Shown in pieces: positions 1 to 64,000 of a stretch of 64,000 nucleotides of DNA; positions within the stretch are counted from its first letter, which is position 1, and each line of letters begins with the position of its first letter. Below the pieces are notes generated by a model that was not told the DNA's origin, did no database searches, and was given only the letters and a program-made list of their open reading frames with translations. Both the position numbers and the translations under genes were made by a program. The DNA comes from Zetaproteobacteria bacterium CG_4_9_14_3_um_filter_49_83 (GTDB lineage: Bacteria > Pseudomonadota > Zetaproteobacteria > Mariprofundales > Mariprofundaceae), in the NCBI GenBank assembly GCA_002791545.1, contig PFXG01000008.1, positions 1 through 64,000 of the forward strand, written 5' to 3'.

Positions 1-3000
1 TTATGCTCAGTGCGCGATTATTCAGTGCAGCTCCTGCCGTATCCGTCGCGGTAATTGACAATGCTGTTGCTGTCAAACCATCGGCTACCAATGGGCCTGC
101 TGCACCAATGCTCAGTCTTACCTGTGGTACAACAAAGTTGATCGTCGCTGTGTTTGATACGCCGCCAGCTGTGATCGTCAGCGTCACTGCCTCTGCAACT
201 GTATCTTTTAGCGTTACCTGAACTGCTCCGGATGCGTTCGTTACGGCTGTACCTGCACTGAGTTGCGCCGAGCCCGATGCACTCAATGTCACAGCCTGAC
301 CACTGATGATCGTACCGCCTGCATCCTTAACAACCGCTATCACGGTCGCATTGCTGGCACCGTCTGCTGCTACATATGTATCAACAGGGAGAACCGTTGG
401 CGTGATCGTCGCCGGAGCCGCTGTAAATACGACTGCCTGCGTCTTCGTGAAATTATCAATTTTCGCAACGACATTCACACTCTCGGCTACTGCATCAGTC
501 AGAGTAACCGTCGCAACACCGGATGCATCCGTTACTGTTGGAACACCCAGTACGCCAGTGCCAGTCGTTGAGAAGCTGACCGTACGGGCATTCAATGGAT
601 TGCCAGCAGCATCCAGAATCGTTGCTTTCAGCGTAGCTGTTGCACCTGTGCTCAAAGTTGTTTTATCACTAACCAGTGTCAACGTAGCGACCGGTTGCTC
701 GAAAATGATTTGCGTGCTTATCGATGGCTTACCATTGAGCGTCAATTGCGCATAAACATCAGTTGTTTCAGCTGCGGTATTGCTGACTGTCACAACTGCA
801 TTACCCAATGCATTTGTAATCACTCTGGAAGAGGAAATCACTGCCGAGCCAAGTAGTGTATAGAAATCTACTACTGCATTGCTCACTGCAACGCCATTAA
901 CATCTGATACCTTGGCTGTGATGGTCGATACACTCACACCATCCGGGGCAACACTTGTTGGTACGGCATCCAATACGATACGACTTGCCACGCTAGAAAC
1001 AAACTGTACCGCTCCGGTCGTTGATGTGTTTGAAATTACATCGGTTGCTGTAATAGTCACATTTTCTGCTACTGCATCTCTTAGCGTTACCGCCAAACGA
1101 CCATTGTTATCCGTGGTACCGTTCAGAACATTCAGCACGCCTGAACCTGACACAGCCAGGTTAACACTTCGATTAATCAGTGCCGTGCCTGCAATATCTT
1201 TTACATTTACATAAATATCTGTCGAATTGCCGCTGATGACCGGGCTATATGTTATCATCGTCATTTGTACCTGCGGCGCAACAAAGTTTACCACCGCTGT
1301 ACTGCTTACAACTCCGGAAGTTATCGTCAATGTTACACTTTCAGCAGCTGTATCTTTGACCGTCAGGGAAACTGCGCCTGAACCATCTGTGACGCCGCTG
1401 CCGGTGCTTATTTGTGCCGAGCCAGTCACCTTAAACGTTACGGCTTCTCCGACCAGTGGGTTACTATTGGCATCCTTGATAATCGCCGTCACTGTCGCAG
1501 TACTTGCGCCATCAGCCGCAACATATGTATCTACTGGTAATACCGATGTCGTAATCGTGGCTGGCGCAGCGGTAAATGTAACTGCCTGTGTCTTTGAAAA
1601 TGCTCCGATTTTCGCCACGACACTTACGACTTCTGCCGTTGCATCTGTCAATGTCACAGTTGCAACACCCGAAGCTCCGCTCACGGCTGAGGCTGCGCTC
1701 AGTGATGCCGAGCCTGTATTTGTGAAAGTTACCGTGCGGCCGACTAGCGGAACACCATTTCCATCCAGAACTGTCGCACTGAACGTAATCACACCGGATG
1801 TGCTAGCTTTCGCTTTATCACTTGCCAATGTCAATGAATTGACTGGCTGCTCAAATGTGATTGCTATGCTCTTCCGTGGCTGGTTATTCATTGTCAGTTG
1901 CGCATAGACATCCGTAATCTCAACAGCTGTATTGCTAACCGTAACCTTCGCGACTCCGTTCACTGTCAGAACTTGTGATTTCGAAATCACACCGCTGCCA
2001 GCAAGCGTAGAGAAGTCTACTACTGCATTATTTATCGCCGCACCAGCTGCATCTGTCACCTGGGCTGTGATCGTTACAACATCAACGCCGTTTGGAGCCG
2101 CTGTCGTCTTATCTGCACTCAGCACCAGATTCTGAGCTGTTCCTGATACAAACTGTGCGGAACCCGTTGTTGAAGTGGCTGAAATGGTATCTGTCGCCGT
2201 GATCGTGACCAACTCAGAAACTGTATCAGTCAACGTCAGCGCCAAACGCCCGGCATTATCTGTAGTACCCGCAGTTCTATTCAACTGACCTGAGCCTGAT
2301 GCCAACAACGTCAATGCACGGTTCGCAACCGGCGCCCCTGCCGTATCCGTAACATCAACATAAACATCCGTCGATACACCACTTACTACCGGGCCGAATG
2401 TTTTGACCCGCATCTGAATTGTCGATGGCACAAAGTTCACCGTCACATATTGTGGCGTTGCACTACCTGCACTTACCTTGATCACGACTGTTTCAGCATA
2501 AGCGTCTTTCACAGTAACCGAAGTTGTGCCATCAGCCAATGTCGTTGCACTGCCTGCACTCAATACTGAGAAATAGCCGGTATAAGCATCCACAAAACTT
2601 ACAACCTGACTACCGATCGGAGCACCTGCGTTATCTTTCGTTGTCACCGTGATTGTCGCTGTACTCACGCCATCGGCAGCTACTGATGTGCTCGATGCCA
2701 AAACTTGTAATGAGTTCACTACAGGTTTGAATGTGATCGGTATACTCTTACTAAATCCTGCAATTGAAGCTGAGATCGTAGAAACCTCCGCGTAGGCATC
2801 CGTTAATGTAGCAGTTACTCTGCCTGTCGCATCAGTCACACCTGACGCTGCTACTGTAAGTACTGCGTTCGCCGTATTTGTAAATGTTACCGTTCGACCT
2901 TTTAGTGGTGCATTGGCTGCGTCCAGAACTTCAGCCGTCAGCGTAACAGTCGCGTATGTATCTGCCGCAACAGAAGTCTTATCAGCCGTTAAATTCAGCG

Positions 3001-5659
3001 CGGCTACCTGCTGTTCAAATGTAATATTCGCCGAACCGGCAGCGATGGCATTCTTTGGCAATGAGGCTGTAACCGTCGCTAATGTTGTCTGGGGATTTGC
3101 CAATGTAACCCTTCCCAGCACCTGTCCAGATACATTGGTGAGTTGAGTTGATGATACATTACCATTACTCACATAAAGAATTGAAGAAACAGCATACGTA
3201 TCTGTAACAGAAAAATTAACCAAGGCATTCTGTACAGGCTGATTATTTACATCTAGAACCGTCGCAGTGACGTTCACGATCCCGCTGGGGGATTGATTTG
3301 CAGGGCTGGCCGAAACAATGACTTTATTTGGTGTCGATGCCACAAACTGAATCGGCAATGTTTTTGATGTCGCTCCAAAGCCATCGGCGACTGTTAACGT
3401 CACAAGTTCGGCTACAGTGTCTGAAAGTGTAAATGTAACAACTCCATTGGCATCTGTTTTACCTGTTAAGACAGAAAGACTTGCAGAACCGGTCACTGAC
3501 ATAATAACGTCGCGCCCTTGCTGTTTACCACCACTTTGATCTGTCACTGTCACTGTCACTGTATTTGCGGCTCCATCGCCAACCAGATTGCTCACTGGAG
3601 TAATAACCAACTGAACCTTATCTGTTACAAATGCGACCTGAACAGTCTGTGAAATCACCCTACCCAATATTCCATTGCGATTACCATTGCGGGTCTGAAC
3701 CGTAATATAAGGGGATTCTGCAACCACATCGCTGACCAATACTGTAGCCTGGCCGGTGCCATCCGTTACTGCTGAGCCAGTAACGATTGCGCTTCCGGTT
3801 GCTGAAATTAGCAAGAGTTCATTGGCTACAGCTACGCCATATGAATCTTTCGCAACTATGGTAATAGCCGACGCACTGGTTCCATTAGCTAAAACAGTAG
3901 TAGGAGTTGCTTTTACAAGCAGCGTGCTCACTGCTGGAATAAATGATTGCATCAGAGTGCTTGTGGCGCCGTAAGGGTCCGTCGCTGTTAACGTTGCAGT
4001 TTCTGCAACCAAATCAGTTACCGTAAATGTCGCATTACCACTTGCATTTGTTACTGGGTTAACCGGTGTTACTAGCGCACTACCAACTGTCGCGGCTAAT
4101 GAAACCGTTGTACCAGCGACAGGAGCACTAAATGCATCTTTGACGTTCACAGTAATTGTAGCAGCAGTATATCCATCCGCAGGTAAGTTGTTTACGTTGC
4201 TATTAGAAACTGTCACAACATTTCCAGAGCCGGCACCTCCTCCTCCTGCACCGGTGCCATTACCGACAAATGAGAGCACCACCGGATTTGTTGTTGTAAA
4301 TCCACCTGCCCTTGCAGAAATAGTAACCGTATCATTGGCTGTATAAAAATCTGTCACAGTCACAACGGCTGCTCCGGTTGCATCCGTGTTCACAATGGCT
4401 TGCGGACCAATAAAAATCACGCCACTACCAGCCGAAGTAAATGTAACTTGCTGATTTTCAATAGGGAAACCGACCAAATCAGTCACCTTCGCTGTAACAG
4501 AATAACTGCCAGCACCATCAGCAACTTGCCCCTGTGCAAGCGAAGCTGCCAACTGAATATTCGTAACGACAGGCGTGAAGCTTACCGTGACATTACCTGT
4601 TGAAATCCCATCTCCAGCTGTAATTACGGCCACTTCGGCAAAACGATTGGTAACATTAAATGTAGCTATACCCAATGCATCTGTAGTGGCGCTCACTGGA
4701 ACGTTGCTCATAGGAGCGCTGCTCACTGGTGTAATATTGGCGTTACTGGTCGTCGTGGCTGTCACGGCAAGGTTCGGAACAACGGCACCCGCTGCATTCG
4801 TTACTTTCACACTAATTAATGCCGTTGAAACACCGTCTGCTTTTACTGTCGGCAATGAAGTTGTTACTACGAATGTATTTGCTCCACCGGCACCACCGCC
4901 GGCACCACCAGCGCCGGTACCCACAAAATTCAGTGTGATTGGATTCGCTGTCGTTACCCCACCGGCTGTAGCTGTGATATTAACCACATCAGCAATACTA
5001 CTGGTGTCTTTAACCGTTAACGTCACAATACCGGATGCATTTGTCGTCAAAGAAGATGGTGTCAGAACAACCAGTCCATTGCCTGTATTTGTAAAACTCA
5101 TCGGTTCATTGGCAACGGCAAAATTAAATGCATCTACTGCCTGGGCCGTTACTGAGTAAGAGGCCGCTCCATCAGCTAAAAGACCATTCAACAAAGTTGC
5201 GGCAAGTTTTACATTGGCTACCGGATGCGGCGCTGTTGGAGAAGCTACACTGGTTACAGCTGTTGCACCTGAACCAGCAGATGCCGTTACAGTTGGGGGG
5301 CTTTGAGGATCATAAGTTATGGTTGCAGTTGCTATTCCCTGAGCATTGGTAACTGCACTCACAATCAAGGTTTGATTAACAACACCTGCCACGATGTTTG
5401 TTACACCTCCTGTCGCATTAAATGTAACCGTCGCACCAGCTACCGGAGCACCGTACACATCTGTCACTGTAGTTGTTACAACTGCTGTTGCGGTATTGGC
5501 ACCTGTTTGGGTGGTCGTAGTAAACACAGGATTAGAGACATTGGCCACCGATGCGGTTGCTGTAGGATTTCCTCCACCCGCAACTGCCCCGCCGCCACTT
5601 GGTGCTGATCCACATGATGCTAGCCCCAGGGCAAGTACGGCCATAATGATCCAGTTCAT
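1..5659 (-). CDS. Giant Ig-like (Big_1-type) repeat lipoprotein, C-terminus beyond window
   Basis: One uninterrupted minus-strand frame runs from an ATG at 5659 to the window edge (about 1,886 codons, no stop), so the gene is partial only because the window ends. The start follows a good ribosome site (AAGGTGG, 5-6 bases upstream). The N-terminus is a short hydrophobic segment ending in the lipobox LASC, then a Gly/Ser/Pro-rich stretch, which predicts a lipoprotein. The rest is about 19 tandem modules of roughly 95 residues. Each has the pattern of bacterial Ig-like domain 1 as in invasin/intimin: a DANGxPV-type turn, VTFxxTGxG, then TDxxGxATVTLTD. Gly-rich linkers lie near 4,870-4,920 and 4,230-4,255. 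I checked the frame at seven places along its length and it holds. It lies 34 bases downstream of pilQ on the same strand, so a link to pilus or surface adhesion is plausible but inferred. Ligand and exact role are unknown. Confidence 0.85.
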   Translation of the reverse strand, partial: MNWIIMAVLALGLASCGSAPSGGGAVAGGGNPTATASVANVSNPVFTTTTQTGANTATAVVTTTVTDVYGAPVAGATVTFNATGGVTNIVAGVVNQTLIVSAVTNAQGIATATITYDPQSPPTVTASAGSGATAVTSVASPTAPHPVANVKLAATLLNGLLADGAASYSVTAQAVDAFNFAVANEPMSFTNTGNGLVVLTPSSLTTNASGIVTLTVKDTSSIADVVNITATAGGVTTANPITLNFVGTGAGGAGGGAGGANTFVVTTSLPTVKADGVSTALISVKVTNAAGAVVPNLAVTATTTSNANITPVSSAPMSNVPVSATTDALGIATFNVTNRFAEVAVITAGDGISTGNVTVSFTPVVTNIQLAASLAQGQVADGAGSYSVTAKVTDLVGFPIENQQVTFTSAGSGVIFIGPQAIVNTDATGAAVVTVTDFYTANDTVTISARAGGFTTTNPVVLSFVGNGTGAGGGGAGSGNVVTVSNSNVNNLPADGYTAATITVNVKDAFSAPVAGTTVSLAATVGSALVTPVNPVTNASGNATFTVTDLVAETATLTATDPYGATSTLMQSFIPAVSTLLVKATPTTVLANGTSASAITIVAKDSYGVAVANELLLISATGSAIVTGSAVTDGTGQATVLVSDVVAESPYITVQTRNGNRNGILGRVISQTVQVAFVTDKVQLVITPVSNLVGDGAANTVTVTVTDQSGGKQQGRDVIMSVTGSASLSVLTGKTDANGVVTFTLSDTVAELVTLTVADGFGATSKTLPIQFVASTPNKVIVSASPANQSPSGIVNVTATVLDVNNQPVQNALVNFSVTDTYAVSSILYVSNGNVSSTQLTNVSGQVLGRVTLANPQTTLATVTASLPKNAIAAGSANITFEQQVAALNLTADKTSVAADTYATVTLTAEVLDAANAPLKGRTVTFTNTANAVLTVAASGVTDATGRVTATLTDAYAEVSTISASIAGFSKSIPITFKPVVNSLQVLASSTSVAADGVSTATITVTTKDNAGAPIGSQVVSFVDAYTGYFSVLSAGSATTLADGTTSVTVKDAYAETVVIKVSAGSATPQYVTVNFVPSTIQMRVKTFGPVVSGVSTDVYVDVTDTAGAPVANRALTLLASGSGQLNRTAGTTDNAGRLALTLTDTVSELVTITATDTISATSTTGSAQFVSGTAQNLVLSADKTTAAPNGVDVVTITAQVTDAAGAAINNAVVDFSTLAGSGVISKSQVLTVNGVAKVTVSNTAVEITDVYAQLTMNNQPRKSIAITFEQPVNSLTLASDKAKASTSGVITFSATVLDGNGVPLVGRTVTFTNTGSASLSAASAVSGASGVATVTLTDATAEVVSVVAKIGAFSKTQAVTFTAAPATITTSVLPVDTYVAADGASTATVTAIIKDANSNPLVGEAVTFKVTGSAQISTGSGVTDGSGAVSLTVKDTAAESVTLTITSGVVSSTAVVNFVAPQVQMTMITYSPVISGNSTDIYVNVKDIAGTALINRSVNLAVSGSGVLNVLNGTTDNNGRLAVTLRDAVAENVTITATDVISNTSTTGAVQFVSSVASRIVLDAVPTSVAPDGVSVSTITAKVSDVNGVAVSNAVVDFYTLLGSAVISSSRVITNALGNAVVTVSNTAAETTDVYAQLTLNGKPSISTQIIFEQPVATLTLVSDKTTLSTGATATLKATILDAAGNPLNARTVSFSTTGTGVLGVPTVTDASGVATVTLTDAVAESVNVVAKIDNFTKTQAVVFTAAPATITPTVLPVDTYVAADGASNATVIAVVKDAGGTIISGQAVTLSASGSAQLSAGTAVTNASGAVQVTLKDTVAEAVTLTITAGGVSNTATINFVVPQVRLSIGAAGPLVADGLTATALSITATDTAGAALNNRALSI
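371..2690 (-). repeat. Higher-order tandem repeat of about 1.15 kb inside the Ig-like lipoprotein gene
   Basis: Landmarks recur at about 1,149-1,152 bases. The codons for VDTYVAADGAS lie at 371 and again at 1521, with a diverged version near 2,670. The TDVYAQLT codons lie at 741 and 1893. The VTITATD codons lie at 1044 and 2193. Each unit therefore holds about 383 residues, i.e. four Ig-like modules, and the outer (C-terminal) part of the gene has grown by duplicating four-module blocks. The N-terminal half (about 2,700-5,600) shows only the basic module period. Confidence 0.75.
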
Positions 5660-5693
5660 AAATCCACCTTCGTATCTTGTGTTCGCCAGCATC

Positions 5694-8228
5694 TTACAGC
5701 TCCTTGCCATTTGTATCAGATTCCACTTTACCTAAAATTTTCGGTGTCAAGAAAATCAGCAATTCAGTTTTATCATCCTGCTTGCCTTTGTTTTTAAACA
5801 ACCAGCCCAGAACAGGAATACTACTCAATCCAGGAACTCCGTTAACCGTTTCACGCTTGGTACGCGTATAAACGCCACCAATCACCACAGTTTCGCCATT
5901 CCTCATGTGAATGTTGGTGTTCACTTCTTTCTTATCAATACCAGAGCCAGCCGCTGCCGGGGCATCTTTCTTCACATTCACATCCATGATGATGGAGTCA
6001 TTGGCAGTAATTTGCGGAGTAACTTTAAGTTCTAGCAAAGCATCAGAAAAGGTCGTGGTTGGCGGAGAATTGGCTGTTCCCGGTGTCACGAATGCCAGCT
6101 GAATACCCTGCTTAATAGTCGCTTCTTTCAAGTTTGTTGTGACGATACGCGGATTTGAAACGATATGGACATCACCATCCAGCTCAGCAGCTGAAAGTTC
6201 AAGGTCCAGATTCACAATATTACTAAACGACCCCAAACTCAGGCCAATAGCACCACCGGTTCCTGCCGTAGCGACCGGAAGGTCAACCAGAAAACCTCGC
6301 CCTGTTGCAGCAGCAACTCCGCCACCACCTGTAATCGCGGCCGCATTTGCCGCTGTCGTGCCCGTTGCTCCAACGGCAATTGCACCCGGAAAATTTCGGT
6401 TTGTCTGAGCGTTGTAAGCCCCACCCCAGCGGATGCCGATATTTCTCTGGAAGGAATCTGTCGCTTCGACAATTCGACTTTCGATCAGCACTTGCTTCAC
6501 TGGAAGGTCTATCGTGGTGATAAAACGTTTTATATTGTTAATGGCTGTTTGGGTATCTTTCACAATCAGCGTATTTGTTCGTATATCAACCAGAAAACTA
6601 CCTCTTGGCGATAGCAAAGCGTTTTTATCCTGCGCGGATACGGCTGCTGTATCTGTTTGTGTTGCATCCGTACTACCGGTAGCAGATTGGTCCAACATAT
6701 TTTTCACATCATCAGCCTTGGCGTAGTTTAATGATATAAACTCCGTCATTAAGGGTTCGATCTGTTCATTACTCTGTAAAGCTTGCATTTTCTCTGACTG
6801 CTCTTTACGTAGCACTTCGGTTGGTGCCACTCTCACCACATTGCCCGTTTGCTCTTTGCCAAGCCCCAGTGATGTCAGAATCAATTCAAACGCCTGGTCC
6901 CAGGGTACATCAATCAAACGCATGGTCAGCTTACCCTTCACATCATCTGTCATGATAATATTCAAATCACTGACCTCAGCGATTAATTTCAGGGCATTGC
7001 TAATTTCGATATCTTTAAAATCAAAGGTTACCTTTTGACCAGTATAAGGAATACGCGCCACGACACCTTCAGAGCTAACACTTTTCGCAGCATTTAAGCT
7101 TACCGGCTCAAAATTCAGTGTGAATACATTTCCTTGTTGAAAAGAGGTTACATTAACTCTTTCACGCAAACGAACCACCACACGAACATTGTCATCGAGC
7201 CCATAACTGTCGATCTGGCGAATCGGACCTGAAAACTGACTTGTATCCAGTGTACGTTCCAGACCAGCTTTAAGTTGAGCTTTTTGCAAATTGATAACCA
7301 GGCGATTTTTATCTTCCAACTCCTGAACATCTATAACCGGATTTGAAACATCGGTACGCAGCGTCAAATGTGCAATTCGATCATCTGGCTGGAATTTAAT
7401 ATCTTCAACCTGCACAACCGCAACTTCTGCTTTACCCGATAGTGCCGCTATACTTCCGAGACGAACAACCAACTCATGATCAGTTGCATCGATTTGTTGT
7501 TGCATATTTGTGCTCGGAACAAGATTTACTACCAGACGGACCCTTCCATCAGCAGCCCCGACTGTCAGATCTTTTATTCGCTGGGCGGCAAATTCAAAGT
7601 TTTCTTTTACAAGTTTGGAGCTGCCTCCCCAAAAGTCGAGAATCAACTGGCCATTATTTTGCCCCATGAATGCATTATGGCTTGCATCCATTCGCTCACC
7701 ACGCAACCTTAACTCAGTTACTCCATCAATATCGCGAACTTCAATATCTTTTATGACTGCACCGTCCGATGCAACCAATGAACCTTGATCACCGGCAAAA
7801 TGAATGACGATGTCATTTCCATTCTCTGTAATCCGGTATTTCCTAGCTTGATCCAGAGCAATCGAAAGGCGTGAAGCTTGATTCTCCCGAACCGGTGTAA
7901 CACGCAAAACACCAGAATCTCCGGCCTTCACTTCTACAATATCAGATGCCATCGTCGATCCCGGAAAGCTAAGCACCAGCCTCGGAGGGGACGTTAAATC
8001 GAAGATTTCATAATTCAGCACCTGATCTGCCTTGATTAGCAACACATCTCCATCCGCCGAGTCCAGCAGAGAAACATTCGAAATCTCAGCCGCTCTTAAT
8101 GGTGCTGCAGCTAATAAAAAGCAACCGAGGCCGAAAAATAGCATTGCATATGAGCTTGTTTTGGAAATTAATCTTTGCCAGTGATTTTGCATCGCTATCA
8201 TTTGTCTTCCCTTTGTTTCATTCGCCAT
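5694..8228 (-). CDS. pilQ: Type IV pilus secretin PilQ
   Basis: Outer-membrane secretin through which the type IVa pilus leaves the cell. The frame opens at 8258, but I choose ATG 8228 because GGGAGG sits six bases upstream and the signal peptide (hydrophobic run ending APLRA) follows; this gives about 844 residues. A third ATG ten codons further in also has a purine-rich leader. Order of domains: three AMIN-like peptidoglycan-binding domains (about residues 45-365), an N0/STN domain (VTFDFKDIEISNALKLI), an N1 domain with SPRGSFLVDIRTNTLIV, then the secretin core with VPGLSSIPVLGWLF and the terminal KTELLIFLTPKIL. Three AMIN domains and an Ala/Gly-rich loop make it longer than the usual 700-residue form. 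It follows pilO after 19 bases; pilP, normally between pilO and pilQ, is missing here and found at 34047. Confidence 0.96.
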   Translation of the reverse strand: MANETKGRQMIAMQNHWQRLISKTSSYAMLFFGLGCFLLAAAPLRAAEISNVSLLDSADGDVLLIKADQVLNYEIFDLTSPPRLVLSFPGSTMASDIVEVKAGDSGVLRVTPVRENQASRLSIALDQARKYRITENGNDIVIHFAGDQGSLVASDGAVIKDIEVRDIDGVTELRLRGERMDASHNAFMGQNNGQLILDFWGGSSKLVKENFEFAAQRIKDLTVGAADGRVRLVVNLVPSTNMQQQIDATDHELVVRLGSIAALSGKAEVAVVQVEDIKFQPDDRIAHLTLRTDVSNPVIDVQELEDKNRLVINLQKAQLKAGLERTLDTSQFSGPIRQIDSYGLDDNVRVVVRLRERVNVTSFQQGNVFTLNFEPVSLNAAKSVSSEGVVARIPYTGQKVTFDFKDIEISNALKLIAEVSDLNIIMTDDVKGKLTMRLIDVPWDQAFELILTSLGLGKEQTGNVVRVAPTEVLRKEQSEKMQALQSNEQIEPLMTEFISLNYAKADDVKNMLDQSATGSTDATQTDTAAVSAQDKNALLSPRGSFLVDIRTNTLIVKDTQTAINNIKRFITTIDLPVKQVLIESRIVEATDSFQRNIGIRWGGAYNAQTNRNFPGAIAVGATGTTAANAAAITGGGGVAAATGRGFLVDLPVATAGTGGAIGLSLGSFSNIVNLDLELSAAELDGDVHIVSNPRIVTTNLKEATIKQGIQLAFVTPGTANSPPTTTFSDALLELKVTPQITANDSIIMDVNVKKDAPAAAGSGIDKKEVNTNIHMRNGETVVIGGVYTRTKRETVNGVPGLSSIPVLGWLFKNKGKQDDKTELLIFLTPKILGKVESDTNGKEL

Positions 8229-8247
8229 CTCGTGCCTCCCGAACAAT

Positions 8248-8874
8248 CTATCGGCCACTGACTTGTTTCTTTTTCGCTGTTACTTTTGTTTTATCGGATT
8301 GTTCCACAAAACGATACGTCATCACATTCCCCTTGACCGAAATAACGGCGCCATCACCTTGCCTAGACATTTCCACATTTTTGACTGCCACAATACGGGG
8401 AAGCTCTCCGACTCGTTTCAAAAAAGTTAAAAATTGCCTGAATGATCCGGTCAAACTGACATCAACTGGCACCTCAGCATATAGTGGTTGAGCTTTTTCA
8501 TTTTTAGGAGAAAAGGTTGAAAACTCCAATCCTGAATCTACGCCGGAACGAGATACACTCTCCAGCAAGTCTGGAATCTGTGATTGCTTGGGCAACATAC
8601 TCAAAGCGGCTTTCAATTGGATTTCAAGCTTGTCGAACTCTTCGCGCTTTTTCGGCAAGTCGCTTGCAAGCCTCTGGTTTTTCACAAGTAAATCTTTTTG
8701 CTGCTGAACTTGAGATTCTTCCGTAGTAATTTCATCTAGCAACGGCTTAAGCCCAAAGTTTATATACAAACCCATTATTAGTAACACAACAGCCGATAAA
8801 CCGGCAATTTTTTGCCATAACGGCAGTGGTAATAGGGGGCGAAGTGCATCTACATTAATATCTTCGATATTCAT
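8248..8874 (-). CDS. pilO: Type IV pilus inner-membrane alignment protein PilO
   Basis: 208 residues: a short cytoplasmic N-terminus, one membrane helix (about residues 24-43), a coiled coil rich in Glu/Gln/Lys (about 50-95) and a ferredoxin-like periplasmic domain with the PilO-typical LTGSFRQFLTFLKRVGELPRIVAV segment (shown in part: SFRQFLTFLKRVGELPRI). PilO pairs with PilN and connects the motor platform to the PilQ secretin through PilP. It overlaps pilN by four bases (ATGA), indicating translational coupling. The C-terminal tail is Lys-rich. Confidence 0.95.
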   Translation of the reverse strand: MNIEDINVDALRPLLPLPLWQKIAGLSAVVLLIMGLYINFGLKPLLDEITTEESQVQQQKDLLVKNQRLASDLPKKREEFDKLEIQLKAALSMLPKQSQIPDLLESVSRSGVDSGLEFSTFSPKNEKAQPLYAEVPVDVSLTGSFRQFLTFLKRVGELPRIVAVKNVEMSRQGDGAVISVKGNVMTYRFVEQSDKTKVTAKKKQVSGR

Positions 8875-9479
8875 GATTTCTTGCCCTTAGTAGCTGATGC
8901 CTTTTCTTTTTTATCTTTTTCTTTTTCCTCTTCTGTTTGTGGATTCAAACGAACAAGGCTTAATTCAAATTCGCGAACTGATACGCCATCTATACTATTC
9001 CTTCGGATCTCCTTTAGCTTCACATCACCAAAAAATTCTGAGCCATCCAAATTTCGCATAAAGTTAGCAATAACCTTATTAGTTTCTGCCCAACCATTCA
9101 GCGTAAGCGAGTTTCCATTAATTACAATTTGTCCCAACCATGCTTTTTCCGGAAGCCCTGTAGCTAAAGCGTGTAGTGTTTCCAATGATTCGAAACGCCC
9201 TTTTTGTAATTCATCGACTGTTTCCAGCTTACGTTCCACATCGGCTCTCAACGCATCGATATCTTTAATCTTACCAATTTTCTTCTTCAACACTTCATTT
9301 TGGCCCTGCAACGTTGCCAACTCAGCCTTCAGCTCATCCAAGTTAGAGGCTTCGAAACTATTAACACCAAATACAATTAACGCCACAAAAACCAAAGTGC
9401 CAATCAACCAAGCTAAATGCTCAAAAATCTGTTTCTGACGCCTTTGAGTTCGATATGGGAGGAGGTTTATGCGAATCAT
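8871..9479 (-). CDS. pilN: Type IV pilus assembly protein PilN
   Basis: 202 residues. The N-terminus MIRINLLPYRTQRR carries the conserved INLLP motif that inserts into the groove of PilM. One membrane helix follows (about 21-42), then a coiled coil (about 45-100) and the periplasmic fold with LNGWAETNKVIANFMRNL. The tail is almost pure Lys/Glu (EEEKEKDKKEKASATKGKK). It overlaps pilM by four bases and pilO by four bases, so the three genes form a tight operon. Confidence 0.95.
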   Translation of the reverse strand: MIRINLLPYRTQRRQKQIFEHLAWLIGTLVFVALIVFGVNSFEASNLDELKAELATLQGQNEVLKKKIGKIKDIDALRADVERKLETVDELQKGRFESLETLHALATGLPEKAWLGQIVINGNSLTLNGWAETNKVIANFMRNLDGSEFFGDVKLKEIRRNSIDGVSVREFELSLVRLNPQTEEEKEKDKKEKASATKGKKS

Positions 9480-10552
9480 TCGTCAAAACTCCTTAACGCA
9501 AGACCTACCGGTACCATCATCATAGGACCGATGCGCTCCAAATATGCTAAGTCGAATTTTTTAGGATTTACTTTGATGACACTAAAAGGATTCACCAAAT
9601 GCGCTTCTATACCCAAGCGCTGACTTAACTCTTCGGTAATATTCGGGATTAGAGCTCCGCCACCGGATAAATAAAGCGCCTGCACGGGTGATTCAGCATT
9701 ATTTGCAGCATAGAAATCCAGCGAGCGGACAATCTCTGATGTTAAGCCCATATAGAAGCGCTCAACAGCCTCAGAACTAATCTCTTGAAACCGCTTGATT
9801 TTCATATCTTCTGCGGCCTGAAAACCAATCACATGTTCCTTTTGAATCTCTTCTGTGAGATTTACTCCACCATAAAACTGGTCTCGCACAAAAGCCATTC
9901 TTCCATTTTTAAGAATGTTGATATTGATAAGGTTGGCACCAATATTGATGAGTGCAACTGCGTATTCCGCCTCTTCCTCAAAGCTTTCGACCATATCAAC
10001 TTCTGTAGTTCCCATAAGCTCAGAAGCATTTTCAAGAGCAAAAACGGCGCAATCAACGCATGTTGTTTCCAGACCAGCCTCGCCCATCACCAGCTGATAA
10101 TCATCAACCACCTCTCGCTTACAGGCCACTAAAACCACATCCATCATCTCCGGATCCTCTTTAGTCGGGCCAAGAATCTGAAAGTCCAGGTAAACATCAT
10201 CAATATCGTAAGGAACATGCTGGTCTGCTTCAAACTCAACTTCGGATTCAAACTCGAACTCAGACATGTTAGCAACTTGTGCAGTTTTAATAATCACAGA
10301 GTTTCCGGAGATGGCAAATGCAATCCGGCGAGAGCTCGGGCGGGCAACATCGATTGCATCCAACAACGCCTGTGATACAGCCATTGAGTCAATAACTGTA
10401 TTTTCAACAATAGCATCTCGCGGCAATGGAACTATAGCCATAGACTTCAATTCATAACCAGAACGCGACTTCGAGAGCTCAAGCATTTTGATCGCCGTTG
10501 AGCTCAAATCAACCGCGATCAGGCTGTCATCTTTTTTCGAAAAAAGGTTCAC
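9476..10552 (-). CDS. pilM: Type IV pilus assembly ATPase-like protein PilM
   Basis: 358 residues, the usual length. PilM is an actin-like (FtsA-type) cytoplasmic protein that binds the PilN N-terminus. Visible features are the N-terminal LIAVDLSSTAIKMLELS phosphate-1 loop, the IGANLININILKNG phosphate-2 segment and YLSGGGALIPNITEEL near the C-terminus (adenosine motif). It is the first gene of pilMNO-Q. A gap of 95 bases separates it from the upstream synthase-like gene, enough for its own promoter; GAGGG stands a few bases before the ATG. Confidence 0.96.
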   Translation of the reverse strand: MNLFSKKDDSLIAVDLSSTAIKMLELSKSRSGYELKSMAIVPLPRDAIVENTVIDSMAVSQALLDAIDVARPSSRRIAFAISGNSVIIKTAQVANMSEFEFESEVEFEADQHVPYDIDDVYLDFQILGPTKEDPEMMDVVLVACKREVVDDYQLVMGEAGLETTCVDCAVFALENASELMGTTEVDMVESFEEEAEYAVALINIGANLININILKNGRMAFVRDQFYGGVNLTEEIQKEHVIGFQAAEDMKIKRFQEISSEAVERFYMGLTSEIVRSLDFYAANNAESPVQALYLSGGGALIPNITEELSQRLGIEAHLVNPFSVIKVNPKKFDLAYLERIGPMMMVPVGLALRSFDE

Positions 10553-10647
10553 TTGCCCTCCCTTTATTCATGTTTCACTGGCATATAGTTACGCAAGTTA
10601 GCTTAGTTAAAAGAATAATGTCAAGAAAAACAACTTGTTTCATCTCA

Positions 10648-13518
10648 TTATCCTTCCTTAATCATATCCATGCTTTCAAGCAACTTACTATCCTCATCTA
10701 CCAACCCGATTGCTTTTGAAAGATCTTCAGTTGCCTCATCACGGTTACCCTTACCCCAGTTTGCCATAGCACGATAAAAATATACCCTTCCAACAGATAT
10801 TCCCTTACTAGAAATATAACGGTTCAACATCATCAATCCTTCATCGTATTGCTTCATTTGCACAAGCAATCGACCACTCCTGTAAGCAGCATCTGCATCT
10901 TCCGGATCTATTTCCAACTCATTTCGAAATGCCTTCACAGCAAGGTCAAGCTGCCCCAATGATTCATAACACGACCCCATATTATAAAATGTATTGTCAT
11001 GTTGCGAGTCTCTCTGTAATACTTTTTCAAAAACTGTTAAAGCTTCTTCATAGCGCTCCAGCTTCATCAATTGATAGCCATAAGCGTGATAGTCTTTCAC
11101 CTCTCCACGCACATCCATTTTGACCTTACGATATTCCAGCTCTTTTAAATCTATTTTTGTCTGACTATTCGACTCTTCTAACAGCTCATTCCAACGTCTG
11201 GCTATTGAAGAGGTTCCCAAGCGTGAATCGACCTGCTCAAGAAAATCAGCAGGAAATGATTCCGAGTGCTGTGGTAGTGCATGCTCAATTTCACTGATGT
11301 CAAAATGCCCCAACAATCGCCTTTTGAATTTCGGAATTCCACTTTCCTGTAGTCTTGCCATCTCAAATTCCAGCACCGGCGAGTCCGAAGTATTCAAAGG
11401 CCCTTCAGTATCACCTATCAATGCAAACACATCCGTTGTCATCAAATGGTAAGGCAACCAACTACTCATAATCTCATGTTTTTCGAACATGGCTTCTTTG
11501 AACAGCTTATGATTTGTCACTTCCTGCTGCTGCTTGGCAGTTAAAGGATGATCAGATGCAATGAGCAAAAAGTACGCTGATTTAACATATAAGGCTGCAC
11601 AATATTTAAAACTATTTTTCAGTGAGCGCAAAATGATATCGGCTCCTACATCACCAATTCGCGAGTCCATCCATGTCACATACACACCGTCATCCTTGAG
11701 CCGTACCTTCACGTCATCAAAGAAATCACTGGTGTATAATTTGGAAGAACTGAAATATAAAGGGGTTGTTACGGTGTTTAAAATCAATGAATATGGCTTT
11801 TCACCGGCACGAATATAGTGGATAGCATCATCCACATGGATATCAACCTTAGCGTTATTCTCAATGTCAAAATTCCACTGACGCATTCTAAATAGATTTT
11901 CCCGTACTACAGGATTTATTTCCACTACATCCGTATGTTCAAAAAACAAACCGACGGAGGAAGCCGTAGCCCCGCTGCCGAGCCCTAGCACCAGCGCATC
12001 ATCCAGACGTGGCGAAAACAAAGTTGATAGTGCACCAACCTCTTTTTCCGACGGGTTATTTAAAGGAATACTGATATAGCCATTGATGAAGAAGTACGGA
12101 TCGCCATCCATGTAGTTGATAGAAAACACATCCTGATAACCTTTATAACGCTCAGGAAATTGCGCATTTTCCCTCGCATCAATCAAATCCTCATAGTCCT
12201 TGAAATTGGTATAGCTGAGATACAATAGATCTTCATCCCACTGTTTATGCAACACACCGCCCATAACCGCCACTGCACCAGCCATTGCCACCAATCGCTT
12301 TTTCGAATGCGATGTACTGGCAAGCAGTGCCAACACCGAGAGTAATCCAATGGTAAATAATTGAACTCCGTAATCCAAAAATCGGTGCAAGAGAAACACC
12401 ATCAGCAAGAATCCAGCCACATTGGCCAGAGATGAGATAAACAACAGCGAACCGGACTCATGGGCTACTTCACCCTTATGTGTTAACAACGCAGGCACAG
12501 TTGCCCCAAAACTCATCGCTGGCACGATCATCAGTATTGCCAGCGCAATAGCTTTGAGTAGCACCACCATGCCAAATGAACTCCCTGTTAAGGGATATAT
12601 CGCCGCATAAAGGTATGGCATCCAGCCTGCTGCCAGCATTAGGAATATCAGGCTGACAATGTTTATAATCATGACCACCTGAAAAGACAGACTAAAACGT
12701 TTGACGCACCAGGAACCAAGTGTAATTCCCAGCAGCACCCAGGCTAAAACTAAGGCAAATGACTCTCGAAATGGTCCAAAAATAAGCTCAGCATATTTCA
12801 CCATAAACAGCTGAAATATCGCCGATGCAATGCTCGCCAGTACAAGAGCCAAAATAGTTTTTGCAGGCAACGCAAAAATTAAACGTCGCAAAGATAAATC
12901 CGAAGTTATTGGCTGCTGTCTGGCAATACTTTCTTCAAAACCAAACTTCAACCCTATGGCTATCAGCAGATTAACTGCTGCAAACATAATAACTGCACCC
13001 TGAATACCAAACTGGCGAATCAAATAAAACTCGATCAAAAGCGATGTCAATGCCGCCCCTAAATTGTACACCATGTATACCCTTGAAAAGGAAGATTTGG
13101 AGTCAGCATGTAAACGGCTGAAATAGCCGGCAAACAACGGCACACTACAGCCGATTAGAAAGGCAGGAACAATCAGTAACAGTACACAGATAACCACACT
13201 TCCCATCAAATGATCAGGGAAAACAGATGATCCGGAATACACAAAACTTTCAATCCAGGACTGACTTAAGGTAATCCATAAGCCATATATTCCTATACCA
13301 CCCTCTATCGCCCAGAGCCAACGCCATAGACGATGTGCAAACACTGAACCCAGACCAATACCAAGCAAGAAAGTCATCAATATAGCAGCAGATACCACAA
13401 ACTGATCACCAATCATATTGCCGAGAATTCGACCGTATAGGATTTCGTAGGAAATACCGGCGAAACCCGATAGTAGCATCAGCGTTGGAAATAGGCGCTG
13501 TGGCATGTTGCTCTTCAT
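10648..13518 (-). CDS. Membrane-bound spermidine-synthase-like protein with C-terminal TPR repeats
   Basis: 956 residues in three parts. Residues 1 to about 420 hold around a dozen hydrophobic helices resembling a transporter-like module often fused to spermidine-synthase-like domains. Residues about 430-690 form a SpeE-like Rossmann domain with LVLGLGSGATASSVG as the nucleotide/SAM site, DVVEINPVV after strand two and VDIHVDDAIHYIRAG as the acidic strand. Residues about 815-950 hold three to four TPRs (for example YEEALTVFEKVLQRDSQHDN and AFRNELEIDPEDADAAYRSG). The family is common in bacteria but its substrate is not established; polyamine synthesis should not be assumed. It lies upstream of pilM on the same strand. 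TPRs in a pilus neighbourhood could recall PilF, but the fold is different. Confidence 0.85.
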   Translation of the reverse strand: MKSNMPQRLFPTLMLLSGFAGISYEILYGRILGNMIGDQFVVSAAILMTFLLGIGLGSVFAHRLWRWLWAIEGGIGIYGLWITLSQSWIESFVYSGSSVFPDHLMGSVVICVLLLIVPAFLIGCSVPLFAGYFSRLHADSKSSFSRVYMVYNLGAALTSLLIEFYLIRQFGIQGAVIMFAAVNLLIAIGLKFGFEESIARQQPITSDLSLRRLIFALPAKTILALVLASIASAIFQLFMVKYAELIFGPFRESFALVLAWVLLGITLGSWCVKRFSLSFQVVMIINIVSLIFLMLAAGWMPYLYAAIYPLTGSSFGMVVLLKAIALAILMIVPAMSFGATVPALLTHKGEVAHESGSLLFISSLANVAGFLLMVFLLHRFLDYGVQLFTIGLLSVLALLASTSHSKKRLVAMAGAVAVMGGVLHKQWDEDLLYLSYTNFKDYEDLIDARENAQFPERYKGYQDVFSINYMDGDPYFFINGYISIPLNNPSEKEVGALSTLFSPRLDDALVLGLGSGATASSVGLFFEHTDVVEINPVVRENLFRMRQWNFDIENNAKVDIHVDDAIHYIRAGEKPYSLILNTVTTPLYFSSSKLYTSDFFDDVKVRLKDDGVYVTWMDSRIGDVGADIILRSLKNSFKYCAALYVKSAYFLLIASDHPLTAKQQQEVTNHKLFKEAMFEKHEIMSSWLPYHLMTTDVFALIGDTEGPLNTSDSPVLEFEMARLQESGIPKFKRRLLGHFDISEIEHALPQHSESFPADFLEQVDSRLGTSSIARRWNELLEESNSQTKIDLKELEYRKVKMDVRGEVKDYHAYGYQLMKLERYEEALTVFEKVLQRDSQHDNTFYNMGSCYESLGQLDLAVKAFRNELEIDPEDADAAYRSGRLLVQMKQYDEGLMMLNRYISSKGISVGRVYFYRAMANWGKGNRDEATEDLSKAIGLVDEDSKLLESMDMIKEG

Positions 13519-13637
13519 GACGTGAACCTCTCATCGTGGGTATTTATTAGCACGATCCATTTTTAGAATACTGCAAACTTCGTCTGTGATTCACCACACA
13601 TGCTTCGCTCTTAGCGATGAAAAAAACCAATAAAAAA

Positions 13638-13663
13638 ATAGCGCCTTCCGAAGAAGGCGCTAT
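13638..13663 (-). terminator. Rho-independent terminator with a C(UUCG)G loop
   Basis: Read on the minus strand: an 11-base-pair perfect stem (ATAGCGCCTTC / GAAGGCGCTAT) closed by a TTCG tetraloop and followed by a run of T. It ends transcription of the Lys/Asp-rich gene that stops at 13699 and isolates it from the downstream synthase-like gene. Confidence 0.92.
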
Positions 13664-13698
13664 TCTATATTTTACCAGCTGTCCGTTAGGACAAAAGC

Positions 13699-14460
13699 TT
13701 ATTTACCTTTGATTTCGCGGAAAGCTTCTGGAGTGCTGGTTGCAGCAATACTGCTCCAGAAACCAGTTGCGCCGTTAGCACAGGTACATGGTGAACCAGC
13801 CACCTTGGCCTGAACATCAGCCTTATCACTTTCTGCTACGTCTTTATCCTTAGAGGCTTTGTCTTTATCCTTAGAGGCTTTGTCTTTGTCAGCATAAGCC
13901 TTGTCTTTGGCATCTTTGGCATCTTTTTCGTCTTTGTCTGCCTTAGCAGTGTTCTTAGAGTGATCTGAATCTTTCTTTTTATACTCTTCATCTTTGGCAT
14001 CTTTGGCATCTTTGGCATCTTTATCGGTTTTTTCGATATCCTTATCTGCCTTATCGATATCCTTATCTGCTGTTTCCAAATCAGTCTTTGCCTGCTTCAC
14101 CGCTTCGTCTACTGAAGCGACCAAGCCACACTCACAAACCATTGGCCCTTTAGGCGCGGCAGTGTCATTGCCTTCCTTACTGGCTTTATCCTTATCAGAC
14201 TTATCCTTACTGGCTTTGTCCTTATCGTCTTTCGAACACTCACCCAGCTTATCGCCGTGTGCTTTATACGCAGACCATGCAGACTCATCAATGCTGATGG
14301 TATTCATGTTTTCAGGGTTACCTGGTGGCACATGGCATATTTCAATTTTGTGCTCTTCAACCTTTTTACTTTCTGCCATTGCATCTGATACATACGCAAC
14401 ATTCACACCTAAAAACAGAAACATTGCACATGATGCAGTTAACAAATATCTAATCATCAT
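13699..14460 (-). CDS. Secreted Lys/Asp/Ala-rich repeat protein with terminal Cys motifs
   Basis: 253 residues; GGAG six bases before the ATG. A signal peptide ends near AMAES. Residues about 38-75 hold ICHVPPGNPENMNTISID and, further on, AHGDKLGEC: a small recurring module of secreted proteins with CHxPPGN and HGD...GxC ends. The middle (about 75-215) is low complexity, made of KDKASKDK, DKDIDKADKDIEK and KDAKDAKD strings interrupted by a MVCECGLVAS patch. The C-terminus has a GSPCTCANGATGFW segment. Cys pairs at both ends and in the middle suggest disulfides or a bound metal flanking a long charged helix; this is inference. The gene sits downstream of the minor pilins, where pilY1 or pilE often lie, but resembles neither. 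It has its own terminator and was not recognised as a named family. Confidence 0.75.
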   Translation of the reverse strand: MMIRYLLTASCAMFLFLGVNVAYVSDAMAESKKVEEHKIEICHVPPGNPENMNTISIDESAWSAYKAHGDKLGECSKDDKDKASKDKSDKDKASKEGNDTAAPKGPMVCECGLVASVDEAVKQAKTDLETADKDIDKADKDIEKTDKDAKDAKDAKDEEYKKKDSDHSKNTAKADKDEKDAKDAKDKAYADKDKASKDKDKASKDKDVAESDKADVQAKVAGSPCTCANGATGFWSSIAATSTPEAFREIKGK

Positions 14461-14591
14461 AAACTCCTTATTCCCTTTATTTCAATCCCGACCCACTGCA
14501 GTAGCTACCAATAAAACAGTAGGTTTGCGAGCTTGTCAAGGCGTTACGCTATCGCCTATGAAAGAGCAAATCCGTGACTTCAATCACAAAC

Positions 14592-15626
14592 CTAGAAAAA
14601 CAATACCGTGCGTATCATTTTCCTGGCTTTGCCATTCACAAAGCCAACCGCATAAGCCACTAATCCATACTGACCACTTTGCAGCCACTCTCCGCTAGTA
14701 CCGTCACATGCTAAAATCTGAGAAGAAGTCGTCTCCATGGCCAGAATATCACACGGTATATTTTGATAATAGCTTCCCAGCGGATCAGGATACTCTCGAC
14801 CCAGACCATCCTGCAGAGGGATGTACATTTTATTTCCTGAAGCATCAACAGGTATATTGCCCGACGCATCCCTTTGCCACGGCCACCTTTTCTTATTTGA
14901 ATCAACTATGGAATGACTGTATACATCCAGAAACGGTGCTGCGTACATATCCACCGGGTACAAATAGCGATCCTTTTGTTTATCCCCTGCGGTCAACCAA
15001 ACTACAGCGCCATTCAAAGGAATGTCGACGCCTTTCTCAGTTCCATGATGAGGAAAGTTTGGACTGTATGGTGGCAATGCTACTGTAATATCCCCATTTT
15101 CATCAATATCCAGCCGAATATAACGTGGCAATTCCTTACTGATATTAAACAAGACTGGTGATGCCGAATTCGGCCAGCTGATCGTTCTATCTGCAATAGG
15201 GCGATTATCCATGTACATCAACTGGCCAAAATTTAACTTGTTATCAAATGTGCCGGAGACCGAATCATCACCGCTTGGATTCCCGATATTGGATAACCAC
15301 TCCTTACGATCACCAACCAGCTCCGGATCAGGCAATGCTCCACGCACATCAGGCTCAGAAAAAGTGAACCTGCCATCCGCATCCACCGCATCAGGATAAA
15401 TAAAACTATCAAATTCTGCATCGTTCAACAAAGCCCACGACACATAATTCACTGCTGTTTCTGCATAATAAAATGCCTCGGTTGCCGATTCCGCTGATGC
15501 CGTTGTTTTTTGAGAAACCTGAGTTGAAAAATAAACAGCAATGGACAGCATTGTCAGCAGCGACAACAAAACCAAAGAGGTTGCCAACACAAAACCACGT
15601 TCCTTATTGCTCTTATCTAATGACAT
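14592..15626 (-). CDS. PilX-type minor pilin-like protein
   Basis: About 344 residues. The frame opens earlier, but ATG 15626 is chosen because AAGGA stands seven bases upstream and it starts two bases after the pilW stop. The N-terminus MSLDKSNKERGFVLATSL, then a hydrophobic stretch, matches PilX N-terminal proteins: Gly before Phe, a prepilin-like helix, and AFYYAETAVNYV as in PilX. The rest is a large domain without recognised motifs and is about twice as long as classical PilX. It is the fourth gene of a minor-pilin operon, which likely primes pilus assembly. Confidence 0.8.
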   Translation of the reverse strand: MSLDKSNKERGFVLATSLVLLSLLTMLSIAVYFSTQVSQKTTASAESATEAFYYAETAVNYVSWALLNDAEFDSFIYPDAVDADGRFTFSEPDVRGALPDPELVGDRKEWLSNIGNPSGDDSVSGTFDNKLNFGQLMYMDNRPIADRTISWPNSASPVLFNISKELPRYIRLDIDENGDITVALPPYSPNFPHHGTEKGVDIPLNGAVVWLTAGDKQKDRYLYPVDMYAAPFLDVYSHSIVDSNKKRWPWQRDASGNIPVDASGNKMYIPLQDGLGREYPDPLGSYYQNIPCDILAMETTSSQILACDGTSGEWLQSGQYGLVAYAVGFVNGKARKMIRTVLFF

Positions 15627-15628
15627 AT

Positions 15629-16204
15629 CTAATTCCTTGGCCAAATTTTAAAGCTTAATTCCAGATCAGCGATCTTTTTTTCCTTATCGAGATACTCTGC
15701 AGCCAAAGAAACCTGTCGAGTCGCCCTTAAGTCACCATTATCTTTTGGCAAAACATCCAGCCCCGGAACAGCCTTTGACACAGCAATATCCCGTATTAAC
15801 TCCTGACATCCGCTATTATCCAATGGTCTGTCCCAACAAATCCTTGGGCCCACCGGTTTATCTGTTAGAAGCTCAAATGATCCATTGTCGTTGCCGGGGC
15901 CTGTACAGGAAGAACTGAGAACAACAGCGGAATCAATGGGCTGATAGACAATCCTTTTCTTTGAATTATCCCAGCAAACCGTTTTAGCACCACGTAATTC
16001 CGACTGCATTATCTGTGAAGCAAGGAACAAATCTCCCATCGCCTCTGTTTTCCCGTTCATCATATTCGCAACATTGGTTTGTGAAACAAATACTGAAACC
16101 ATTCCAGCCAGCAATATCATCGCAATAACCAGCGAGACCAGAACTTCAACCAGGGTAAACCCCCTCTCGAACTGATGCATATGATTAGAAGGAGTAGACA
16201 TCAC
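15629..16204 (-). CDS. pilW: PilW-type minor pilin
   Basis: 191 residues. A short leader ending QFERG precedes FTLVEVLVSLVIAMILLAGM, the class III prepilin signal with Glu at +5 of the mature protein. The following QTNVANMMNGKTEAMGDLF and SQIMQSELRGA resemble PilW. It overlaps pilV by four bases. Cys residues at CWDNSKK, SSSCTGP, ICWDRP and GCQEL could form disulfides. The gene name is assigned from position and the N-terminal segment; exact equivalence to Pseudomonas PilW is likely but not certain. Confidence 0.82.
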   Translation of the reverse strand: MMSTPSNHMHQFERGFTLVEVLVSLVIAMILLAGMVSVFVSQTNVANMMNGKTEAMGDLFLASQIMQSELRGAKTVCWDNSKKRIVYQPIDSAVVLSSSCTGPGNDNGSFELLTDKPVGPRICWDRPLDNSGCQELIRDIAVSKAVPGLDVLPKDNGDLRATRQVSLAAEYLDKEKKIADLELSFKIWPRN

Positions 16205-16725
16205 AACGCTCTGGTAATATGCGTCAACAATACGCTGCGCAACTCATTTTTATGCATCCATGACACCTTCACAGACCTGAGCTTTACTGATGCCGAAGAA
16301 GGATTCGTTGGATCTTCAAGAAATGGACCGAGAATGCTAGCGCCAGGCCCTGATGCATTCGGATTATTCGCATGCTCGGGAGGAATAGGACCTTTTGCGT
16401 CCACCTCATTAATGAAAATATCAAATAACACAGGCACACCAATATTCGGAGTGCAACTCGCCAACGTCTTACCTACCACCAGTTGACCTGGCGCCTTTCC
16501 TTTAGGTGCCAGGGTGCATTCCGGTGTTGGCGGATTATTAGTTTGCTGCCAATCTTCAATTAACTGTTCAGCCATATGTACAGCGGCCAAGCGCTCCTGA
16601 GCTATACCTTCCTGGCTGATAGAGGATACATAAAATGAACCTAATGCCAACATACCTATTGATATCACTGTAAGGGTCACAAGAACTTCTGTCAGCGTGA
16701 ATCCCGATGCCTGTTGAGCCTTCAT
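16201..16725 (-). CDS. pilV: PilV-type minor pilin
   Basis: 174 residues. The N-terminus MKAQQASGFTLTEVLVTLTV is a prepilin leader with cleavage after Gly and Glu at +5. A PilV-like helix follows with SQEGIAQERLAAVHMAEQLIEDW. It starts one base after the fimT-like stop and overlaps pilW by four bases, so it is co-translated. The C-terminal half ends KVSWMHKNELRSVLLTHITR, typical of PilV/GspI-type proteins. Confidence 0.85.
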   Translation of the reverse strand: MKAQQASGFTLTEVLVTLTVISIGMLALGSFYVSSISQEGIAQERLAAVHMAEQLIEDWQQTNNPPTPECTLAPKGKAPGQLVVGKTLASCTPNIGVPVLFDIFINEVDAKGPIPPEHANNPNASGPGASILGPFLEDPTNPSSASVKLRSVKVSWMHKNELRSVLLTHITRAL

Positions 16726-16726
16726 T

Positions 16727-17239
16727 CTATAGCCCCTTACACGTTTTTATCACGCCCACATCAGAATCTTGGGTTATCATGTAAGCACGGCCGATTAAAT
16801 TAACGGAGATACATTTATAATAACCTCCTTGAACAAGTTTAAAGGTTGTTACTTGCCCTGCAATCGATCCCTGACTATCAAATGTCAGATTATTAGTGCG
16901 ATTCTTTCTTATTTCCAATTGAGGAGAAAATTGCGCCAATGTTATTGTCTCCTGCGTACAGTTCTCACAGTTGCCCGTAGTATCCACGTCATAAATAATT
17001 TTTTTTGCAGCCGGATCAATTTGAAGAGTAATACTACGACTTTCTGCGACAGCCAGATTTCGAGCCTGCTTCAATTTATTCATTAACGTTGAATTGGCAT
17101 TATTAACCGCGCTGTGCTCTGACCAAGTTTGATATGCCGGAAAAGCAATGGAAGCCAAGACACCCAATATGGCAATAACGACCATCAATTCAAGCAGAGA
17201 AAAGCCCCTCTCGGAACTTTCAACCTGAGAGTCTTGCAT
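16727..17239 (-). CDS. FimT/GspH-type minor pilin
   Basis: About 170 residues from ATG 17239, which gives the leader MQDSQVESSERG before FSLLELMVVIAILGVLASIA. Longer starts exist at 17290 (with AAGGGA upstream, 29-residue leader) and GTG 17338, but they run into the divergent PBP1A gene. The FimT/GspH pattern continues with NNANSTLMNKLKQARNLAVAESRSITL. Two Cys pairs are seen (NCENC and KC...C). It is the first gene of the four-gene minor pilin operon. Confidence 0.85.
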   Translation of the reverse strand: MQDSQVESSERGFSLLELMVVIAILGVLASIAFPAYQTWSEHSAVNNANSTLMNKLKQARNLAVAESRSITLQIDPAAKKIIYDVDTTGNCENCTQETITLAQFSPQLEIRKNRTNNLTFDSQGSIAGQVTTFKLVQGGYYKCISVNLIGRAYMITQDSDVGVIKTCKGL

Positions 17240-17288
17240 GCCATGCCGCTTTACGCTTAGGCTTCGAACAATGCGCGCACTTATATTC

Positions 17289-19619
17289 ATGGCAAAATCA
17301 TCCCTTCTGTTTATTTTAGTTTCTGTGATTATCGTCACATTAGGCTATTTTTATTACTCTAGCAAGCTTCCGACATTAGCTTCCTTAGCTACTTATCAGC
17401 CACCATTAGTAACTCGCGTCTATTCAGATCAAGGTGAATTACTAGCAGAGTATGCCGATGAACATCGTATCCTGACACCTTTTTCACGTATCCCAAAAAA
17501 AGTCAGCAATGCCTTTCTCGCCGCTGAAGACCAGCAATTTTATGAACACCCCGGCATCAACCCAGCTCGCGTATTATCGGCAGCACTTGCCAACCTCAAA
17601 GCCGGGCATACGGTACAGGGTGGTAGTACCATCACCCAACAGGTTGCTAAGAACTTTCTACTTTCCTCGGAGAAAAAACTCAGCCGAAAAATCAAGGAGG
17701 CCATTCTTTCCTACCGCATTGAACAGCAATTTTCCAAAGATGACATTCTTTATTTATATTTAAATCAAATTTATCTCGGCCGAGGTGCGTATGGCGTTGC
17801 ATCCGCTGCCTGGAGATACTACGGAAAAACGCTTGATGAATTGACCCTGGCTGAATGCGCCATGCTTGCCGGATTACCTAAAGCTCCCGGAAAATATGCA
17901 CCGCACCTGGATACAGAGATAGCAAAAAAACGTCGGAATACTGTGTTGTATTTAATGGAAAGAAGTGGTTTTGCCTCAGCCAATGATGTGCGTGCCGCAC
18001 TGGATGACCCCATTGAAGTCAAACCCCTTTATCCTAACAAGCTCGAAGATGCCTACGGCCATGAAGTTCACCAGCAACTGGTCCATACTTATGGCTTGAA
18101 AACATTACGCAATCAAGGGCTTACCATTGTAGTTCCTTACAATGGCGAGGCTGAAACATCTGCCGTCTCGGCGATCAGAAAAGGTGTTTTGGAAGTTGAA
18201 CAACGACAATTTTTCCGCATCCCCGAGAATCACCCCGAAAAAACCTGGAGTCAAATGTATAAAACCTGGCGAAGCGACTTCTCCTCACCGCCTACAGAAG
18301 AAACCATCATTCCAGCAGTGATTGAAAAAATCACTCCGGCAGGTGAGCTACAAGTCAATGATGGCCAACATCAATGGCTGATAAGCAAACCAACCTGGCA
18401 ATGGGAAGCTTACACGGATGAGATGACGGATATGCAAAAGCAGCACCCCAGACGTTGGCTGGTCGGGGATCAAGTGTGGCTTCAAGGCGATGGCAAACAA
18501 GGCGTGCGCCTGAGCCAGCAACCCTCCATTGAATCTTCTCTCTATGCCATCGACCTTGAACGCGGAACAGTATTAGCACGTGTTGGTGGTTACCAGTTCA
18601 GCTTTGGTGGCTTTGATCGAATCACTCAGGCGAAACGTCAGCCGGGATCAGCATTCAAGCCTTTGCTTTATGCTACCGCCATGGAAAACAATTTCACCCC
18701 TGCTTCTATTGTAATGGATACACCTCTGGTCTTCGACAACGGCAACACCGATAGCTTCTGGCGACCAGAAAATTATAAAAATAAATTTGCCGGCCCCGTT
18801 ACACTACGCAATGCTCTGGAGCACTCCCGCAACTTATCTTCCATTAAATTACTGCAAGATCTCGGCATTCGCACCTTCACTGATAAATTGCGCGATTTTC
18901 CGTTTGACCACGAGTTTCCTAATCATCTCTCTTTGGCTTTAGGAGCAACTGAAGTGACTTTGGAGCAATTAACCGAAGCCTATATCCCGCTGGCCGATCA
19001 GGGCCGCTTATGGAAACCTGTACTGATCGAACAAGTGCAGGATCGCACCGGCACCAGCGTTCACCGCAGCGTTGCCGGCCATCGTTGCCAAACCTGCCAT
19101 GCCTCTCCGGTACTTGCCGTCGGCACATCCATGCAGCCGGCCAGACAAGTGCTAGAGCCTTCTGCCGCATTTCTGACTGAAAACATGATGCAGGGCGTCA
19201 TCCAGAATGGTACAGGGCAACGTGCCCGTGCACTCAATCGCCCGGCAGCAGGGAAAACCGGCACCACCAACAATCAGGTAGATGCCTGGTTTATGGGATT
19301 CACGCCACAAATTCTGACCGGTGTTTGGACAGGCCGTGACAATTCACAACCTATGGGCCGACAGGAAACAGGGGCTCGCGCAGCATTACCCACATGGCTT
19401 CAAGCCATGCAGGCCTTTCACACAGGCAAAGCCACCTCGAATTTTGTAGCTCCAGTCGATATAGAATGGGTTATGATTGATCGGAAAACAGGGAAATTGG
19501 CTGGCCCCGACACAAAAAACACTTTAATGGAGTCTTTCAAGCAGGGCACAGCCCCAACTGAAACGGACACATCCACTGAAGAAAAATCAGCAGGGAACTT
19601 TTTTGATGCTGAATTTTAG
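17289..19619 (+). CDS. mrcA: Class A penicillin-binding protein PBP1A
   Basis: Bifunctional peptidoglycan synthase of about 776 residues. One membrane helix lies at about 5-25. The glycosyltransferase domain shows AAEDQQFYEHPGI (catalytic Glu), VQGGSTITQQVAKNF and LNQIYLGRGAYGVASAA. An OB-like insert fills about 300-430. The transpeptidase domain has RQPGSAFKPLLYA (catalytic Ser in SAFK), SRN in LEHSRNLSS and KTGT in AAGKTGTTNN. The start is uncertain: ATG 17238, 17271 and 17289 are all in frame and none has a strong ribosome site. 17289 puts the membrane helix right after the start and would share a CATG with the alternative fimT start. It ends four bases inside the convergent MFS gene. Confidence 0.95.
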   Translation: MAKSSLLFILVSVIIVTLGYFYYSSKLPTLASLATYQPPLVTRVYSDQGELLAEYADEHRILTPFSRIPKKVSNAFLAAEDQQFYEHPGINPARVLSAALANLKAGHTVQGGSTITQQVAKNFLLSSEKKLSRKIKEAILSYRIEQQFSKDDILYLYLNQIYLGRGAYGVASAAWRYYGKTLDELTLAECAMLAGLPKAPGKYAPHLDTEIAKKRRNTVLYLMERSGFASANDVRAALDDPIEVKPLYPNKLEDAYGHEVHQQLVHTYGLKTLRNQGLTIVVPYNGEAETSAVSAIRKGVLEVEQRQFFRIPENHPEKTWSQMYKTWRSDFSSPPTEETIIPAVIEKITPAGELQVNDGQHQWLISKPTWQWEAYTDEMTDMQKQHPRRWLVGDQVWLQGDGKQGVRLSQQPSIESSLYAIDLERGTVLARVGGYQFSFGGFDRITQAKRQPGSAFKPLLYATAMENNFTPASIVMDTPLVFDNGNTDSFWRPENYKNKFAGPVTLRNALEHSRNLSSIKLLQDLGIRTFTDKLRDFPFDHEFPNHLSLALGATEVTLEQLTEAYIPLADQGRLWKPVLIEQVQDRTGTSVHRSVAGHRCQTCHASPVLAVGTSMQPARQVLEPSAAFLTENMMQGVIQNGTGQRARALNRPAAGKTGTTNNQVDAWFMGFTPQILTGVWTGRDNSQPMGRQETGARAALPTWLQAMQAFHTGKATSNFVAPVDIEWVMIDRKTGKLAGPDTKNTLMESFKQGTAPTETDTSTEEKSAGNFFDAEF

Positions 19620-20743
19620 TCGGAAGTCTTTACCATCCATTTCAAAGGAATAAGACCGCACAGTGCGATAACAGCACAAACCAGAAATGCCGCAGAAAAT
19701 CCGGCAGTCTGGACAATAATCCCACATCCCATAATGCCAACGGTGCTTCCCAAGCCAAATCCAGCTGCTGAGTACCAACCTTGAGCAGAAGCATGCCGAT
19801 TCGCTGGTGCCCACTTTCGCACATGTGTAACGGCTGAAATATGAAATGCCGCAAAGCTAGCCGCATGAAGCAACTGGAGGGCCACCAGCACAAACAGCTC
19901 CGTACTCATCGCAAGCCCAAGCCATCGCAAAGAAGCCAATATCAGACAGGCGGACATCACCGGTATAAAAAGCGCCTTCTGAACCCAAGCTGATGCCATC
20001 CACATCAGCACGACTTCTGCCAGAACTCCAATCACCCAAAGCCCGCCAACTTGCCAACCCACAAATCCATGATCCAGCAGGTAAAGGCTAAAGAATCCGT
20101 AATATGCACCGTGAGAAGCCTGCATCAGAAATGCCAGAACAAATAAGCCATACAATCTCAGATCAAAAGCATAAGTAACCTCCTCGGAAGAAGGTGCTGC
20201 CATGGCAGGAAACCACTTTCCTGCCATGGCCATGAACAACATCAACCCGGCCAGTAAAAAAGGAAACAATCCGATCTGTAGTGGCGCAAGTATCCATCCA
20301 CCAAGTCCGGAAGCCGCAATAAAACCCAACGAGCCCCATACACGCAAACGCCCGTAATCGGACAATTCCATTTCAGACAAATGAATCGAAATGCTGTCCG
20401 CCAAAGGCAAAATCGCTGCATAAAGCATCCCAAACACAAATACGCCTATCGCCAGCGCCACAATGGATGATGACAGCCAGCCTGTGGTAGCCATACATAT
20501 CGCTGCTGCAAGAGATGCAACGGCAATAAAACCACCTACAGGTAACTGCTTTTTGTCCAACCAAAGCCCGGCAAATGGCGGCGCAATCAATTTAGCCAGC
20601 GTCAACAATCCTGCAACAACGCCAACCATGGCAGCGCTTAAACCAAGAGAGGACAAGTACACCGGAAAATACGGCAATATAAGCCCCATCGCCGCAAAAT
20701 AAGCGGCGTAAAACAATCGTATTGCGTGGAGTGATTCTGGCAT
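19616..20743 (-). CDS. MFS transporter, HcaT/MFS_1-like family
   Basis: 375 residues, 12 predicted hydrophobic helices. The N-terminus LFYAAYFAAMGLILPYFPVY matches the MFS_1-like group that contains E. coli HcaT (putative phenylpropionate carrier) and LacY-like proteins. Helix pairs carry LADSISIHL and YGRLRVWGSLGFIAAS, the family signature (RxWGSxGF). The substrate cannot be read from sequence. It diverges from the oxidase-methyltransferase gene with 50 bases between them and converges with PBP1A, so no operon partner helps. Confidence 0.88.
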   Translation of the reverse strand: MPESLHAIRLFYAAYFAAMGLILPYFPVYLSSLGLSAAMVGVVAGLLTLAKLIAPPFAGLWLDKKQLPVGGFIAVASLAAAICMATTGWLSSSIVALAIGVFVFGMLYAAILPLADSISIHLSEMELSDYGRLRVWGSLGFIAASGLGGWILAPLQIGLFPFLLAGLMLFMAMAGKWFPAMAAPSSEEVTYAFDLRLYGLFVLAFLMQASHGAYYGFFSLYLLDHGFVGWQVGGLWVIGVLAEVVLMWMASAWVQKALFIPVMSACLILASLRWLGLAMSTELFVLVALQLLHAASFAAFHISAVTHVRKWAPANRHASAQGWYSAAGFGLGSTVGIMGCGIIVQTAGFSAAFLVCAVIALCGLIPLKWMVKTSD

Positions 20744-20793
20744 CGGGTAACCCTATCGGAGATTCATAGGCTTACCACTGAAGGTAAGTAGCC

Positions 20794-22506
20794 ATGCCAG
20801 AGAAACCCATCTATCGTTACGACATGGGAAATATTCAAGATGTCGATACTATTATTGTTGGGCAGGGTATTGCAGGCAGCTTGCTGGCGTGGAGCCTTAC
20901 AAAAAAAGAACAACGTATAGCAGTCATCCATGATCCGACAAAACATTCTGCTTCCCGTGTTGCTGCTGGTGTCGTTAACCCTGTTACCGGTCAGCGGTTG
21001 GTGTTGCAAAATAATATTGAAGATTTCCAATCCGCCGCCAGAAAACTCTACCGGGATCTGGCTCAAGCTTTTGGTGAAGATTTCTACATCGCCAAACCAA
21101 TGATTCGTCTGGCGCGCAATACAGCCGAAAGCAAATCATATTTTCAGCGCCTGAATGACCCCGCTTATTTGCCCTTCCTGCAAGCTTTACCCACCGAGAA
21201 CCCTGTTCGCCAGGAGCTCTGCTTTAATGAAAAGCAGCAAATCTGGCTACAGCAACACACCGGATATTTGCGCATGAACCCCTTACTGGATGCACTGCGC
21301 AGCTATTTTCGCAAGCAACATGTGTATGTTGAAGCATCTGTTAATTATGCTGACATCCAAATCACTGATAAGCAGACGCATCCCGTCAGTTGGAATAATA
21401 TCAAAGCCCGCAAACTGATTTTTTGCGAAGGTTACCTTATGCAGGAAAACCCCTGGTTTAACTGGCTTCCCATGCAAGCCGCCAAAGGTGAAATTCTAAC
21501 CCTGCAGCGCAAAACCCCTCTGCCTTCTTTTATGCTTCACTCTGGCCACTGGTTGCTTCCCACCGATGCCCATACCTGCAAAATTGGTGCAAGCTATGAA
21601 CCTAAGTCGCACAGCCTGAGCATATCCGAGGATGTAAAATCCATGCTTTTAAAAGCTGTTATAAGCTGGTTTCCCGGAATACGCGACGGGCAGGTAACCA
21701 TGCACCAGGCAGGCATTCGCCCCGGCTCACGCGATAAACATCCATTCATCGGTTGGCATCCGGCGCACACGATGCTGGGCATTTTCAATGGCTTTGGCTC
21801 GCGCGGCTCGTTACTGGTTCCGTGGTATGCTGAAGCATTCAGCCATGCCATCACAAAAAATGCCCCGATCCCTGAACAAGCTGATATCAGACGCTTTGCG
21901 CCTTTGCCTACAAACAGCAAGCGCCCTGCCCGTGTGACCTTAACCACTCAGGCACAGCAACGACTCTCCGTAATCCTCAAACCCGGCTGCATTGCCGTTG
22001 ATGCAACGGCTGGCAATGGACACGACACGGCATTTCTAGCTCGCCAAGCCGGCCCGGACGGATATGTATATGCTTTTGACATTCAACCTCAAGCCATTGC
22101 CAATGCACAAAAGGCCATTGAACAGCTGGCGCATTCAGACGGAAATATAGCTCCGGTACAGTTTGTACAGCATAGCCATGCCGATCTTTTACAGCATCTG
22201 GCACTCGAACACATCGGCCGTGTTTCAGTCATCATGTTCAATCTTGGATACTTGCCCGGATCAGATAAGTCAGTGATCACGCACGCCGAATCCACCTTGC
22301 AGGCGCTGGAAGCTTCGCTGCTGGCTCTGACACCCAATGGCACGCTCAGTATCATGGTTTATCCCGGCCATCAGGGCGGAAGCGATGAAGCCAATGCTGT
22401 CATGGCATGGAGCTCTACCCTGAAAGCACACTTCCCAGGCATCAGCATTGAATACATCAGCAGCAACAAAGCTCATGCACCGCAATTGATTTCGATCAAA
22501 AAATAA
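20794..22506 (+). CDS. Fused FAD-dependent DAO oxidase + YtqB/MnmM-type methyltransferase (candidate MnmC analogue)
   Basis: 570 residues. Residues about 15-365 are a DAO-type flavoprotein: DTIIVGQGIAGSLLAW (FAD-binding GxGxxG), SASRVAAGVVNPVTGQR after it, and a C-terminal GIRPGSRDKHPFIG then GIFNGFGSRGSLLVPW. Residues about 385-570 are a SAM methyltransferase of the YtqB type: VDATAGNGHDTAFLA (motif I, about 401-414), VYAFDIQPQAI and the hallmark MFNLGYLPGSDKSV (about 480-493), then MVYPGHQGGSDEA. YtqB of Bacillus is MnmM, which methylates nm5(s2)U34 of tRNA, while DAO enzymes such as the MnmC oxidase half make nm5U from cmnm5U. The protein therefore looks like a MnmC replacement with oxidase first and an unrelated methylase last. 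Function is inferred from domains. AAGG nine bases upstream supports this ATG. Confidence 0.9.
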   Translation: MPEKPIYRYDMGNIQDVDTIIVGQGIAGSLLAWSLTKKEQRIAVIHDPTKHSASRVAAGVVNPVTGQRLVLQNNIEDFQSAARKLYRDLAQAFGEDFYIAKPMIRLARNTAESKSYFQRLNDPAYLPFLQALPTENPVRQELCFNEKQQIWLQQHTGYLRMNPLLDALRSYFRKQHVYVEASVNYADIQITDKQTHPVSWNNIKARKLIFCEGYLMQENPWFNWLPMQAAKGEILTLQRKTPLPSFMLHSGHWLLPTDAHTCKIGASYEPKSHSLSISEDVKSMLLKAVISWFPGIRDGQVTMHQAGIRPGSRDKHPFIGWHPAHTMLGIFNGFGSRGSLLVPWYAEAFSHAITKNAPIPEQADIRRFAPLPTNSKRPARVTLTTQAQQRLSVILKPGCIAVDATAGNGHDTAFLARQAGPDGYVYAFDIQPQAIANAQKAIEQLAHSDGNIAPVQFVQHSHADLLQHLALEHIGRVSVIMFNLGYLPGSDKSVITHAESTLQALEASLLALTPNGTLSIMVYPGHQGGSDEANAVMAWSSTLKAHFPGISIEYISSNKAHAPQLISIKK

Positions 22507-22523
22507 GGCTGAAGCGGCTGTAT

Positions 22524-23348
22524 CTATTTTTTTAACCAGGGCAAACGTAACATCCACCCCAGATGATGCGTAGGTGATTGTTGCCATCCTTCCAGACCAA
22601 TAGACATGGATGTATGTCCCAGTTCCGGGTTCGCACGACAGGTACCAAAAAGCCGGTCCCATACAATTAAATTAAAGCCGAAATTGCTGTTCAGCTCATG
22701 ATTCAGCGTAGAGTGGTGAATGCGATGCACATCCGGCGTAACGAGCAGTCGACGTAACCACCCATCCAATTTGATTGGCAGGCGGAAATTGGCATGGTTA
22801 AACATAGCCATGCCATTAAGGATCACCTCAAACAACAACACCGCCACGGCCGGAGCACCCAGCAGCACTACAACAGCCATTTTTATCAACATCGACAAAA
22901 GAATTTCCAGCGGATGAAAACGCACTGCCGTAGTGACATCAAACTCCAGATCAGAATGGTGCACCCGATGCAAACGCCATAACACGGGCAGAGCATGAAA
23001 AACCCTGTGTTGCAGATAAATTGCCAGATCCAGAAGTATTATAGCTATCAATACATGCACAACGGCCGGCAGCATCAACATATTCAAAATACCGATATGA
23101 TATGACTGTGCCCAAAGCGCCACAGCAATCGCCCCGGCCGGCAGTGCCAGATATTGCAACACCGCAAATAACAAGCGAACGGCAAGCGTATCCAATAGCA
23201 CAACACCGAGATTGGCTGGCCATCTGTGCAAACCCAGTAACATCTCGCGTCTGGGTCTCCATCTTTGCAGGATCGCCATTAGCACAAAGATCAGCACAAA
23301 CGATGCCAGCCGGAAAATCGATTCATATTCCAGCATATACAAGTGCAC
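22524..23348 (-). CDS. Sterol desaturase / fatty acid hydroxylase family membrane protein
   Basis: 274 residues. Several membrane helices (about 10-30, 45-70, 80-110, 155-185) surround the di-iron histidine clusters HRVFH (about residue 114), HRVHH (about 127) and, late, HRIHHS (about 216), which together define the fatty acid hydroxylase superfamily. Such enzymes hydroxylate or desaturate lipids such as sterols, carotenoids or fatty acids; the substrate here is unknown. The GTG at 23348 overlaps the folA stop; ATG 23336 is an alternative start giving MLEYES. No clear ribosome site favours either, so coupling to folA is likely. Confidence 0.9.
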   Translation of the reverse strand: MHLYMLEYESIFRLASFVLIFVLMAILQRWRPRREMLLGLHRWPANLGVVLLDTLAVRLLFAVLQYLALPAGAIAVALWAQSYHIGILNMLMLPAVVHVLIAIILLDLAIYLQHRVFHALPVLWRLHRVHHSDLEFDVTTAVRFHPLEILLSMLIKMAVVVLLGAPAVAVLLFEVILNGMAMFNHANFRLPIKLDGWLRRLLVTPDVHRIHHSTLNHELNSNFGFNLIVWDRLFGTCRANPELGHTSMSIGLEGWQQSPTHHLGWMLRLPWLKK

Positions 23349-23860
23349 TACTGGTTCGGAGAGGATGTTATGCGTTGATAGATCATAAAGCTGTATGCAT
23401 GTTGATTGTCTGCATCAGCTGCATGATCCTCAGAAAACGACAATTGCCAGTCTGACCAGTCAACCTCCGGAAACCATGCATCACCTGCAAATGCTTCATG
23501 AATCCGGGTCACATACAGCTTTGAAGCGTATAGCAGGCAAAGGCGATAAATTTCGCCTCCTCCGATCACCATCAGCTCTTCGTCTTGTGGCGAGCCAGCC
23601 GCCATAAGCAGAAGCTCATCAAGATTATTCACCACCGTGCAGCCATCGACGTGCAAGTCTGTCTGCCTTGTGAGGATGAAATTATCCCGCTTCGGTAAAG
23701 GCTTACCAATAGAATCAAAAGTTTTTCGGCCCATCAAAATTGCTTTACCAAGCGTATGCTCTCTGAACCAGCTCATATCGGCGGGCAACTTCCAGGGCAA
23801 CCGGTTTTCATTGCCGATCAGCCCCTGCTCATCCATTGCCCAGATCAGTGATACCTTCAT
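23348..23860 (-). CDS. folA: Dihydrofolate reductase
   Basis: 170 residues, normal for type I DHFR. It reduces dihydrofolate to tetrahydrofolate with NADPH. Visible motifs: SLIWAMDEQGLIGNENRLPW (substrate loop with the conserved LPW), ADMSWFREHTLGKAILMGRKTF (shown in part: WFREHT and MGRKTFDSIG) and LMVIGGGEIY for cofactor binding. The acidic residue in the active site is Asp in LPADMSWF. It overlaps trhP by four bases (ATGA) and is followed by the hydroxylase-family gene. Confidence 0.95.
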   Translation of the reverse strand: MKVSLIWAMDEQGLIGNENRLPWKLPADMSWFREHTLGKAILMGRKTFDSIGKPLPKRDNFILTRQTDLHVDGCTVVNNLDELLLMAAGSPQDEELMVIGGGEIYRLCLLYASKLYVTRIHEAFAGDAWFPEVDWSDWQLSFSEDHAADADNQHAYSFMIYQRITSSPNQ

Positions 23861-25254
23861 TCGACCGGATGCTGCGTCACCGAAATTTCAGGTGATGCAG
23901 ACTTGGATGATAAATTGACAGCAAGCAAACCAAACCTGCCGGGATCACATGGCACAGGGATTTTCACCACATGACCACTGCCCGGAGCAACATCCATAGG
24001 ATTGCCATAACGGGCATTGTTGATCGACTTCACAGTAAAAGTGACATTGCCGGAGGGCACAATGAGCTCAACCGAATCGCCAACGCTGAACTTGTTTTTC
24101 ACCACCACTTCCGCCAAGCCGCTGGCAGCATCATAGGCTGTGATTTCTCCGACAAAACGTTGCACTTCGAAAGTAGAATTGCCGGTCTCATAATTCTGAC
24201 TGGCCGAGGCCCGTTTACGTGTATAAAAGCCATCGGTATAACCACGGTTGGCGAGTGAATCCAGTTGACGCATCAGCGTTGCATCAAAGGATTTGCCTGC
24301 CAACGCATCATCTATGGCCTTACGGTAAACCTGCGCCGTACGGGAAACATAATAGTGTGACTTAGTTCGACCTTCGATTTTCAATGAATCCACGCCAATA
24401 TTCACCAGCCGTTCGACATGCTGAACCGCCCGTAAATCCTTCGAATTCATGATATAAGTGCCCTGCTCATCTTCAAAGATCGGCATCTGTTCTTCCGGAC
24501 GGTTGGGCTCGGTCAGTGTATACACCAGATCAGCCAGAGGATGTCGCTCAACATCACCACAATCCGAAAATGGCTGCGCATTCAATCCGTCCAGCACCTG
24601 AATCGGAATGACGTCACCAGAGATGTCTTCTGCGGCCTTATCCATACCATATTCCCATCGACAGGCATTGGTGCAGGTTCCCTGATTGGCATCTCGATGA
24701 TTAAAATATCCCGAAAGTAAACACCGGCCGGAATAGGCGATGCAAAGCGCACCGTGAACAAACACTTCAATTTCCATGTCCGGGCATTGCTGGCGGATTT
24801 CCTCGACTTCATCCAGTGATAGCTCGCGCGACAGAATCACTCTGGAAATACCCACTGACTGCCAGAATTTTACCGCTTGCCAGTTCATGGTATTAGCTTG
24901 CACCGACAAATGAACCGGCATCTCCGGCCACTTTTCGCGCACCATCGCAATCAAGCCAGGATCAGCCATAATCAATGCATCCGGCTGCATCTCAATCACG
25001 GGCTGCATATGTTCCAGATAGCGTTTCAGCTTGTTGTTGTGCGGCAACAGATTACTGGCGACAAAAAACTTTTTGCCAGCCTGATGTGCCTCTTCGATGC
25101 CGGTTTTTAAATTTTCCAGCTGAAAATCGTTGTTACGCACGCGTAATGAATAGCGCGGCTGTCCGGCATACACGGCATCCGCACCAAACGCGAAGGCATA
25201 GCGCATATTGTTCAATGTTCCGGCCGGGGCCAGTAATTCAATCTCTTTTTTCAT
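23857..25254 (-). CDS. trhP: tRNA U34 hydroxylation protein TrhP (YegQ), peptidase U32 family
   Basis: 465 residues, close to E. coli YegQ. This U32-family protein takes part in prephenate-dependent 5-hydroxylation of wobble uridine. Motifs are ELLAPAGTLNNMRYAFAFGADAVY at the N-terminus (in part: LLAPAGTLNNMRYAF), EVFVHGALCIAYSGRC, then YFNHRDANQGTCTNACRWEY with four conserved Cys for an iron-sulfur cluster, and LKIEGRTKSHYYV. A C-terminal beta domain (about 375-455) is present, distinguishing it from shorter UbiU/V. AGGAAATCAGG precedes the ATG; it lies 12 bases after comM/yifB. Confidence 0.92.
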   Translation of the reverse strand: MKKEIELLAPAGTLNNMRYAFAFGADAVYAGQPRYSLRVRNNDFQLENLKTGIEEAHQAGKKFFVASNLLPHNNKLKRYLEHMQPVIEMQPDALIMADPGLIAMVREKWPEMPVHLSVQANTMNWQAVKFWQSVGISRVILSRELSLDEVEEIRQQCPDMEIEVFVHGALCIAYSGRCLLSGYFNHRDANQGTCTNACRWEYGMDKAAEDISGDVIPIQVLDGLNAQPFSDCGDVERHPLADLVYTLTEPNRPEEQMPIFEDEQGTYIMNSKDLRAVQHVERLVNIGVDSLKIEGRTKSHYYVSRTAQVYRKAIDDALAGKSFDATLMRQLDSLANRGYTDGFYTRKRASASQNYETGNSTFEVQRFVGEITAYDAASGLAEVVVKNKFSVGDSVELIVPSGNVTFTVKSINNARYGNPMDVAPGSGHVVKIPVPCDPGRFGLLAVNLSSKSASPEISVTQHPVE

Positions 25255-25266
25255 CCTGATTTCCTG

Positions 25267-26784
25267 TTATTCGTAGACATCACTGCGGTACTGCAATGCC
25301 TCGGCAATATGCTCTGCTCCGACGCTATCGCGACCACTTAAATCGGCAATACTCAACGCCACGCGCAAAATCCGATGATAACTTCGCGCTGAAAGCGAAA
25401 ACCGCGACATCGCAGCATCCAATAGCTTTGCCCCCGTAGCATCAGGCTTGGCAAACCTCTCCAATTGCGTCGGATTAAGCCGGGCATTAGTAATGCCATC
25501 ACCCTGTCGATTGTATTGACGATGGCGCGCTGATTGCACGCGAGTGGCTATAACTTTTGAACTTTCGCCAGCCTGCATGCGGGTAAGCTCTTCCTTCTCA
25601 ACCACAGGAACATGAATATTCAAATCAAAACGATCCAGCAATGGCCCGGAGATTCGTCCCCGATAACGGCGAACTTGCTGTTCTGAGCATTTGCAATTGC
25701 GCGTTGGATGGCCCAGATATCCACACGGACACGGATTCATGGCTGCTACCAACTGGAAACGCGCTGGAAACTCCAATGTTTCAGCAGCCCGGGCAATGGA
25801 TACTTTGCCGTTTTCCAATGGCTGGCGAAGCACCTCCAGCACCTGCCTTTTAAACTCCGGCAATTCATCGAGAAAAAGAACTCCTGATGTTGATTTGGAC
25901 ACTTCGCCCGGTTTAGGGATACTGCCGCCACCAATCAACGCCACATCGGAGGCCGAATGATGCGGCGAACGAAACGGTGGCGCCGATGATGTTGTCTGAC
26001 GCACCTCTCCGGACACGCTGTAAATGCGCGCCACTTCCAGTCGCTCAGACATCGTCAAAGCTGGCAGAATCCCCGGCAAGCGCGCTGCCAGCATACTCTT
26101 ACCCACACCCGGCGGCCCACTCATCAACAGGTGGTGGGCGCCTGCAGCAGCCACTTCCAGGGCTCGCCTGGCCTGTTGCTGTCCTCGTATATCTGCCATA
26201 TCAGGCAACACATCTTGCGTAACAGCCTGAACATCCTCCGACTCTTTATACAGCTCTATCAATTTACGCCCGGAAAGATGCTCTGCCACCTCTAATAAAT
26301 GCGAAACTGCTAGCAATTGCACACCCTCGACAACAGACGCTTCAGCAGCGTTGCCATAGGGTAAAATTACGCTGGTAAATCCATGTGCTCTGGCGAACAG
26401 CACCAGCGGCAACACGCCCTGCACCGGATTCAGTTTTCCATCCAATGCCAGTTCTCCGAAGATAAATGGCAGCGTTGCACGATGCTGCTCACTCAGGCTC
26501 ACCTGAGACGATGCCAGCAATAAGCCTACAGCAACGGGCAGATCAAAGTACGAGCCGTCTTTGCGCCGGTCTGCCGGGGCAAGGTTGACAGTAATCCGAC
26601 GTAGCGGAAAATCAAAGCCCGAGTTCAACAATGCGGAACGCACCCTGTCGCGAGCTTCACGCACAGCAGCTTCAGGCAAGCCAACCATGCTCCAGGCAGG
26701 AAGTCCTCTCGACAAATCCACTTCAACATCAACCGGTTCGGCATCCAAACCACGAATGGATGCACTATGCAAACGTGCTAACAT
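25267..26784 (-). CDS. comM: ComM/YifB family AAA ATPase (Mg-chelatase-like)
   Basis: About 505 residues from ATG 26784; the frame opens earlier at 26862 but family members start MLAR(V/L)HSA, as here. N-terminal ChlI-like domain with GLPAWSMVGLPEAAVREARD; AAA core with MSGPPGVGKSMLA (Walker A), GVLFLDELPEF (Walker B) and AMNPCPCGYLGHP; C-terminal RISGPLLDRFDLNI and YHRILRVALSIADLSG. ComM is a hexameric helicase that aids branch migration during natural transformation in related bacteria. It is the first gene of the comM-trhP-folA-hydroxylase run and diverges from the PilZ-like gene. With type IV pili nearby, competence is possible but not shown. Confidence 0.93.
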   Translation of the reverse strand: MLARLHSASIRGLDAEPVDVEVDLSRGLPAWSMVGLPEAAVREARDRVRSALLNSGFDFPLRRITVNLAPADRRKDGSYFDLPVAVGLLLASSQVSLSEQHRATLPFIFGELALDGKLNPVQGVLPLVLFARAHGFTSVILPYGNAAEASVVEGVQLLAVSHLLEVAEHLSGRKLIELYKESEDVQAVTQDVLPDMADIRGQQQARRALEVAAAGAHHLLMSGPPGVGKSMLAARLPGILPALTMSERLEVARIYSVSGEVRQTTSSAPPFRSPHHSASDVALIGGGSIPKPGEVSKSTSGVLFLDELPEFKRQVLEVLRQPLENGKVSIARAAETLEFPARFQLVAAMNPCPCGYLGHPTRNCKCSEQQVRRYRGRISGPLLDRFDLNIHVPVVEKEELTRMQAGESSKVIATRVQSARHRQYNRQGDGITNARLNPTQLERFAKPDATGAKLLDAAMSRFSLSARSYHRILRVALSIADLSGRDSVGAEHIAEALQYRSDVYE

Positions 26785-26947
26785 AAAGCCCATGTTAACC
26801 GGCATTTTAAAATTGTCGCATTTTTCTTCTCTCACCCATAGCCTTTCATAAATAAAGCACATCTATCACAGCAGGAAAATTGAGTTCAGTATTTGCAACG
26901 TGTGATTATTATATATATGGTCCCACAAAGGCTGAGGTAGTTTGTTA

Positions 26948-28543
26948 ATGAAGAAAATGAGTGACATTGATATCAAAAAGATGATGGAAACCGTGTCCTT
27001 CGAGCTGGACCGGGATCTTCGCCTTCACCCTCAGAAGTTGGAGCTGGGAAAGATCGAGCTACTGACCGACAGTCTTAAATTACCCTTTAGCAATATCCAG
27101 AAACGGCTTAAAGAGCACGCGTTGGCTCCCAGACCAAAAGAAACAGAAATCATCAAACTTGAAATAAAAGCCTATTTAAAACGCCTGAATGCCAATCCAT
27201 TGATTCCTCTTAAGTTTCGTCTTGAGGTACTTGAGTGCATCGAAAGTCACCTGTATCTGTTTGATGATTCCATTATGACCAGCGTTATGAATTCACACAA
27301 GCTGGGCATAGAAATGGTTCAGGATGCCGCACGCAAAAAACAAGCTTATTACCCTGTTCTGGTCGAAATGATCTGCTCCTCACTGGAATTAGCTCTTGAT
27401 TTACTAAGCACTATGCTGGAGAAATATCACAACCCTTCCATCATGACAGTCAGGCAAGTACTCGACATGGCTCGCCTGGGACTCGTGGTAACACCTTTAG
27501 CCGATGATCGAGAGCTCGAAAAGCGCTTGTGGAAAGTTATATCGCATTATGAGTTATTACGCTGTATGGACTGTTACTCCAAACCACCGGACATTCGCAA
27601 CATTATGGAACAGGAAATAAGCAACTATTGTAAATACATCAAACCACAGCTAGTGCGCAAAGGCGAACCTTTGCCCGAAGCGACTGATAGTATTTTTTTA
27701 GTCACGAATTTAGCCCTGCCCGGATCAAAGCCTTACAAGGCAATAACGCTGCCAGCAGAGGCAGAGAGCGACTTAATCGTGATGCCGATCAGTATATTCC
27801 TCAAAAAAATAAAACAGGATTTTGACCGGGCTCTGAATGTCTATCATCATCCGGAAAAGCAAAAAGATGACTTACACACTGAAAAACAGTGCCATGACGT
27901 TATTCAGGGGGTAAATGCCATCATGTACTCCCTGCAAAAACGTACCCGCTCCGGCGGTCGCGCCTTCGTCCCCGGTGCATCCCTGCTGATTAGCGCAGAT
28001 GCCGGAAAAGCTTTTGCCCGCATCAACCGGCGCGGCTCATTTATCAGCGAAGACGGGCTCAGCAGCAGCGAAAAAAATGCCCGCTGGTCACTAGTCAACC
28101 TTAGCCAAAAAGGTGTTTCAGTTGAACTTTTGAGCACCGACATTCCTGCCTTTCAGATCGGTCATCTGGTAAGCCTGACCTGGGTTGGGAAAAAAAGTTA
28201 CGGCCCCAACATCGGACATATTCGCTGGATACGTGAAATCAAGCATGGTGAATGGCGATTAGGTATCGAGTTTTTCGAGCTGGCCTGTGAAGCTCGGCGC
28301 GGCGCTATCCTTGGCCGTAGCGATAAGGTTAATTCGCGCTCCTGGCACCTTCTGGTTGAACAAAATAATCCTAATAAAATATGGTTTCCGGAAGCCATTA
28401 TTAACGAAGGCATGCGTTTTGTTCAATATATCGATGGCAAAGGCGGCATTCATTGCCATGTTACTCAGGTCCTCGAAACATACGGAAATTATTCCATCGG
28501 GCTAATTCAGCAGGATCAGCAATCTGGCATCATGCTCGGTTAA
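26948..28543 (+). CDS. Large protein with C-terminal PilZ-like domain
   Basis: 531 residues from ATG 26948 (TGAGGT eight bases upstream); a TTG two codons earlier is possible. Residues 1 to about 345 form a mostly helical region without recognised motifs. Residues about 375-460 follow the degenerate PilZ pattern: WSLVNLSQKGVSVELL, then FQIGHLVSLTW, GHIRWIREI and EWRLGIEFFEL. A typical c-di-GMP RxxxR switch is not obvious, although INRRG lies just before the domain. Similar long PilZ-like proteins are found in beta/gamma proteobacteria without a defined role. It precedes mreB by 169 bases and could be read with it; a link to cell shape or c-di-GMP control is only a hypothesis. Confidence 0.7.
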   Translation: MKKMSDIDIKKMMETVSFELDRDLRLHPQKLELGKIELLTDSLKLPFSNIQKRLKEHALAPRPKETEIIKLEIKAYLKRLNANPLIPLKFRLEVLECIESHLYLFDDSIMTSVMNSHKLGIEMVQDAARKKQAYYPVLVEMICSSLELALDLLSTMLEKYHNPSIMTVRQVLDMARLGLVVTPLADDRELEKRLWKVISHYELLRCMDCYSKPPDIRNIMEQEISNYCKYIKPQLVRKGEPLPEATDSIFLVTNLALPGSKPYKAITLPAEAESDLIVMPISIFLKKIKQDFDRALNVYHHPEKQKDDLHTEKQCHDVIQGVNAIMYSLQKRTRSGGRAFVPGASLLISADAGKAFARINRRGSFISEDGLSSSEKNARWSLVNLSQKGVSVELLSTDIPAFQIGHLVSLTWVGKKSYGPNIGHIRWIREIKHGEWRLGIEFFELACEARRGAILGRSDKVNSRSWHLLVEQNNPNKIWFPEAIINEGMRFVQYIDGKGGIHCHVTQVLETYGNYSIGLIQQDQQSGIMLG

Positions 28544-28688
28544 CGACTCTTGCCCACCCATTCATAGCCCTCTTTAGCAAGCGTACGCCTCAAAAACATG
28601 TGAATCCCTTTACCTGCAAGCCTGCTATCACTATCCTCCGCTTTTCTCTGCGTCTGCATTTCCATCTCTCTGGTTTTTTGCATCGTAA

Positions 28689-29753
<1,065 letters not shown>

Positions 29754-29829
29754 AATCATTGAAACCGGCGGATTGCCCGGCATGCATAAGCATCACCCCA
29801 TCGAGCTGGTCTGTTTCGCGGCTTAATCT

Positions 29830-30663
29830 GTGATACCCCGTTTTTTTCTTCCTCGGGTTGTGGCCGTCGTTGCGCTGATCATTTTCACACTGACAGCATT
29901 CAGGGGGCTACCTATGGGTCAGCAAATCAACCTTGGATTAGCGCCCCTGATCAGCACCTTACAAACTCCGGCCAACTGGTGGGAAGCTGCCCGCTTATGG
30001 TTTGTCGACAATGCATTGCTGCAATCCCAATTGATTGAAGCGCAACGCCAACTTGAGCAACAGGCCGCTTTGATTCAGCAAACCCAAAACCTGAAAGATG
30101 AAAACATGCAATTACGCAGCTTACTCAAGCTGGCGAATGTTCAGGGCTATCATTGGCATACAGCTCAGGTTCTGGGTCGAAGTCCAGATAAGAAGAGTCA
30201 GCATTTGATCCTGCAAACCAACCATGCTGTGCCTGACAGCGTTGTTGTTTCACGCGAAGGTCTGGTTGGCCTGGTTGATATAGCCAATGCCCATTCGGCG
30301 GCTGTGCGGACCATACTTGACGCATCCATTGCCGTGCCCGTGACACTCCCTGATTCATCGCTGGCAGCGCTGGTGCGCGGTCAGGGCAATCATCTTCTGG
30401 TGGATTTTGTTCCCATCAATGAGGCTCCTCCGCTGGATTCCATTCTGCAAACCAGTGGTGCTGGAGGGCTTTTCCCATCTGGAATTCCGGTCGCACGAAT
30501 CACGCGAATCACCCCCATCCCGGGGGAAGTATTTGCTAAAGTTGAAGCTGAGCCCACATCTCACTGGCAGCGAGAGCGTTGGCTCGCTATCGCCAGTCGC
30601 ACCTCTGAGCAAACAGAAGCTGCCGACGAAAATGGCCTGACCAGGCTTTCTGTGAAGCCATGA
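29830..30663 (+). CDS. mreC: Rod shape-determining protein MreC
   Basis: 277 residues beginning at GTG 29830. One membrane helix (about 8-26), then a coiled coil (about 60-100, QSQLIEAQRQLEQQAALIQQ) and the two-barrel periplasmic domain, with SVVVSREGLVGLVDIANAHSA and LVDFVPINEAPPL. MreC links MreB/MreD to PBP2. It overlaps mreD by four bases. Confidence 0.95.
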   Translation: MIPRFFLPRVVAVVALIIFTLTAFRGLPMGQQINLGLAPLISTLQTPANWWEAARLWFVDNALLQSQLIEAQRQLEQQAALIQQTQNLKDENMQLRSLLKLANVQGYHWHTAQVLGRSPDKKSQHLILQTNHAVPDSVVVSREGLVGLVDIANAHSAAVRTILDASIAVPVTLPDSSLAALVRGQGNHLLVDFVPINEAPPLDSILQTSGAGGLFPSGIPVARITRITPIPGEVFAKVEAEPTSHWQRERWLAIASRTSEQTEAADENGLTRLSVKP

Positions 30664-31064
30664 TGATTCCACTAACACTGCTGTTGGCTGTCATTGGCAT
30701 CATTTTCAATCTTAGTTTTGCTTCATCTATCATGCAACCGGACTGGGCACTGGCGTTCTTGCTTGCGGCTATACTGGCGCATCGGCAACACTGGCGCTGG
30801 GTACTTCCAATGATCCTCATTCACGATTTCGCTTTGTTCTGGAACGGCCTTGCCATTTTCCCATGGATGGTTCTGGCTCCACTACTATTAATCTGGTCAG
30901 ATGCCCAACTTGGCCCGGCTGTACCGCAACGTACTGCGATTTTAACCTTCGTCACCGTTCCGATGCTATGGTTAAACTGGCCCGCTGAAGCCTGGGTGCT
31001 GACCTGGCTCCTAAGCTTTTGCGCGTGGTACTTGATGACGCAGGTGCGCCTTGAATCAGCTTGA
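30660..31064 (+). CDS. mreD: Rod shape-determining protein MreD
   Basis: 134 residues, short for the family (about 160). Five hydrophobic helices with QPDWALAFLLAAILAHRQHW near residue 25 and LIHDFALFW in the third helix. MreD is the small integral membrane partner of MreC. Identified mainly by position between mreC and mrdA and by helix pattern, since the family is poorly conserved. It overlaps mrdA by 14 bases. Confidence 0.85.
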   Translation: MMIPLTLLLAVIGIIFNLSFASSIMQPDWALAFLLAAILAHRQHWRWVLPMILIHDFALFWNGLAIFPWMVLAPLLLIWSDAQLGPAVPQRTAILTFVTVPMLWLNWPAEAWVLTWLLSFCAWYLMTQVRLESA

Positions 31065-32838
31065 AATTCGTGCTCGCTATGACGTCAGAATACTCGTGCT
31101 TAAAATCGGCACGTTTATTCTGCTTGCCTTTCTGCTGGCACGTATCACCAACCTGCAATGGATTCAACATGACCAACTTGTTTTACAGTCGGATATGAAT
31201 CGCCTGAATATTGTGCCTATACTCCCCACACGTGGCATTATCACAGATCGCCGTGGCCTCGGCCTGGCCGTCAACAACGTCTCTTATCGCATCGAAATCA
31301 TTCCGGAACGTGTTGATGACATTGCCTCGGAACTAACTGCCTTGTCTGCTCTGATTGGCTGGAGTGATAAAAAAACACAGCGCATGATTAAAACTGTTGA
31401 ACATTCCAGAAAAGACAGACCCTTCTTGCTGGAAGACAAATTACCCTGGCAAAGGGTTGCAGAATTATCGGCAAGGCTACACCGTCATCCGGGCATTAAT
31501 GTGAAAGCAGGTACCCACCGTTTCTATCCTTTTGCTGAGTTAACATCACATGTTCTGGGCTATCTTGCCATTGTGCGCGACGCCGACATCGAAAAAGGGT
31601 ATTTGCGTAATGAATACGTAGGTCGAAGTGGCTTGGAACGAGCCTTTGAGCAACGTTTACATGGCAAGCCCGGTTCGCAGCAGGAGGAAGTGGATGCACA
31701 TGGTCGACGCATCGCCGTGTTAGCACAGACCCCGCCTGAAATGGGCGAAAGCCTGACACTCAGCCTCGACGTCGAAGTTCAACAAGCCGCTTCAGATGCA
31801 CTTGGCGAGCGTACAGGCGCTGTTGTAGTTATGGATGTAAATACCGGACAGATCCTAACGCTTCTGAGCAAACCCGGCTATGACACCAATCAATTTACCC
31901 TCGGCCTGGAACAGCAACAATGGAATGAATGGCTGCATGACATTAGAAAACCATTACTCAACCGGGTAACACAAGCTGCTTACCCGCCTGCATCCACCTG
32001 GAAACTTATCTCCAGCTTTGCCGGCTTACGCCAGAACCTTGCTCTGGCCCATGGACACACGCAATGTAAAGGATATCTGGAACTTGCCGACAGACAAATT
32101 CGCTGCTGGAAACAACGTGGCCATGGCCGCGTCGACTTACAAACAGCGATTCAGCAATCCTGCGATGTCTATTACTACGAACTGGGTGACAAGCTGGGTA
32201 TGGAGCCGATGATGGACGAAGCACGCAGATGGGGATTTGGTCAGAAGACCGGCATTATCCTCTCGCCTGAATCCAAAGGTCATCTCAGTGAAGATTTGCA
32301 AACGCTGCACAATGGTCGCAAACGCCCCTGGTATCGCGGGATTAATATGATTACCGCCATCGGCCAGGGAAGCACGACTGTCACGCCACTGCAAATGGCG
32401 CGTTTTGCTGCGGCCATTGCCAATGGAGGGCGCGTATTGAAGCCACACCTGCTCTTTGGCGAAGTTCCAGGAATCGAACGTGAGGTCAACATCAATGAGC
32501 ATGACCTGCAGCTTGTTCGTCAGGGCATGTTTGAGGTTACCAGCGAAATTCATGGCACCGCTTATAATCCGTTAAGACATACGCCATGGACTGTGGCTGG
32601 CAAAACGGGAACCGCTCAAGTCATCATGATGGCAGAAGATGCCACTGAAAAAAACACCCGCATCCCAGAAAAGAACATCCACAAAGATCATGCATGGTTT
32701 ATGGGATTTGCCCCGTTTGACCATCCTAAGATTGCCTTTGCCATATTTGTCGAGCACGGTGGACATGGCGGCAGCGCTGCTGCTCCGGTCGCAAAAGCGG
32801 TCATTGAAATTTTAGCCGCCAGAGAGTCCGAACAGTGA
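31051..32838 (+). CDS. mrdA: Peptidoglycan transpeptidase PBP2 (MrdA)
   Basis: 595 residues from TTG 31051, with AGGTG just upstream and inside the mreD end; no ATG before the membrane helix (about residues 14-32). The dimerisation domain starts at PTRGIITDRRGLGLAVN. The transpeptidase domain has YPPASTWKLISSF (catalytic Ser of STWK), QQSCDVYYYELG (SxD/N-type second motif) and AGKTGTAQV. The overlap with rodA (GTGA) couples it to its SEDS glycosyltransferase partner, as in many rod-shaped bacteria. Confidence 0.96.
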   Translation: MNQLEIRARYDVRILVLKIGTFILLAFLLARITNLQWIQHDQLVLQSDMNRLNIVPILPTRGIITDRRGLGLAVNNVSYRIEIIPERVDDIASELTALSALIGWSDKKTQRMIKTVEHSRKDRPFLLEDKLPWQRVAELSARLHRHPGINVKAGTHRFYPFAELTSHVLGYLAIVRDADIEKGYLRNEYVGRSGLERAFEQRLHGKPGSQQEEVDAHGRRIAVLAQTPPEMGESLTLSLDVEVQQAASDALGERTGAVVVMDVNTGQILTLLSKPGYDTNQFTLGLEQQQWNEWLHDIRKPLLNRVTQAAYPPASTWKLISSFAGLRQNLALAHGHTQCKGYLELADRQIRCWKQRGHGRVDLQTAIQQSCDVYYYELGDKLGMEPMMDEARRWGFGQKTGIILSPESKGHLSEDLQTLHNGRKRPWYRGINMITAIGQGSTTVTPLQMARFAAAIANGGRVLKPHLLFGEVPGIEREVNINEHDLQLVRQGMFEVTSEIHGTAYNPLRHTPWTVAGKTGTAQVIMMAEDATEKNTRIPEKNIHKDHAWFMGFAPFDHPKIAFAIFVEHGGHGGSAAAPVAKAVIEILAARESEQ

Positions 32839-33944
32839 TATTTTCACTCTTACGCCGACTTGATTACCCCTTATTGCTGATATTACTCGCTTTATTCGGT
32901 GTCGGGCTGACGACACTTTATGCAGCTGTGTACCACGGTGATTTTGCAATCTGGTATAAACAACTGGTTTTCTGGAGTGTCGGCCTTCTGGCCTTCTCTT
33001 TTGTCTGCTTTATTCCCCTGCGTGTTTTGGGCTTGCTTGCATGGCCCACTTATCTGGTGTCGGTACTCTGTCTGGCTCTGGTGCCCGTCATAGGTGATGT
33101 CCACATGGGAGCCCGTAGATGGCTGGACCTGGGAGTTGTCAATTTTCAGCCATCAGAGTTAATGAAATGGTCTTTGATTCTCATGCTGTCTTTCTGGTTT
33201 GCAACACGTGAAGCTGTTCAATGGCAGAACGTGTTTATGGCTGTTGTATTAGCTGGAATACCAGCTGGCCTGATTGCTATACAGCCGGATCTTGGAACCA
33301 CGCTGGTGTTGCTCATGGCGGCAGCGGCTTTGGTTGTTGCTGCCGGTTTTCAATGGCGCTGGCTTTTGGCCGCTTTTGGCGCCAGTCCTGTTGTTCTGTT
33401 CGGGCTTTGGCAGACCATGCATGACTATCAGAAACAACGTGTTCTCACCTTTATTGACCCGCAATCCGACCCTTTAGGATCAGGTTATCATGTCATCCAA
33501 TCTTCAATCGCTATCGGCTCAGGTGGCCTGTTCGGCAAAGGCTTTCTTCAGGGTACGCAGGGCCGCTTACATTTTTTACCAGAGCAGCATACCGATTTCA
33601 TTTTTGCCATTTTGGCTGAGGAAGGTGGTCTGATAGCCATCAGTATTCTGTTACTGCTCTACTGGGCATTATTATGGCGGATATTAGTCATCGCCTCGCA
33701 AGCCAGCAGCCGCTTTAGCGGACTATTATGCATCGGCATCGCCAGCATTTTCATGCTCTATATTTTTGTCAATATCGGCATGGTATCAGGGCTCCTTCCC
33801 GTAGTTGGCGTGCCCTTACCTTTTGTCAGTTATGGTGGCTCCGCCTTGCTCACCATGATTGTGGCCCTCGGCATTGTCATGCGGGTCGCCATCGAATCGC
33901 GCGATCATTTGCCTTGGCAACGTCATGGAAGCCCCCTGGCTTAA
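32835..33944 (+). CDS. rodA: SEDS peptidoglycan glycosyltransferase RodA
   Basis: 369 residues from GTG 32835, overlapping the mrdA stop by four bases. About ten membrane helices. SEDS motifs: GARRWLDLGVVNFQPSELMKWSLI (in part: RWLDLGVVNFQPSELMK), IQPDLGTTLVLL, GSGGLFGKGFLQGTQGRLHFLPEQHTDF (in part: GFLQGTQGRLHFLPEQHTDF) and VGVPLPFVSYGGSALL. RodA polymerises glycan strands for lateral wall growth together with PBP2 and MreBCD. Confidence 0.97.
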   Translation: MIFSLLRRLDYPLLLILLALFGVGLTTLYAAVYHGDFAIWYKQLVFWSVGLLAFSFVCFIPLRVLGLLAWPTYLVSVLCLALVPVIGDVHMGARRWLDLGVVNFQPSELMKWSLILMLSFWFATREAVQWQNVFMAVVLAGIPAGLIAIQPDLGTTLVLLMAAAALVVAAGFQWRWLLAAFGASPVVLFGLWQTMHDYQKQRVLTFIDPQSDPLGSGYHVIQSSIAIGSGGLFGKGFLQGTQGRLHFLPEQHTDFIFAILAEEGGLIAISILLLLYWALLWRILVIASQASSRFSGLLCIGIASIFMLYIFVNIGMVSGLLPVVGVPLPFVSYGGSALLTMIVALGIVMRVAIESRDHLPWQRHGSPLA

Positions 33945-34046
33945 ATGTGCAGCATCCCCAAAATTTAGCCGAATACTTTATTTTTTATAAGGTTCTGTTA
34001 TCTTGCTTCTGTGTTACTTTATAAAATTGCTTTTTGTGAGGTTGTC

Positions 34047-34580
34047 GTGAATATACGAATGCTACTGCCGACCATCATTTTAGGACTTGGATTACCTGTC
34101 ACCGCGCTCGCTGCAACTGCTTCGCCAGAAGCTACTCAGGTTGAAGTGATGCCAGATGCTATGACCCATTTAGTTAAAGCCCCGGAAATTGACATTGAAA
34201 CGATCCGTGATCCTTTTATTTCACATCTGACATTGGAGCAGAATTTACGCCAGACCAACCTGCAATCCAGACTACAAAGGATGAATGCCGAACAGGCAGA
34301 CATAGAAGCCAGTCGTGAAAAGGATATTCTCGAAAACTTCGACCTCACTGCGCTCAAACTTGTGGCGATTTTACAAAAGGGAAATGAACATGTTGCGATG
34401 GTCGAAGATCCCGTCGGAAAAGGCTATTTTGTGCGTGTCGGCCGTTATATGGGTAGAAACAACGGTCAGGTCACCAGCATTGACGCAAGCACAATTATTG
34501 TGGTCGAGCCTTCCATCAACCCGGTCGGCGAGCTTGAAAACAGAGAAGTTAAACTCACCCTCAATGAGGTCAGCGAATAA
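34047..34580 (+). CDS. pilP: Type IV pilus assembly protein PilP, away from the pilMNOQ operon
   Basis: About 177 residues from GTG 34047, with GAGG seven bases upstream; an ATG-initiated frame opens at 34011 but places a non-signal stretch first. Signal peptide MNIRMLLPTIILGLGLPVTALAA (in part: LLPTIILGLGLPVTALAA) with an ALA-type cleavage site and no lipobox Cys, whereas PilP is usually a lipoprotein. The signature segment is ILENFDLTALKLVAILQ, then MVEDPVGKGYFVRVGRYMGR and NNGQVTSIDAS, as in the PilP beta domain that contacts the PilQ N0 domain. Normally pilP lies between pilO and pilQ; here it is about 26 kb away between rodA and nth. It is the only candidate partner for PilNO and PilQ in the window. 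Confidence 0.88.
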   Translation: MNIRMLLPTIILGLGLPVTALAATASPEATQVEVMPDAMTHLVKAPEIDIETIRDPFISHLTLEQNLRQTNLQSRLQRMNAEQADIEASREKDILENFDLTALKLVAILQKGNEHVAMVEDPVGKGYFVRVGRYMGRNNGQVTSIDASTIIVVEPSINPVGELENREVKLTLNEVSE

Positions 34581-34603
34581 CTGCTAAACAGGCTTTAAAC
34601 GCC

Positions 34604-35245
34604 ATGCAACAGGACGCCATCGAACGCCTTTTTTCACACCTTGCCTCGTTGAACCCTGAACCTGAAACTGAATTACATTATCAGTCGCCGTTCCAGTTAC
34701 TCGTCGCTGTTATGTTATCAGCTCAATCGACAGATGCTGGTGTCAATAAAGCCACAAAAGAGCTATTCCGAACAGCTCCCACAGCCAGACGCATGACGGA
34801 ACTTGGCGAGGATGGCATCAAGCCCTACATCTCATCGCTGGGACTTTACAACAGTAAAGCCAGACACCTGTATCACGCTTCATGCATCCTAGCCGAACAA
34901 CATGACGGTGAGGTGCCACGAGACAGGAAAGCACTGGAAGCTTTACCCGGCGTCGGACGAAAAACAGCCAATGTGCTGTTGAACATCCTCTTTGGCGAGC
35001 CGACCATTGCCGTCGACACGCATATTTTCAGAGTCGGTAATCGAACCGGGCTGGCCCCCGGAAAAACACCTCTGGAGGTTGAACGGCGACTTATGCAGGT
35101 GGTACCAAAAGCTTATCTGCTACATGCCCATCACTGGCTTATTCTGCATGGCCGCTACACGTGTATCGCTCGTAAGCCCAGATGCCCTGAATGTCCTGTT
35201 CAGGAAGAGTGCGAATGGGCCGAAAAAACATCGCTGTTACGCTAA
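34604..35245 (+). CDS. nth: Endonuclease III
   Basis: 213 residues. DNA glycosylase/AP lyase for oxidised pyrimidines. Helix-hairpin-helix LPGVGRKTANVLLNILF with the catalytic Lys, then AVDTHIFRVGNR with the catalytic Asp. The C-terminal Cys set CIARKPRCPECPVQEEC (spacing C-x6-C-x2-C-x5-C) binds a 4Fe-4S cluster. It lies 23 bases after pilP and is probably co-transcribed. The N-terminus begins directly at the usual helix (RLFSHLASLNPEPETELHY, in part). Confidence 0.97.
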   Translation: MQQDAIERLFSHLASLNPEPETELHYQSPFQLLVAVMLSAQSTDAGVNKATKELFRTAPTARRMTELGEDGIKPYISSLGLYNSKARHLYHASCILAEQHDGEVPRDRKALEALPGVGRKTANVLLNILFGEPTIAVDTHIFRVGNRTGLAPGKTPLEVERRLMQVVPKAYLLHAHHWLILHGRYTCIARKPRCPECPVQEECEWAEKTSLLR

Positions 35246-35261
35246 GGAAGCCGATTCCTTG

Positions 35262-35726
35262 TTAAATGACAACAGGCCACAAGCTCAACCAGACAAACAT
35301 CACCAGCGCCAACAACACATCCCTGCTCCAGGCCATCCATGACCACCAGCACGGTTTACCCTGCCATATCATATAAGCGGACCGACCTGCATGAAGAGCA
35401 AACACCGCAGCCAGCAGCCAGGCACTTTCATGGTGCCTGAGAACATAAGCAAACACAGAAGTTGCTAGCAATATCCATGCGCCATTGCCGACACTGGAAA
35501 ACGTACTACTTGTGCCCGTCAACACCGAATCTGCTACAGCAGCAGAAACCAGAACAATTCCGGATGCAATCAACCAATACTCCACAATGTCGACGCCAAA
35601 TTCTGGTGTAAACCCAATCACTAGCCAAAGCGGCCATAAAAATACCGGAAACGCGAGCATCAGACTCAGGAACAGATATGAATAACGCGACATTTCAGAA
35701 GATTGTGTAATATCCTGATCCTGCAT
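35262..35726 (-). CDS. Small integral membrane protein of unknown function
   Basis: About 154 residues from ATG 35726, one base after the yacG stop, so probably translated by coupling; the frame is open further upstream but only by overlapping yacG. Four hydrophobic helices are predicted (about 18-38, 50-70, 80-100, 125-150) with Trp-rich ends (WPLWLVIGF, CWWSWMAW). No family recognised. The gene follows zapD and yacG in the same direction and ends 16 bases from the convergent nth. Confidence 0.6.
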   Translation of the reverse strand: MQDQDITQSSEMSRYSYLFLSLMLAFPVFLWPLWLVIGFTPEFGVDIVEYWLIASGIVLVSAAVADSVLTGTSSTFSSVGNGAWILLATSVFAYVLRHHESAWLLAAVFALHAGRSAYMIWQGKPCWWSWMAWSRDVLLALVMFVWLSLWPVVI

Positions 35727-35727
35727 G

Positions 35728-35925
35728 TTAATACGGTGACATATCCGAGTCGGCCGCATCATCTGCCAGATCAATAGAAACAGATTCTCCTGCAACGGCG
35801 TAGGAACCGTCCGCCCAGCGACCCAGATCTATAATCCGGCAGCGGTCAGAGCAAAATGGGAATGTGCTCTCCTGACGTTTAACGTCCTTCCTGCAAACCG
35901 GGCAATGAAATTTTATTTCACTCAT
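35728..35925 (-). CDS. yacG: DNA gyrase inhibitor YacG
   Basis: 65 residues, normal length. Zinc-binding protein with [10 protein letters not shown] and [19 protein letters not shown]: four Cys in C-x2-C...C-x3-C arrangement. E. coli YacG binds GyrB and inhibits gyrase. It overlaps zapD by four bases (ATGA), the same neighbour as in E. coli (coaE-zapD-yacG), though coaE is not present here. Confidence 0.93.
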
Positions 35926-36698
35926 ACAATCGGCACCAGCATCATCGAATAATTAATATCTTCTTTTAACAGTGTTCGAGGTGCTCCCACATTCCATTGA
36001 TGAAAACACCCGCGAATCGCCAGTTTATTACCGGCAAAGTCCGGTGTAATGCCACGCTGCACCCATGCCACATCCAATCCAATAATGAGCAAGCCATGCT
36101 CTACACCTCTGGGCGGAGAAATTTGATCCAGCCCCTCCACCGCACATCGCTCACTCCACGGCACGAAATCATTCAGCATACCATCGACATGCATCACAAT
36201 GGCATAAAGCTCTAATATTTCCTCTCGCAACTTGTCTTGCACATTCAGATGATTCCAGAATGTTGACATCATTCTGGGAAAGCCTGGTTTATGGCCGAGC
36301 CAATCCTGTTTCTGAACAGCATTTCCCCAAGCTTGCAGCACACTATCCTGCTCAAGGAAGCGAATCAGCGTTGGAAACCCTGTACGCACTATTTCCTCAT
36401 GTTCAGAAATTATTTCACAGGCTTCAAGAATTTCTTTCCGAAATCGCAGGTTTTCAGCTGCCAGCTGGTTCAGGTGTGTACGTAATGAGCCCAAAAGAGA
36501 CTGCAATTCAGGCAGCGCTTGTCTGTTCCCGACATTACCTACCAGCGATAAGCGTACATCTGCCGCAGCCTGCAACCAGGCAAAATGTTGATGGTGCTGT
36601 CGTGCATATTCAAGACAACGCAAGCCATCCAGCAGTTCAAGAAATGAACGCATGCGTGTGCAAAGTGGAAAATTAAACCGTAATAAATTTTTAGACAT
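35922..36698 (-). CDS. zapD: Cell division protein ZapD
   Basis: 258 residues. FtsZ-bundling protein that strengthens the Z ring. Family signs: [18 protein letters not shown], then an all-helical middle, [15 protein letters not shown], and a beta C-terminal domain with [16 protein letters not shown] (conserved Arg/His/Trp patch that contacts the FtsZ tail). Adjacency to yacG supports the identification. ZapD is restricted mostly to beta- and gammaproteobacteria, which is useful for placing the organism. Confidence 0.92.
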
Positions 36699-36832
36699 AT
36701 CTGTTGCTCCGAAGATCAGGCCGCACCATAAAACACTCAGCCTAAACTAACAATTGTTTGCGCACTGAAAAGCCGGGTAGTCATTAGCATGAATTACCAC
36801 AGGATGCTTTCAGGCTAATTAGATTTTTTTTA

Positions 36833-37555
36833 CTACTGCCACAAAGGCGGTTGGCCGGATTCCTTACCAATACGCTCCATCATCGACTGATGGGCCAGCC
36901 TGTCTTTCTCGTTCACACTTAAAGCGGCTCGCTTCATCAGTGTGGCGGTTTCCACTTTCTCCAATTGCAAACTCTGCGACTTTGGTATTTGCACAAACTC
37001 TGACGCCGACTGCACCCGCATATCAGCATCCAGTGAGAATTGTCTGCCTCCGGTCATGGCCAGATACACTTCAGCCAACAATTCGGAGTCCAGCAACGCA
37101 CCATGCAACTGACGGTGCCCTCGCTCAATCGCATAACGATCACAAAGCGCATCCAGCGTATTACGCTGATTCGGATGCTTCTTTCTGGCGTGCTGAAGCG
37201 TGTCGATAACCGGCACGTGATCAATATTCGGTAACCCGGCCAAAGCCAGCTCATTCATAATAAAACCCAAGTCAAATGCCGCATTGTGGATCACCAGCGT
37301 TCCACCCTGAATGAATTCTAGAAATGCCTCGGCGATTTCAGGAAATTTCGGACAACCTTTGACTCTGGCATCATCGATACCATGGATACGTACAACTTCC
37401 TGAGGAATAGAACGATCCGGATGGATATAGTGATGAAAGACGCTGCTGGTATCAATCTGGCGGTGACTCACCACAATCGCGCCAATTTCGACCATTCTGT
37501 CGCCGTGGAACGGTGACAATCCAGTGGTTTCGGTATCCAGCATAATTAAGCGCAT
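36833..37555 (-). CDS. dnaQ: DNA polymerase III epsilon subunit (3'-5' exonuclease)
   Basis: 240 residues. DEDDh exonuclease proofreading subunit: IMLDTETTGLSPFHGDRMVEIG (in part: LDTETTGLSPFHGDRMVEIG) with the first Asp-Glu pair, LVIHNAAFDLGF with the second Asp, and HGALLDSELLAEVYL with catalytic His and last Asp. The C-terminal region (about 185-240) should bind the polymerase subunit alpha. Ends 45 bases after the start of the gap preceding yhdP. Between it and zapD lie 134 bases with no gene, probably zapD promoter sequence. Confidence 0.94.
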   Translation of the reverse strand: MRLIMLDTETTGLSPFHGDRMVEIGAIVVSHRQIDTSSVFHHYIHPDRSIPQEVVRIHGIDDARVKGCPKFPEIAEAFLEFIQGGTLVIHNAAFDLGFIMNELALAGLPNIDHVPVIDTLQHARKKHPNQRNTLDALCDRYAIERGHRQLHGALLDSELLAEVYLAMTGGRQFSLDADMRVQSASEFVQIPKSQSLQLEKVETATLMKRAALSVNEKDRLAHQSMMERIGKESGQPPLWQ

Positions 37556-37599
37556 GGCTGGAAACTAAAGCAAGCCCTTACTGAAGGCTACTACTGAGC

Positions 37600-40500
37600 C
37601 TATCGAACAGCTGGCTGCTCAGTTTTATTTGAATCAAACCATCGTGCTGGCAAGTCCAACAGACTCTCAATAAGACCGCCATCAGCTAATCCGGCTTCTT
37701 TAGCGGAAATTGAATCCACCTGTGCATCTGCCACCGGCCCATGCATACGATAAATTTTACGCTTGAATGAATGAGCCGCTCCGCCAATAATATCTCTTAA
37801 CAGGGGAATCTTTGATAGCAGTGCATCAATATTCTGAAACGGCCGTGCAACCATGATCATTTCCACATCCGTCGTGGCTAGATCCATTTTGCCCTGACCC
37901 GCGATATCAATGGCTGACGAACGGAATGCCAGATTTCTAATGTCGAATTCCTTACCCGTTAAAAAAGCCTGAATTTGCAAGCGCTTGAATAACAAACCAT
38001 CGGTTGTCAGATCTTTTCGATCACCAATTAACAGCTTCGGCAAATCCGTCAGACTCAACGCAGCCAAAAGCTTGGTCAGCGTCCCACCTTTTCTAATAAC
38101 CCCATCATCCACGCGCAGCCGCAAACGACCCTGCAAACCATCCCACCACTCGGCATCCCTCAGCAACACACCCTGACCTGAAAACAACGCGCTCATCTTG
38201 CCACCTTCGAACAATTGCGTCAGTTCGGCACGCTTCATGATGCTCCCGAAGACCCCCGTCAATATGGCAAATCCCTGCCAACGCATACCACCACCATCCT
38301 CAGGTCGAAGTGTGGCAGAAAGTAACAAATGCTGTTGGTCCATATCGGCGGATAATTCTCTCAAATCAACCACCCCTTCACCCGGCAAGGCAAACAAGGC
38401 TTTCACGTCCCGCAAGTGCATGGCACCTGAATCAATCTTCGAGGCTTTAAGAACACCCGAGCTGCCCGTAGCCGAGGCCACATCGATATGAACTCCGAAC
38501 ATCATCGCATCAGTCCAGCGGAATTGATCAATATCAGCCCGTAAGACCCAGGACTTCTGTGATGCTTCCTGCTCGGCATGCTCCAGCTTCTCCGGCAAAG
38601 CCCGTCGATCCAGAAATGATGCATCCACATCAATCTCCCACGGGTCCTGACCAAACGGGCCATTGATAGCCAGGCTACCGTTAAACTTTTCCGTCTTTAA
38701 TGTTGTTAATTTAAGTTTTAAGCCTTCCTCTCCGACATGACCCGAACCGCGCATGCTGAAGTTTTGATCATCGCATGAGAAGTCTTGAATATTGACGTAA
38801 CCTGCAGCATCAAGTTTGCCGGTAAAAGTTATATGCAGGGCCCGGCCTGTTTCTTTCCGGTATCCCATCAGGTTATCCCAGCTTGCCTGCGTCAGATCCA
38901 GATCACCTTGCCATTGCTGTGCTATGTATTTCAACTGAATAAGAACTGATCCCTGAGGGTTCTCTATCGGCAAACGGAAGCGTTGCACAATATTATCCAG
39001 CTCAGCGATTAAATTCCCTTCTACCGATTGTAAGGCGCCCTGATCGCGCATTGACGTGGTGGCAAATGATACATCACCTTCAAACAGTTCGGATGAACCT
39101 TTGACGTGCTGAGCCTGAATGCCGGTATGCAAATCCCACTCAACACTTCCACTCTTGATATTGATTGCTTGCTTGTTGGGCTGAAGCTGCCAATCAGCTG
39201 ATGGTATCAGGCTGATGTGAACCTGATCCGGCATATCTTTGCCTGGGTCCCAGATAATAGAAGCGCTGGCCTGAGACGGGGCCCTGACCCAGTCCAGTGC
39301 TTTCGCCGAATCTGTATCCAGCCAGTTTTGCAACAAATCTGCTCGAATGTTTCCCTGCGCTTTTATATCCAGAATCAAAGTATTCCAGGGAATCTCCAAA
39401 CTACCCTGCACTTCGCCAATAGCATGCGGTAACGTGCCTTGTGTAAAATCGGCATGCAGGTGATCCTGATCGAGCCTCACATCGCCGCGCATCCGGGTGA
39501 TATAATCCGGTGCCAGACCGAGCCTGATATCAACATTGTCAACATGCCCACTGACTTTATAAGCCAGGCGCTCAAGCTCAGCAGATGTTGGCCAGCCCTG
39601 TTCAAGGTCATCCCAGGGCAAGGTAACGCTCGCCATTGCATTTGATGCGACACCTGCTTTCATACTCAGCAGCCACTCTGACCACTGCGGCGTTTCATCC
39701 AGAGGCTGCAACCAGGCCCATAGATCAGGCATAGCTAAAGCTTCGCTATCTGCCTGAATTGTCAGCTGACCCTGTTGCCAGATCGCTGAGCCGTGAATTT
39801 CGCTAGCCGCTTTTTTCCAGCGCAGCGCTTCCACATCGATCTTTTCAATACGTTGTAATGAATCTGATGTGATTTTTCCCTGCGCTTGCAGATGATTAAA
39901 TAGCAAGGCGAATGTTGTCGTGTCGATCGCCCATGCAACCGGTTGCTCATTCTCGCTATCCAGCGTTAAAGCAAATGACCACAAATCAGCTTGCTCACGT
40001 TTCAACAGAACTTGACTACTGAAGCTGCCTTTGCTGAAGCGGGTGAGCTGATCCGGCAACCAGTTCAAGTGCTCGATCTGTCCCGACAATGACTCAGCTC
40101 TGCCAGAATCATCAAAGCCCAGATCGATATCGACACCGGGAAAAGTTAAGCTGGCCGAGTTTTCCGCTTTATTAACACTCGCATTAACATGTTCCCATTG
40201 GACCTGATATACATCACCCGTCGCCTCGATACGCCAGTTGAACTGCATGTCTTCCAGTCCAAGTTGATTCGGCAACACACTGAACAGTGAGCTGAACATT
40301 TCTGAAGTATGTAATGCCGAGTCAGTAGCGCTTTCCGACACAACCATTGGCGACGTATTCAGTATAAAATCAGCATCCAGCGTGCCACCTCGAAGAAAAA
40401 TTCTTCTGGGAATAAAATCACCGGAAACCATGTTCCACAAAGAGAAATCCACATACAGTGTTGTATGCCTGACCTTTACCGACTGCCCTAGCTGCGGCGA

Positions 40501-40764
40501 TACGCGTGAATCATGCGCAAATGAAACATCCTCGACTTGCAAGACCAGCTTGTCGTGCCATGACCACGAAATTTCATGCAGTTCAAGCGATTCCAGATGC
40601 ATCGACTGCTTGAGCCACGATTCTATTTCAGGCTTCAGACTATTAACATCGGGCATCAGCCACCAGGTCACGCCGACTGCCATGAACAAAAACAGGCACA
40701 CACCAATGACAACGCGCCAGCATGAAGCCAGCGCGCGATGCAACAATGAAGTTTTTTTCAACAA
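37600..40764 (-). CDS. yhdP: YhdP-family AsmA-like protein
   Basis: 1,054 residues, shorter than E. coli YhdP (about 1,266). One N-terminal membrane anchor (about residues 15-37), then a long beta-rich region of the AsmA/VPS13-like repeating-beta-groove type. The C-terminus carries the AsmA-like segment LFKRLQIQAFLTGKEFDIRN and GQGKMDLATTDVEMIMVARP. YhdP takes part in phospholipid movement between membranes. Its position after mlaFEDC on the same strand fits a shared role. It follows mlaC by 23 bases. The assignment to YhdP rather than TamB or AsmA rests on the C-terminus and neighbours. Confidence 0.85.
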   Translation of the reverse strand: MLKKTSLLHRALASCWRVVIGVCLFLFMAVGVTWWLMPDVNSLKPEIESWLKQSMHLESLELHEISWSWHDKLVLQVEDVSFAHDSRVSPQLGQSVKVRHTTLYVDFSLWNMVSGDFIPRRIFLRGGTLDADFILNTSPMVVSESATDSALHTSEMFSSLFSVLPNQLGLEDMQFNWRIEATGDVYQVQWEHVNASVNKAENSASLTFPGVDIDLGFDDSGRAESLSGQIEHLNWLPDQLTRFSKGSFSSQVLLKREQADLWSFALTLDSENEQPVAWAIDTTTFALLFNHLQAQGKITSDSLQRIEKIDVEALRWKKAASEIHGSAIWQQGQLTIQADSEALAMPDLWAWLQPLDETPQWSEWLLSMKAGVASNAMASVTLPWDDLEQGWPTSAELERLAYKVSGHVDNVDIRLGLAPDYITRMRGDVRLDQDHLHADFTQGTLPHAIGEVQGSLEIPWNTLILDIKAQGNIRADLLQNWLDTDSAKALDWVRAPSQASASIIWDPGKDMPDQVHISLIPSADWQLQPNKQAINIKSGSVEWDLHTGIQAQHVKGSSELFEGDVSFATTSMRDQGALQSVEGNLIAELDNIVQRFRLPIENPQGSVLIQLKYIAQQWQGDLDLTQASWDNLMGYRKETGRALHITFTGKLDAAGYVNIQDFSCDDQNFSMRGSGHVGEEGLKLKLTTLKTEKFNGSLAINGPFGQDPWEIDVDASFLDRRALPEKLEHAEQEASQKSWVLRADIDQFRWTDAMMFGVHIDVASATGSSGVLKASKIDSGAMHLRDVKALFALPGEGVVDLRELSADMDQQHLLLSATLRPEDGGGMRWQGFAILTGVFGSIMKRAELTQLFEGGKMSALFSGQGVLLRDAEWWDGLQGRLRLRVDDGVIRKGGTLTKLLAALSLTDLPKLLIGDRKDLTTDGLLFKRLQIQAFLTGKEFDIRNLAFRSSAIDIAGQGKMDLATTDVEMIMVARPFQNIDALLSKIPLLRDIIGGAAHSFKRKIYRMHGPVADAQVDSISAKEAGLADGGLIESLLDLPARWFDSNKTEQPAVR

Positions 40765-40787
40765 CCCGTTACCAGGTGGTTGAAGGC

Positions 40788-41444
40788 TTAACCCTGAAGT
40801 TCGCCTTTATTTTCAGCTTGATCATCCGCTGCATCCTTAGCTCTCATTTTCTCAACTTTTTCTTTTAACTGGGACAACAGACCGGCAAATCCATCTTTAT
40901 CCAGAATGGATTTGAAATCTTTACGAAAGGTACCCACCATGCTGACACCCTCAATCTTGATGTCATATACTTTCCATCCGCTATCAGACTGATACAAGCG
41001 ATATTCAACTGGTGTTGATTTGTTTGAGTCAATCACATGCGAAAGCACAGTCGCACGCGTATCTTTCTTCATCTCGGCATCGTCGTATTCAATTCGCTGT
41101 CCTTTATAACCGGCCAGTTTATTGCCATAAGAACGCTCCAGCAATTGACGAAACACAGTCGTAAAATCGACTTGCTGCTCTGCACTGACATCGTTCCATT
41201 CTGAACCGAGACTGCCTCGGGCCATTTTTTCGTAGTCAAAACGCTGATCGACTGACATTCGAATGCCTTCACGATCTTTTTCACTGAGGCGTGTTTTATC
41301 CTCACGCTGCTCCAGTATTTGCACAATACTTGTAACAGCAGCTTCAACCACACCTTTGGGTGAACTGTCTTCAGCCAGCACTGTCTGCGGTAATACACTC
41401 AGACATAAGCCCATGGCTATCGATAGAATTTTTAATTTAGACAT
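40788..41444 (-). CDS. mlaC: Phospholipid shuttle protein MlaC (ABC transporter periplasmic component)
   Basis: 218 residues. Signal peptide ending TVLAE. MlaC carries phospholipid through the periplasm between the MlaFEDB complex and the outer membrane. Family signs: FDYEKMARGSLGSEW, TTVFRQLLERSYGNKLAGY and VKVYDIKIEGVSMVGTFRKDF (in part: VYDIKIEGVSMVGTFRKDF). AAGGAG precedes the ATG. The C-terminal tail is Lys/Glu-rich. Between mlaD and mlaC lie 69 bases, longer than other gaps in the cluster. Confidence 0.95.
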   Translation of the reverse strand: MSKLKILSIAMGLCLSVLPQTVLAEDSSPKGVVEAAVTSIVQILEQREDKTRLSEKDREGIRMSVDQRFDYEKMARGSLGSEWNDVSAEQQVDFTTVFRQLLERSYGNKLAGYKGQRIEYDDAEMKKDTRATVLSHVIDSNKSTPVEYRLYQSDSGWKVYDIKIEGVSMVGTFRKDFKSILDKDGFAGLLSQLKEKVEKMRAKDAADDQAENKGELQG

Positions 41445-41513
41445 AAAAGCTCCTTGCGTTTATCTGTCAGTAAGCATTGTAAGAACCCTGTTCAGGGCGA
41501 GAAAGTGCAATCA

Positions 41514-41963
41514 TTACTCCGAGCTGTTGAAAATATACTTGCTGACAAGGTCTTCGATATTCAGGGCCGATTCGGTTTCCTCAATTTCATCACCAGATTC
41601 GAGAATTTCAGTATCCGCACCTTGCGTCAGGCGAATATAGCGCTCACCAATAATTCCCTTGGTACGCACGGAAGCAATCACGTCAGTCGTCAATTGTACC
41701 CCGGGCTGAATCGTCATTGTTACAAGTGCATGTTCATTACCTTTCAGTCGGACATTACTCACACGGCCCACCACCACACCGGCGACCATCACATCACTGC
41801 CATCACGGACGCCACCGACATCGGAAAATGTCGCTGTGACCGGATAGCCTTCATCGGCCAATCCACCGACTTGACCCAGCTTAGCCGCCATCCAGCCCAT
41901 ACCGATGATACCCAGCAACACAAACAAGCCCACGACAATTTCTATTTTTCGATAACTTTGCAT
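41514..41963 (-). CDS. mlaD: MCE-domain lipid-binding protein MlaD
   Basis: 149 residues. One N-terminal helix (KIEIVVGLFVLLGIIGMGWM) followed by an MCE domain with VTATFSDVGGVRDGSDVMVAG and VVVGRVSNVRL, ending KGIIGERYIRLTQGADTEIL. MlaD forms a hexameric ring that holds phospholipids in the MlaFEDB complex. The C-terminal helix matches the usual length. It starts 20 bases after mlaE. Confidence 0.96.
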   Translation of the reverse strand: MQSYRKIEIVVGLFVLLGIIGMGWMAAKLGQVGGLADEGYPVTATFSDVGGVRDGSDVMVAGVVVGRVSNVRLKGNEHALVTMTIQPGVQLTTDVIASVRTKGIIGERYIRLTQGADTEILESGDEIEETESALNIEDLVSKYIFNSSE

Positions 41964-41983
41964 GCTCTAACCTCTCTCACTCT

Positions 41984-42778
41984 TCAAAGGAAAAACGATG
42001 TCAGTACGTAGTTCATAATCAGCACGCCGACTGATGCCGCCACCACTGCTTTCGTTGTTGCCGCAGCCACCCCTTCAGTCGTGGGTTCAGCCCGATAGCC
42101 CATATACGTACAAATCACACCAATGATAAAACCGAATCCAACAGCCTTGACCCAACCGGCGTACAAATCCTGTAGCATCACCTTGCTGATCATTTCACCA
42201 ATGTAGGCGCCGCCATTCACGCCCAATAGCTCTACACCGATCACATAACCGGATGCTAATCCGATAATATCGAACATGGTGACCAGAATGGGGAGTGCAA
42301 TAGTCGTGGCAATGATGCGTGGCAACAGAACCCGCGCCCGTGGATTAATCGCCATCATCTCCAGCGCATCAACCTGCTCGGTCACGCGCATAATGCCGAT
42401 CTCTGCTGTAATACTTGAGCCAGCCCGACCAATGAGCATTAACGCTCCCAGTACAGGGCCCAATTCACGGATAATGGATAATGCAACACCAGCTCCGAGC
42501 AGCGATTCAGAACCAAATTTAGCCAGCGTATAATAACCCTGCAATGCCAGCACCATCCCCGTAAAAGCACCGGTAATCGCAATAATAATGAATGAACCAA
42601 CGCCCAGTGCGTACAGTTGTAAAACAATATGCTGCCCTTGCCATGGCCGGCGGAAAAGAAGCGCCAGTGATGAGAGACTCAGCGTCGTCGCATCACCCAT
42701 ACGGTCGAGCGACGTCAGAGCAAAGCGCCCTAAACTTCCAAGCAGGCGAATCACGGCATCAAACGAAACGGACATCAT
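41984..42778 (-). CDS. mlaE: Lipid ABC transporter permease MlaE
   Basis: 264 residues, five to six membrane helices. Family motifs are ITGAFTGMVLALQGYYTLAKFG (in part: GAFTGMVLALQGYYTLAKFG), SIIRELGPVLGALMLIGRAGSS and GIMRVTEQVDALEMMAINP, then CTYMGYRAEPTTEGVAAATT. It forms the permease dimer in the MlaFEDB phospholipid exporter/importer. It overlaps mlaF by four bases. A separate mlaB (STAS) gene is not found in the window. Confidence 0.96.
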   Translation of the reverse strand: MMSVSFDAVIRLLGSLGRFALTSLDRMGDATTLSLSSLALLFRRPWQGQHIVLQLYALGVGSFIIIAITGAFTGMVLALQGYYTLAKFGSESLLGAGVALSIIRELGPVLGALMLIGRAGSSITAEIGIMRVTEQVDALEMMAINPRARVLLPRIIATTIALPILVTMFDIIGLASGYVIGVELLGVNGGAYIGEMISKVMLQDLYAGWVKAVGFGFIIGVICTYMGYRAEPTTEGVAAATTKAVVAASVGVLIMNYVLTSFFL

Positions 42779-43581
42779 AATATTCTCACGACGCCCGGCT
42801 TATGCAGCAAATCGTCAATATAGGCTGTCTTACTGCGCGAGAATGGAATCGGACCATCCGGCCGCCCTTCCAGAAATTGTTGCACACGCTCATCTGCATG
42901 CTGTCGAATTTCATCCGGCGTACCTTCAGCAATGATATCTCCCTGCCACAGCAGAATAATGTAATCTGCAATTTGTAAGCCCGCGTGCACATCATGCGTC
43001 ACCACAACCGACGTCATATGCGTCTTTTGCGTCAGGTCTTTAATCAACGTCGCAATCACACCGGCAGAAATCGGATCCAGCCCCGAAGTCGGCTCATCAA
43101 AAAAGACGATTTCCGGATCCATCGCCAAGGCCCGGGCAAAGGCAACTCGCTTGGCCATACCACCGGACAGTTCTGATGGCATAAATGATTCAAAGCCGCG
43201 CAAACCGACTTGCTCGAGTTTCATGGTCACCATGGTGCGAATAATTGATTCATCCAGTTGGGTGTGCTCATGCAGTGTAAATGCAACATTGTCATAAACA
43301 TTCAGCGAATTGAGCAAAGCTGAATACTGAAACACCATCCCCATGCGGGCTCGTAATTCATAAAGCTCTTTACGCCTGATGCTGGCCAGATCATGGCCAT
43401 CAAACCAGACATGGCCGCTGGATGGTTTATCCAGCGCCGCCAACATGCGTAACAGTGTCGTTTTGCCTGAACCCGAACCACCCATGATAACAGTGGTTTG
43501 ATGTTTGCGAACTTGCAAATCAACAGCGTTCAATGCGGCTACTTCACCAAAGGTTCGACTGAGTTTTTCTACCCTGATCAT
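42775..43581 (-). CDS. mlaF: Lipid ABC transporter ATPase MlaF
   Basis: 268 residues. ATPase motifs: IMGGSGSGKTTLLRML (Walker A), LSGGMAKRVAFARAL (signature) and IVFFDEPTSGLDPISAG (Walker B), then VVTHDVHAGLQIAD. The Mla-type ATPase is separated from ordinary ABC ATPases by GGMAKRVAFARA. It heads the mlaFEDC operon, which runs leftward; 113 bases separate it from the divergent psd gene and must hold both promoters. Confidence 0.96.
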   Translation of the reverse strand: MIRVEKLSRTFGEVAALNAVDLQVRKHQTTVIMGGSGSGKTTLLRMLAALDKPSSGHVWFDGHDLASIRRKELYELRARMGMVFQYSALLNSLNVYDNVAFTLHEHTQLDESIIRTMVTMKLEQVGLRGFESFMPSELSGGMAKRVAFARALAMDPEIVFFDEPTSGLDPISAGVIATLIKDLTQKTHMTSVVVTHDVHAGLQIADYIILLWQGDIIAEGTPDEIRQHADERVQQFLEGRPDGPIPFSRSKTAYIDDLLHKPGVVRIL

Positions 43582-43694
43582 GACCGCATCCTAGAGCTAT
43601 ACTAACGAAATGCACGTGAGATTGATTACGCCTTGATAGCGCACTTTTTTGTATATGTTGGTGTTCAGAAAAATCAGAAGGTAGAGTTGCACGC

Positions 43695-44381
43695 ATGACT
43701 AAACGACAAGCCCTCACAGGTGAGCCTCGCGGCAGCATTCCCGTTTCCCCGCAAGGCTGGCCATTTATTCTGACCTTGCTATTTGCAGCAATTGTTTGCT
43801 TTGTTCTTTGCTGGACAGTTACTGGCATCATATGTGCACTGCTGCTGCTCTTTTGCCTGAATTTTTTCCGTGATCCCGAAAGAGAAACACCTGAAGGTGA
43901 CCTGGTGATTTGCCCGGCGGACGGCAAAGTCATTCGCGCTGAAACGCGCAAGGACGGCAGTATTCGCATCGATATTTTCATGAACGTGTTTAATGTTCAT
44001 GTCAATCGCGCCCCCATGACCGGCACCATTACCGCTGTTGATTACATCGAAGGTCGCTTCGTTAATGCCAGTTTTGATTCAGCCAGTCAGGAAAATGAAC
44101 GCAACCGCTTTCAGCTTGAAGCTGAAAATGGAGCAGTGATCACTTTCACACAGATTTCAGGCCTGATTGCCCGCCGCATCATCAGCTATGTCAAAGAAGG
44201 CGACCATGTGCAGGCTGGCGAACGCATTGGCATGATCCGCTTCGGCTCTCGCGTCGACACCCTGATCCCTGAGGGCTACACACTCAATGTGAAGGTCGGC
44301 GATCATGTCGTTGCCGGCTCTACCATCCTCGCCAAGAGCACGGCCGATGCCCAGTATGAAGATGAACTGGCAGGCTCCTGA
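43695..44381 (+). CDS. psd: Phosphatidylserine decarboxylase, short form
   Basis: 228 residues, the compact proenzyme type seen in alpha, delta and other groups rather than the 320-residue E. coli form. Two membrane helices near the N-terminus (about 20-60), then FFRDPERETPEGDLVICPADGKV (in part: FFRDPERETPEGDL). VFNVHVNRAPMTG follows, and MIRFGSRVDTLIPEG holds the GS self-cleavage site that yields the pyruvoyl group. It makes phosphatidylethanolamine. Followed by pssA after five bases. Confidence 0.96.
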   Translation: MTKRQALTGEPRGSIPVSPQGWPFILTLLFAAIVCFVLCWTVTGIICALLLLFCLNFFRDPERETPEGDLVICPADGKVIRAETRKDGSIRIDIFMNVFNVHVNRAPMTGTITAVDYIEGRFVNASFDSASQENERNRFQLEAENGAVITFTQISGLIARRIISYVKEGDHVQAGERIGMIRFGSRVDTLIPEGYTLNVKVGDHVVAGSTILAKSTADAQYEDELAGS

Positions 44382-44386
44382 TTAAT

Positions 44387-45187
44387 ATGAAAAAACACGT
44401 TACGCTGCAGCGCGGCATTTACATTCTGCCTAGTCTGTTCACATCAGCAGGTTTATTTGCTGGTTTTTATGCCTTAATCGGCGCTGTTCAGGGTCGCTTC
44501 GAGCTGGCTGCCTGGGCCATTATTATTGCTGCAATTTTCGACATGCTGGATGGCCGCGTTGCCCGTCTGCTCAATGCCGAAACGGCTTTTGGTGCAGAAT
44601 ACGACTCGCTGTGTGATATGCTTTCATTTGGTATTGCCCCGGCTGTATTGGTCTACATGTGGGCATTAGCGCCGCTTGGCAAACCCGGCTGGCTGGCGGC
44701 ATTTCTGATTGCAGCCTGCTCTGCTCTGCGCCTGGCTCGCTTCAATGTACAGGTCGGCTCACAGGATAAACGTTATTTTCAGGGCTTACCAACTCCAGCT
44801 ACGGCTCTGCTGCTGGCCTCAGCCGTACTTTATCATGAACAAGGGCACTATCTTCCTTCAGCCTGGTTGTGGTGGGTGATATCTGTGGCTCTGGCCTGGT
44901 TGATGGTTAGTGGTGTCCGTTTTATTTCGGGTAAAGATCTAGATTTACGTCAGAAACGCGGCCACTCCGCGCTGGTTGTCATGCTGCTGGTCATCGCCCT
45001 GATCATGCTTGACCCTTATCGTATCCTGTTCGCCATTTTCCTGGCTTACGTATTACACGGGCCAATGCTCAGCGTCTGGCAACACCGCAAGGTTAAGCGC
45101 TATCGAATTTCCAGACATCTGGCTTCGCGACGCAAAAGGGAGAAAGCTTCAAAACCAAACACCCCCGAGAATACCCCCGACGCCTGA
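44387..45187 (+). CDS. pssA: CDP-diacylglycerol-serine O-phosphatidyltransferase
   Basis: 266 residues, integral membrane CDP-alcohol phosphatidyltransferase. The catalytic motif is DMLDGRVARLLNAETAFGAEYDSLCD (in part: DGRVARLL and GAEYDSLCDMLSFGIAP), matching DGx2ARx8Gx3Dx3D. PSSA supplies phosphatidylserine to the Psd product encoded just upstream. The C-terminal tail is basic (KRYRISRHLASRRKREKASK). It ends six bases before the convergent unknown gene. Confidence 0.95.
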   Translation: MKKHVTLQRGIYILPSLFTSAGLFAGFYALIGAVQGRFELAAWAIIIAAIFDMLDGRVARLLNAETAFGAEYDSLCDMLSFGIAPAVLVYMWALAPLGKPGWLAAFLIAACSALRLARFNVQVGSQDKRYFQGLPTPATALLLASAVLYHEQGHYLPSAWLWWVISVALAWLMVSGVRFISGKDLDLRQKRGHSALVVMLLVIALIMLDPYRILFAIFLAYVLHGPMLSVWQHRKVKRYRISRHLASRRKREKASKPNTPENTPDA

Positions 45188-45193
45188 GCGGCA

Positions 45194-45970
45194 TCATCTG
45201 CTGATCCGATACGTCTGCAACCGTTTTTCCCAACCACTTAACCATCTGATTTCCTGACGCTCCGGTGGTGATAAGCGCACGCGTTGCGCCAGCACTTGTT
45301 GCGCACTTTCAACAAAGGCAGCCATGGCATCACCGCGTGTGTCCATGTTAAGCAGCACCTGCATCAGCCCCCATCCCTGCCCCTGATAACGCTCGGATGG
45401 TTTGACGCCTTCACCCTTGAAATTCACATAATCAAGCAAAGCATAATGACCCATCGGCATCACTGCTATGCGATGGTAATTTGCCTTCAAATGTTGCTTC
45501 TTACCTTCCGGTGCGGCCTGCATTATCCGTGGCAGTGATGCTTCCAAACGCTCCTGCATGAAAGCCACTTGTGCATCCATATGCTGCTGTAAAAAATATC
45601 GGAGCTGTTGCATCGACTCAGCTTGCTGTGCTGCCAGAAAGCTCTCACGGCTATTCCATGGACAGCCCTGCAAAGCAATTGCCGGAACATTCAACTCTTG
45701 CGCCACCATCCACCTGATCAGTGCAGGAAAGCTTTCATCAAAACGTTTAGCGCTATCCGGCACGCCTTGCGGATACCAGATGAAATGACCTATACCCATT
45801 GAGGCAAAATCCTCACCGGCATTCCAGCTTGTCAGACATTCGATGTGTCCCGCACACTCATTCTGAAAAACCTTTTGCCCAATCTTTGCCAGTTCCGCCC
45901 GATCAACATCTGAGGCCTGAGCGCTGATGGCCAAAAATAAGGGGAGCACCAAGGCTCCCCCATTACGCAA
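45194..45970 (-). CDS. Conserved periplasmic protein of unknown function (GIGHFIWYP family)
   Basis: 258 residues with a signal peptide (GALVLPLFLAISAQA). I do not recognise a named family, but sequences with a similar block, LTSWNAGEDFASMGIGHFIWYPQGV, recur in proteobacteria (shown here in part: AGEDFASMGIGHFIWYP). A paired Cys (NECAGHIEC) lies upstream and CPWNSRESF downstream. The pattern of Glu, Asp and aromatic residues could suit a lysozyme-like wall hydrolase, but no catalytic residues are proven. It ends six bases from the convergent pssA and starts 14 bases after the barrel gene stop, so the two may be one transcript. Confidence 0.6.
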   Translation of the reverse strand: MRNGGALVLPLFLAISAQASDVDRAELAKIGQKVFQNECAGHIECLTSWNAGEDFASMGIGHFIWYPQGVPDSAKRFDESFPALIRWMVAQELNVPAIALQGCPWNSRESFLAAQQAESMQQLRYFLQQHMDAQVAFMQERLEASLPRIMQAAPEGKKQHLKANYHRIAVMPMGHYALLDYVNFKGEGVKPSERYQGQGWGLMQVLLNMDTRGDAMAAFVESAQQVLAQRVRLSPPERQEIRWLSGWEKRLQTYRISR

Positions 45971-45984
45971 CCAATGCCTGAAAA

Positions 45985-46644
45985 TCAGAATCTCCAGCTG
46001 ATACCGGCAGAAACGACCGGCCAGAGCTTCATATTGTTCAGAGCGTCATCCATCTTCTTCTTTTCTGCCGCGATGTCGGCCGAAAGTCCGGCTACAGTTT
46101 TCGTGGTAGAGAGTGATGTTTTTGGTGAGCCCTGATACAACGCCCCCAACTCGAAATTAAAACCTATCGGGCTACCACTGGAAATAGCATCGCCCCAGCC
46201 AATACCCAGATAAGGCGCAAACTTACTGAACGTCACTTTCCCGTTTAGCGTTCCTAATTGCGCTGTCGTATAGTTTGTTCCATTGATGTTGAAATTTCCT
46301 GTTGCCGTTGGCTTACCAACAATATCAAGTTTATTATCGGTATAATAAGCGCCGCCACTGACCCGGAATTTGCCGGCAAACGGATACACATCAGCAAGAG
46401 CTCCAACGGAAAACAGCTTTAATTTCCCATCATAAGTCACTGTGGTATCGGTAACAGTCTGGCTGTAATTAAAGCCATTAAGCTGAAGCCGCGCATTCAC
46501 CAGCATCGGGACGACATTGGTTGTGATTTCACCACCCAGACCGAGCGTGCCGATTTTTCCACCCAGCGCCAGATCTGAAGCCTGCGCTGCAGTCGTACTG
46601 CCAAGCATTAATGCTGTGGCCATTAATATTGATCTTATTTTCAT
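45985..46644 (-). CDS. Outer membrane beta-barrel protein, small
   Basis: About 219 residues from ATG 46644 (GGGAGAG six bases upstream); a GTG-type opening further upstream adds a non-signal stretch. The signal peptide ends AAQAS. The rest alternates polar and hydrophobic residues in beta strands and ends in ISWRF, the aromatic C-terminal signature for barrel insertion. GTLGLGGEITTNVVP and PYLGIGWGDAI resemble a recurrent proteobacterial OMP family. A lysine-rich loop (AAEKKKMDDALNNMK) lies between the last two strands. Substrate unknown. Confidence 0.85.
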   Translation of the reverse strand: MKIRSILMATALMLGSTTAAQASDLALGGKIGTLGLGGEITTNVVPMLVNARLQLNGFNYSQTVTDTTVTYDGKLKLFSVGALADVYPFAGKFRVSGGAYYTDNKLDIVGKPTATGNFNINGTNYTTAQLGTLNGKVTFSKFAPYLGIGWGDAISSGSPIGFNFELGALYQGSPKTSLSTTKTVAGLSADIAAEKKKMDDALNNMKLWPVVSAGISWRF

Positions 46645-46736
46645 ATTCTCTCCCATCTCACCGAATCTGGAATCTTCGAACTTCATGCTCGCTTTGTAAA
46701 TATCGGCATATCATGCATTGAAAAGCAGCCTGCTCA

Positions 46737-46750
46737 GTGATTGCAATCAC
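46737..46750. promoter_or_regulatory. Perfect 14-bp palindrome upstream of the OMP gene, candidate operator
   Basis: GTGATTGCAATCAC is an exact inverted repeat 93 bases before the beta-barrel gene start and 13 bases after the trmFO stop codon, in an otherwise plain gap of about 120 bases. Size and symmetry suit a dimeric repressor or activator site. It has no run of T and is not a terminator. The regulator is unknown. Confidence 0.35.
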
Positions 46751-46763
46751 CTGAAACGAACAA

Positions 46764-48128
46764 CTATGCATCAACACCATTCAGCCATTGCATCAATGAT
46801 ACCAATGCTCTGTCAGAGACTGAACGACGCCTTTCTGCCCGAGAATAACGATGCTTGCCCTCTCTCTTTTTGCCCGCTGGCAGCAAACCGAAATTGATAT
46901 TCATCGGCTGAAAACCCTCTACCCGCGTGCCTGAAATATGGCCCAGTAAAGCACCATGCGCGGTATCCGATGGCGGCGCAAGCGGGTCCCGATCCATTGC
47001 TAATTCAGCCAGAAAACGACCCGCCATTAAACCCATCGAAGCAGACTCGACATAACCTTCCACCCCCGTAATCTGACCGGCAAATAAAATACGCGGCTCT
47101 TTTTTCAGGCGCAACGTGCCATCCAGCAGGGCAGGGGATTTAATAAAGGTATTCCGATGCAGCGAGCCCAGCCTGAAAAACCCGGCATTTGCCAAACCGG
47201 GAATCATCGAAAAAACGCGCTTTTGCTCACCATAAGTCATTTTAGTCTGGAAACCGACCATGTTCAGCAGTGAGCCCATGCGATTGTCGCGACGTAATTG
47301 CACCACGGCATACGCCTTCTCGCCTGTCTCAGGATGATCCAGACCAACCGGCTTCATCGGCCCGAAACGCGGCGTGTCCTCGCCCCGTTCTGCCATTTCC
47401 TCAATCGGCATACAACCGTCAAAAAACGGAATATTTTCAAAGCCTTTAAAAGCCACTTTTTCAGCCGCAACCAGCTCTTTGACGAAGGCCTTATATTGCG
47501 CTTTGTTCATCGGGCAATTGAGATAGTCTCCTGCTTCACCTTCCTCGACATTTTTATCGTAGCGGTTTTTCCAGTAGCAGAGATCCATATCGATCGACTC
47601 CGCATCCACCACCGGCGCAATCGCGTCGAAGAAGCTCAAATGCTCCTCACCCGTCAACTCCTGAATCGCCTTATACAACCCGTCTGAGGTTAACGGTCCA
47701 GACGCAATCAGCACCAGTCCATCAGCCGGAATCCGGGTGACTTCACCGGGGATAAATTCGATCAGTGGCTCAGCTTTCAGCGCCTCCGTCACCAAATGTG
47801 CAAATTGTTCGCGATCCACAGCCAGCGCCGTACCTGCCGGAATACGCGCCTTATCGCCGCAAGCCATAATCAGTGAATCCATGCGGCGCATTTCTTCATG
47901 CAAAAGCCCGACTGCATTTTCCAGATGATCGGCGCGAAAAGTGTTAGAACACACCAGTTCAGCGCAATCACCAGAGTTGTGTGCCGGTGTCATAACGAGA
48001 GGGCGCATTTCATGCAGGCGAACGGAAATACCGCGCCGCGCCAACTGCCATGCGGCTTCCGAGCCGGCTAATCCGGCACCAATAATGGTAACCGTTCGAT
48101 CTTGTGGTGAAGAGGTAATAGAAGTCAT
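46764..48128 (-). CDS. trmFO: Folate-dependent tRNA m5U54 methyltransferase TrmFO
   Basis: 454 residues. Flavoprotein that methylates U54 of tRNA with methylenetetrahydrofolate. Motifs: [21 protein letters not shown] (in part: [17 protein letters not shown]) for [23 protein letters not shown] with a conserved Cys; [39 protein letters not shown]; and [18 protein letters not shown] near the C-terminus. The N-terminus differs from the related MnmG. TrmFO is rare in gammaproteobacteria, which normally use TrmA. Confidence 0.97.
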
Positions 48129-48256
48129 GTCGCGAGCCTACTGACCGTAGCGCCGACAACAATGGCTTTGTTTAGCCTCGACACAAAAAAGTCAGACACA
48201 ATGATCCAATTCTCATGACACTTGCGCAATTTGTTATCTTCTTTCATATTCATGCC

Positions 48257-48979
48257 ATGAAACACCTTCTCCTTCTCTGTTTTCTTTTCACTACTGCCGC
48301 CTGGGCCGATGATGCTACGACGGACAAAGGTACTCGTATCAGCCTGTCGGCTTCAGCCAGCATAGAAATTGCCAACGATGAAGCCGTGGTTCTGTATCAC
48401 ATTGAAGCAAGCGGTAGCGATACCAATAAGCTGCGATCTAAAGTGAATGACATCAGCAACACTATTCAGGCTCGACTCAAACAAGAGCATGGGCTCAAAC
48501 TGACCACGCTTGGCCGACGTATGGAGGTGCTCTCGCATTATGATAAATCCAGTGGCCGACAAATACGTGATGGCTGGAAGCTCGTTCAAAGTGAACAGAT
48601 TGTGACGCAAAGGTTGGATGTTATCCCGGACTGGATGAACAATATTGAAGCAAGTGGTGCATTGCTTGACGGCTTAAATTATCGGATTGCCACAGCGACG
48701 CTAGAAAACGCTCAGCAGGAACTTCGCCTGCAAGCCATACAGCAATTTCGCCGACAGGCTGCAAGCCTGTCTAAAGCAATGGATGCTAGCACATTCCACG
48801 TATTAGAGATGCAAACCAGTCAGAATTCACCCGTATTTCCGATGCGTGCAGAAATGGCAATGATGCGTTCTGTAGCAGCTGATGTTTCAGCTCCCGCCCT
48901 CAACGCCGGAGAAGGCAAAATCTCTGTCAGTGTCAGTGGTACGGTTTTACTGCCCGATAAAAACTACAGCGCAGAATAA
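48257..48979 (+). CDS. SIMPL-domain periplasmic protein
   Basis: About 240 residues from ATG 48257 (MKHLLLLCFLFTTAAWADD, signal peptide); the frame opens 14 codons earlier but those residues do not suit a signal. SIMPL domain: RISLSASASIEIANDEAVVLYHIEA (in part: LSASASIEIANDEAVV), IQARLKQEHGLKLTTLGRR and NYRIATATLENAQQELRLQAIQ (in part), ending VSVSGTVLL. The family includes E. coli YggE, tied to oxidative stress, but function is poorly known. Convergent with mutT. Confidence 0.87.
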   Translation: MKHLLLLCFLFTTAAWADDATTDKGTRISLSASASIEIANDEAVVLYHIEASGSDTNKLRSKVNDISNTIQARLKQEHGLKLTTLGRRMEVLSHYDKSSGRQIRDGWKLVQSEQIVTQRLDVIPDWMNNIEASGALLDGLNYRIATATLENAQQELRLQAIQQFRRQAASLSKAMDASTFHVLEMQTSQNSPVFPMRAEMAMMRSVAADVSAPALNAGEGKISVSVSGTVLLPDKNYSAE

Positions 48980-48992
48980 AACATATTGGCGC

Positions 48993-49463
48993 TTATTCAG
49001 CCAGCGACTCAGCGAACAATTCATCCAGATAACTGAACAGCTCCGGCAAGTGCAACATCGGCATGATTTTCTCGTTGGCTTGTGGCATCGGATACTCATT
49101 CAATGCATCAAGGCTAACCCACACACAGGGCGACTCTGCTTGCAATTCAGACACATCAGAACACACGCAGACAAACAGCAAAAAATGCAGCCTGCGATCC
49201 TCATAGGTGTAATCTGCTTTACCCAAATGTCGCCATCGCTTGCCCTTAAGACCGGCTTCTTCAGCCAACTCACGGATCGCCGCCTGTAGCGGCATTTCCA
49301 TATTACCGACCTTACCTCCGGGAAGTGACCACATACCACCACAATGCACATCTTCCGGCCGCTTTAATAATAACAGTTGCTTATTACTGTTAAACGCTGC
49401 AATCAGCGCTATGACGAATGCAGGTGCCCCCGACAGCGAATGATCAGCTTCGATATTCGGCAT
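48993..49463 (-). CDS. mutT: Nudix hydrolase, MutT type
   Basis: 156 residues. Nudix box GKVGNMEMPLQAAIRELAEEAGL (in part: GKVGNME and RELAEEAGL) fits G-x5-E-x7-REUXEExGU. The upstream LLLLKRPEDVHCGGMWSLPGG resembles the MutT nucleotide-binding loop, suggesting 8-oxo-dGTP hydrolysis. It overlaps argJ by 20 bases in the same direction. argJ-mutT next to secA is a common proteobacterial order, which supports the name. Confidence 0.87.
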   Translation of the reverse strand: MPNIEADHSLSGAPAFVIALIAAFNSNKQLLLLKRPEDVHCGGMWSLPGGKVGNMEMPLQAAIRELAEEAGLKGKRWRHLGKADYTYEDRRLHFLLFVCVCSDVSELQAESPCVWVSLDALNEYPMPQANEKIMPMLHLPELFSYLDELFAESLAE

Positions 49464-50667
49464 TAATCTTAATATATTCGTGGGTTAAATCGCCCGTCCA
49501 TACCGTGCATGCGGCATCGCCCATGCCAAGATCCAGAGAAATAGTGAACTCATCCTGACGAAAAACTTCCATACCTGCGGCATCGGTATATTCAGGATAT
49601 AAATTGCCATGCTCAAACATCAATACATCATCGGCTCTTAAGGTGATGCGATTGGTATCGATAGCCACACCGGCATTTCCAACGGCTGACAGGATACGTC
49701 CCCAGTTTGCATCCGAGCCTGCAAATGCAGTTTTTACCAGTGGTGAAATAGCTACAGCTCTGCCGACAGTACGTGCATCCGCTTCACTGGCGGCGCCACT
49801 GACTTCAATCGTGACGAACTTGCTTACGCCTTCGCCATCGCGCACGATCAGTTGTGCCAGCTCGATACATAATTCAGTTAGCGCCTGCTCAAATATGCTT
49901 GTATCGACCATTGGTGCATGCCCCAGCCCGATACCGGACGAAAGCACCAGCAACGTGTCGTTGGTCGATGTATCGCCATCAACGGAAATACAGTTGAATG
50001 ATCGATTAGCCACCCGCTTCAGCATTGACTGCAAATCTGCGGCGCTAATCGGCGCATCAGTCGCCACAAAACCAAGCATCGTCGCCATATTCGGATGGAT
50101 CATTCCGCTACCCTTGGCGATACCTGTCAAAGTATAGATGTGTCCATCCACATTAATTTGTGCCGAAGACCATTTGGCAAAGGTGTCTGTGGTGCGAATC
50201 GCATGCGCAGCATTTTCCCAGTGTTCAGCAGACAAGGATTCGCCTGCTTCATGCAGATGTGCCTGAATCCGCTCAATCGGAAACGGCGTTCCGATTACAC
50301 CAGTGGAAGCCGAAAGTACCGTTTCACTTGCCACTCCGGCAGCAGAAGCACCGGCTTCGATCAACTGCCTGGCCCAGACGGTCTCCATATCGCCAAGCCC
50401 CGCGTTGGCATTGCCAGCGTTAGCCACGATGACGCGGATTTTATCTGCATGGGTAAGCAACGTCTGTTCACCCTGCCGGACACAGGCGGCACGAAAGCGG
50501 TTGGTGGTAAATACACCTGCCGCGTGACAGTCCACGTCCCCGACAATCAGCGTCACATCCTGTCGCTTGCCCATAAGCGATGGTGATTTAACACCACACG
50601 AGGCAGTACCGACCCGAAAACCGGGAACGGGTAATGGAGTATTTAATAACGGTGGATGAACAGCCAT
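49444..50667 (-). CDS. argJ: Bifunctional ornithine acetyltransferase / N-acetylglutamate synthase ArgJ
   Basis: 407 residues. Self-cleaving Ntn-like enzyme of arginine synthesis. The cleavage site is in IHPNMATMLGFVATDAPI (Thr in ATML), preceded by GIAKGSGM. The N-terminus GVKSPSLMGKRQDVTLIVGD and the C-terminus ending HEYIKINAEYRS are typical. It starts 13 bases after secA. It may also serve as an acetyl-recycling enzyme, as there is no argA in the window. Confidence 0.97.
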   Translation of the reverse strand: MAVHPPLLNTPLPVPGFRVGTASCGVKSPSLMGKRQDVTLIVGDVDCHAAGVFTTNRFRAACVRQGEQTLLTHADKIRVIVANAGNANAGLGDMETVWARQLIEAGASAAGVASETVLSASTGVIGTPFPIERIQAHLHEAGESLSAEHWENAAHAIRTTDTFAKWSSAQINVDGHIYTLTGIAKGSGMIHPNMATMLGFVATDAPISAADLQSMLKRVANRSFNCISVDGDTSTNDTLLVLSSGIGLGHAPMVDTSIFEQALTELCIELAQLIVRDGEGVSKFVTIEVSGAASEADARTVGRAVAISPLVKTAFAGSDANWGRILSAVGNAGVAIDTNRITLRADDVLMFEHGNLYPEYTDAAGMEVFRQDEFTISLDLGMGDAACTVWTGDLTHEYIKINAEYRS

Positions 50668-50680
50668 GATGATTTACCGC

Positions 50681-53332
50681 CTAACGTTTGCCGTGGCATT
50701 GTTTATATTTCTTGCCCGAACCGCATGGGCAAGGATCGTTGCGACCAATTTTATCGTACTTGCGCGCAAAGGTCGTGGTACTTGTCGAGGACGACTGTAC
50801 CGGTGCCTGTGTCGTGCTATGCGAGATGTAAGTCACTTTCTGTGGTTCGGGCTGTGGCACTGGTTCCGGCTCTACCGCCGCTTCCACTCTGACCCGATGT
50901 AAACCGATACAGGTTTCTTCACGCACCTTGCCGATCAATGTTGAAAACAGCTCAAAAGACTCGCGTTTATATTCCTGAATCGGTTGCTTCTGGGCGTAAC
51001 CACGCAATCCGACGCTCTGACGCAAATGATCCATTGCCAGTAAATGTTCTTTCCAGTGATGATCAAGGACCTGTAGTAACAGCCATTTTTCAAAGCCTTT
51101 CAATTGCTCAGCACCGGCAGCCGCCTCTTTTCCGGCAATGTCATTGGCCATCAGCTCAACAATCTTTTCCTGCATGTCCTCAGAAGTTTCCACTTCTTCA
51201 CTCGCCAGCCATGCGTGCGGATCAGATTCCAAAACAAGACGCTCTAGCAGTGCCTTTTTCAAGCCATCCAAATCCCAGTCATTCGGGTGCCCGTTGAGGA
51301 ACTCATCTTTCAGACGGCGGGCAAAATCATCACGCATGTCTTCAATGAAATCCTCAACATCATCAGAGATCAGCAACTCGCGACGCTGAGCGTAAATCAC
51401 TTCGCGCTGTTTGTTCATCACATCATCGTATTCCAGCAATTGCTTACGAATATCGAAGTTACGACCTTCCACCTTTTTCTGTGAGTTCTCAATGGCTTTC
51501 GACACCCATGGATGTTCAATGGCTTCGCCCTGCTCAAAGCCCATTTTGGTCAACATTGATTGCATTTTTTCGCCACCAAAGATGCGCATCAGATCATCTT
51601 CCAGCGACAGGTAAAAGCGGGTTACGCCCGGGTCACCCTGACGACCTGATCGGCCACGCAACTGATTATCAATGCGGCGAGATTCATGACGTTCCGTACC
51701 TAAAATGTGTAAGCCACCTGCTTTGACCACCTCTTCATGCTCGGCAGCACAAGCTGCCTTTATCCCTTCAAGCTTGCCTTCACGTTGCGACTCCGGCAAT
51801 TGCGACAAAATCATATCAGGATTACCACCGAGCATGATATCCGTACCACGACCAGCCATATTAGTGGCAATGGTCACGACACCCTTACGTCCAGCCTGTG
51901 CAACAATTTCAGCCTCACGCTCATGGTGTTTGGCGTTAAGTACTTCATGTTTGATGCCACGCTTAGTTAGCAGAGAGGATAAATATTCCGATTTTTCGAT
52001 AGACGTAGTACCCACCAGAATCGGCGCACCAGTTTTGTGCGAGGCCTCAATATCATTGACAATAGCGAGGTATTTATCTTCAGCATCGCGAAAAATAAGA
52101 TCGGCCATATCTCGACGAATCATCGGACGATTGGTCGGAACAATCACCACTTCCAGTGAATAAATTTTCTGGAATTCTTCGGCCTCTGTATCTGCGGTAC
52201 CGGTCATACCAGCCAATTTGTCATACATGCGGAAATAGTTCTGGAAGGTTACCGAGGCCAGCGTCTGGTTTTCCGGTTGTACTTCAACGCCTTCTTTGGC
52301 TTCCAGAGCCTGATGCTGCCCATCCGAATAACGACGCCCCGGCATAATCCGGCCGGTGAATTCATCAATAATCAGCACTTCATTGTCACGTACAATATAA
52401 TCCACTTCACGCGTAAACAGCGTATTGGCACGCAAACATTGGGTAACCGCATGGTTGATATTGACGTTTTCCGGATCATATAGATTGCCTTCATCCAGCA
52501 AGCCTGCTTCCCGGCATAACTCCTCAATGTGCTCCGCCCCATTTTCGGTGAAAGAAACTGCTTTATCTTTCTCGTCTTTTTCGAAATCGGACGGATCCAG
52601 CTTCTTAATCAATGCATCAGCTTTAACATACAAATCAGTAGCCTGCTCAGCCGGACCGGAAATAATCAACGGCGTTCTGGCTTCATCGATCAGAATCGAA
52701 TCCACTTCATCGACGATGGCAAAAGAGTAGTCACGTTGTACCAGCTCCGTATTGGTGAATGACATATTATCACGCAGATAATCGAAGCCGAATTCGTTGT
52801 TGGTACCGTAGGTTACATCGGCGGCGTAGGCGGCACGACGCTCTTCCTGAGTAATGCCGTTTACGATGACACCTGTTGTCAGACCAAGAAAGCCGTATAA
52901 ACGCCCCATCTGCGCCGCATCACGTCTGGCCAGATAATCATTCACCGTAACCACATGCGCACCGCGTCCGTTGAGTGCATTCAGGTAAATTGCCAGTGTT
53001 GCCGTCAGTGTTTTACCTTCACCGGTTTTCATTTCAGCAATTTTGCCCTGATGTAAAATTGCGCCACCGATCAGCTGCATATCAAAATGTCGCATTCCCA
53101 GAACACGCGCTGAGGCTTCACGCACCACTGCAAACGCTTCTGGTAATAACTCATCCAGTGTCGCACCGTGTTCCAGGCGTTGGCGGAACTCCACGGTTTT
53201 TGCACTGAGTTCTTCATCTGTCAGTTTTGCAACAGGCTCTGAAAAGGCATTTACCTGATCCACAACCGGCAACATTTTTTTAAGCACACGGTCATTCCGG
53301 TTGCCGAAAATTTTAGTCAATATATTGAGCAT
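50681..53332 (-). CDS. secA: Preprotein translocase ATPase SecA
   Basis: 883 residues. Motor that pushes proteins through SecYEG. Motifs: AEMKTGEGKTLTATLAIYLN (Walker A), IVDEVDSILIDEARTPLIIS (Walker B), GMTGTADTEAEEF and TNMAGRGTDIMLGG. The C-terminus has NDPCPCGSGKKYKQCHGKR, the zinc-binding SecB-contact tail. Full length; start ATG 53332. The argJ gene follows after 13 bases. Confidence 0.98.
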   Translation of the reverse strand: MLNILTKIFGNRNDRVLKKMLPVVDQVNAFSEPVAKLTDEELSAKTVEFRQRLEHGATLDELLPEAFAVVREASARVLGMRHFDMQLIGGAILHQGKIAEMKTGEGKTLTATLAIYLNALNGRGAHVVTVNDYLARRDAAQMGRLYGFLGLTTGVIVNGITQEERRAAYAADVTYGTNNEFGFDYLRDNMSFTNTELVQRDYSFAIVDEVDSILIDEARTPLIISGPAEQATDLYVKADALIKKLDPSDFEKDEKDKAVSFTENGAEHIEELCREAGLLDEGNLYDPENVNINHAVTQCLRANTLFTREVDYIVRDNEVLIIDEFTGRIMPGRRYSDGQHQALEAKEGVEVQPENQTLASVTFQNYFRMYDKLAGMTGTADTEAEEFQKIYSLEVVIVPTNRPMIRRDMADLIFRDAEDKYLAIVNDIEASHKTGAPILVGTTSIEKSEYLSSLLTKRGIKHEVLNAKHHEREAEIVAQAGRKGVVTIATNMAGRGTDIMLGGNPDMILSQLPESQREGKLEGIKAACAAEHEEVVKAGGLHILGTERHESRRIDNQLRGRSGRQGDPGVTRFYLSLEDDLMRIFGGEKMQSMLTKMGFEQGEAIEHPWVSKAIENSQKKVEGRNFDIRKQLLEYDDVMNKQREVIYAQRRELLISDDVEDFIEDMRDDFARRLKDEFLNGHPNDWDLDGLKKALLERLVLESDPHAWLASEEVETSEDMQEKIVELMANDIAGKEAAAGAEQLKGFEKWLLLQVLDHHWKEHLLAMDHLRQSVGLRGYAQKQPIQEYKRESFELFSTLIGKVREETCIGLHRVRVEAAVEPEPVPQPEPQKVTYISHSTTQAPVQSSSTSTTTFARKYDKIGRNDPCPCGSGKKYKQCHGKR

Positions 53333-53392
53333 GAGATTAAAGCTCCCAATGTTTTGTCAGCGATTCAATCAATCGTCATAAGAAAAGCTGCA

Positions 53393-54544
53393 TTATTCAC
53401 GATTATCGTGGGAAAGAAAGGCGCGTACTCTATCAACACCCAGCCTGATGTCATGCAAGCTTGCCGCATAAGAGAATCGTACATGCTGATTGGCCTGAAA
53501 CATGCCGAAATCCTCACCCGGCGTAATCGCCACACCGGCTTCTTCCAGCATGCGCCAGCAAAAAGTTCGCGAATCGTCTGTCAGCTGTGATACTCCGGCA
53601 TAAATGTAGAATGCTCCCTGTGGCTCAACCACCACTTCAAAGCCCAGCTTTGGTAATTCCGACAACAAAAACCTGCGTCGCTCATCGTAAGCCAAACGCA
53701 TGCGCTCAACGGATTCTGTCTCTTTCAGCGCCTCAATCGCGGCCATTTGTGACAATGTTGGAGCTGCAATGAATATATTCTGCATCACACGGCGACACGG
53801 ATCGATCAGCTGATCCGGCACAATCGTCCAGCCGACACGCCAGCCGGTCATCGCCCAGCGCTTGGAAAAGCTATTCACCACAATGGCATCATCAGAGACT
53901 TCCAGAGCACAGGCGGGGCGTTCACCATAGGTCAACCCATGATAAATCTCATCGGAAATCAGATAACCACCCTTGAGCTTGCAGCGCTCGGCTATATCCT
54001 GCAAAGCCTGCCTTGGCATCAATGTCCCTGTCGGATTCGACGGATTAATGACCACCGCAACACGGGTATGCGGTTGCCAATAGCGGTCCACCAAATCAGC
54101 ACTCAGGTGATACGCCGTGGAAGGGTCAACGGGGATATTGATCGGCTCGCCGCCAGCCAAACGCACAAAGTTGCGTTGGCAAGGGTAGCCCGGATCGGGA
54201 AGCAGCACCGATTCCCCGGCATTCAACAGTACCGCATACAGCATATTAAATGCACCGGATGAACCGGGTGTGATCAGAATCCGTTCAGCCGCAACGGCTA
54301 CCCCATATTCCTGCTGATACCAATGGGCCATGGCTTGTTGCAGCGCCGGAGCACCGGTCGAAGCGGTATAAAACTGGTCGCCATCCAGCAGATTACGGGC
54401 GGCATCCAGCACAGAAGCAGGGGTTGGGAAATCCGGCTCACCGATTTCCATATGGATAATTTTCTTTCCCTCGGATTCCAGTTCTTTGGCTCGTTCCAGT
54501 AACTGCATCACCCGAAAGGGTTCAATGGTATCAATACGTCGCAT
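53393..54544 (-). CDS. Class I/II pyridoxal-phosphate aminotransferase
   Basis: About 383 residues from ATG 54544 (MRRIDTIEPFRVMQLLERA), the start usual in homologues; the frame opens at TTG 54634, inside a kinase-derived repeat, and includes ATG 54619. PLP motifs: HMEIGEPDFPTP, NPSNPTGTLMPRQAL, YLISDEIYHGLTYG and VNSFSKRWAMTGWRVGW, with the Schiff-base Lys in FSKRW. Such enzymes transaminate alanine, aspartate or branched or aromatic amino acids; the exact substrate is unclear. It lies immediately left of the island; before island entry it would have followed the histidine kinase gene. Confidence 0.9.
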   Translation of the reverse strand: MRRIDTIEPFRVMQLLERAKELESEGKKIIHMEIGEPDFPTPASVLDAARNLLDGDQFYTASTGAPALQQAMAHWYQQEYGVAVAAERILITPGSSGAFNMLYAVLLNAGESVLLPDPGYPCQRNFVRLAGGEPINIPVDPSTAYHLSADLVDRYWQPHTRVAVVINPSNPTGTLMPRQALQDIAERCKLKGGYLISDEIYHGLTYGERPACALEVSDDAIVVNSFSKRWAMTGWRVGWTIVPDQLIDPCRRVMQNIFIAAPTLSQMAAIEALKETESVERMRLAYDERRRFLLSELPKLGFEVVVEPQGAFYIYAGVSQLTDDSRTFCWRMLEEAGVAITPGEDFGMFQANQHVRFSYAASLHDIRLGVDRVRAFLSHDNRE

Positions 54545-54631
54545 GTCGGCATGATAAACTGAGGAGGCAAGCGTGTCTTCGCTGACTTTCCGATTCAAAG
54601 TTTCACCCTCATGAACCATGATGGGCACATT

Positions 54632-54687
54632 CAAGGGTCACTTCAAAACATGCGCCTTGCCTGCCTGCATCCAGATAGCGGACATCA
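54632..54687 (+). repeat. Left direct repeat (attL-like), remnant of the histidine kinase 3' end
   Basis: 56 bases identical to 60565-60620. Read on the minus strand it encodes DVRYLDAGRQGACFEVTL, the kinase C-terminus, and continues ECAHHGS then stop. Beyond the repeat the two flanks still share about 70% over the next 25 bases. The left copy carries no upstream kinase sequence. Confidence 0.9.
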
Positions 54688-54731
54688 ACGAACAAAAGTT
54701 TGTGCCCAAAGATTTCTGATTTAAATTCAAC

Positions 54732-54770
54732 GCGGGAATAACAGCGTGTTTGTTCTTCCCGCATTTTTTT
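54732..54770 (+). terminator. Rho-independent terminator-like hairpin
   Basis: GCGGGAA (54732-54738) pairs with TTCCCGC (54756-54762), followed by ATTTTTTT. It has no protein gene upstream on the plus strand within the island; it may mark the end of a small RNA or of a deleted gene. The rest of 54688-55000 shows no gene I can support. Confidence 0.65.
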
Positions 54771-55000
54771 ATGCATTGGTCTCTGAATTCCCTGCTTCTC
54801 TCATCGGCCTGACTGCCTCAGCCTCAAACCCTTCAGCACATCGGCATCGCATACACACATCTCAGGACATTGCATGTTTTGACGATATTGCGGTTTTATC
54901 TGGGGAAGATTGGATTTCATTCCCAATATTGTGGATGAAATAGTATCGCTCGGGCATTAGCGTCTGTTCGTCGGGAGAAGTATTCCTTGAGGGAGGGACA

Positions 55001-55237
55001 ATGATTTTCGATTACAGTCAGATCATTTCCCACTACTGGTGGCTGCCAATGCTGCTGATGCTGATTGGCCTGCTCAAATCGCCATGGTTCAAAGGCGTGA
55101 TGGGCGAAGCGATGGTGAATCTCGCCGCCTGCCTCTTTCTCGATAACAACGATTATCTCCTGATCAGGAACGTTAGTGGACATAAGCACTTTGCCCGGAA
55201 AAGGGAAGCGCCCCCTTTAAACCTCATTAATTTATGA
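55001..55237 (+). pseudogene. Truncated NERD-type nuclease-related gene, N-terminal remnant
   Basis: 78 residues. HYWWLPMLLMLIGLLKSPWF and KGVMGEAMVNLAACLFLDNN, then DYLLIRNV, match the N-terminus of membrane-anchored NERD-domain proteins, where a membrane helix is followed by LFKSPWFKGxxGE and a loop ending LIKNV. The nuclease-like core (normally beginning with a QIDHI segment) is missing: after residue 57 the reading frame shifts into unrelated sequence with the 20-base palindrome and stops. It is therefore a broken gene. A start with GGAGGG a short distance upstream is visible. Confidence 0.6.
55199..55218 (-). repeat. REP-like palindrome, minus orientation
   Basis: On the minus strand AAAGGGGGCGCTTCCCTTTT, an imperfect palindrome differing at one base from the copy at 59491-59510. 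Short palindromes of the AAAGGG...CCCTTT kind occur near REP-associated (RAYT/Y1) transposases, none of which is seen here. It coincides with the place where the NERD gene loses its homology. Confidence 0.5.
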
Positions 55238-55240
55238 ATA

Positions 55241-55269
55241 TTGACCAATAAGAACCCATAGATTAATGT
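55241..55269 (+). promoter_or_regulatory. Candidate hipBA promoter
   Basis: TTGACC (55241-55246), a 17-base spacer and TAATGT (55264-55269) resemble sigma-70 boxes. The overlapping ATTAATGTTAAT palindrome (55262-55273) could be a HipB operator. There is no ribosome site before the ATG at 55277, so the message may be nearly leaderless. The -10 match is weak. Confidence 0.3.
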
Positions 55270-55276
55270 TAATGGT

Positions 55277-55594
55277 ATGAATACACCAACTAATATCTTT
55301 TCATTGCTTGAGACACCTGAAGAGATCAGGCAGAAGCTTGGCGCAAAGGCCAAGGCATTGCGGTTGTTTAAGGGGTATAAGCGGGTGACGTTAAGTGAGA
55401 AGAGCGGTGTGTCGCCCGAAACGATTCGTAACTTCGAACAATCGGGAAAAATTACGCTGGAGAATTTTATTCGCATCGCCTACGCACTGGAAGAGAGTGG
55501 CAAGCTGGATGGCTTGTTTGATTTGCCAAAGCTCAGTTCAGTCAAAGAGATTCAGCAGCGCAAGCAGGCTTTGCCACAACGAGGCAGAAAGTGA
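55277..55594 (+). CDS. hipB: HipB-family antitoxin, HTH regulator
   Basis: 105 residues. Helix-turn-helix of the XRE/Cro type: LRLFKGYKRVTLSEKSGVSPETIRNFEQSG (in part: RVTLSEKSGVSPETIRNFEQ). HipB-type proteins bind DNA as dimers, repress their operon and neutralise the HipA kinase. The C-terminal tail is Lys/Arg/Gln-rich (SSVKEIQQRKQALPQRGRK, in part). It overlaps hipA by four bases (GTGA). The start ATG 55277 follows the weak promoter directly. Confidence 0.9.
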   Translation: MNTPTNIFSLLETPEEIRQKLGAKAKALRLFKGYKRVTLSEKSGVSPETIRNFEQSGKITLENFIRIAYALEESGKLDGLFDLPKLSSVKEIQQRKQALPQRGRK

Positions 55595-56793
55595 GTGAGC
55601 TGAATGTATTCTATCATGGTGATGCAGAGCAGCCGAGTCTGGTCGGGCAGTTGGCTATGTATCAGCAGAAAATCTATTTTGAGTATGACGCCGCATTTCT
55701 CAATCAAGGCTTGAAGTTATCCCCCTTTTTACTGCCCAATCAGGCAGGTGCGCAAACACCGGCAGCAGATAATCCATGGAAGGGTCTGTTTGGCGTGTTC
55801 AATGATTCGTTGCCCGATGGCTGGGGGATGTTGCTGATGGACAGGCATTTGCAATCATTGGGTGTAAACCCAAGGCAGCTCACGCCGCTAGACAGGCTGG
55901 CATACATTGGCAGCAGAGGCATGGGCGCACTCAGCTACCAGCCTTCAAAAGCGATGGGGGAGGCAGGGTTTGCTATTGATTTGACAGTACTCGCGGCATC
56001 GGCTGTTGAAATTTATGCCGGGCGTAGCAGTGAGTGTCTTGCGCAAATGGCGCAGGCGGGTGGATCGCCGGGTGGAGCAAGGCCGAAGGTGTTGGTGCAT
56101 ATCAAAGGGGATGAATTGATTTCTGGTGATGGGGATGTGCCAGAAGGTTTTGAGCCATGGGTTGTGAAATTTCATGCTGGCAGCGAAGCGGCAGAAACAG
56201 GGCGGATTGAATACGCCTACTCCCTGATAGCAAAAGATGCAGGTATTGTGATGCCTGAAACAAGGTTGTTTGAAGATGGGCAGGGCAACGCCTGGTTTGG
56301 CATCAAGCGCTTTGACCGAGAGCAGGGCAAGCGCATCCACATGCACACACTGGCGGGTTTGGTGGATGCTGATTTCAGGTTGCCCTCATTGGATTATATC
56401 GATGTGCTGAAGGTAACGCAGGCGCTCACGCATCATGCAGGCGATGTGGAGCAGGCCTTTATGTTGATGGTGTTCAATGTGTTGGCACGAAACAGGGATG
56501 ACCATGCCAAAAACTTTTCATTTCTCATGGATGAAGAAGGTGTCTGGCGCTTATCTCCAACGTATGATTTAACCTTTTCTGACGGCATCAATGGAGAGCA
56601 CACCACAGCCATTGCCGGTGAAGGCAAAGCGCCTGATGAATCACATATGCGAAAAGTGGGCGAGAAGGTTGGTTTAAAAGAGAAACAGATGAACAGCGCT
56701 TTTGATTGCGTACTTCAATCCATGGCCAGGTGGGATGAGTGGTGTGCACTGGCTGGGTTGAACAAGCAAACTCAAGCTCCATGGAAACAGTGA
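55591..56793 (+). CDS. hipA: HipA-family serine/threonine kinase toxin
   Basis: 400 residues from GTG 55591. N-terminal HipA domain (FYHGDAEQPSLVGQLAMYQQ; FNDSLPDGWGMLLMD) then the kinase-like domain with GGSPGGARPKVLVHI (P-loop-like Ser region), MPETRLFEDGQGNAWFGIKRFDRE (in part: GNAWFGIKRFDRE), and the catalytic NRDDHAKNFSFL, followed by LSPTYDLTFSDG (metal-binding Asp). HipA of E. coli phosphorylates GltX and causes persistence; the target of this branch is unknown. All active-site elements are intact, so this appears to be a working toxin-antitoxin pair. Confidence 0.93.
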   Translation: MSELNVFYHGDAEQPSLVGQLAMYQQKIYFEYDAAFLNQGLKLSPFLLPNQAGAQTPAADNPWKGLFGVFNDSLPDGWGMLLMDRHLQSLGVNPRQLTPLDRLAYIGSRGMGALSYQPSKAMGEAGFAIDLTVLAASAVEIYAGRSSECLAQMAQAGGSPGGARPKVLVHIKGDELISGDGDVPEGFEPWVVKFHAGSEAAETGRIEYAYSLIAKDAGIVMPETRLFEDGQGNAWFGIKRFDREQGKRIHMHTLAGLVDADFRLPSLDYIDVLKVTQALTHHAGDVEQAFMLMVFNVLARNRDDHAKNFSFLMDEEGVWRLSPTYDLTFSDGINGEHTTAIAGEGKAPDESHMRKVGEKVGLKEKQMNSAFDCVLQSMARWDEWCALAGLNKQTQAPWKQ

Positions 56794-57244
56794 AGTTGCT
56801 GAGTAGCCACAGGCAAGCCAGTCTTGCAATGCGTGGGGTCTTGTTTCGCGGTATCTGTAAATAACGGGGCTTCTGTTCTATTGTCTTTCCTCAAACAAGG
56901 GCTCTCATTATCCCCCGTGTCAACAGAAAACAAAGAACAGAAGATCCCCGTTTTTTTTGTTGCCTGTATCGTACTTAAAGGTGATAAATGCGGTCGGAAT
57001 GTGTAAATGTCAAGGTTGACCCGGTTCCAATGTTTATCTAAGTTGATAATGGTTGGCATTGGCAACGGATTTACCATATTTCCGTTGGATGCCTTTGATG
57101 TTGTCTTTGCTGAAAGCGATCACTGCACGCCACGAAAGAAATGCGTTGTTGTGGACATATTGCAAGCAACTGTTTTTAACCCCGTCGCACAGATTAAAGA
57201 GGGAGTAGCATCAATCTGTGCAACGGGATTCAAGTGCCTAATGG
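56794..57244. other. Region of 451 bases with no supported gene
   Basis: Lies between hipA and the Ig-like fragment. Only overlapping short open frames of 60-100 codons on both strands are seen, none with a family motif or ribosome site. Base composition is more AT-rich than the neighbours. It probably represents decayed sequence of the island. Confidence 0.5.
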
Positions 57245-57544
57245 TTAATATGTGAGTGTGCCATTAAGTGTGATATCAATCTGACCACCGGCTGCATTGG
57301 CAGCAGGCAATGCAAAATTGTTGAAAGCAACGGTTCTTGCTACTTCATCCAAGGTTATCTCGGGTAATAATGTTGAATCTTTAGTAATGGTCCATGTTTG
57401 TGTGGTGGCTCCACGCAAGTCTGTTGCCGTGATGGTTAATGTTGATGTTCCGGCAACGGTTACTGCTTTATTGACATTAAACTGTACATTGCCATTGCTT
57501 TCGGTAAAAAGCAGGTCAGTTGTTAAAAATCCAATTCCAGGCAT
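57245..57544 (-). pseudogene. Fragment of a beta-rich (cadherin/Ig-like) surface protein gene
   Basis: 99 residues with the pattern of extracellular beta domains: VAGTSTLTITATDLRGATTQTWTI (in part: GTSTLTITATDLRGATTQTW), then a second similar stretch ending QIDITLNGTLTY. There is no signal peptide. The upstream side is cut where the 221-base HNH repeat begins at 57551, with an in-frame stop a few codons above the ATG. I infer the 3' remainder of a larger surface protein gene. Confidence 0.5.
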
Positions 57545-57550
57545 GAATAT

Positions 57551-57771
57551 TCCAATGGGAGTGCTCTAATGAAAGAAAAATTGATATTAGGATCTGAGTT
57601 TTGACGAGTATTCGCTGGACGAAAGAGCAGCTGAAACTGGCGTTTAATCTCTATTGCCAACTGCCATTCGGCAAACTGTACAAGGGCAATTAAGAGATCA
57701 TTGAGCTTGCAGGCCTGATTGACCGTACTCCCGGTTCAGTGGCGATGAAACTTTGCAATATCGCCAGCCTT
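57551..57771 (+). repeat. 221-bp direct repeat, copy 1 (start of HNH endonuclease gene)
   Basis: Matches 59602-59822 at roughly 90% by eye, with no insertion or deletion. It covers about 50 bases of leader (TCCAATGGGAGTGCTCT... with a small ATGAAAGAAAAATTG frame) and about 57 codons of the HNH gene. Similarity fades after CGCCAGCCTT. Confidence 0.85.
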
Positions 57772-57876
57772 AACCCTGCATTATACAATCTGGCCGTAGT
57801 GGATTGGGCAATGCGTCGGCGTTGGATCGGGAAGTGTAGGGCGAATTTCATGCTGCGCTCCCCCCCAGGAAAATAA
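57601..57876 (+). pseudogene. Broken 5' copy of HNH endonuclease gene (stop at codon 31)
   Basis: TTG 57601 begins TSIRWTKEQLKLAFNLYCQL (in part) PFGKLYKGN, then TAA at codon 31 (57691-57693) where the other copy has AAA. Codon 25, which is TAA in the second copy, is AAA here. The frame continues past the stop (EIIELAGLIDRT, AMKLCNIASLNPA) and ends in non-homologous sequence at 57876, lacking the HNH nuclease part. It is the N-terminal remnant of a gene of the type at 59652. Confidence 0.75.
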
Positions 57877-58241
57877 GTCTGCTCAGATTTCAGATGGGAG
57901 GGGTATCGTCGATGCATCCCAACGATTTGTAATAAGCTCCCAATAAATGGGCCGCAATCGTTCATGCAAGTTTTGCGATGCTCATCACCCCTTCCCCTTG
58001 TTGATCAAACGGGCGGAAAGCTGAGCCCTCTAAAGCAACATGCCATCATCAACATTGATGCCAAGTGAAGAAAAAAGAGGCTTCTTTCACATGTTGAAAA
58101 TTCTGGAGACGCAATTTTTAATTTGACCTGAATTACGGTGGAATTTCGGTGTCATATATGGTCCGCCCCGCATTGCAAGGGTGAGTGACAGCAGTGCTCC
58201 CGACCTCTTTTTATCCCATAGCCTGAGTTGCCGGGCCTCAA
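57877..58241. other. Intergenic region of 365 bases, no supported gene
   Basis: Between the first HNH fragment and the 3' end of the ATPase gene. No ORF over about 60 codons with a family motif; no clear hairpin terminator was found. Probably non-coding or decayed. Confidence 0.5.
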
Positions 58242-59408
58242 TTAATTTACCCGGTCAATTTCTGCCAATGAATCATTTAGGCTGATGCACTCCACACCGG
58301 ACGAAAGAAGAAAGCGCTCCGAACCGGGATAGACGACGAATGCAGCATCCGGGTTCACATCTTCACAGGCCGAATGAAACCCCCGGCTCAACGTTGGTGC
58401 CAAACTTCGTTTGATTTCGACCGCCCACTTTCGGCCACTCGGCCACTGCAATACAAGATCAAGTTCAACACCTGTAGATGTCCGGAAAAAACTTGCCTCG
58501 ACATCACTGCCAGCGACTGCCAGCAGGTTCTCGATCACGAAACCTTCCCAACTCGCACCGGCAACCGGATGCCCGAGCAAAGCCTCTTTGTCCTGCATAC
58601 CAACCAGCGCATGCAAAATACCGCTATCGCGCACATAGACCTTGGGAGACTTCACCATGCGCTTTCCCAGATTTCCATGCCATGGCTGCAATCTTCGCAC
58701 CAACAGCAAGTCCACCATCAAATCGAGGTAGCTGGCCACTGTTTTGCCATCCACCCCCAGCCCCCGTGCAAGCGCTGCTGCATTGAGCACAGAACCCTGA
58801 TTGTGTGCCAGCATCGTCCAGAATCGGCGCAGTGTTTCAGCCGGAATCCGGGGGCCAAGCTGCGGAATATCTCGCTCCAGATAGGTGCGGATGAAATCTC
58901 GCCGCCAGCGCAGGCTTTGTGCATCACTGCCGGCCAGATAGCTCTCGGCAAAGCCCCCTCTCACCCATAGTGCATCAAGATGATTCGCCCCGGCTTCGGA
59001 TGCATCAAAAGGAGTGAGTTCGGTATAGGCAATACGCCCGGCCAGTGTCTCGCTGGATTGTCGCAACAATTCCAGAGAGGCCGAACCGAGCAACAGGAAC
59101 TGACCACTCTTGCGTCCCTGCCTTCGACCTTGATCAATCAAGCCACGCAGATTCTGGAAGAGGCCGGGCAATCGCTGGACTTCATCCAGAATCACCAGCT
59201 TGTCCTGATGCGATGACAGGTACAGCTCCGGGTCTTGCAGCTTGGCCCTGTCCGCATCCGATTCGAGATCCAGGTAAATGGAATCGCGGCCTTCGGCCAA
59301 TTCCAAGGCCAGCGTGGTTTTACCCACCTGCCGCGGCCCAAGCAAGGCCACTGCCGGATATTGCCCCAGCAACGCTTGCAGCTGCGAATATATTCGTCTC
59401 ACTATCAT
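58242..59408 (-). CDS. AAA_14/DUF4143 ATPase
   Basis: About 388 residues from ATG 59408 (the frame opens at 59429). N-terminal ATPase: VALLGPRQVGKTTLALELAE (Walker A), KLVILDEVQRLPGLFQNL (Walker B) and FLLLGSASLELLRQSSETLAGR (in part: LLGSASLELLRQ, sensor I). C-terminal DUF4143: GRIAYTELTPFDASE, WTMLAHNQGSVLNAAALARG and VGASWEGFVIENLL with a restriction-like tail VELDLVLQWPSGRKWAVEIK (D-x-E-x-K-like). Members are widespread, horizontally mobile and of unclear function. It lies between the two HNH copies, on the opposite strand. Confidence 0.9.
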   Translation of the reverse strand: MIVRRIYSQLQALLGQYPAVALLGPRQVGKTTLALELAEGRDSIYLDLESDADRAKLQDPELYLSSHQDKLVILDEVQRLPGLFQNLRGLIDQGRRQGRKSGQFLLLGSASLELLRQSSETLAGRIAYTELTPFDASEAGANHLDALWVRGGFAESYLAGSDAQSLRWRRDFIRTYLERDIPQLGPRIPAETLRRFWTMLAHNQGSVLNAAALARGLGVDGKTVASYLDLMVDLLLVRRLQPWHGNLGKRMVKSPKVYVRDSGILHALVGMQDKEALLGHPVAGASWEGFVIENLLAVAGSDVEASFFRTSTGVELDLVLQWPSGRKWAVEIKRSLAPTLSRGFHSACEDVNPDAAFVVYPGSERFLLSSGVECISLNDSLAEIDRVN

Positions 59409-59490
59409 GGTTGCAATTATGGAACACAATTCCAGATTTGCAAGGTTGTTTGTCAGGCCAATCTACAAGTCCAGGGAACCGGTCCAGCAT

Positions 59491-59510
59491 AAAGGGGACG
59501 CTTCCCTTTT
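59491..59510 (+). repeat. REP-like palindrome, plus orientation
   Basis: AAAGGGGACGCTTCCCTTTT; 19 of 20 bases match the minus strand of 55199-55218. The two copies face opposite ways and enclose hipBA, the Ig-like fragment, HNH copy 1 and the ATPase (about 4.3 kb). Confidence 0.5.
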
Positions 59511-59601
59511 CGTGTTGAAGAGGATCGCGGGACCTGGCCTTGAATTGCGCATTTGGTGGCCACGCAGATGAAATGATTGGTCCGTTGGTCTATGTTAAAC
59601 A

Positions 59602-59822
59602 TCCAATGGGAGTGCTCTGATGAAAGAAAAATTGATATTAGGATCTGAGTTTTGACGAGTATTCGCTGGACGAAAGAGCAACTGAAACTGGCGTTTAATC
59701 TCTATTGCCAGCTGCCATTCGGCTAACTGCACAAGGGCAATAAAGAGATCATTGAACTTGCAGGCCTGATTGGACGCACGCCTTCATCGCTGGCGATGAA
59801 GCTGTGCAATATCGCCAGCCTT
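59602..59822 (+). repeat. 221-bp direct repeat, copy 2 (start of HNH endonuclease gene)
   Basis: Second copy of the sequence at 57551-57771, 2,051 bases to the right. It runs directly into the remainder of the HNH gene, so this is probably the original position of the repeat. Confidence 0.85.
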
Positions 59823-60353
59823 GATCCGGCGATTACCAGCAGTGGGCGAAAAGGGTTGAGTGGTGCATCAGATCTCGACCGCGAAGTGTGGAATGAGTTT
59901 CATACTGATTGGGATCGCCTGGCTATGGAGTGCGTGCACATTCATGCGCGACTACGGGTGGAGAAGGGATTGCCTGAAGCTGAACAGTCGGTCGATGATG
60001 GGTTAGAAGATATCGAGGACTTCACCGGCGAGATCAAGCGCGTCATCACCGAGCAGCGCATTCGGCAGAACTTCTTTCGCCGGGCCGTGCTCAGTAGTTA
60101 TCGGGAGCGTTGCTGCATGTCCGGGCTATCGGATTCCCGGTTGCTGATTGCCAGCCATATCGTGCCGTGGAGCCATGATAAGGAAAACCGCCTGAATCCG
60201 CGCAACGGCCTCTGCCTTTCTGCCCTGCACGACAAGGCGTTTGATCGTGGCTTGATTGCATTGGATGATGATTTTCGCGTGATGCTGTCTCAAGAGCTGG
60301 AGCGGAATAACGAGCCGTTCGTGAAACAGTTCTTTCATCCGTTGGCAGGGTGA
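59652..60353 (+). pseudogene. HNH endonuclease gene with nonsense codon 25
   Basis: From TTG 59652 the frame reads TSIRWTKEQLKLAFNLYCQL (in part) PFG, then TAA at codon 25 (59724-59726), then continues LHKGNKEIIELAGLIGRTPS to the natural stop at 60353. The last 185 codons (from ATG 59796) stay open. The nuclease domain near the C-terminus is intact in sequence: YRERCCMSGLSDSRLLIASHIVPWSHDKENRLNP (in part: IASHIVPWSHDKENRLNPRN) with SHIVPW and NGLCLSALHDKAFDRGL, the HNH signature of a common phage-defence-type endonuclease family. A product could only arise by read-through or internal start at 59796, so it is probably inactive. Confidence 0.75.
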
Positions 60354-60541
60354 GCCATTACGCTTCCGGAACGATTTGTGCCCGATAAACAGTTTTTGGA
60401 ACGCCACCGACAAGTGATGTTTGTGGACAATGGTTAATCAGCAAGGTGCTCGGTTTTTTTTTACGCGCAACGGCTTTGTTTCGGCATGATGCTCTGAGGC
60501 GGTATCGCGCCTTCAGTGGCTTCCTGCTTTAGAGCTTTTCG

Positions 60542-61795
60542 TCATGAGGCATGAGGGCTACATCCAAGGGTCACTTCAAAACATGCGCCTTGCCTGCCTG
60601 CATCCAGATAGCGGACATCACCACCGTGTTGCCGGGCAATTTTGCGCACCAGAGACAGGCCAAGCCCGATGCTCCCCTGATCATGCCCACTGATACGGCT
60701 TTGGAAGAATGGCTCGAAAATTTTCTCCCGATCTGATTCAGGAATACCCGGCCCATCATCGCAAACGCGGATGATTGCCCACGCGGATTGTCGCGTCACG
60801 GACACCTCGATGGGTGCCTTAACCCGGTAACGCCCGGCATTTTCCAGAAGATTCCTGAGCAACCGGCGGAGCATCTGCTCGTCGCCCGATATCGTCACTG
60901 ATGCGCCGGAGACTTCTGCCTCATAGGCCGATGCCACTTCTGCTGCCAGCCCCAAAAGATCGATGGCCTCAAAGGGTCTGGTTGAACTGCCGGCATCCAG
61001 CTTGCTGGCCAGCAACAATTCATCCACAAGATTATCCAGCTCGGCAATATCGGCTTCCAGCTTGCTTTTGCACTGGCCGATCGATTCATGGTCCATCAGT
61101 TCAACCGCCATGCGCATTCGCGTCAGTGGCGTCCTGAGTTCGTGGGAAGCACCCCTGAGCATGTGCTGCTGGGCTTCGATCAGTTTTTCGAGGCGATCCG
61201 CCGCATGATTAAAGCGCAACGCCAATGCCGCAATTTCATCCTTGCCGCTTATCCGGGCTCTGGCGCTCAGGTTTCCCTGACCAAAGGCATCCACCTGTTG
61301 CTGCAAATGCTCCAGCCTGCAAGTGAGTCTTTTGGCCAGTGGATAGGCAACAATACCCAACCCGGCGAGCATCAATAATATGATGGGCAATGCGCCGGGA
61401 AAGCCGCCGTCTGAGCGGGATGCCACCAGCCAGCGGCCATCGCTCAGGCGCAAGACGAATGTCCCATGTTCGTGATGATGAAAGCCATCCTGACTGAGCT
61501 GATCTTTGGGCAGCGGAAGCCGGCCGGCTGTAGAAACCAGATGCTGACCATCGCGGCCATACAGACTGAAGCTGGCTTTGAATTCCCTGCCGAATTTCTC
61601 CAGCGTCTGTTTTGACTTCGCTAGCGGAGCGTTTTCCGGAATAGCTTCCGTTAGCAGCATGCTGATGACCGCTTCAAAGCGGAACCGTTCATCGGAATCG
61701 GACATGATTTTCCAGGTGATGCCCGCCATCAGGGCAAAGAGCAGCAACCCCGCCAGAAAAGCAAAATAAATCTGTAAATAAAGCTTGTGCCGCAT
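60542..61795 (-). CDS. Sensor histidine kinase, CpxA-like
   Basis: 417 residues. Two membrane helices (about 8-30 and about 135-155) enclose a periplasmic sensor. HAMP follows (YPLAKRLTCRLEHLQQQVDA). H-box ASHELRTPLTRMRMAVELM with the phospho-accepting His; N-box LLRNLLENAGRYRVK; G-boxes DDGPGIPE and GSIGLGLSLV. It starts six bases after the regulator stop. Its C-terminus lies inside the right direct repeat of the island, so the present tail (GCSPHAS) is probably island-derived and the old tail is at 54612-54687. Signal unknown; the neighbouring CpxP/Spy-like protein suggests envelope stress. Confidence 0.94.
   Translation of the reverse strand: MRHKLYLQIYFAFLAGLLLFALMAGITWKIMSDSDERFRFEAVISMLLTEAIPENAPLAKSKQTLEKFGREFKASFSLYGRDGQHLVSTAGRLPLPKDQLSQDGFHHHEHGTFVLRLSDGRWLVASRSDGGFPGALPIILLMLAGLGIVAYPLAKRLTCRLEHLQQQVDAFGQGNLSARARISGKDEIAALALRFNHAADRLEKLIEAQQHMLRGASHELRTPLTRMRMAVELMDHESIGQCKSKLEADIAELDNLVDELLLASKLDAGSSTRPFEAIDLLGLAAEVASAYEAEVSGASVTISGDEQMLRRLLRNLLENAGRYRVKAPIEVSVTRQSAWAIIRVCDDGPGIPESDREKIFEPFFQSRISGHDQGSIGLGLSLVRKIARQHGGDVRYLDAGRQGACFEVTLGCSPHAS
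60565..60620 (+). repeat. Right direct repeat (attR-like) within the histidine kinase gene
   Basis: Identical over 56 bases to 54632-54687. It encodes the last part of the kinase on the minus strand and is contiguous with the intact kinase gene. Left of it lies the island. Confidence 0.9.
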
Positions 61796-61801
61796 GCGCT
61801 G

Positions 61802-62485
61802 CTAATCCTGCTGCCGGGCAAAGACGTAGCCGGTGCCGCGAATCGTCAGAATCCGGCGCGGCTTTTTCGGGTCATCCTCAATTTGCGCGCGAATACGCGA
61901 AATATGCACATCGATGCTACGATCAAATGCCTCCAGGTCATGACCTTGGAGCTCGTCCATCAATTGATCACGCGACATCACCCGTCCCGCATGTCTGGCC
62001 AGCACACAAAGCAGTTCAAACTGATACGACGTCAGGGAGATCATTTCACCATCAAGACTCGCGGCATGCGCCGCTTCATTGATTTCCAGACGACCAAAGC
62101 GCAGCGACGGCGATACATCCCCCGGCCGCCCACGCCGCAGTATGGCACGTAACCGGGCCAGCAGTTCGCGCGGGTTATACGGCTTGGGCAAATAATCATC
62201 CGCTCCGATTTCCAGGCCGATGATGCGATCCATTTCATCACCACGCGCCGTCAGCATCAACACCGGCAACTGCGAAAAACCCCGAACGGTCCGACAAATG
62301 TCAAATCCGTTCATGTCCGGCAATCCAACATCAAGAATCAATGCGTCGAAATTGTCTTTTTTCAGGGCTGCCAGACCATCCCGGCCATTAGCGCAGGCCT
62401 CAACATCCAGATGCTCCCCGGACAAGTAGTCAGAGAGCATCGTCGATTGTTGAATGTCATCTTCAATGATCAGAATTTTTGGCAT
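61802..62485 (-). CDS. OmpR/CpxR-family response regulator
   Basis: 227 residues. Receiver domain: KILIIEDDIQQSTMLSDYLS with acidic pair, NFDALILDVGLPDMNGFD with the phospho-accepting Asp (about residue 52), PVLMLTARGDEMDR with Thr, and DDYLPKPYNPRELLARL with Lys. The C-terminal winged helix has LTSYQFELLCVLARHAGRV, then DVHISRIRAQIEDDPKKPRR and ILTIRGTGYVF. It follows the CpxP-like gene and precedes the kinase, making a three-gene Cpx-type unit. Confidence 0.95.
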   Translation of the reverse strand: MPKILIIEDDIQQSTMLSDYLSGEHLDVEACANGRDGLAALKKDNFDALILDVGLPDMNGFDICRTVRGFSQLPVLMLTARGDEMDRIIGLEIGADDYLPKPYNPRELLARLRAILRRGRPGDVSPSLRFGRLEINEAAHAASLDGEMISLTSYQFELLCVLARHAGRVMSRDQLMDELQGHDLEAFDRSIDVHISRIRAQIEDDPKKPRRILTIRGTGYVFARQQD

Positions 62486-62525
62486 CGATGCAGCCTATAT
62501 GCCTGCAACTTCAATAACCATGGCC

Positions 62526-63098
62526 TCAGCGCCAATATCCCCGTCTGGATAGACCATCAACCAGCTGCTGACGCTGCTCATAAGATAATACATCCGAAAT
62601 ATCGGCAATCATTTGCAACAGCTCACTACTGGCCGCGTCCAGCGTCGCAAGTTCATTCTGGCGAATTTGCCCCATCGGCTGCCGGTCTACTTGTTGCTGT
62701 GACAACAGCCTGGCGATGGCATCCCGGTTGTTCAGGTGCTCAGCCTTCAGGCTTTCCAGTCGGGGGGTGTAGTTACGGGCGATGGCTCTGATTTGATCTT
62801 CCTGCTGGTCGCTGGCATCCACCTCATCAATCAGCCGGTCAGTCATTCTATCCAGCCGCTCTGTTACGCCGGACTGACTCCAGCCATGGCCAAAATCATG
62901 CCAGTCACTGTGATGGTGGTGGCCCAACGCTGCGCCTACAGCCCACACCATGCCAATGATCAGGACCACAAAAAATATACCCCGGCCGAATCGACAACGG
63001 CGATGACCATGGCGATGTTTGCAGCAATGCCGGGACTTGCTGTCTTCAGCTTCCTGATGTGCTGCGTTGTTGTTTTTTCCTTCGATTTGTTCATTCAT
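62526..63098 (-). CDS. Membrane-anchored CpxP/Spy-like (periplasmic heavy-metal sensor) protein
   Basis: 190 residues; GGAGG eight bases before ATG 63098. The cytoplasmic N-terminus is rich in His and Cys (KSRHCCKHRHGHRRCRFGRG), followed by a single helix (about 40-58) and a His-rich start of the periplasmic part (GHHHHSDWHDFGHGW). The rest is helical, with RLDRMTDRLIDEVDASDQQEDQ and SYEQRQQLVDGLSRRG, resembling CpxP/Spy/heavy-metal-resistance proteins with LTxxQ-type ends. His and Cys could bind metal. It heads the operon with the regulator and kinase. Regulation by the downstream CpxR-like regulator is inferred. Confidence 0.78.
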   Translation of the reverse strand: MNEQIEGKNNNAAHQEAEDSKSRHCCKHRHGHRRCRFGRGIFFVVLIIGMVWAVGAALGHHHHSDWHDFGHGWSQSGVTERLDRMTDRLIDEVDASDQQEDQIRAIARNYTPRLESLKAEHLNNRDAIARLLSQQQVDRQPMGQIRQNELATLDAASSELLQMIADISDVLSYEQRQQLVDGLSRRGYWR

Positions 63099-63289
63099 GA
63101 TAAAACCTCCATTGTGTTGATTCGCTTCAACGAACTATGGGCAAACTTTAGGTATCATGTGTTTCCGTCAGATTTCCGGGTTGTAAAGTTTTGTTAACAG
63201 ATCACAGGACTATTCATTTGCATGATTTTATTCTCTGTTATGATTGCCGCGTTTTTTTTGTGAATCACGATCAGGAGAAGTTCCCTTTT

Positions 63290-64000
63290 ATGAAGCATGT
63301 ATTGAAATCTTTGATCTTTTGTTCCGCCCTATCCGCATTTGCAACACAGGCTATTGCTGAGGATTTGGATATATTCGAAGAGTGGTCATCAAATCTGGAG
63401 TTAGGATTCGTCCAGACTGGCGGCAACACCCAGGTGCGCAGCCTTAGCAGCAAAGGCAAACTCGTCAATGAAAGCACCAGCTTACGCACTTCCATCGAAG
63501 GCGCCGCACTGAACACCACTGACAAGAACAATACTACGGCTGAAAAGTATCATACCTCGCTGCAGGAAGACTGGAAATTCACTGTCCATGATTACATGTT
63601 CGGCCGAATCGGCTTTAATACTGACCGCTTTGGTGGATTTAAACGTCGCATCAGTGAAACGCTCGGTTATGGTCGCGTACTGATAAAGAATGAGGAACTC
63701 CAATGGAATGCCGAACTGGGTGCAGGTGCCCGTCAATCCACTTTCACCACCAACATCAGAAAAAATGAAGTGATCGGTCGTACTTCCACCAATATGGAAT
63801 GGCAAATCAGCGACAGCGCGAAATTCATTCAGCAACTTAAAACCGAAGGCGGCAAAGAAGGCTTTGCCAGCCACTCGCTGACCGCCTTGCAAAATAAAAT
63901 TAATGGCAGCTTATCGAGTAAAATTTCTTACTCGGCGGACCACACCAGTAAAGTACCCGCTGGCACAAGAAAAATGGATACTGAAATTTCTATTGCTCTG
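63290..64000 (+). CDS. DUF481-family outer membrane protein, start only (truncated by window)
   Basis: 237 codons visible, no stop. Signal peptide MKHVLKSLIFCSALSAFATQ ending AIAE. DUF481 pattern: WSSNLELGFVQTGGNTQVRS (TGGNT is the mark), then SLQEDWKFTVHDYMFGRIGF and RISETLGYGRVLI, GAGARQSTF. These are porin-like barrels similar to YdiY. AGGAGA lies about 11 bases upstream of the ATG. About 190 bases separate it from the divergent CpxP-like gene. Confidence 0.9.
   Translation, partial: MKHVLKSLIFCSALSAFATQAIAEDLDIFEEWSSNLELGFVQTGGNTQVRSLSSKGKLVNESTSLRTSIEGAALNTTDKNNTTAEKYHTSLQEDWKFTVHDYMFGRIGFNTDRFGGFKRRISETLGYGRVLIKNEELQWNAELGAGARQSTFTTNIRKNEVIGRTSTNMEWQISDSAKFIQQLKTEGGKEGFASHSLTALQNKINGSLSSKISYSADHTSKVPAGTRKMDTEISIAL

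Follow-up and report, generated by a model that had tools for sequence, protein, structure and literature searches.

A DAO-type oxidase fused to MnmM in Mariprofundaceae, a probable order-reversed counterpart of the tRNA wobble-uridine enzyme MnmC

One open reading frame in the window, the 64,000-nucleotide stretch of zetaproteobacterial DNA analyzed here, encodes a 570-residue protein in which a FAD oxidase is joined by a linker to an MnmM methyltransferase (20794..22506, + strand), as indicated by Pfam, NCBIfam, and AlphaFold2. Judged from its sequence, this fusion is very probably a bifunctional tRNA wobble-uridine enzyme comparable to MnmC but built from other parts in the reverse order, and it would convert cmnm5(s2)U34 to mnm5(s2)U34. 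We infer the substrate and product of the oxidase and its binding to tRNA from context, fold, and residues. It is also likely that the oxidase clade as a whole is a second FAD-dependent cmnm5(s2)U34 oxidase family, which supplies the MnmC(o) step for MnmM-bearing Proteobacteria and most Bacteroidia with an orphan MnmC2, and which was apparently fused to MnmM twice, giving an independently built MnmC of reversed order.

In the proposed pathway, MnmE and MnmG would make cmnm5(s2)U34 or, with ammonium, nm5(s2)U34. The N-terminal FAD domain would act on cmnm5(s2)U34 by oxidizing the C-alpha-N bond derived from glycine, and hydrolysis of the resulting imine would release glyoxylate and leave nm5(s2)U34. 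With SAM, the C-terminal MnmM domain would then convert the nm5 group to mnm5(s2)U34, with MnmC2 acting as the methylase elsewhere. Each step has a precedent: oxidation of cmnm5U as proposed is the MnmC1 reaction (PMC3648344), CmiS2 turns an N-carboxymethyl amine into the amine and glyoxylate via an imine (PMC11284099), and MnmM methylates nm5U (PMC9976899). MnmEG supplied with ammonium yields nm5U directly (PMC3936742), so that MnmM alone would need no oxidase, and this counts against the functional explanation.

The fusion gene stands alone, because the genes on either side are on the opposite strand. A plausible ribosome-binding site, GAAGG (20780..20784, + strand), lies 9 nt 5' of the ATG, and scans for promoters and terminators gave chance-level results. 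An earlier note on this DNA had read the protein as a DAO oxidase followed by MnmM with the motif NLGYLPGSDK, and the open 570-residue frame together with the Pfam and NCBIfam matches agrees with that order; according to Pfam, the protein is not a radical SAM enzyme. The AlphaFold2 model, calculated from a 40-row alignment, has a mean pLDDT of 92.5 and a pTM of 0.72 and consists of two well-folded domains, with pLDDT values below 50 confined to the N terminus and a flexible linker at residues 371-380 (21904..21933, + strand).

The DAO/glycine-oxidase-like FAD domain comprises residues 18-349 (20845..21840, + strand; PF01266, E = 6e-27) and contains the FAD-binding GxGxxG motif as GQGIAG at residues 23-28 (20860..20877, + strand). 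Sequence matches of the N-terminal half in the PDB were glycine-oxidase-type enzymes, the best single-sequence match among the oxidases being CmiS2 (6j38), and the Foldseek neighbors of the domain were glycine oxidases, CmiS2, iminodiacetate oxidase, sarcosine oxidases, and MnmC. The oxidase scores 116-119 bits with the ThiO profile TIGR02352 (cut-off 250.8) and 87-90 bits with the MnmC1 profile TIGR03197 (cut-off 174.2), which places it closer to ThiO (118.6 bits) than to MnmC1 (90.0 bits) and under both cut-offs. All six tested residues from a published list of those conserved in the MnmC oxidase domain (PMC3648344) are kept, S304, G518, R567, G578, G619, and R653 corresponding to S54, G265, R309, G320, G338, and R367 of the fusion. 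Ser-54 (20953..20955, + strand), aligned to the FAD-contacting Ser-304 of E. coli MnmC, is invariant in 60 clade members, and Arg-309 (21718..21720, + strand), aligned to Arg-567 of the same enzyme, is also invariant (PMC3648344). Because ThiO has most of the six residues too, they are mostly general to the superfamily. More telling for a likeness to MnmC1 is the GFGSRG loop at residues 333-338 (21790..21807, + strand), since an alignment with MnmC1 and ThiO gives the clade a G-x-G-S-R/K-G loop of the MnmC1 type ((A/G)LGSRG) and not of the ThiO type (GH(Y/H)RNG).

In a 74-row tree the oxidases group as a single clade (100/99) that excludes both MnmC1 (100/98) and ThiO; the tree is unrooted, and the sister of the clade, MnmC1 or ThiO, is not read from it. 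The grouping with glycine oxidases that had been considered as a challenge to a tRNA-related function was thus not seen, at least with respect to ThiO. Identity of the oxidase with ThiO was rejected, as the ThiO of the genome is a separate gene and the clades separate at 100/99, and identity with a bona fide MnmC1 was rejected on account of the TIGR03197 score and the separate clade.

The MnmM methyltransferase domain spans residues 384-570 (21943..22503, + strand), of which residues 425-566 match the YtqB/MnmM family of Pfam (PF06962, E = 9e-37). With 173.6 bits against a cut-off of 135, the C-terminal half is a member of the MnmM equivalog NF053511, and its sequence matches in the PDB were YtqB/MnmM structures. 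Seven residues essential in bsMnmM were compared, and the six kept ones are D34, N101, Y104, K110, Y141, and H144 (PMC9976899). In the alignment, D34 corresponds to D411 in the motif GNGHD (22012..22026, + strand), N101, Y104, and K110 to N483, Y486, and K492 in NLGYLPGSDK at residues 483-492 (22240..22269, + strand), and Y141 and H144 to Y523 and H526 in VYPGH (22357..22371, + strand). The seventh, K11, is replaced by Q in a hand alignment and is H or Q in most relatives, which makes it less certain that U33 is contacted in an identical way and leaves membership in NF053511 unaffected.

The host genome (2.68 Mb, 99.42% complete), whose named relatives are Mariprofundaceae, was surveyed for enzymes of wobble-uridine modification. 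It encodes MnmG, with MnmE approximately 1.2 kb upstream on the same strand. Profile searches detected the MnmC methylase PF05430 neither in the fusion protein nor in the host genome; no MnmC1 above the cut-off was present in the genome, where the top matches were its own ThiO and the fusion, and no member of the radical SAM family MnmL (TIGR01212), for which the best match in the genome reached 27.7 bits with a cut-off of 180. The genome search for a classical mnmC proposed in the earlier note therefore returned none. Since MnmE and MnmG are present and MnmC and MnmL absent, cmnm5U is expected in this organism, and no candidate other than the fusion was found for converting it to mnm5U. ThiO is encoded by a separate gene (271.8 bits, cut-off 250.8). 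The trhP gene at 23857-25254 (- strand), encoding the prephenate-dependent U34 hydroxylase, is confirmed by its profile score (750.9 bits against a cut-off of 534). Its product TrhP is an enzyme of the ho5U/cmo5U branch of U34 modification, and the relevance previously ascribed to its proximity was discarded, as it acts in another branch and no tested result connects it to the fusion. The window also encodes a GidA-family protein (PF01134, 454 residues; 46764-48128, - strand) similar in size to TrmFO, a folate-dependent tRNA methyltransferase; besides MnmG, it is a further MnmG-like protein of this genome.

Among 41 genomes of the order, oxidase and MnmM are both present in 18 and both missing in 23, and neither occurs alone (Fisher, 5e-12); among the 18, one genome has an MnmM truncated at a contig end and another has the pair split over contigs. 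In other Mariprofundaceae genera the halves are separate genes, usually overlapping. Genomes of the family contained no convincing MnmC methylase, giving only marginal matches near 20 bits. A profile scan of the genome collection located the oxidase in Mariprofundaceae, Methylococcales, Nitrosomonas communis, and Cycloclasticus. At the 75 loci unaffected by contig ends, MnmM is fused in 4, adjacent or overlapping in 55, and within 1 kb in 4 more. Methylococcales-type genomes lacking MnmM beside the oxidase have it elsewhere in seven of nine cases. Forty-three oxidase-bearing genomes were tested for the MnmC methylase, and 41 lack it; the other two are Bacteroidia, both without MnmM.

Several other arrangements were observed. 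In two genomes whose oxidases are near that of the window in the tree (G007 and G032; loci L035 and L037), an extra open frame separates the oxidase gene from that of MnmM, which shows that overlap is not universal. Methylovulum psychrotolerans (G085, L112) and a Methylococcaceae MAG (G102, L143) have the oxidase, and no MnmM or MnmC methylase was found in them, which counts against the proposed function. Many genomes of the family (e.g. G001, G004, G005, and G009) lack oxidase, MnmM, and MnmC together, a pattern which suggests that they stop at cmnm5U/nm5U. The plasmid records scanned contained MnmM matches and no oxidase-MnmM pair; a Neisseria gonorrhoeae chromosome listed among them carries an MnmM homologue with an in-frame stop and no adjoining oxidase (L227, 3932-4528).

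The oxidase clade extends to Bacteroidia, where it probably serves the stand-alone MnmC2, to judge by gene content and arrangement. In 148 Bacteroidia genomes, the oxidase occurs in 107 and MnmC2 in 112; 93 genomes have both, 14 the oxidase only, 19 MnmC2 only, and 22 neither, with a Fisher value of 1e-6 that is too optimistic because the genomes share ancestry and were counted as independent. The genomes that have one of the two genes and not the other count against the functional explanation. The two matches abut in G215, G240, G157, and G189. At the loci L181, L186, and L190 the open frames overlap, with MnmC2 first and confirmed by 186-206 bits (cut-off 136); given the relatedness of these loci in the oxidase tree, a single event may account for their overlaps. 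Four MAGs labeled Bacteroidia (L107, L127, L130, and L138) carry an oxidase nested in the Methylobacter clade, either by transfer from methanotrophs or by a binning error, and the Bacteroidia argument hence rests on the 148-genome sample instead.

Two other functions of the oxidase half were weighed against the proposed one. It could be an ordinary small-molecule amine oxidase, acting on glycine, sarcosine, or similar compounds, whose proximity to and fusion with MnmM are coincidental, while MnmM methylates the nm5U that MnmEG makes with ammonium. ThiO is indeed the nearest overall profile at 118.6 bits, and the fold matches are glycine, sarcosine, and related oxidases. However, the genome already has a ThiO above the cut-off, the clade is separate from ThiO at 100/99, the oxidase is strictly co-inherited with MnmM, and in Bacteroidia it pairs with MnmC2, another methylase with the function of MnmM, all of which makes this explanation unlikely. 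Alternatively, the oxidase might act on a different U34 group, demethylating mnm5U or oxidizing nm5U as a reversal or branch enzyme, which would suit the sarcosine-oxidase-like folds and the same tRNA context. The genomes without MnmC and MnmL would then lack an assigned cmnm5U conversion, though, and the pairing with either methylase mirrors MnmC; we regard a role of this kind as highly improbable. Oxidation of cmnm5(s2)U34 remains the preferred function of the oxidase.

The fused architecture occurs in four further Mariprofundaceae assemblies (L070, L072, L073, and L077), one of them from a pure culture. The fusion in the window groups with unfused Ghiorsea-type genes (91/90) in the oxidase tree, and the fusions of Mariprofundus sp. 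EBB-1, OFTM13, and M1284 belong to another clade (100/98) next to unfused genes. Placing every fusion in one clade was weakly rejected by the AU test (p = 0.037). This topology would fit either two fusions or a single fusion with several splits; the former is simpler, and fusion has apparently occurred twice within the Mariprofundaceae. The fused form derives locally from a two-gene module of wide distribution, the overlapping dao-mnmM genes of Zetaproteobacteria and methanotrophs.

The junction of the window's own fusion is known from one assembly. Directly after the linker, where MnmM putatively starts, the sequence GTGTGA combines an in-frame GTG with a TGA stop in the +1 frame; genes that once overlapped would be expected to have such a sequence, which may be their relic. 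The hexamer also fits a sequencing or assembly frameshift that joined two overlapping genes, an explanation that concerns the junction only and is compatible with the functional one. Occurrence of the junction in a single genome fits a frameshift, as does a slight resemblance of the +1-frame tail to the oxidase ends of relatives. On the other hand, the linker ends in frame with SKRPARVTLT, and the similarity of this end to the linkers of other fusions (KAQARLSLT, TKKPRVALT, and TKSARVSLT) favors a true fusion; moreover, MnmM-like residues begin ahead of the GTG, and true fusions exist in the four other assemblies. A frameshift in the window is accordingly quite unlikely, and whatever the status of this junction, the fused architecture itself is secure from those four assemblies.

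Bifunctional MnmC of E. coli and Yersinia likewise combines the two proposed reactions, with a FAD oxidase of the glycine-oxidase superfamily and a SAM methyltransferase in one chain, whereas the fusion has the reversed order, MnmM in place of MnmC2, and an oxidase from a separate clade under the MnmC1 cut-off. The earlier description of an order-reversed MnmC made from unrelated pieces thus holds for the order and for the methylase, which is of a different family, but not for the oxidase, which shares the glycine-oxidase/DAO superfamily with that of MnmC although the clades are separate. The C-terminal half belongs with MnmM (YtqB) of B. subtilis and S. aureus by the curated cut-off and 6/7 essential residues, and differs in being fused, in the replaced K11, and in having a DAO oxidase as its partner. 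CmiS2, a FAD enzyme of the cremimycin pathway, has the same fold and performs the reaction proposed here (PMC11284099), but its substrate is a small fatty amino acid and its identity to the oxidase is about 20%. ThiO glycine oxidase shares the fold, the FAD site, and the key Arg and differs in clade and loop, and the host has a ThiO of its own. The stand-alone MnmC2 of Bacteroidia is a partner of the same oxidase clade, in overlapping genes at L181, L186, and L190, but is an unfused methylase of the MnmC2 family and not MnmM. In Bacillus the functions had been described as separate proteins, yet the counterpart of the oxidase there is reportedly, in a 2024 study by Jaroch et al., the radical SAM enzyme MnmL (YtqA) and not a DAO protein.

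The domain order, the disorder of the linker, and the frequent occurrence of two separate genes point to linked supply and not to channeling, and linked expression together with local concentration is most likely the benefit of the fusion. The channeling of nm5U suggested in the earlier note is not favored, as the halves are encoded separately in most relatives, the linker lacks an ordered structure, and MnmC itself has been argued to be non-channeling (PMC3648344).

MnmM, MnmC, and MnmL are already known. A literature search whose coverage did not extend to Jaroch et al. 2024 found no paper that links a DAO oxidase with MnmM. That study is said to mention fusion proteins, which may include the oxidase-MnmM type. 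According to Cho et al. 2023, the enzyme that takes the part of MnmC(o) in organisms with MnmM is unknown, and Bacteroides and alpha-Proteobacteria have an orphan mnmC(m) but no mnmC(o) (PMC9976899). The oxidase clade offers one testable candidate for this gap in Zetaproteobacteria, methanotrophs, and most sampled Bacteroidia. Its distribution suggests that one oxidase can pair with either of two methylase families and that the joining of both steps evolved more than once. For annotation, clade oxidases lie under the tested NCBIfam cut-offs and would stay generic FAD oxidoreductases.

Elsewhere in the window, a type IV pilus cluster (5694-17338, - strand) includes a secretin, PilM, and prepilin-like open frames (14592-17338) and is adjoined on the opposite strand by a penicillin-binding protein. 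A HipA-family protein with HipA_C and Couple_hipA domains, possibly a toxin-antitoxin kinase, is encoded at 55591-56793 (+ strand).
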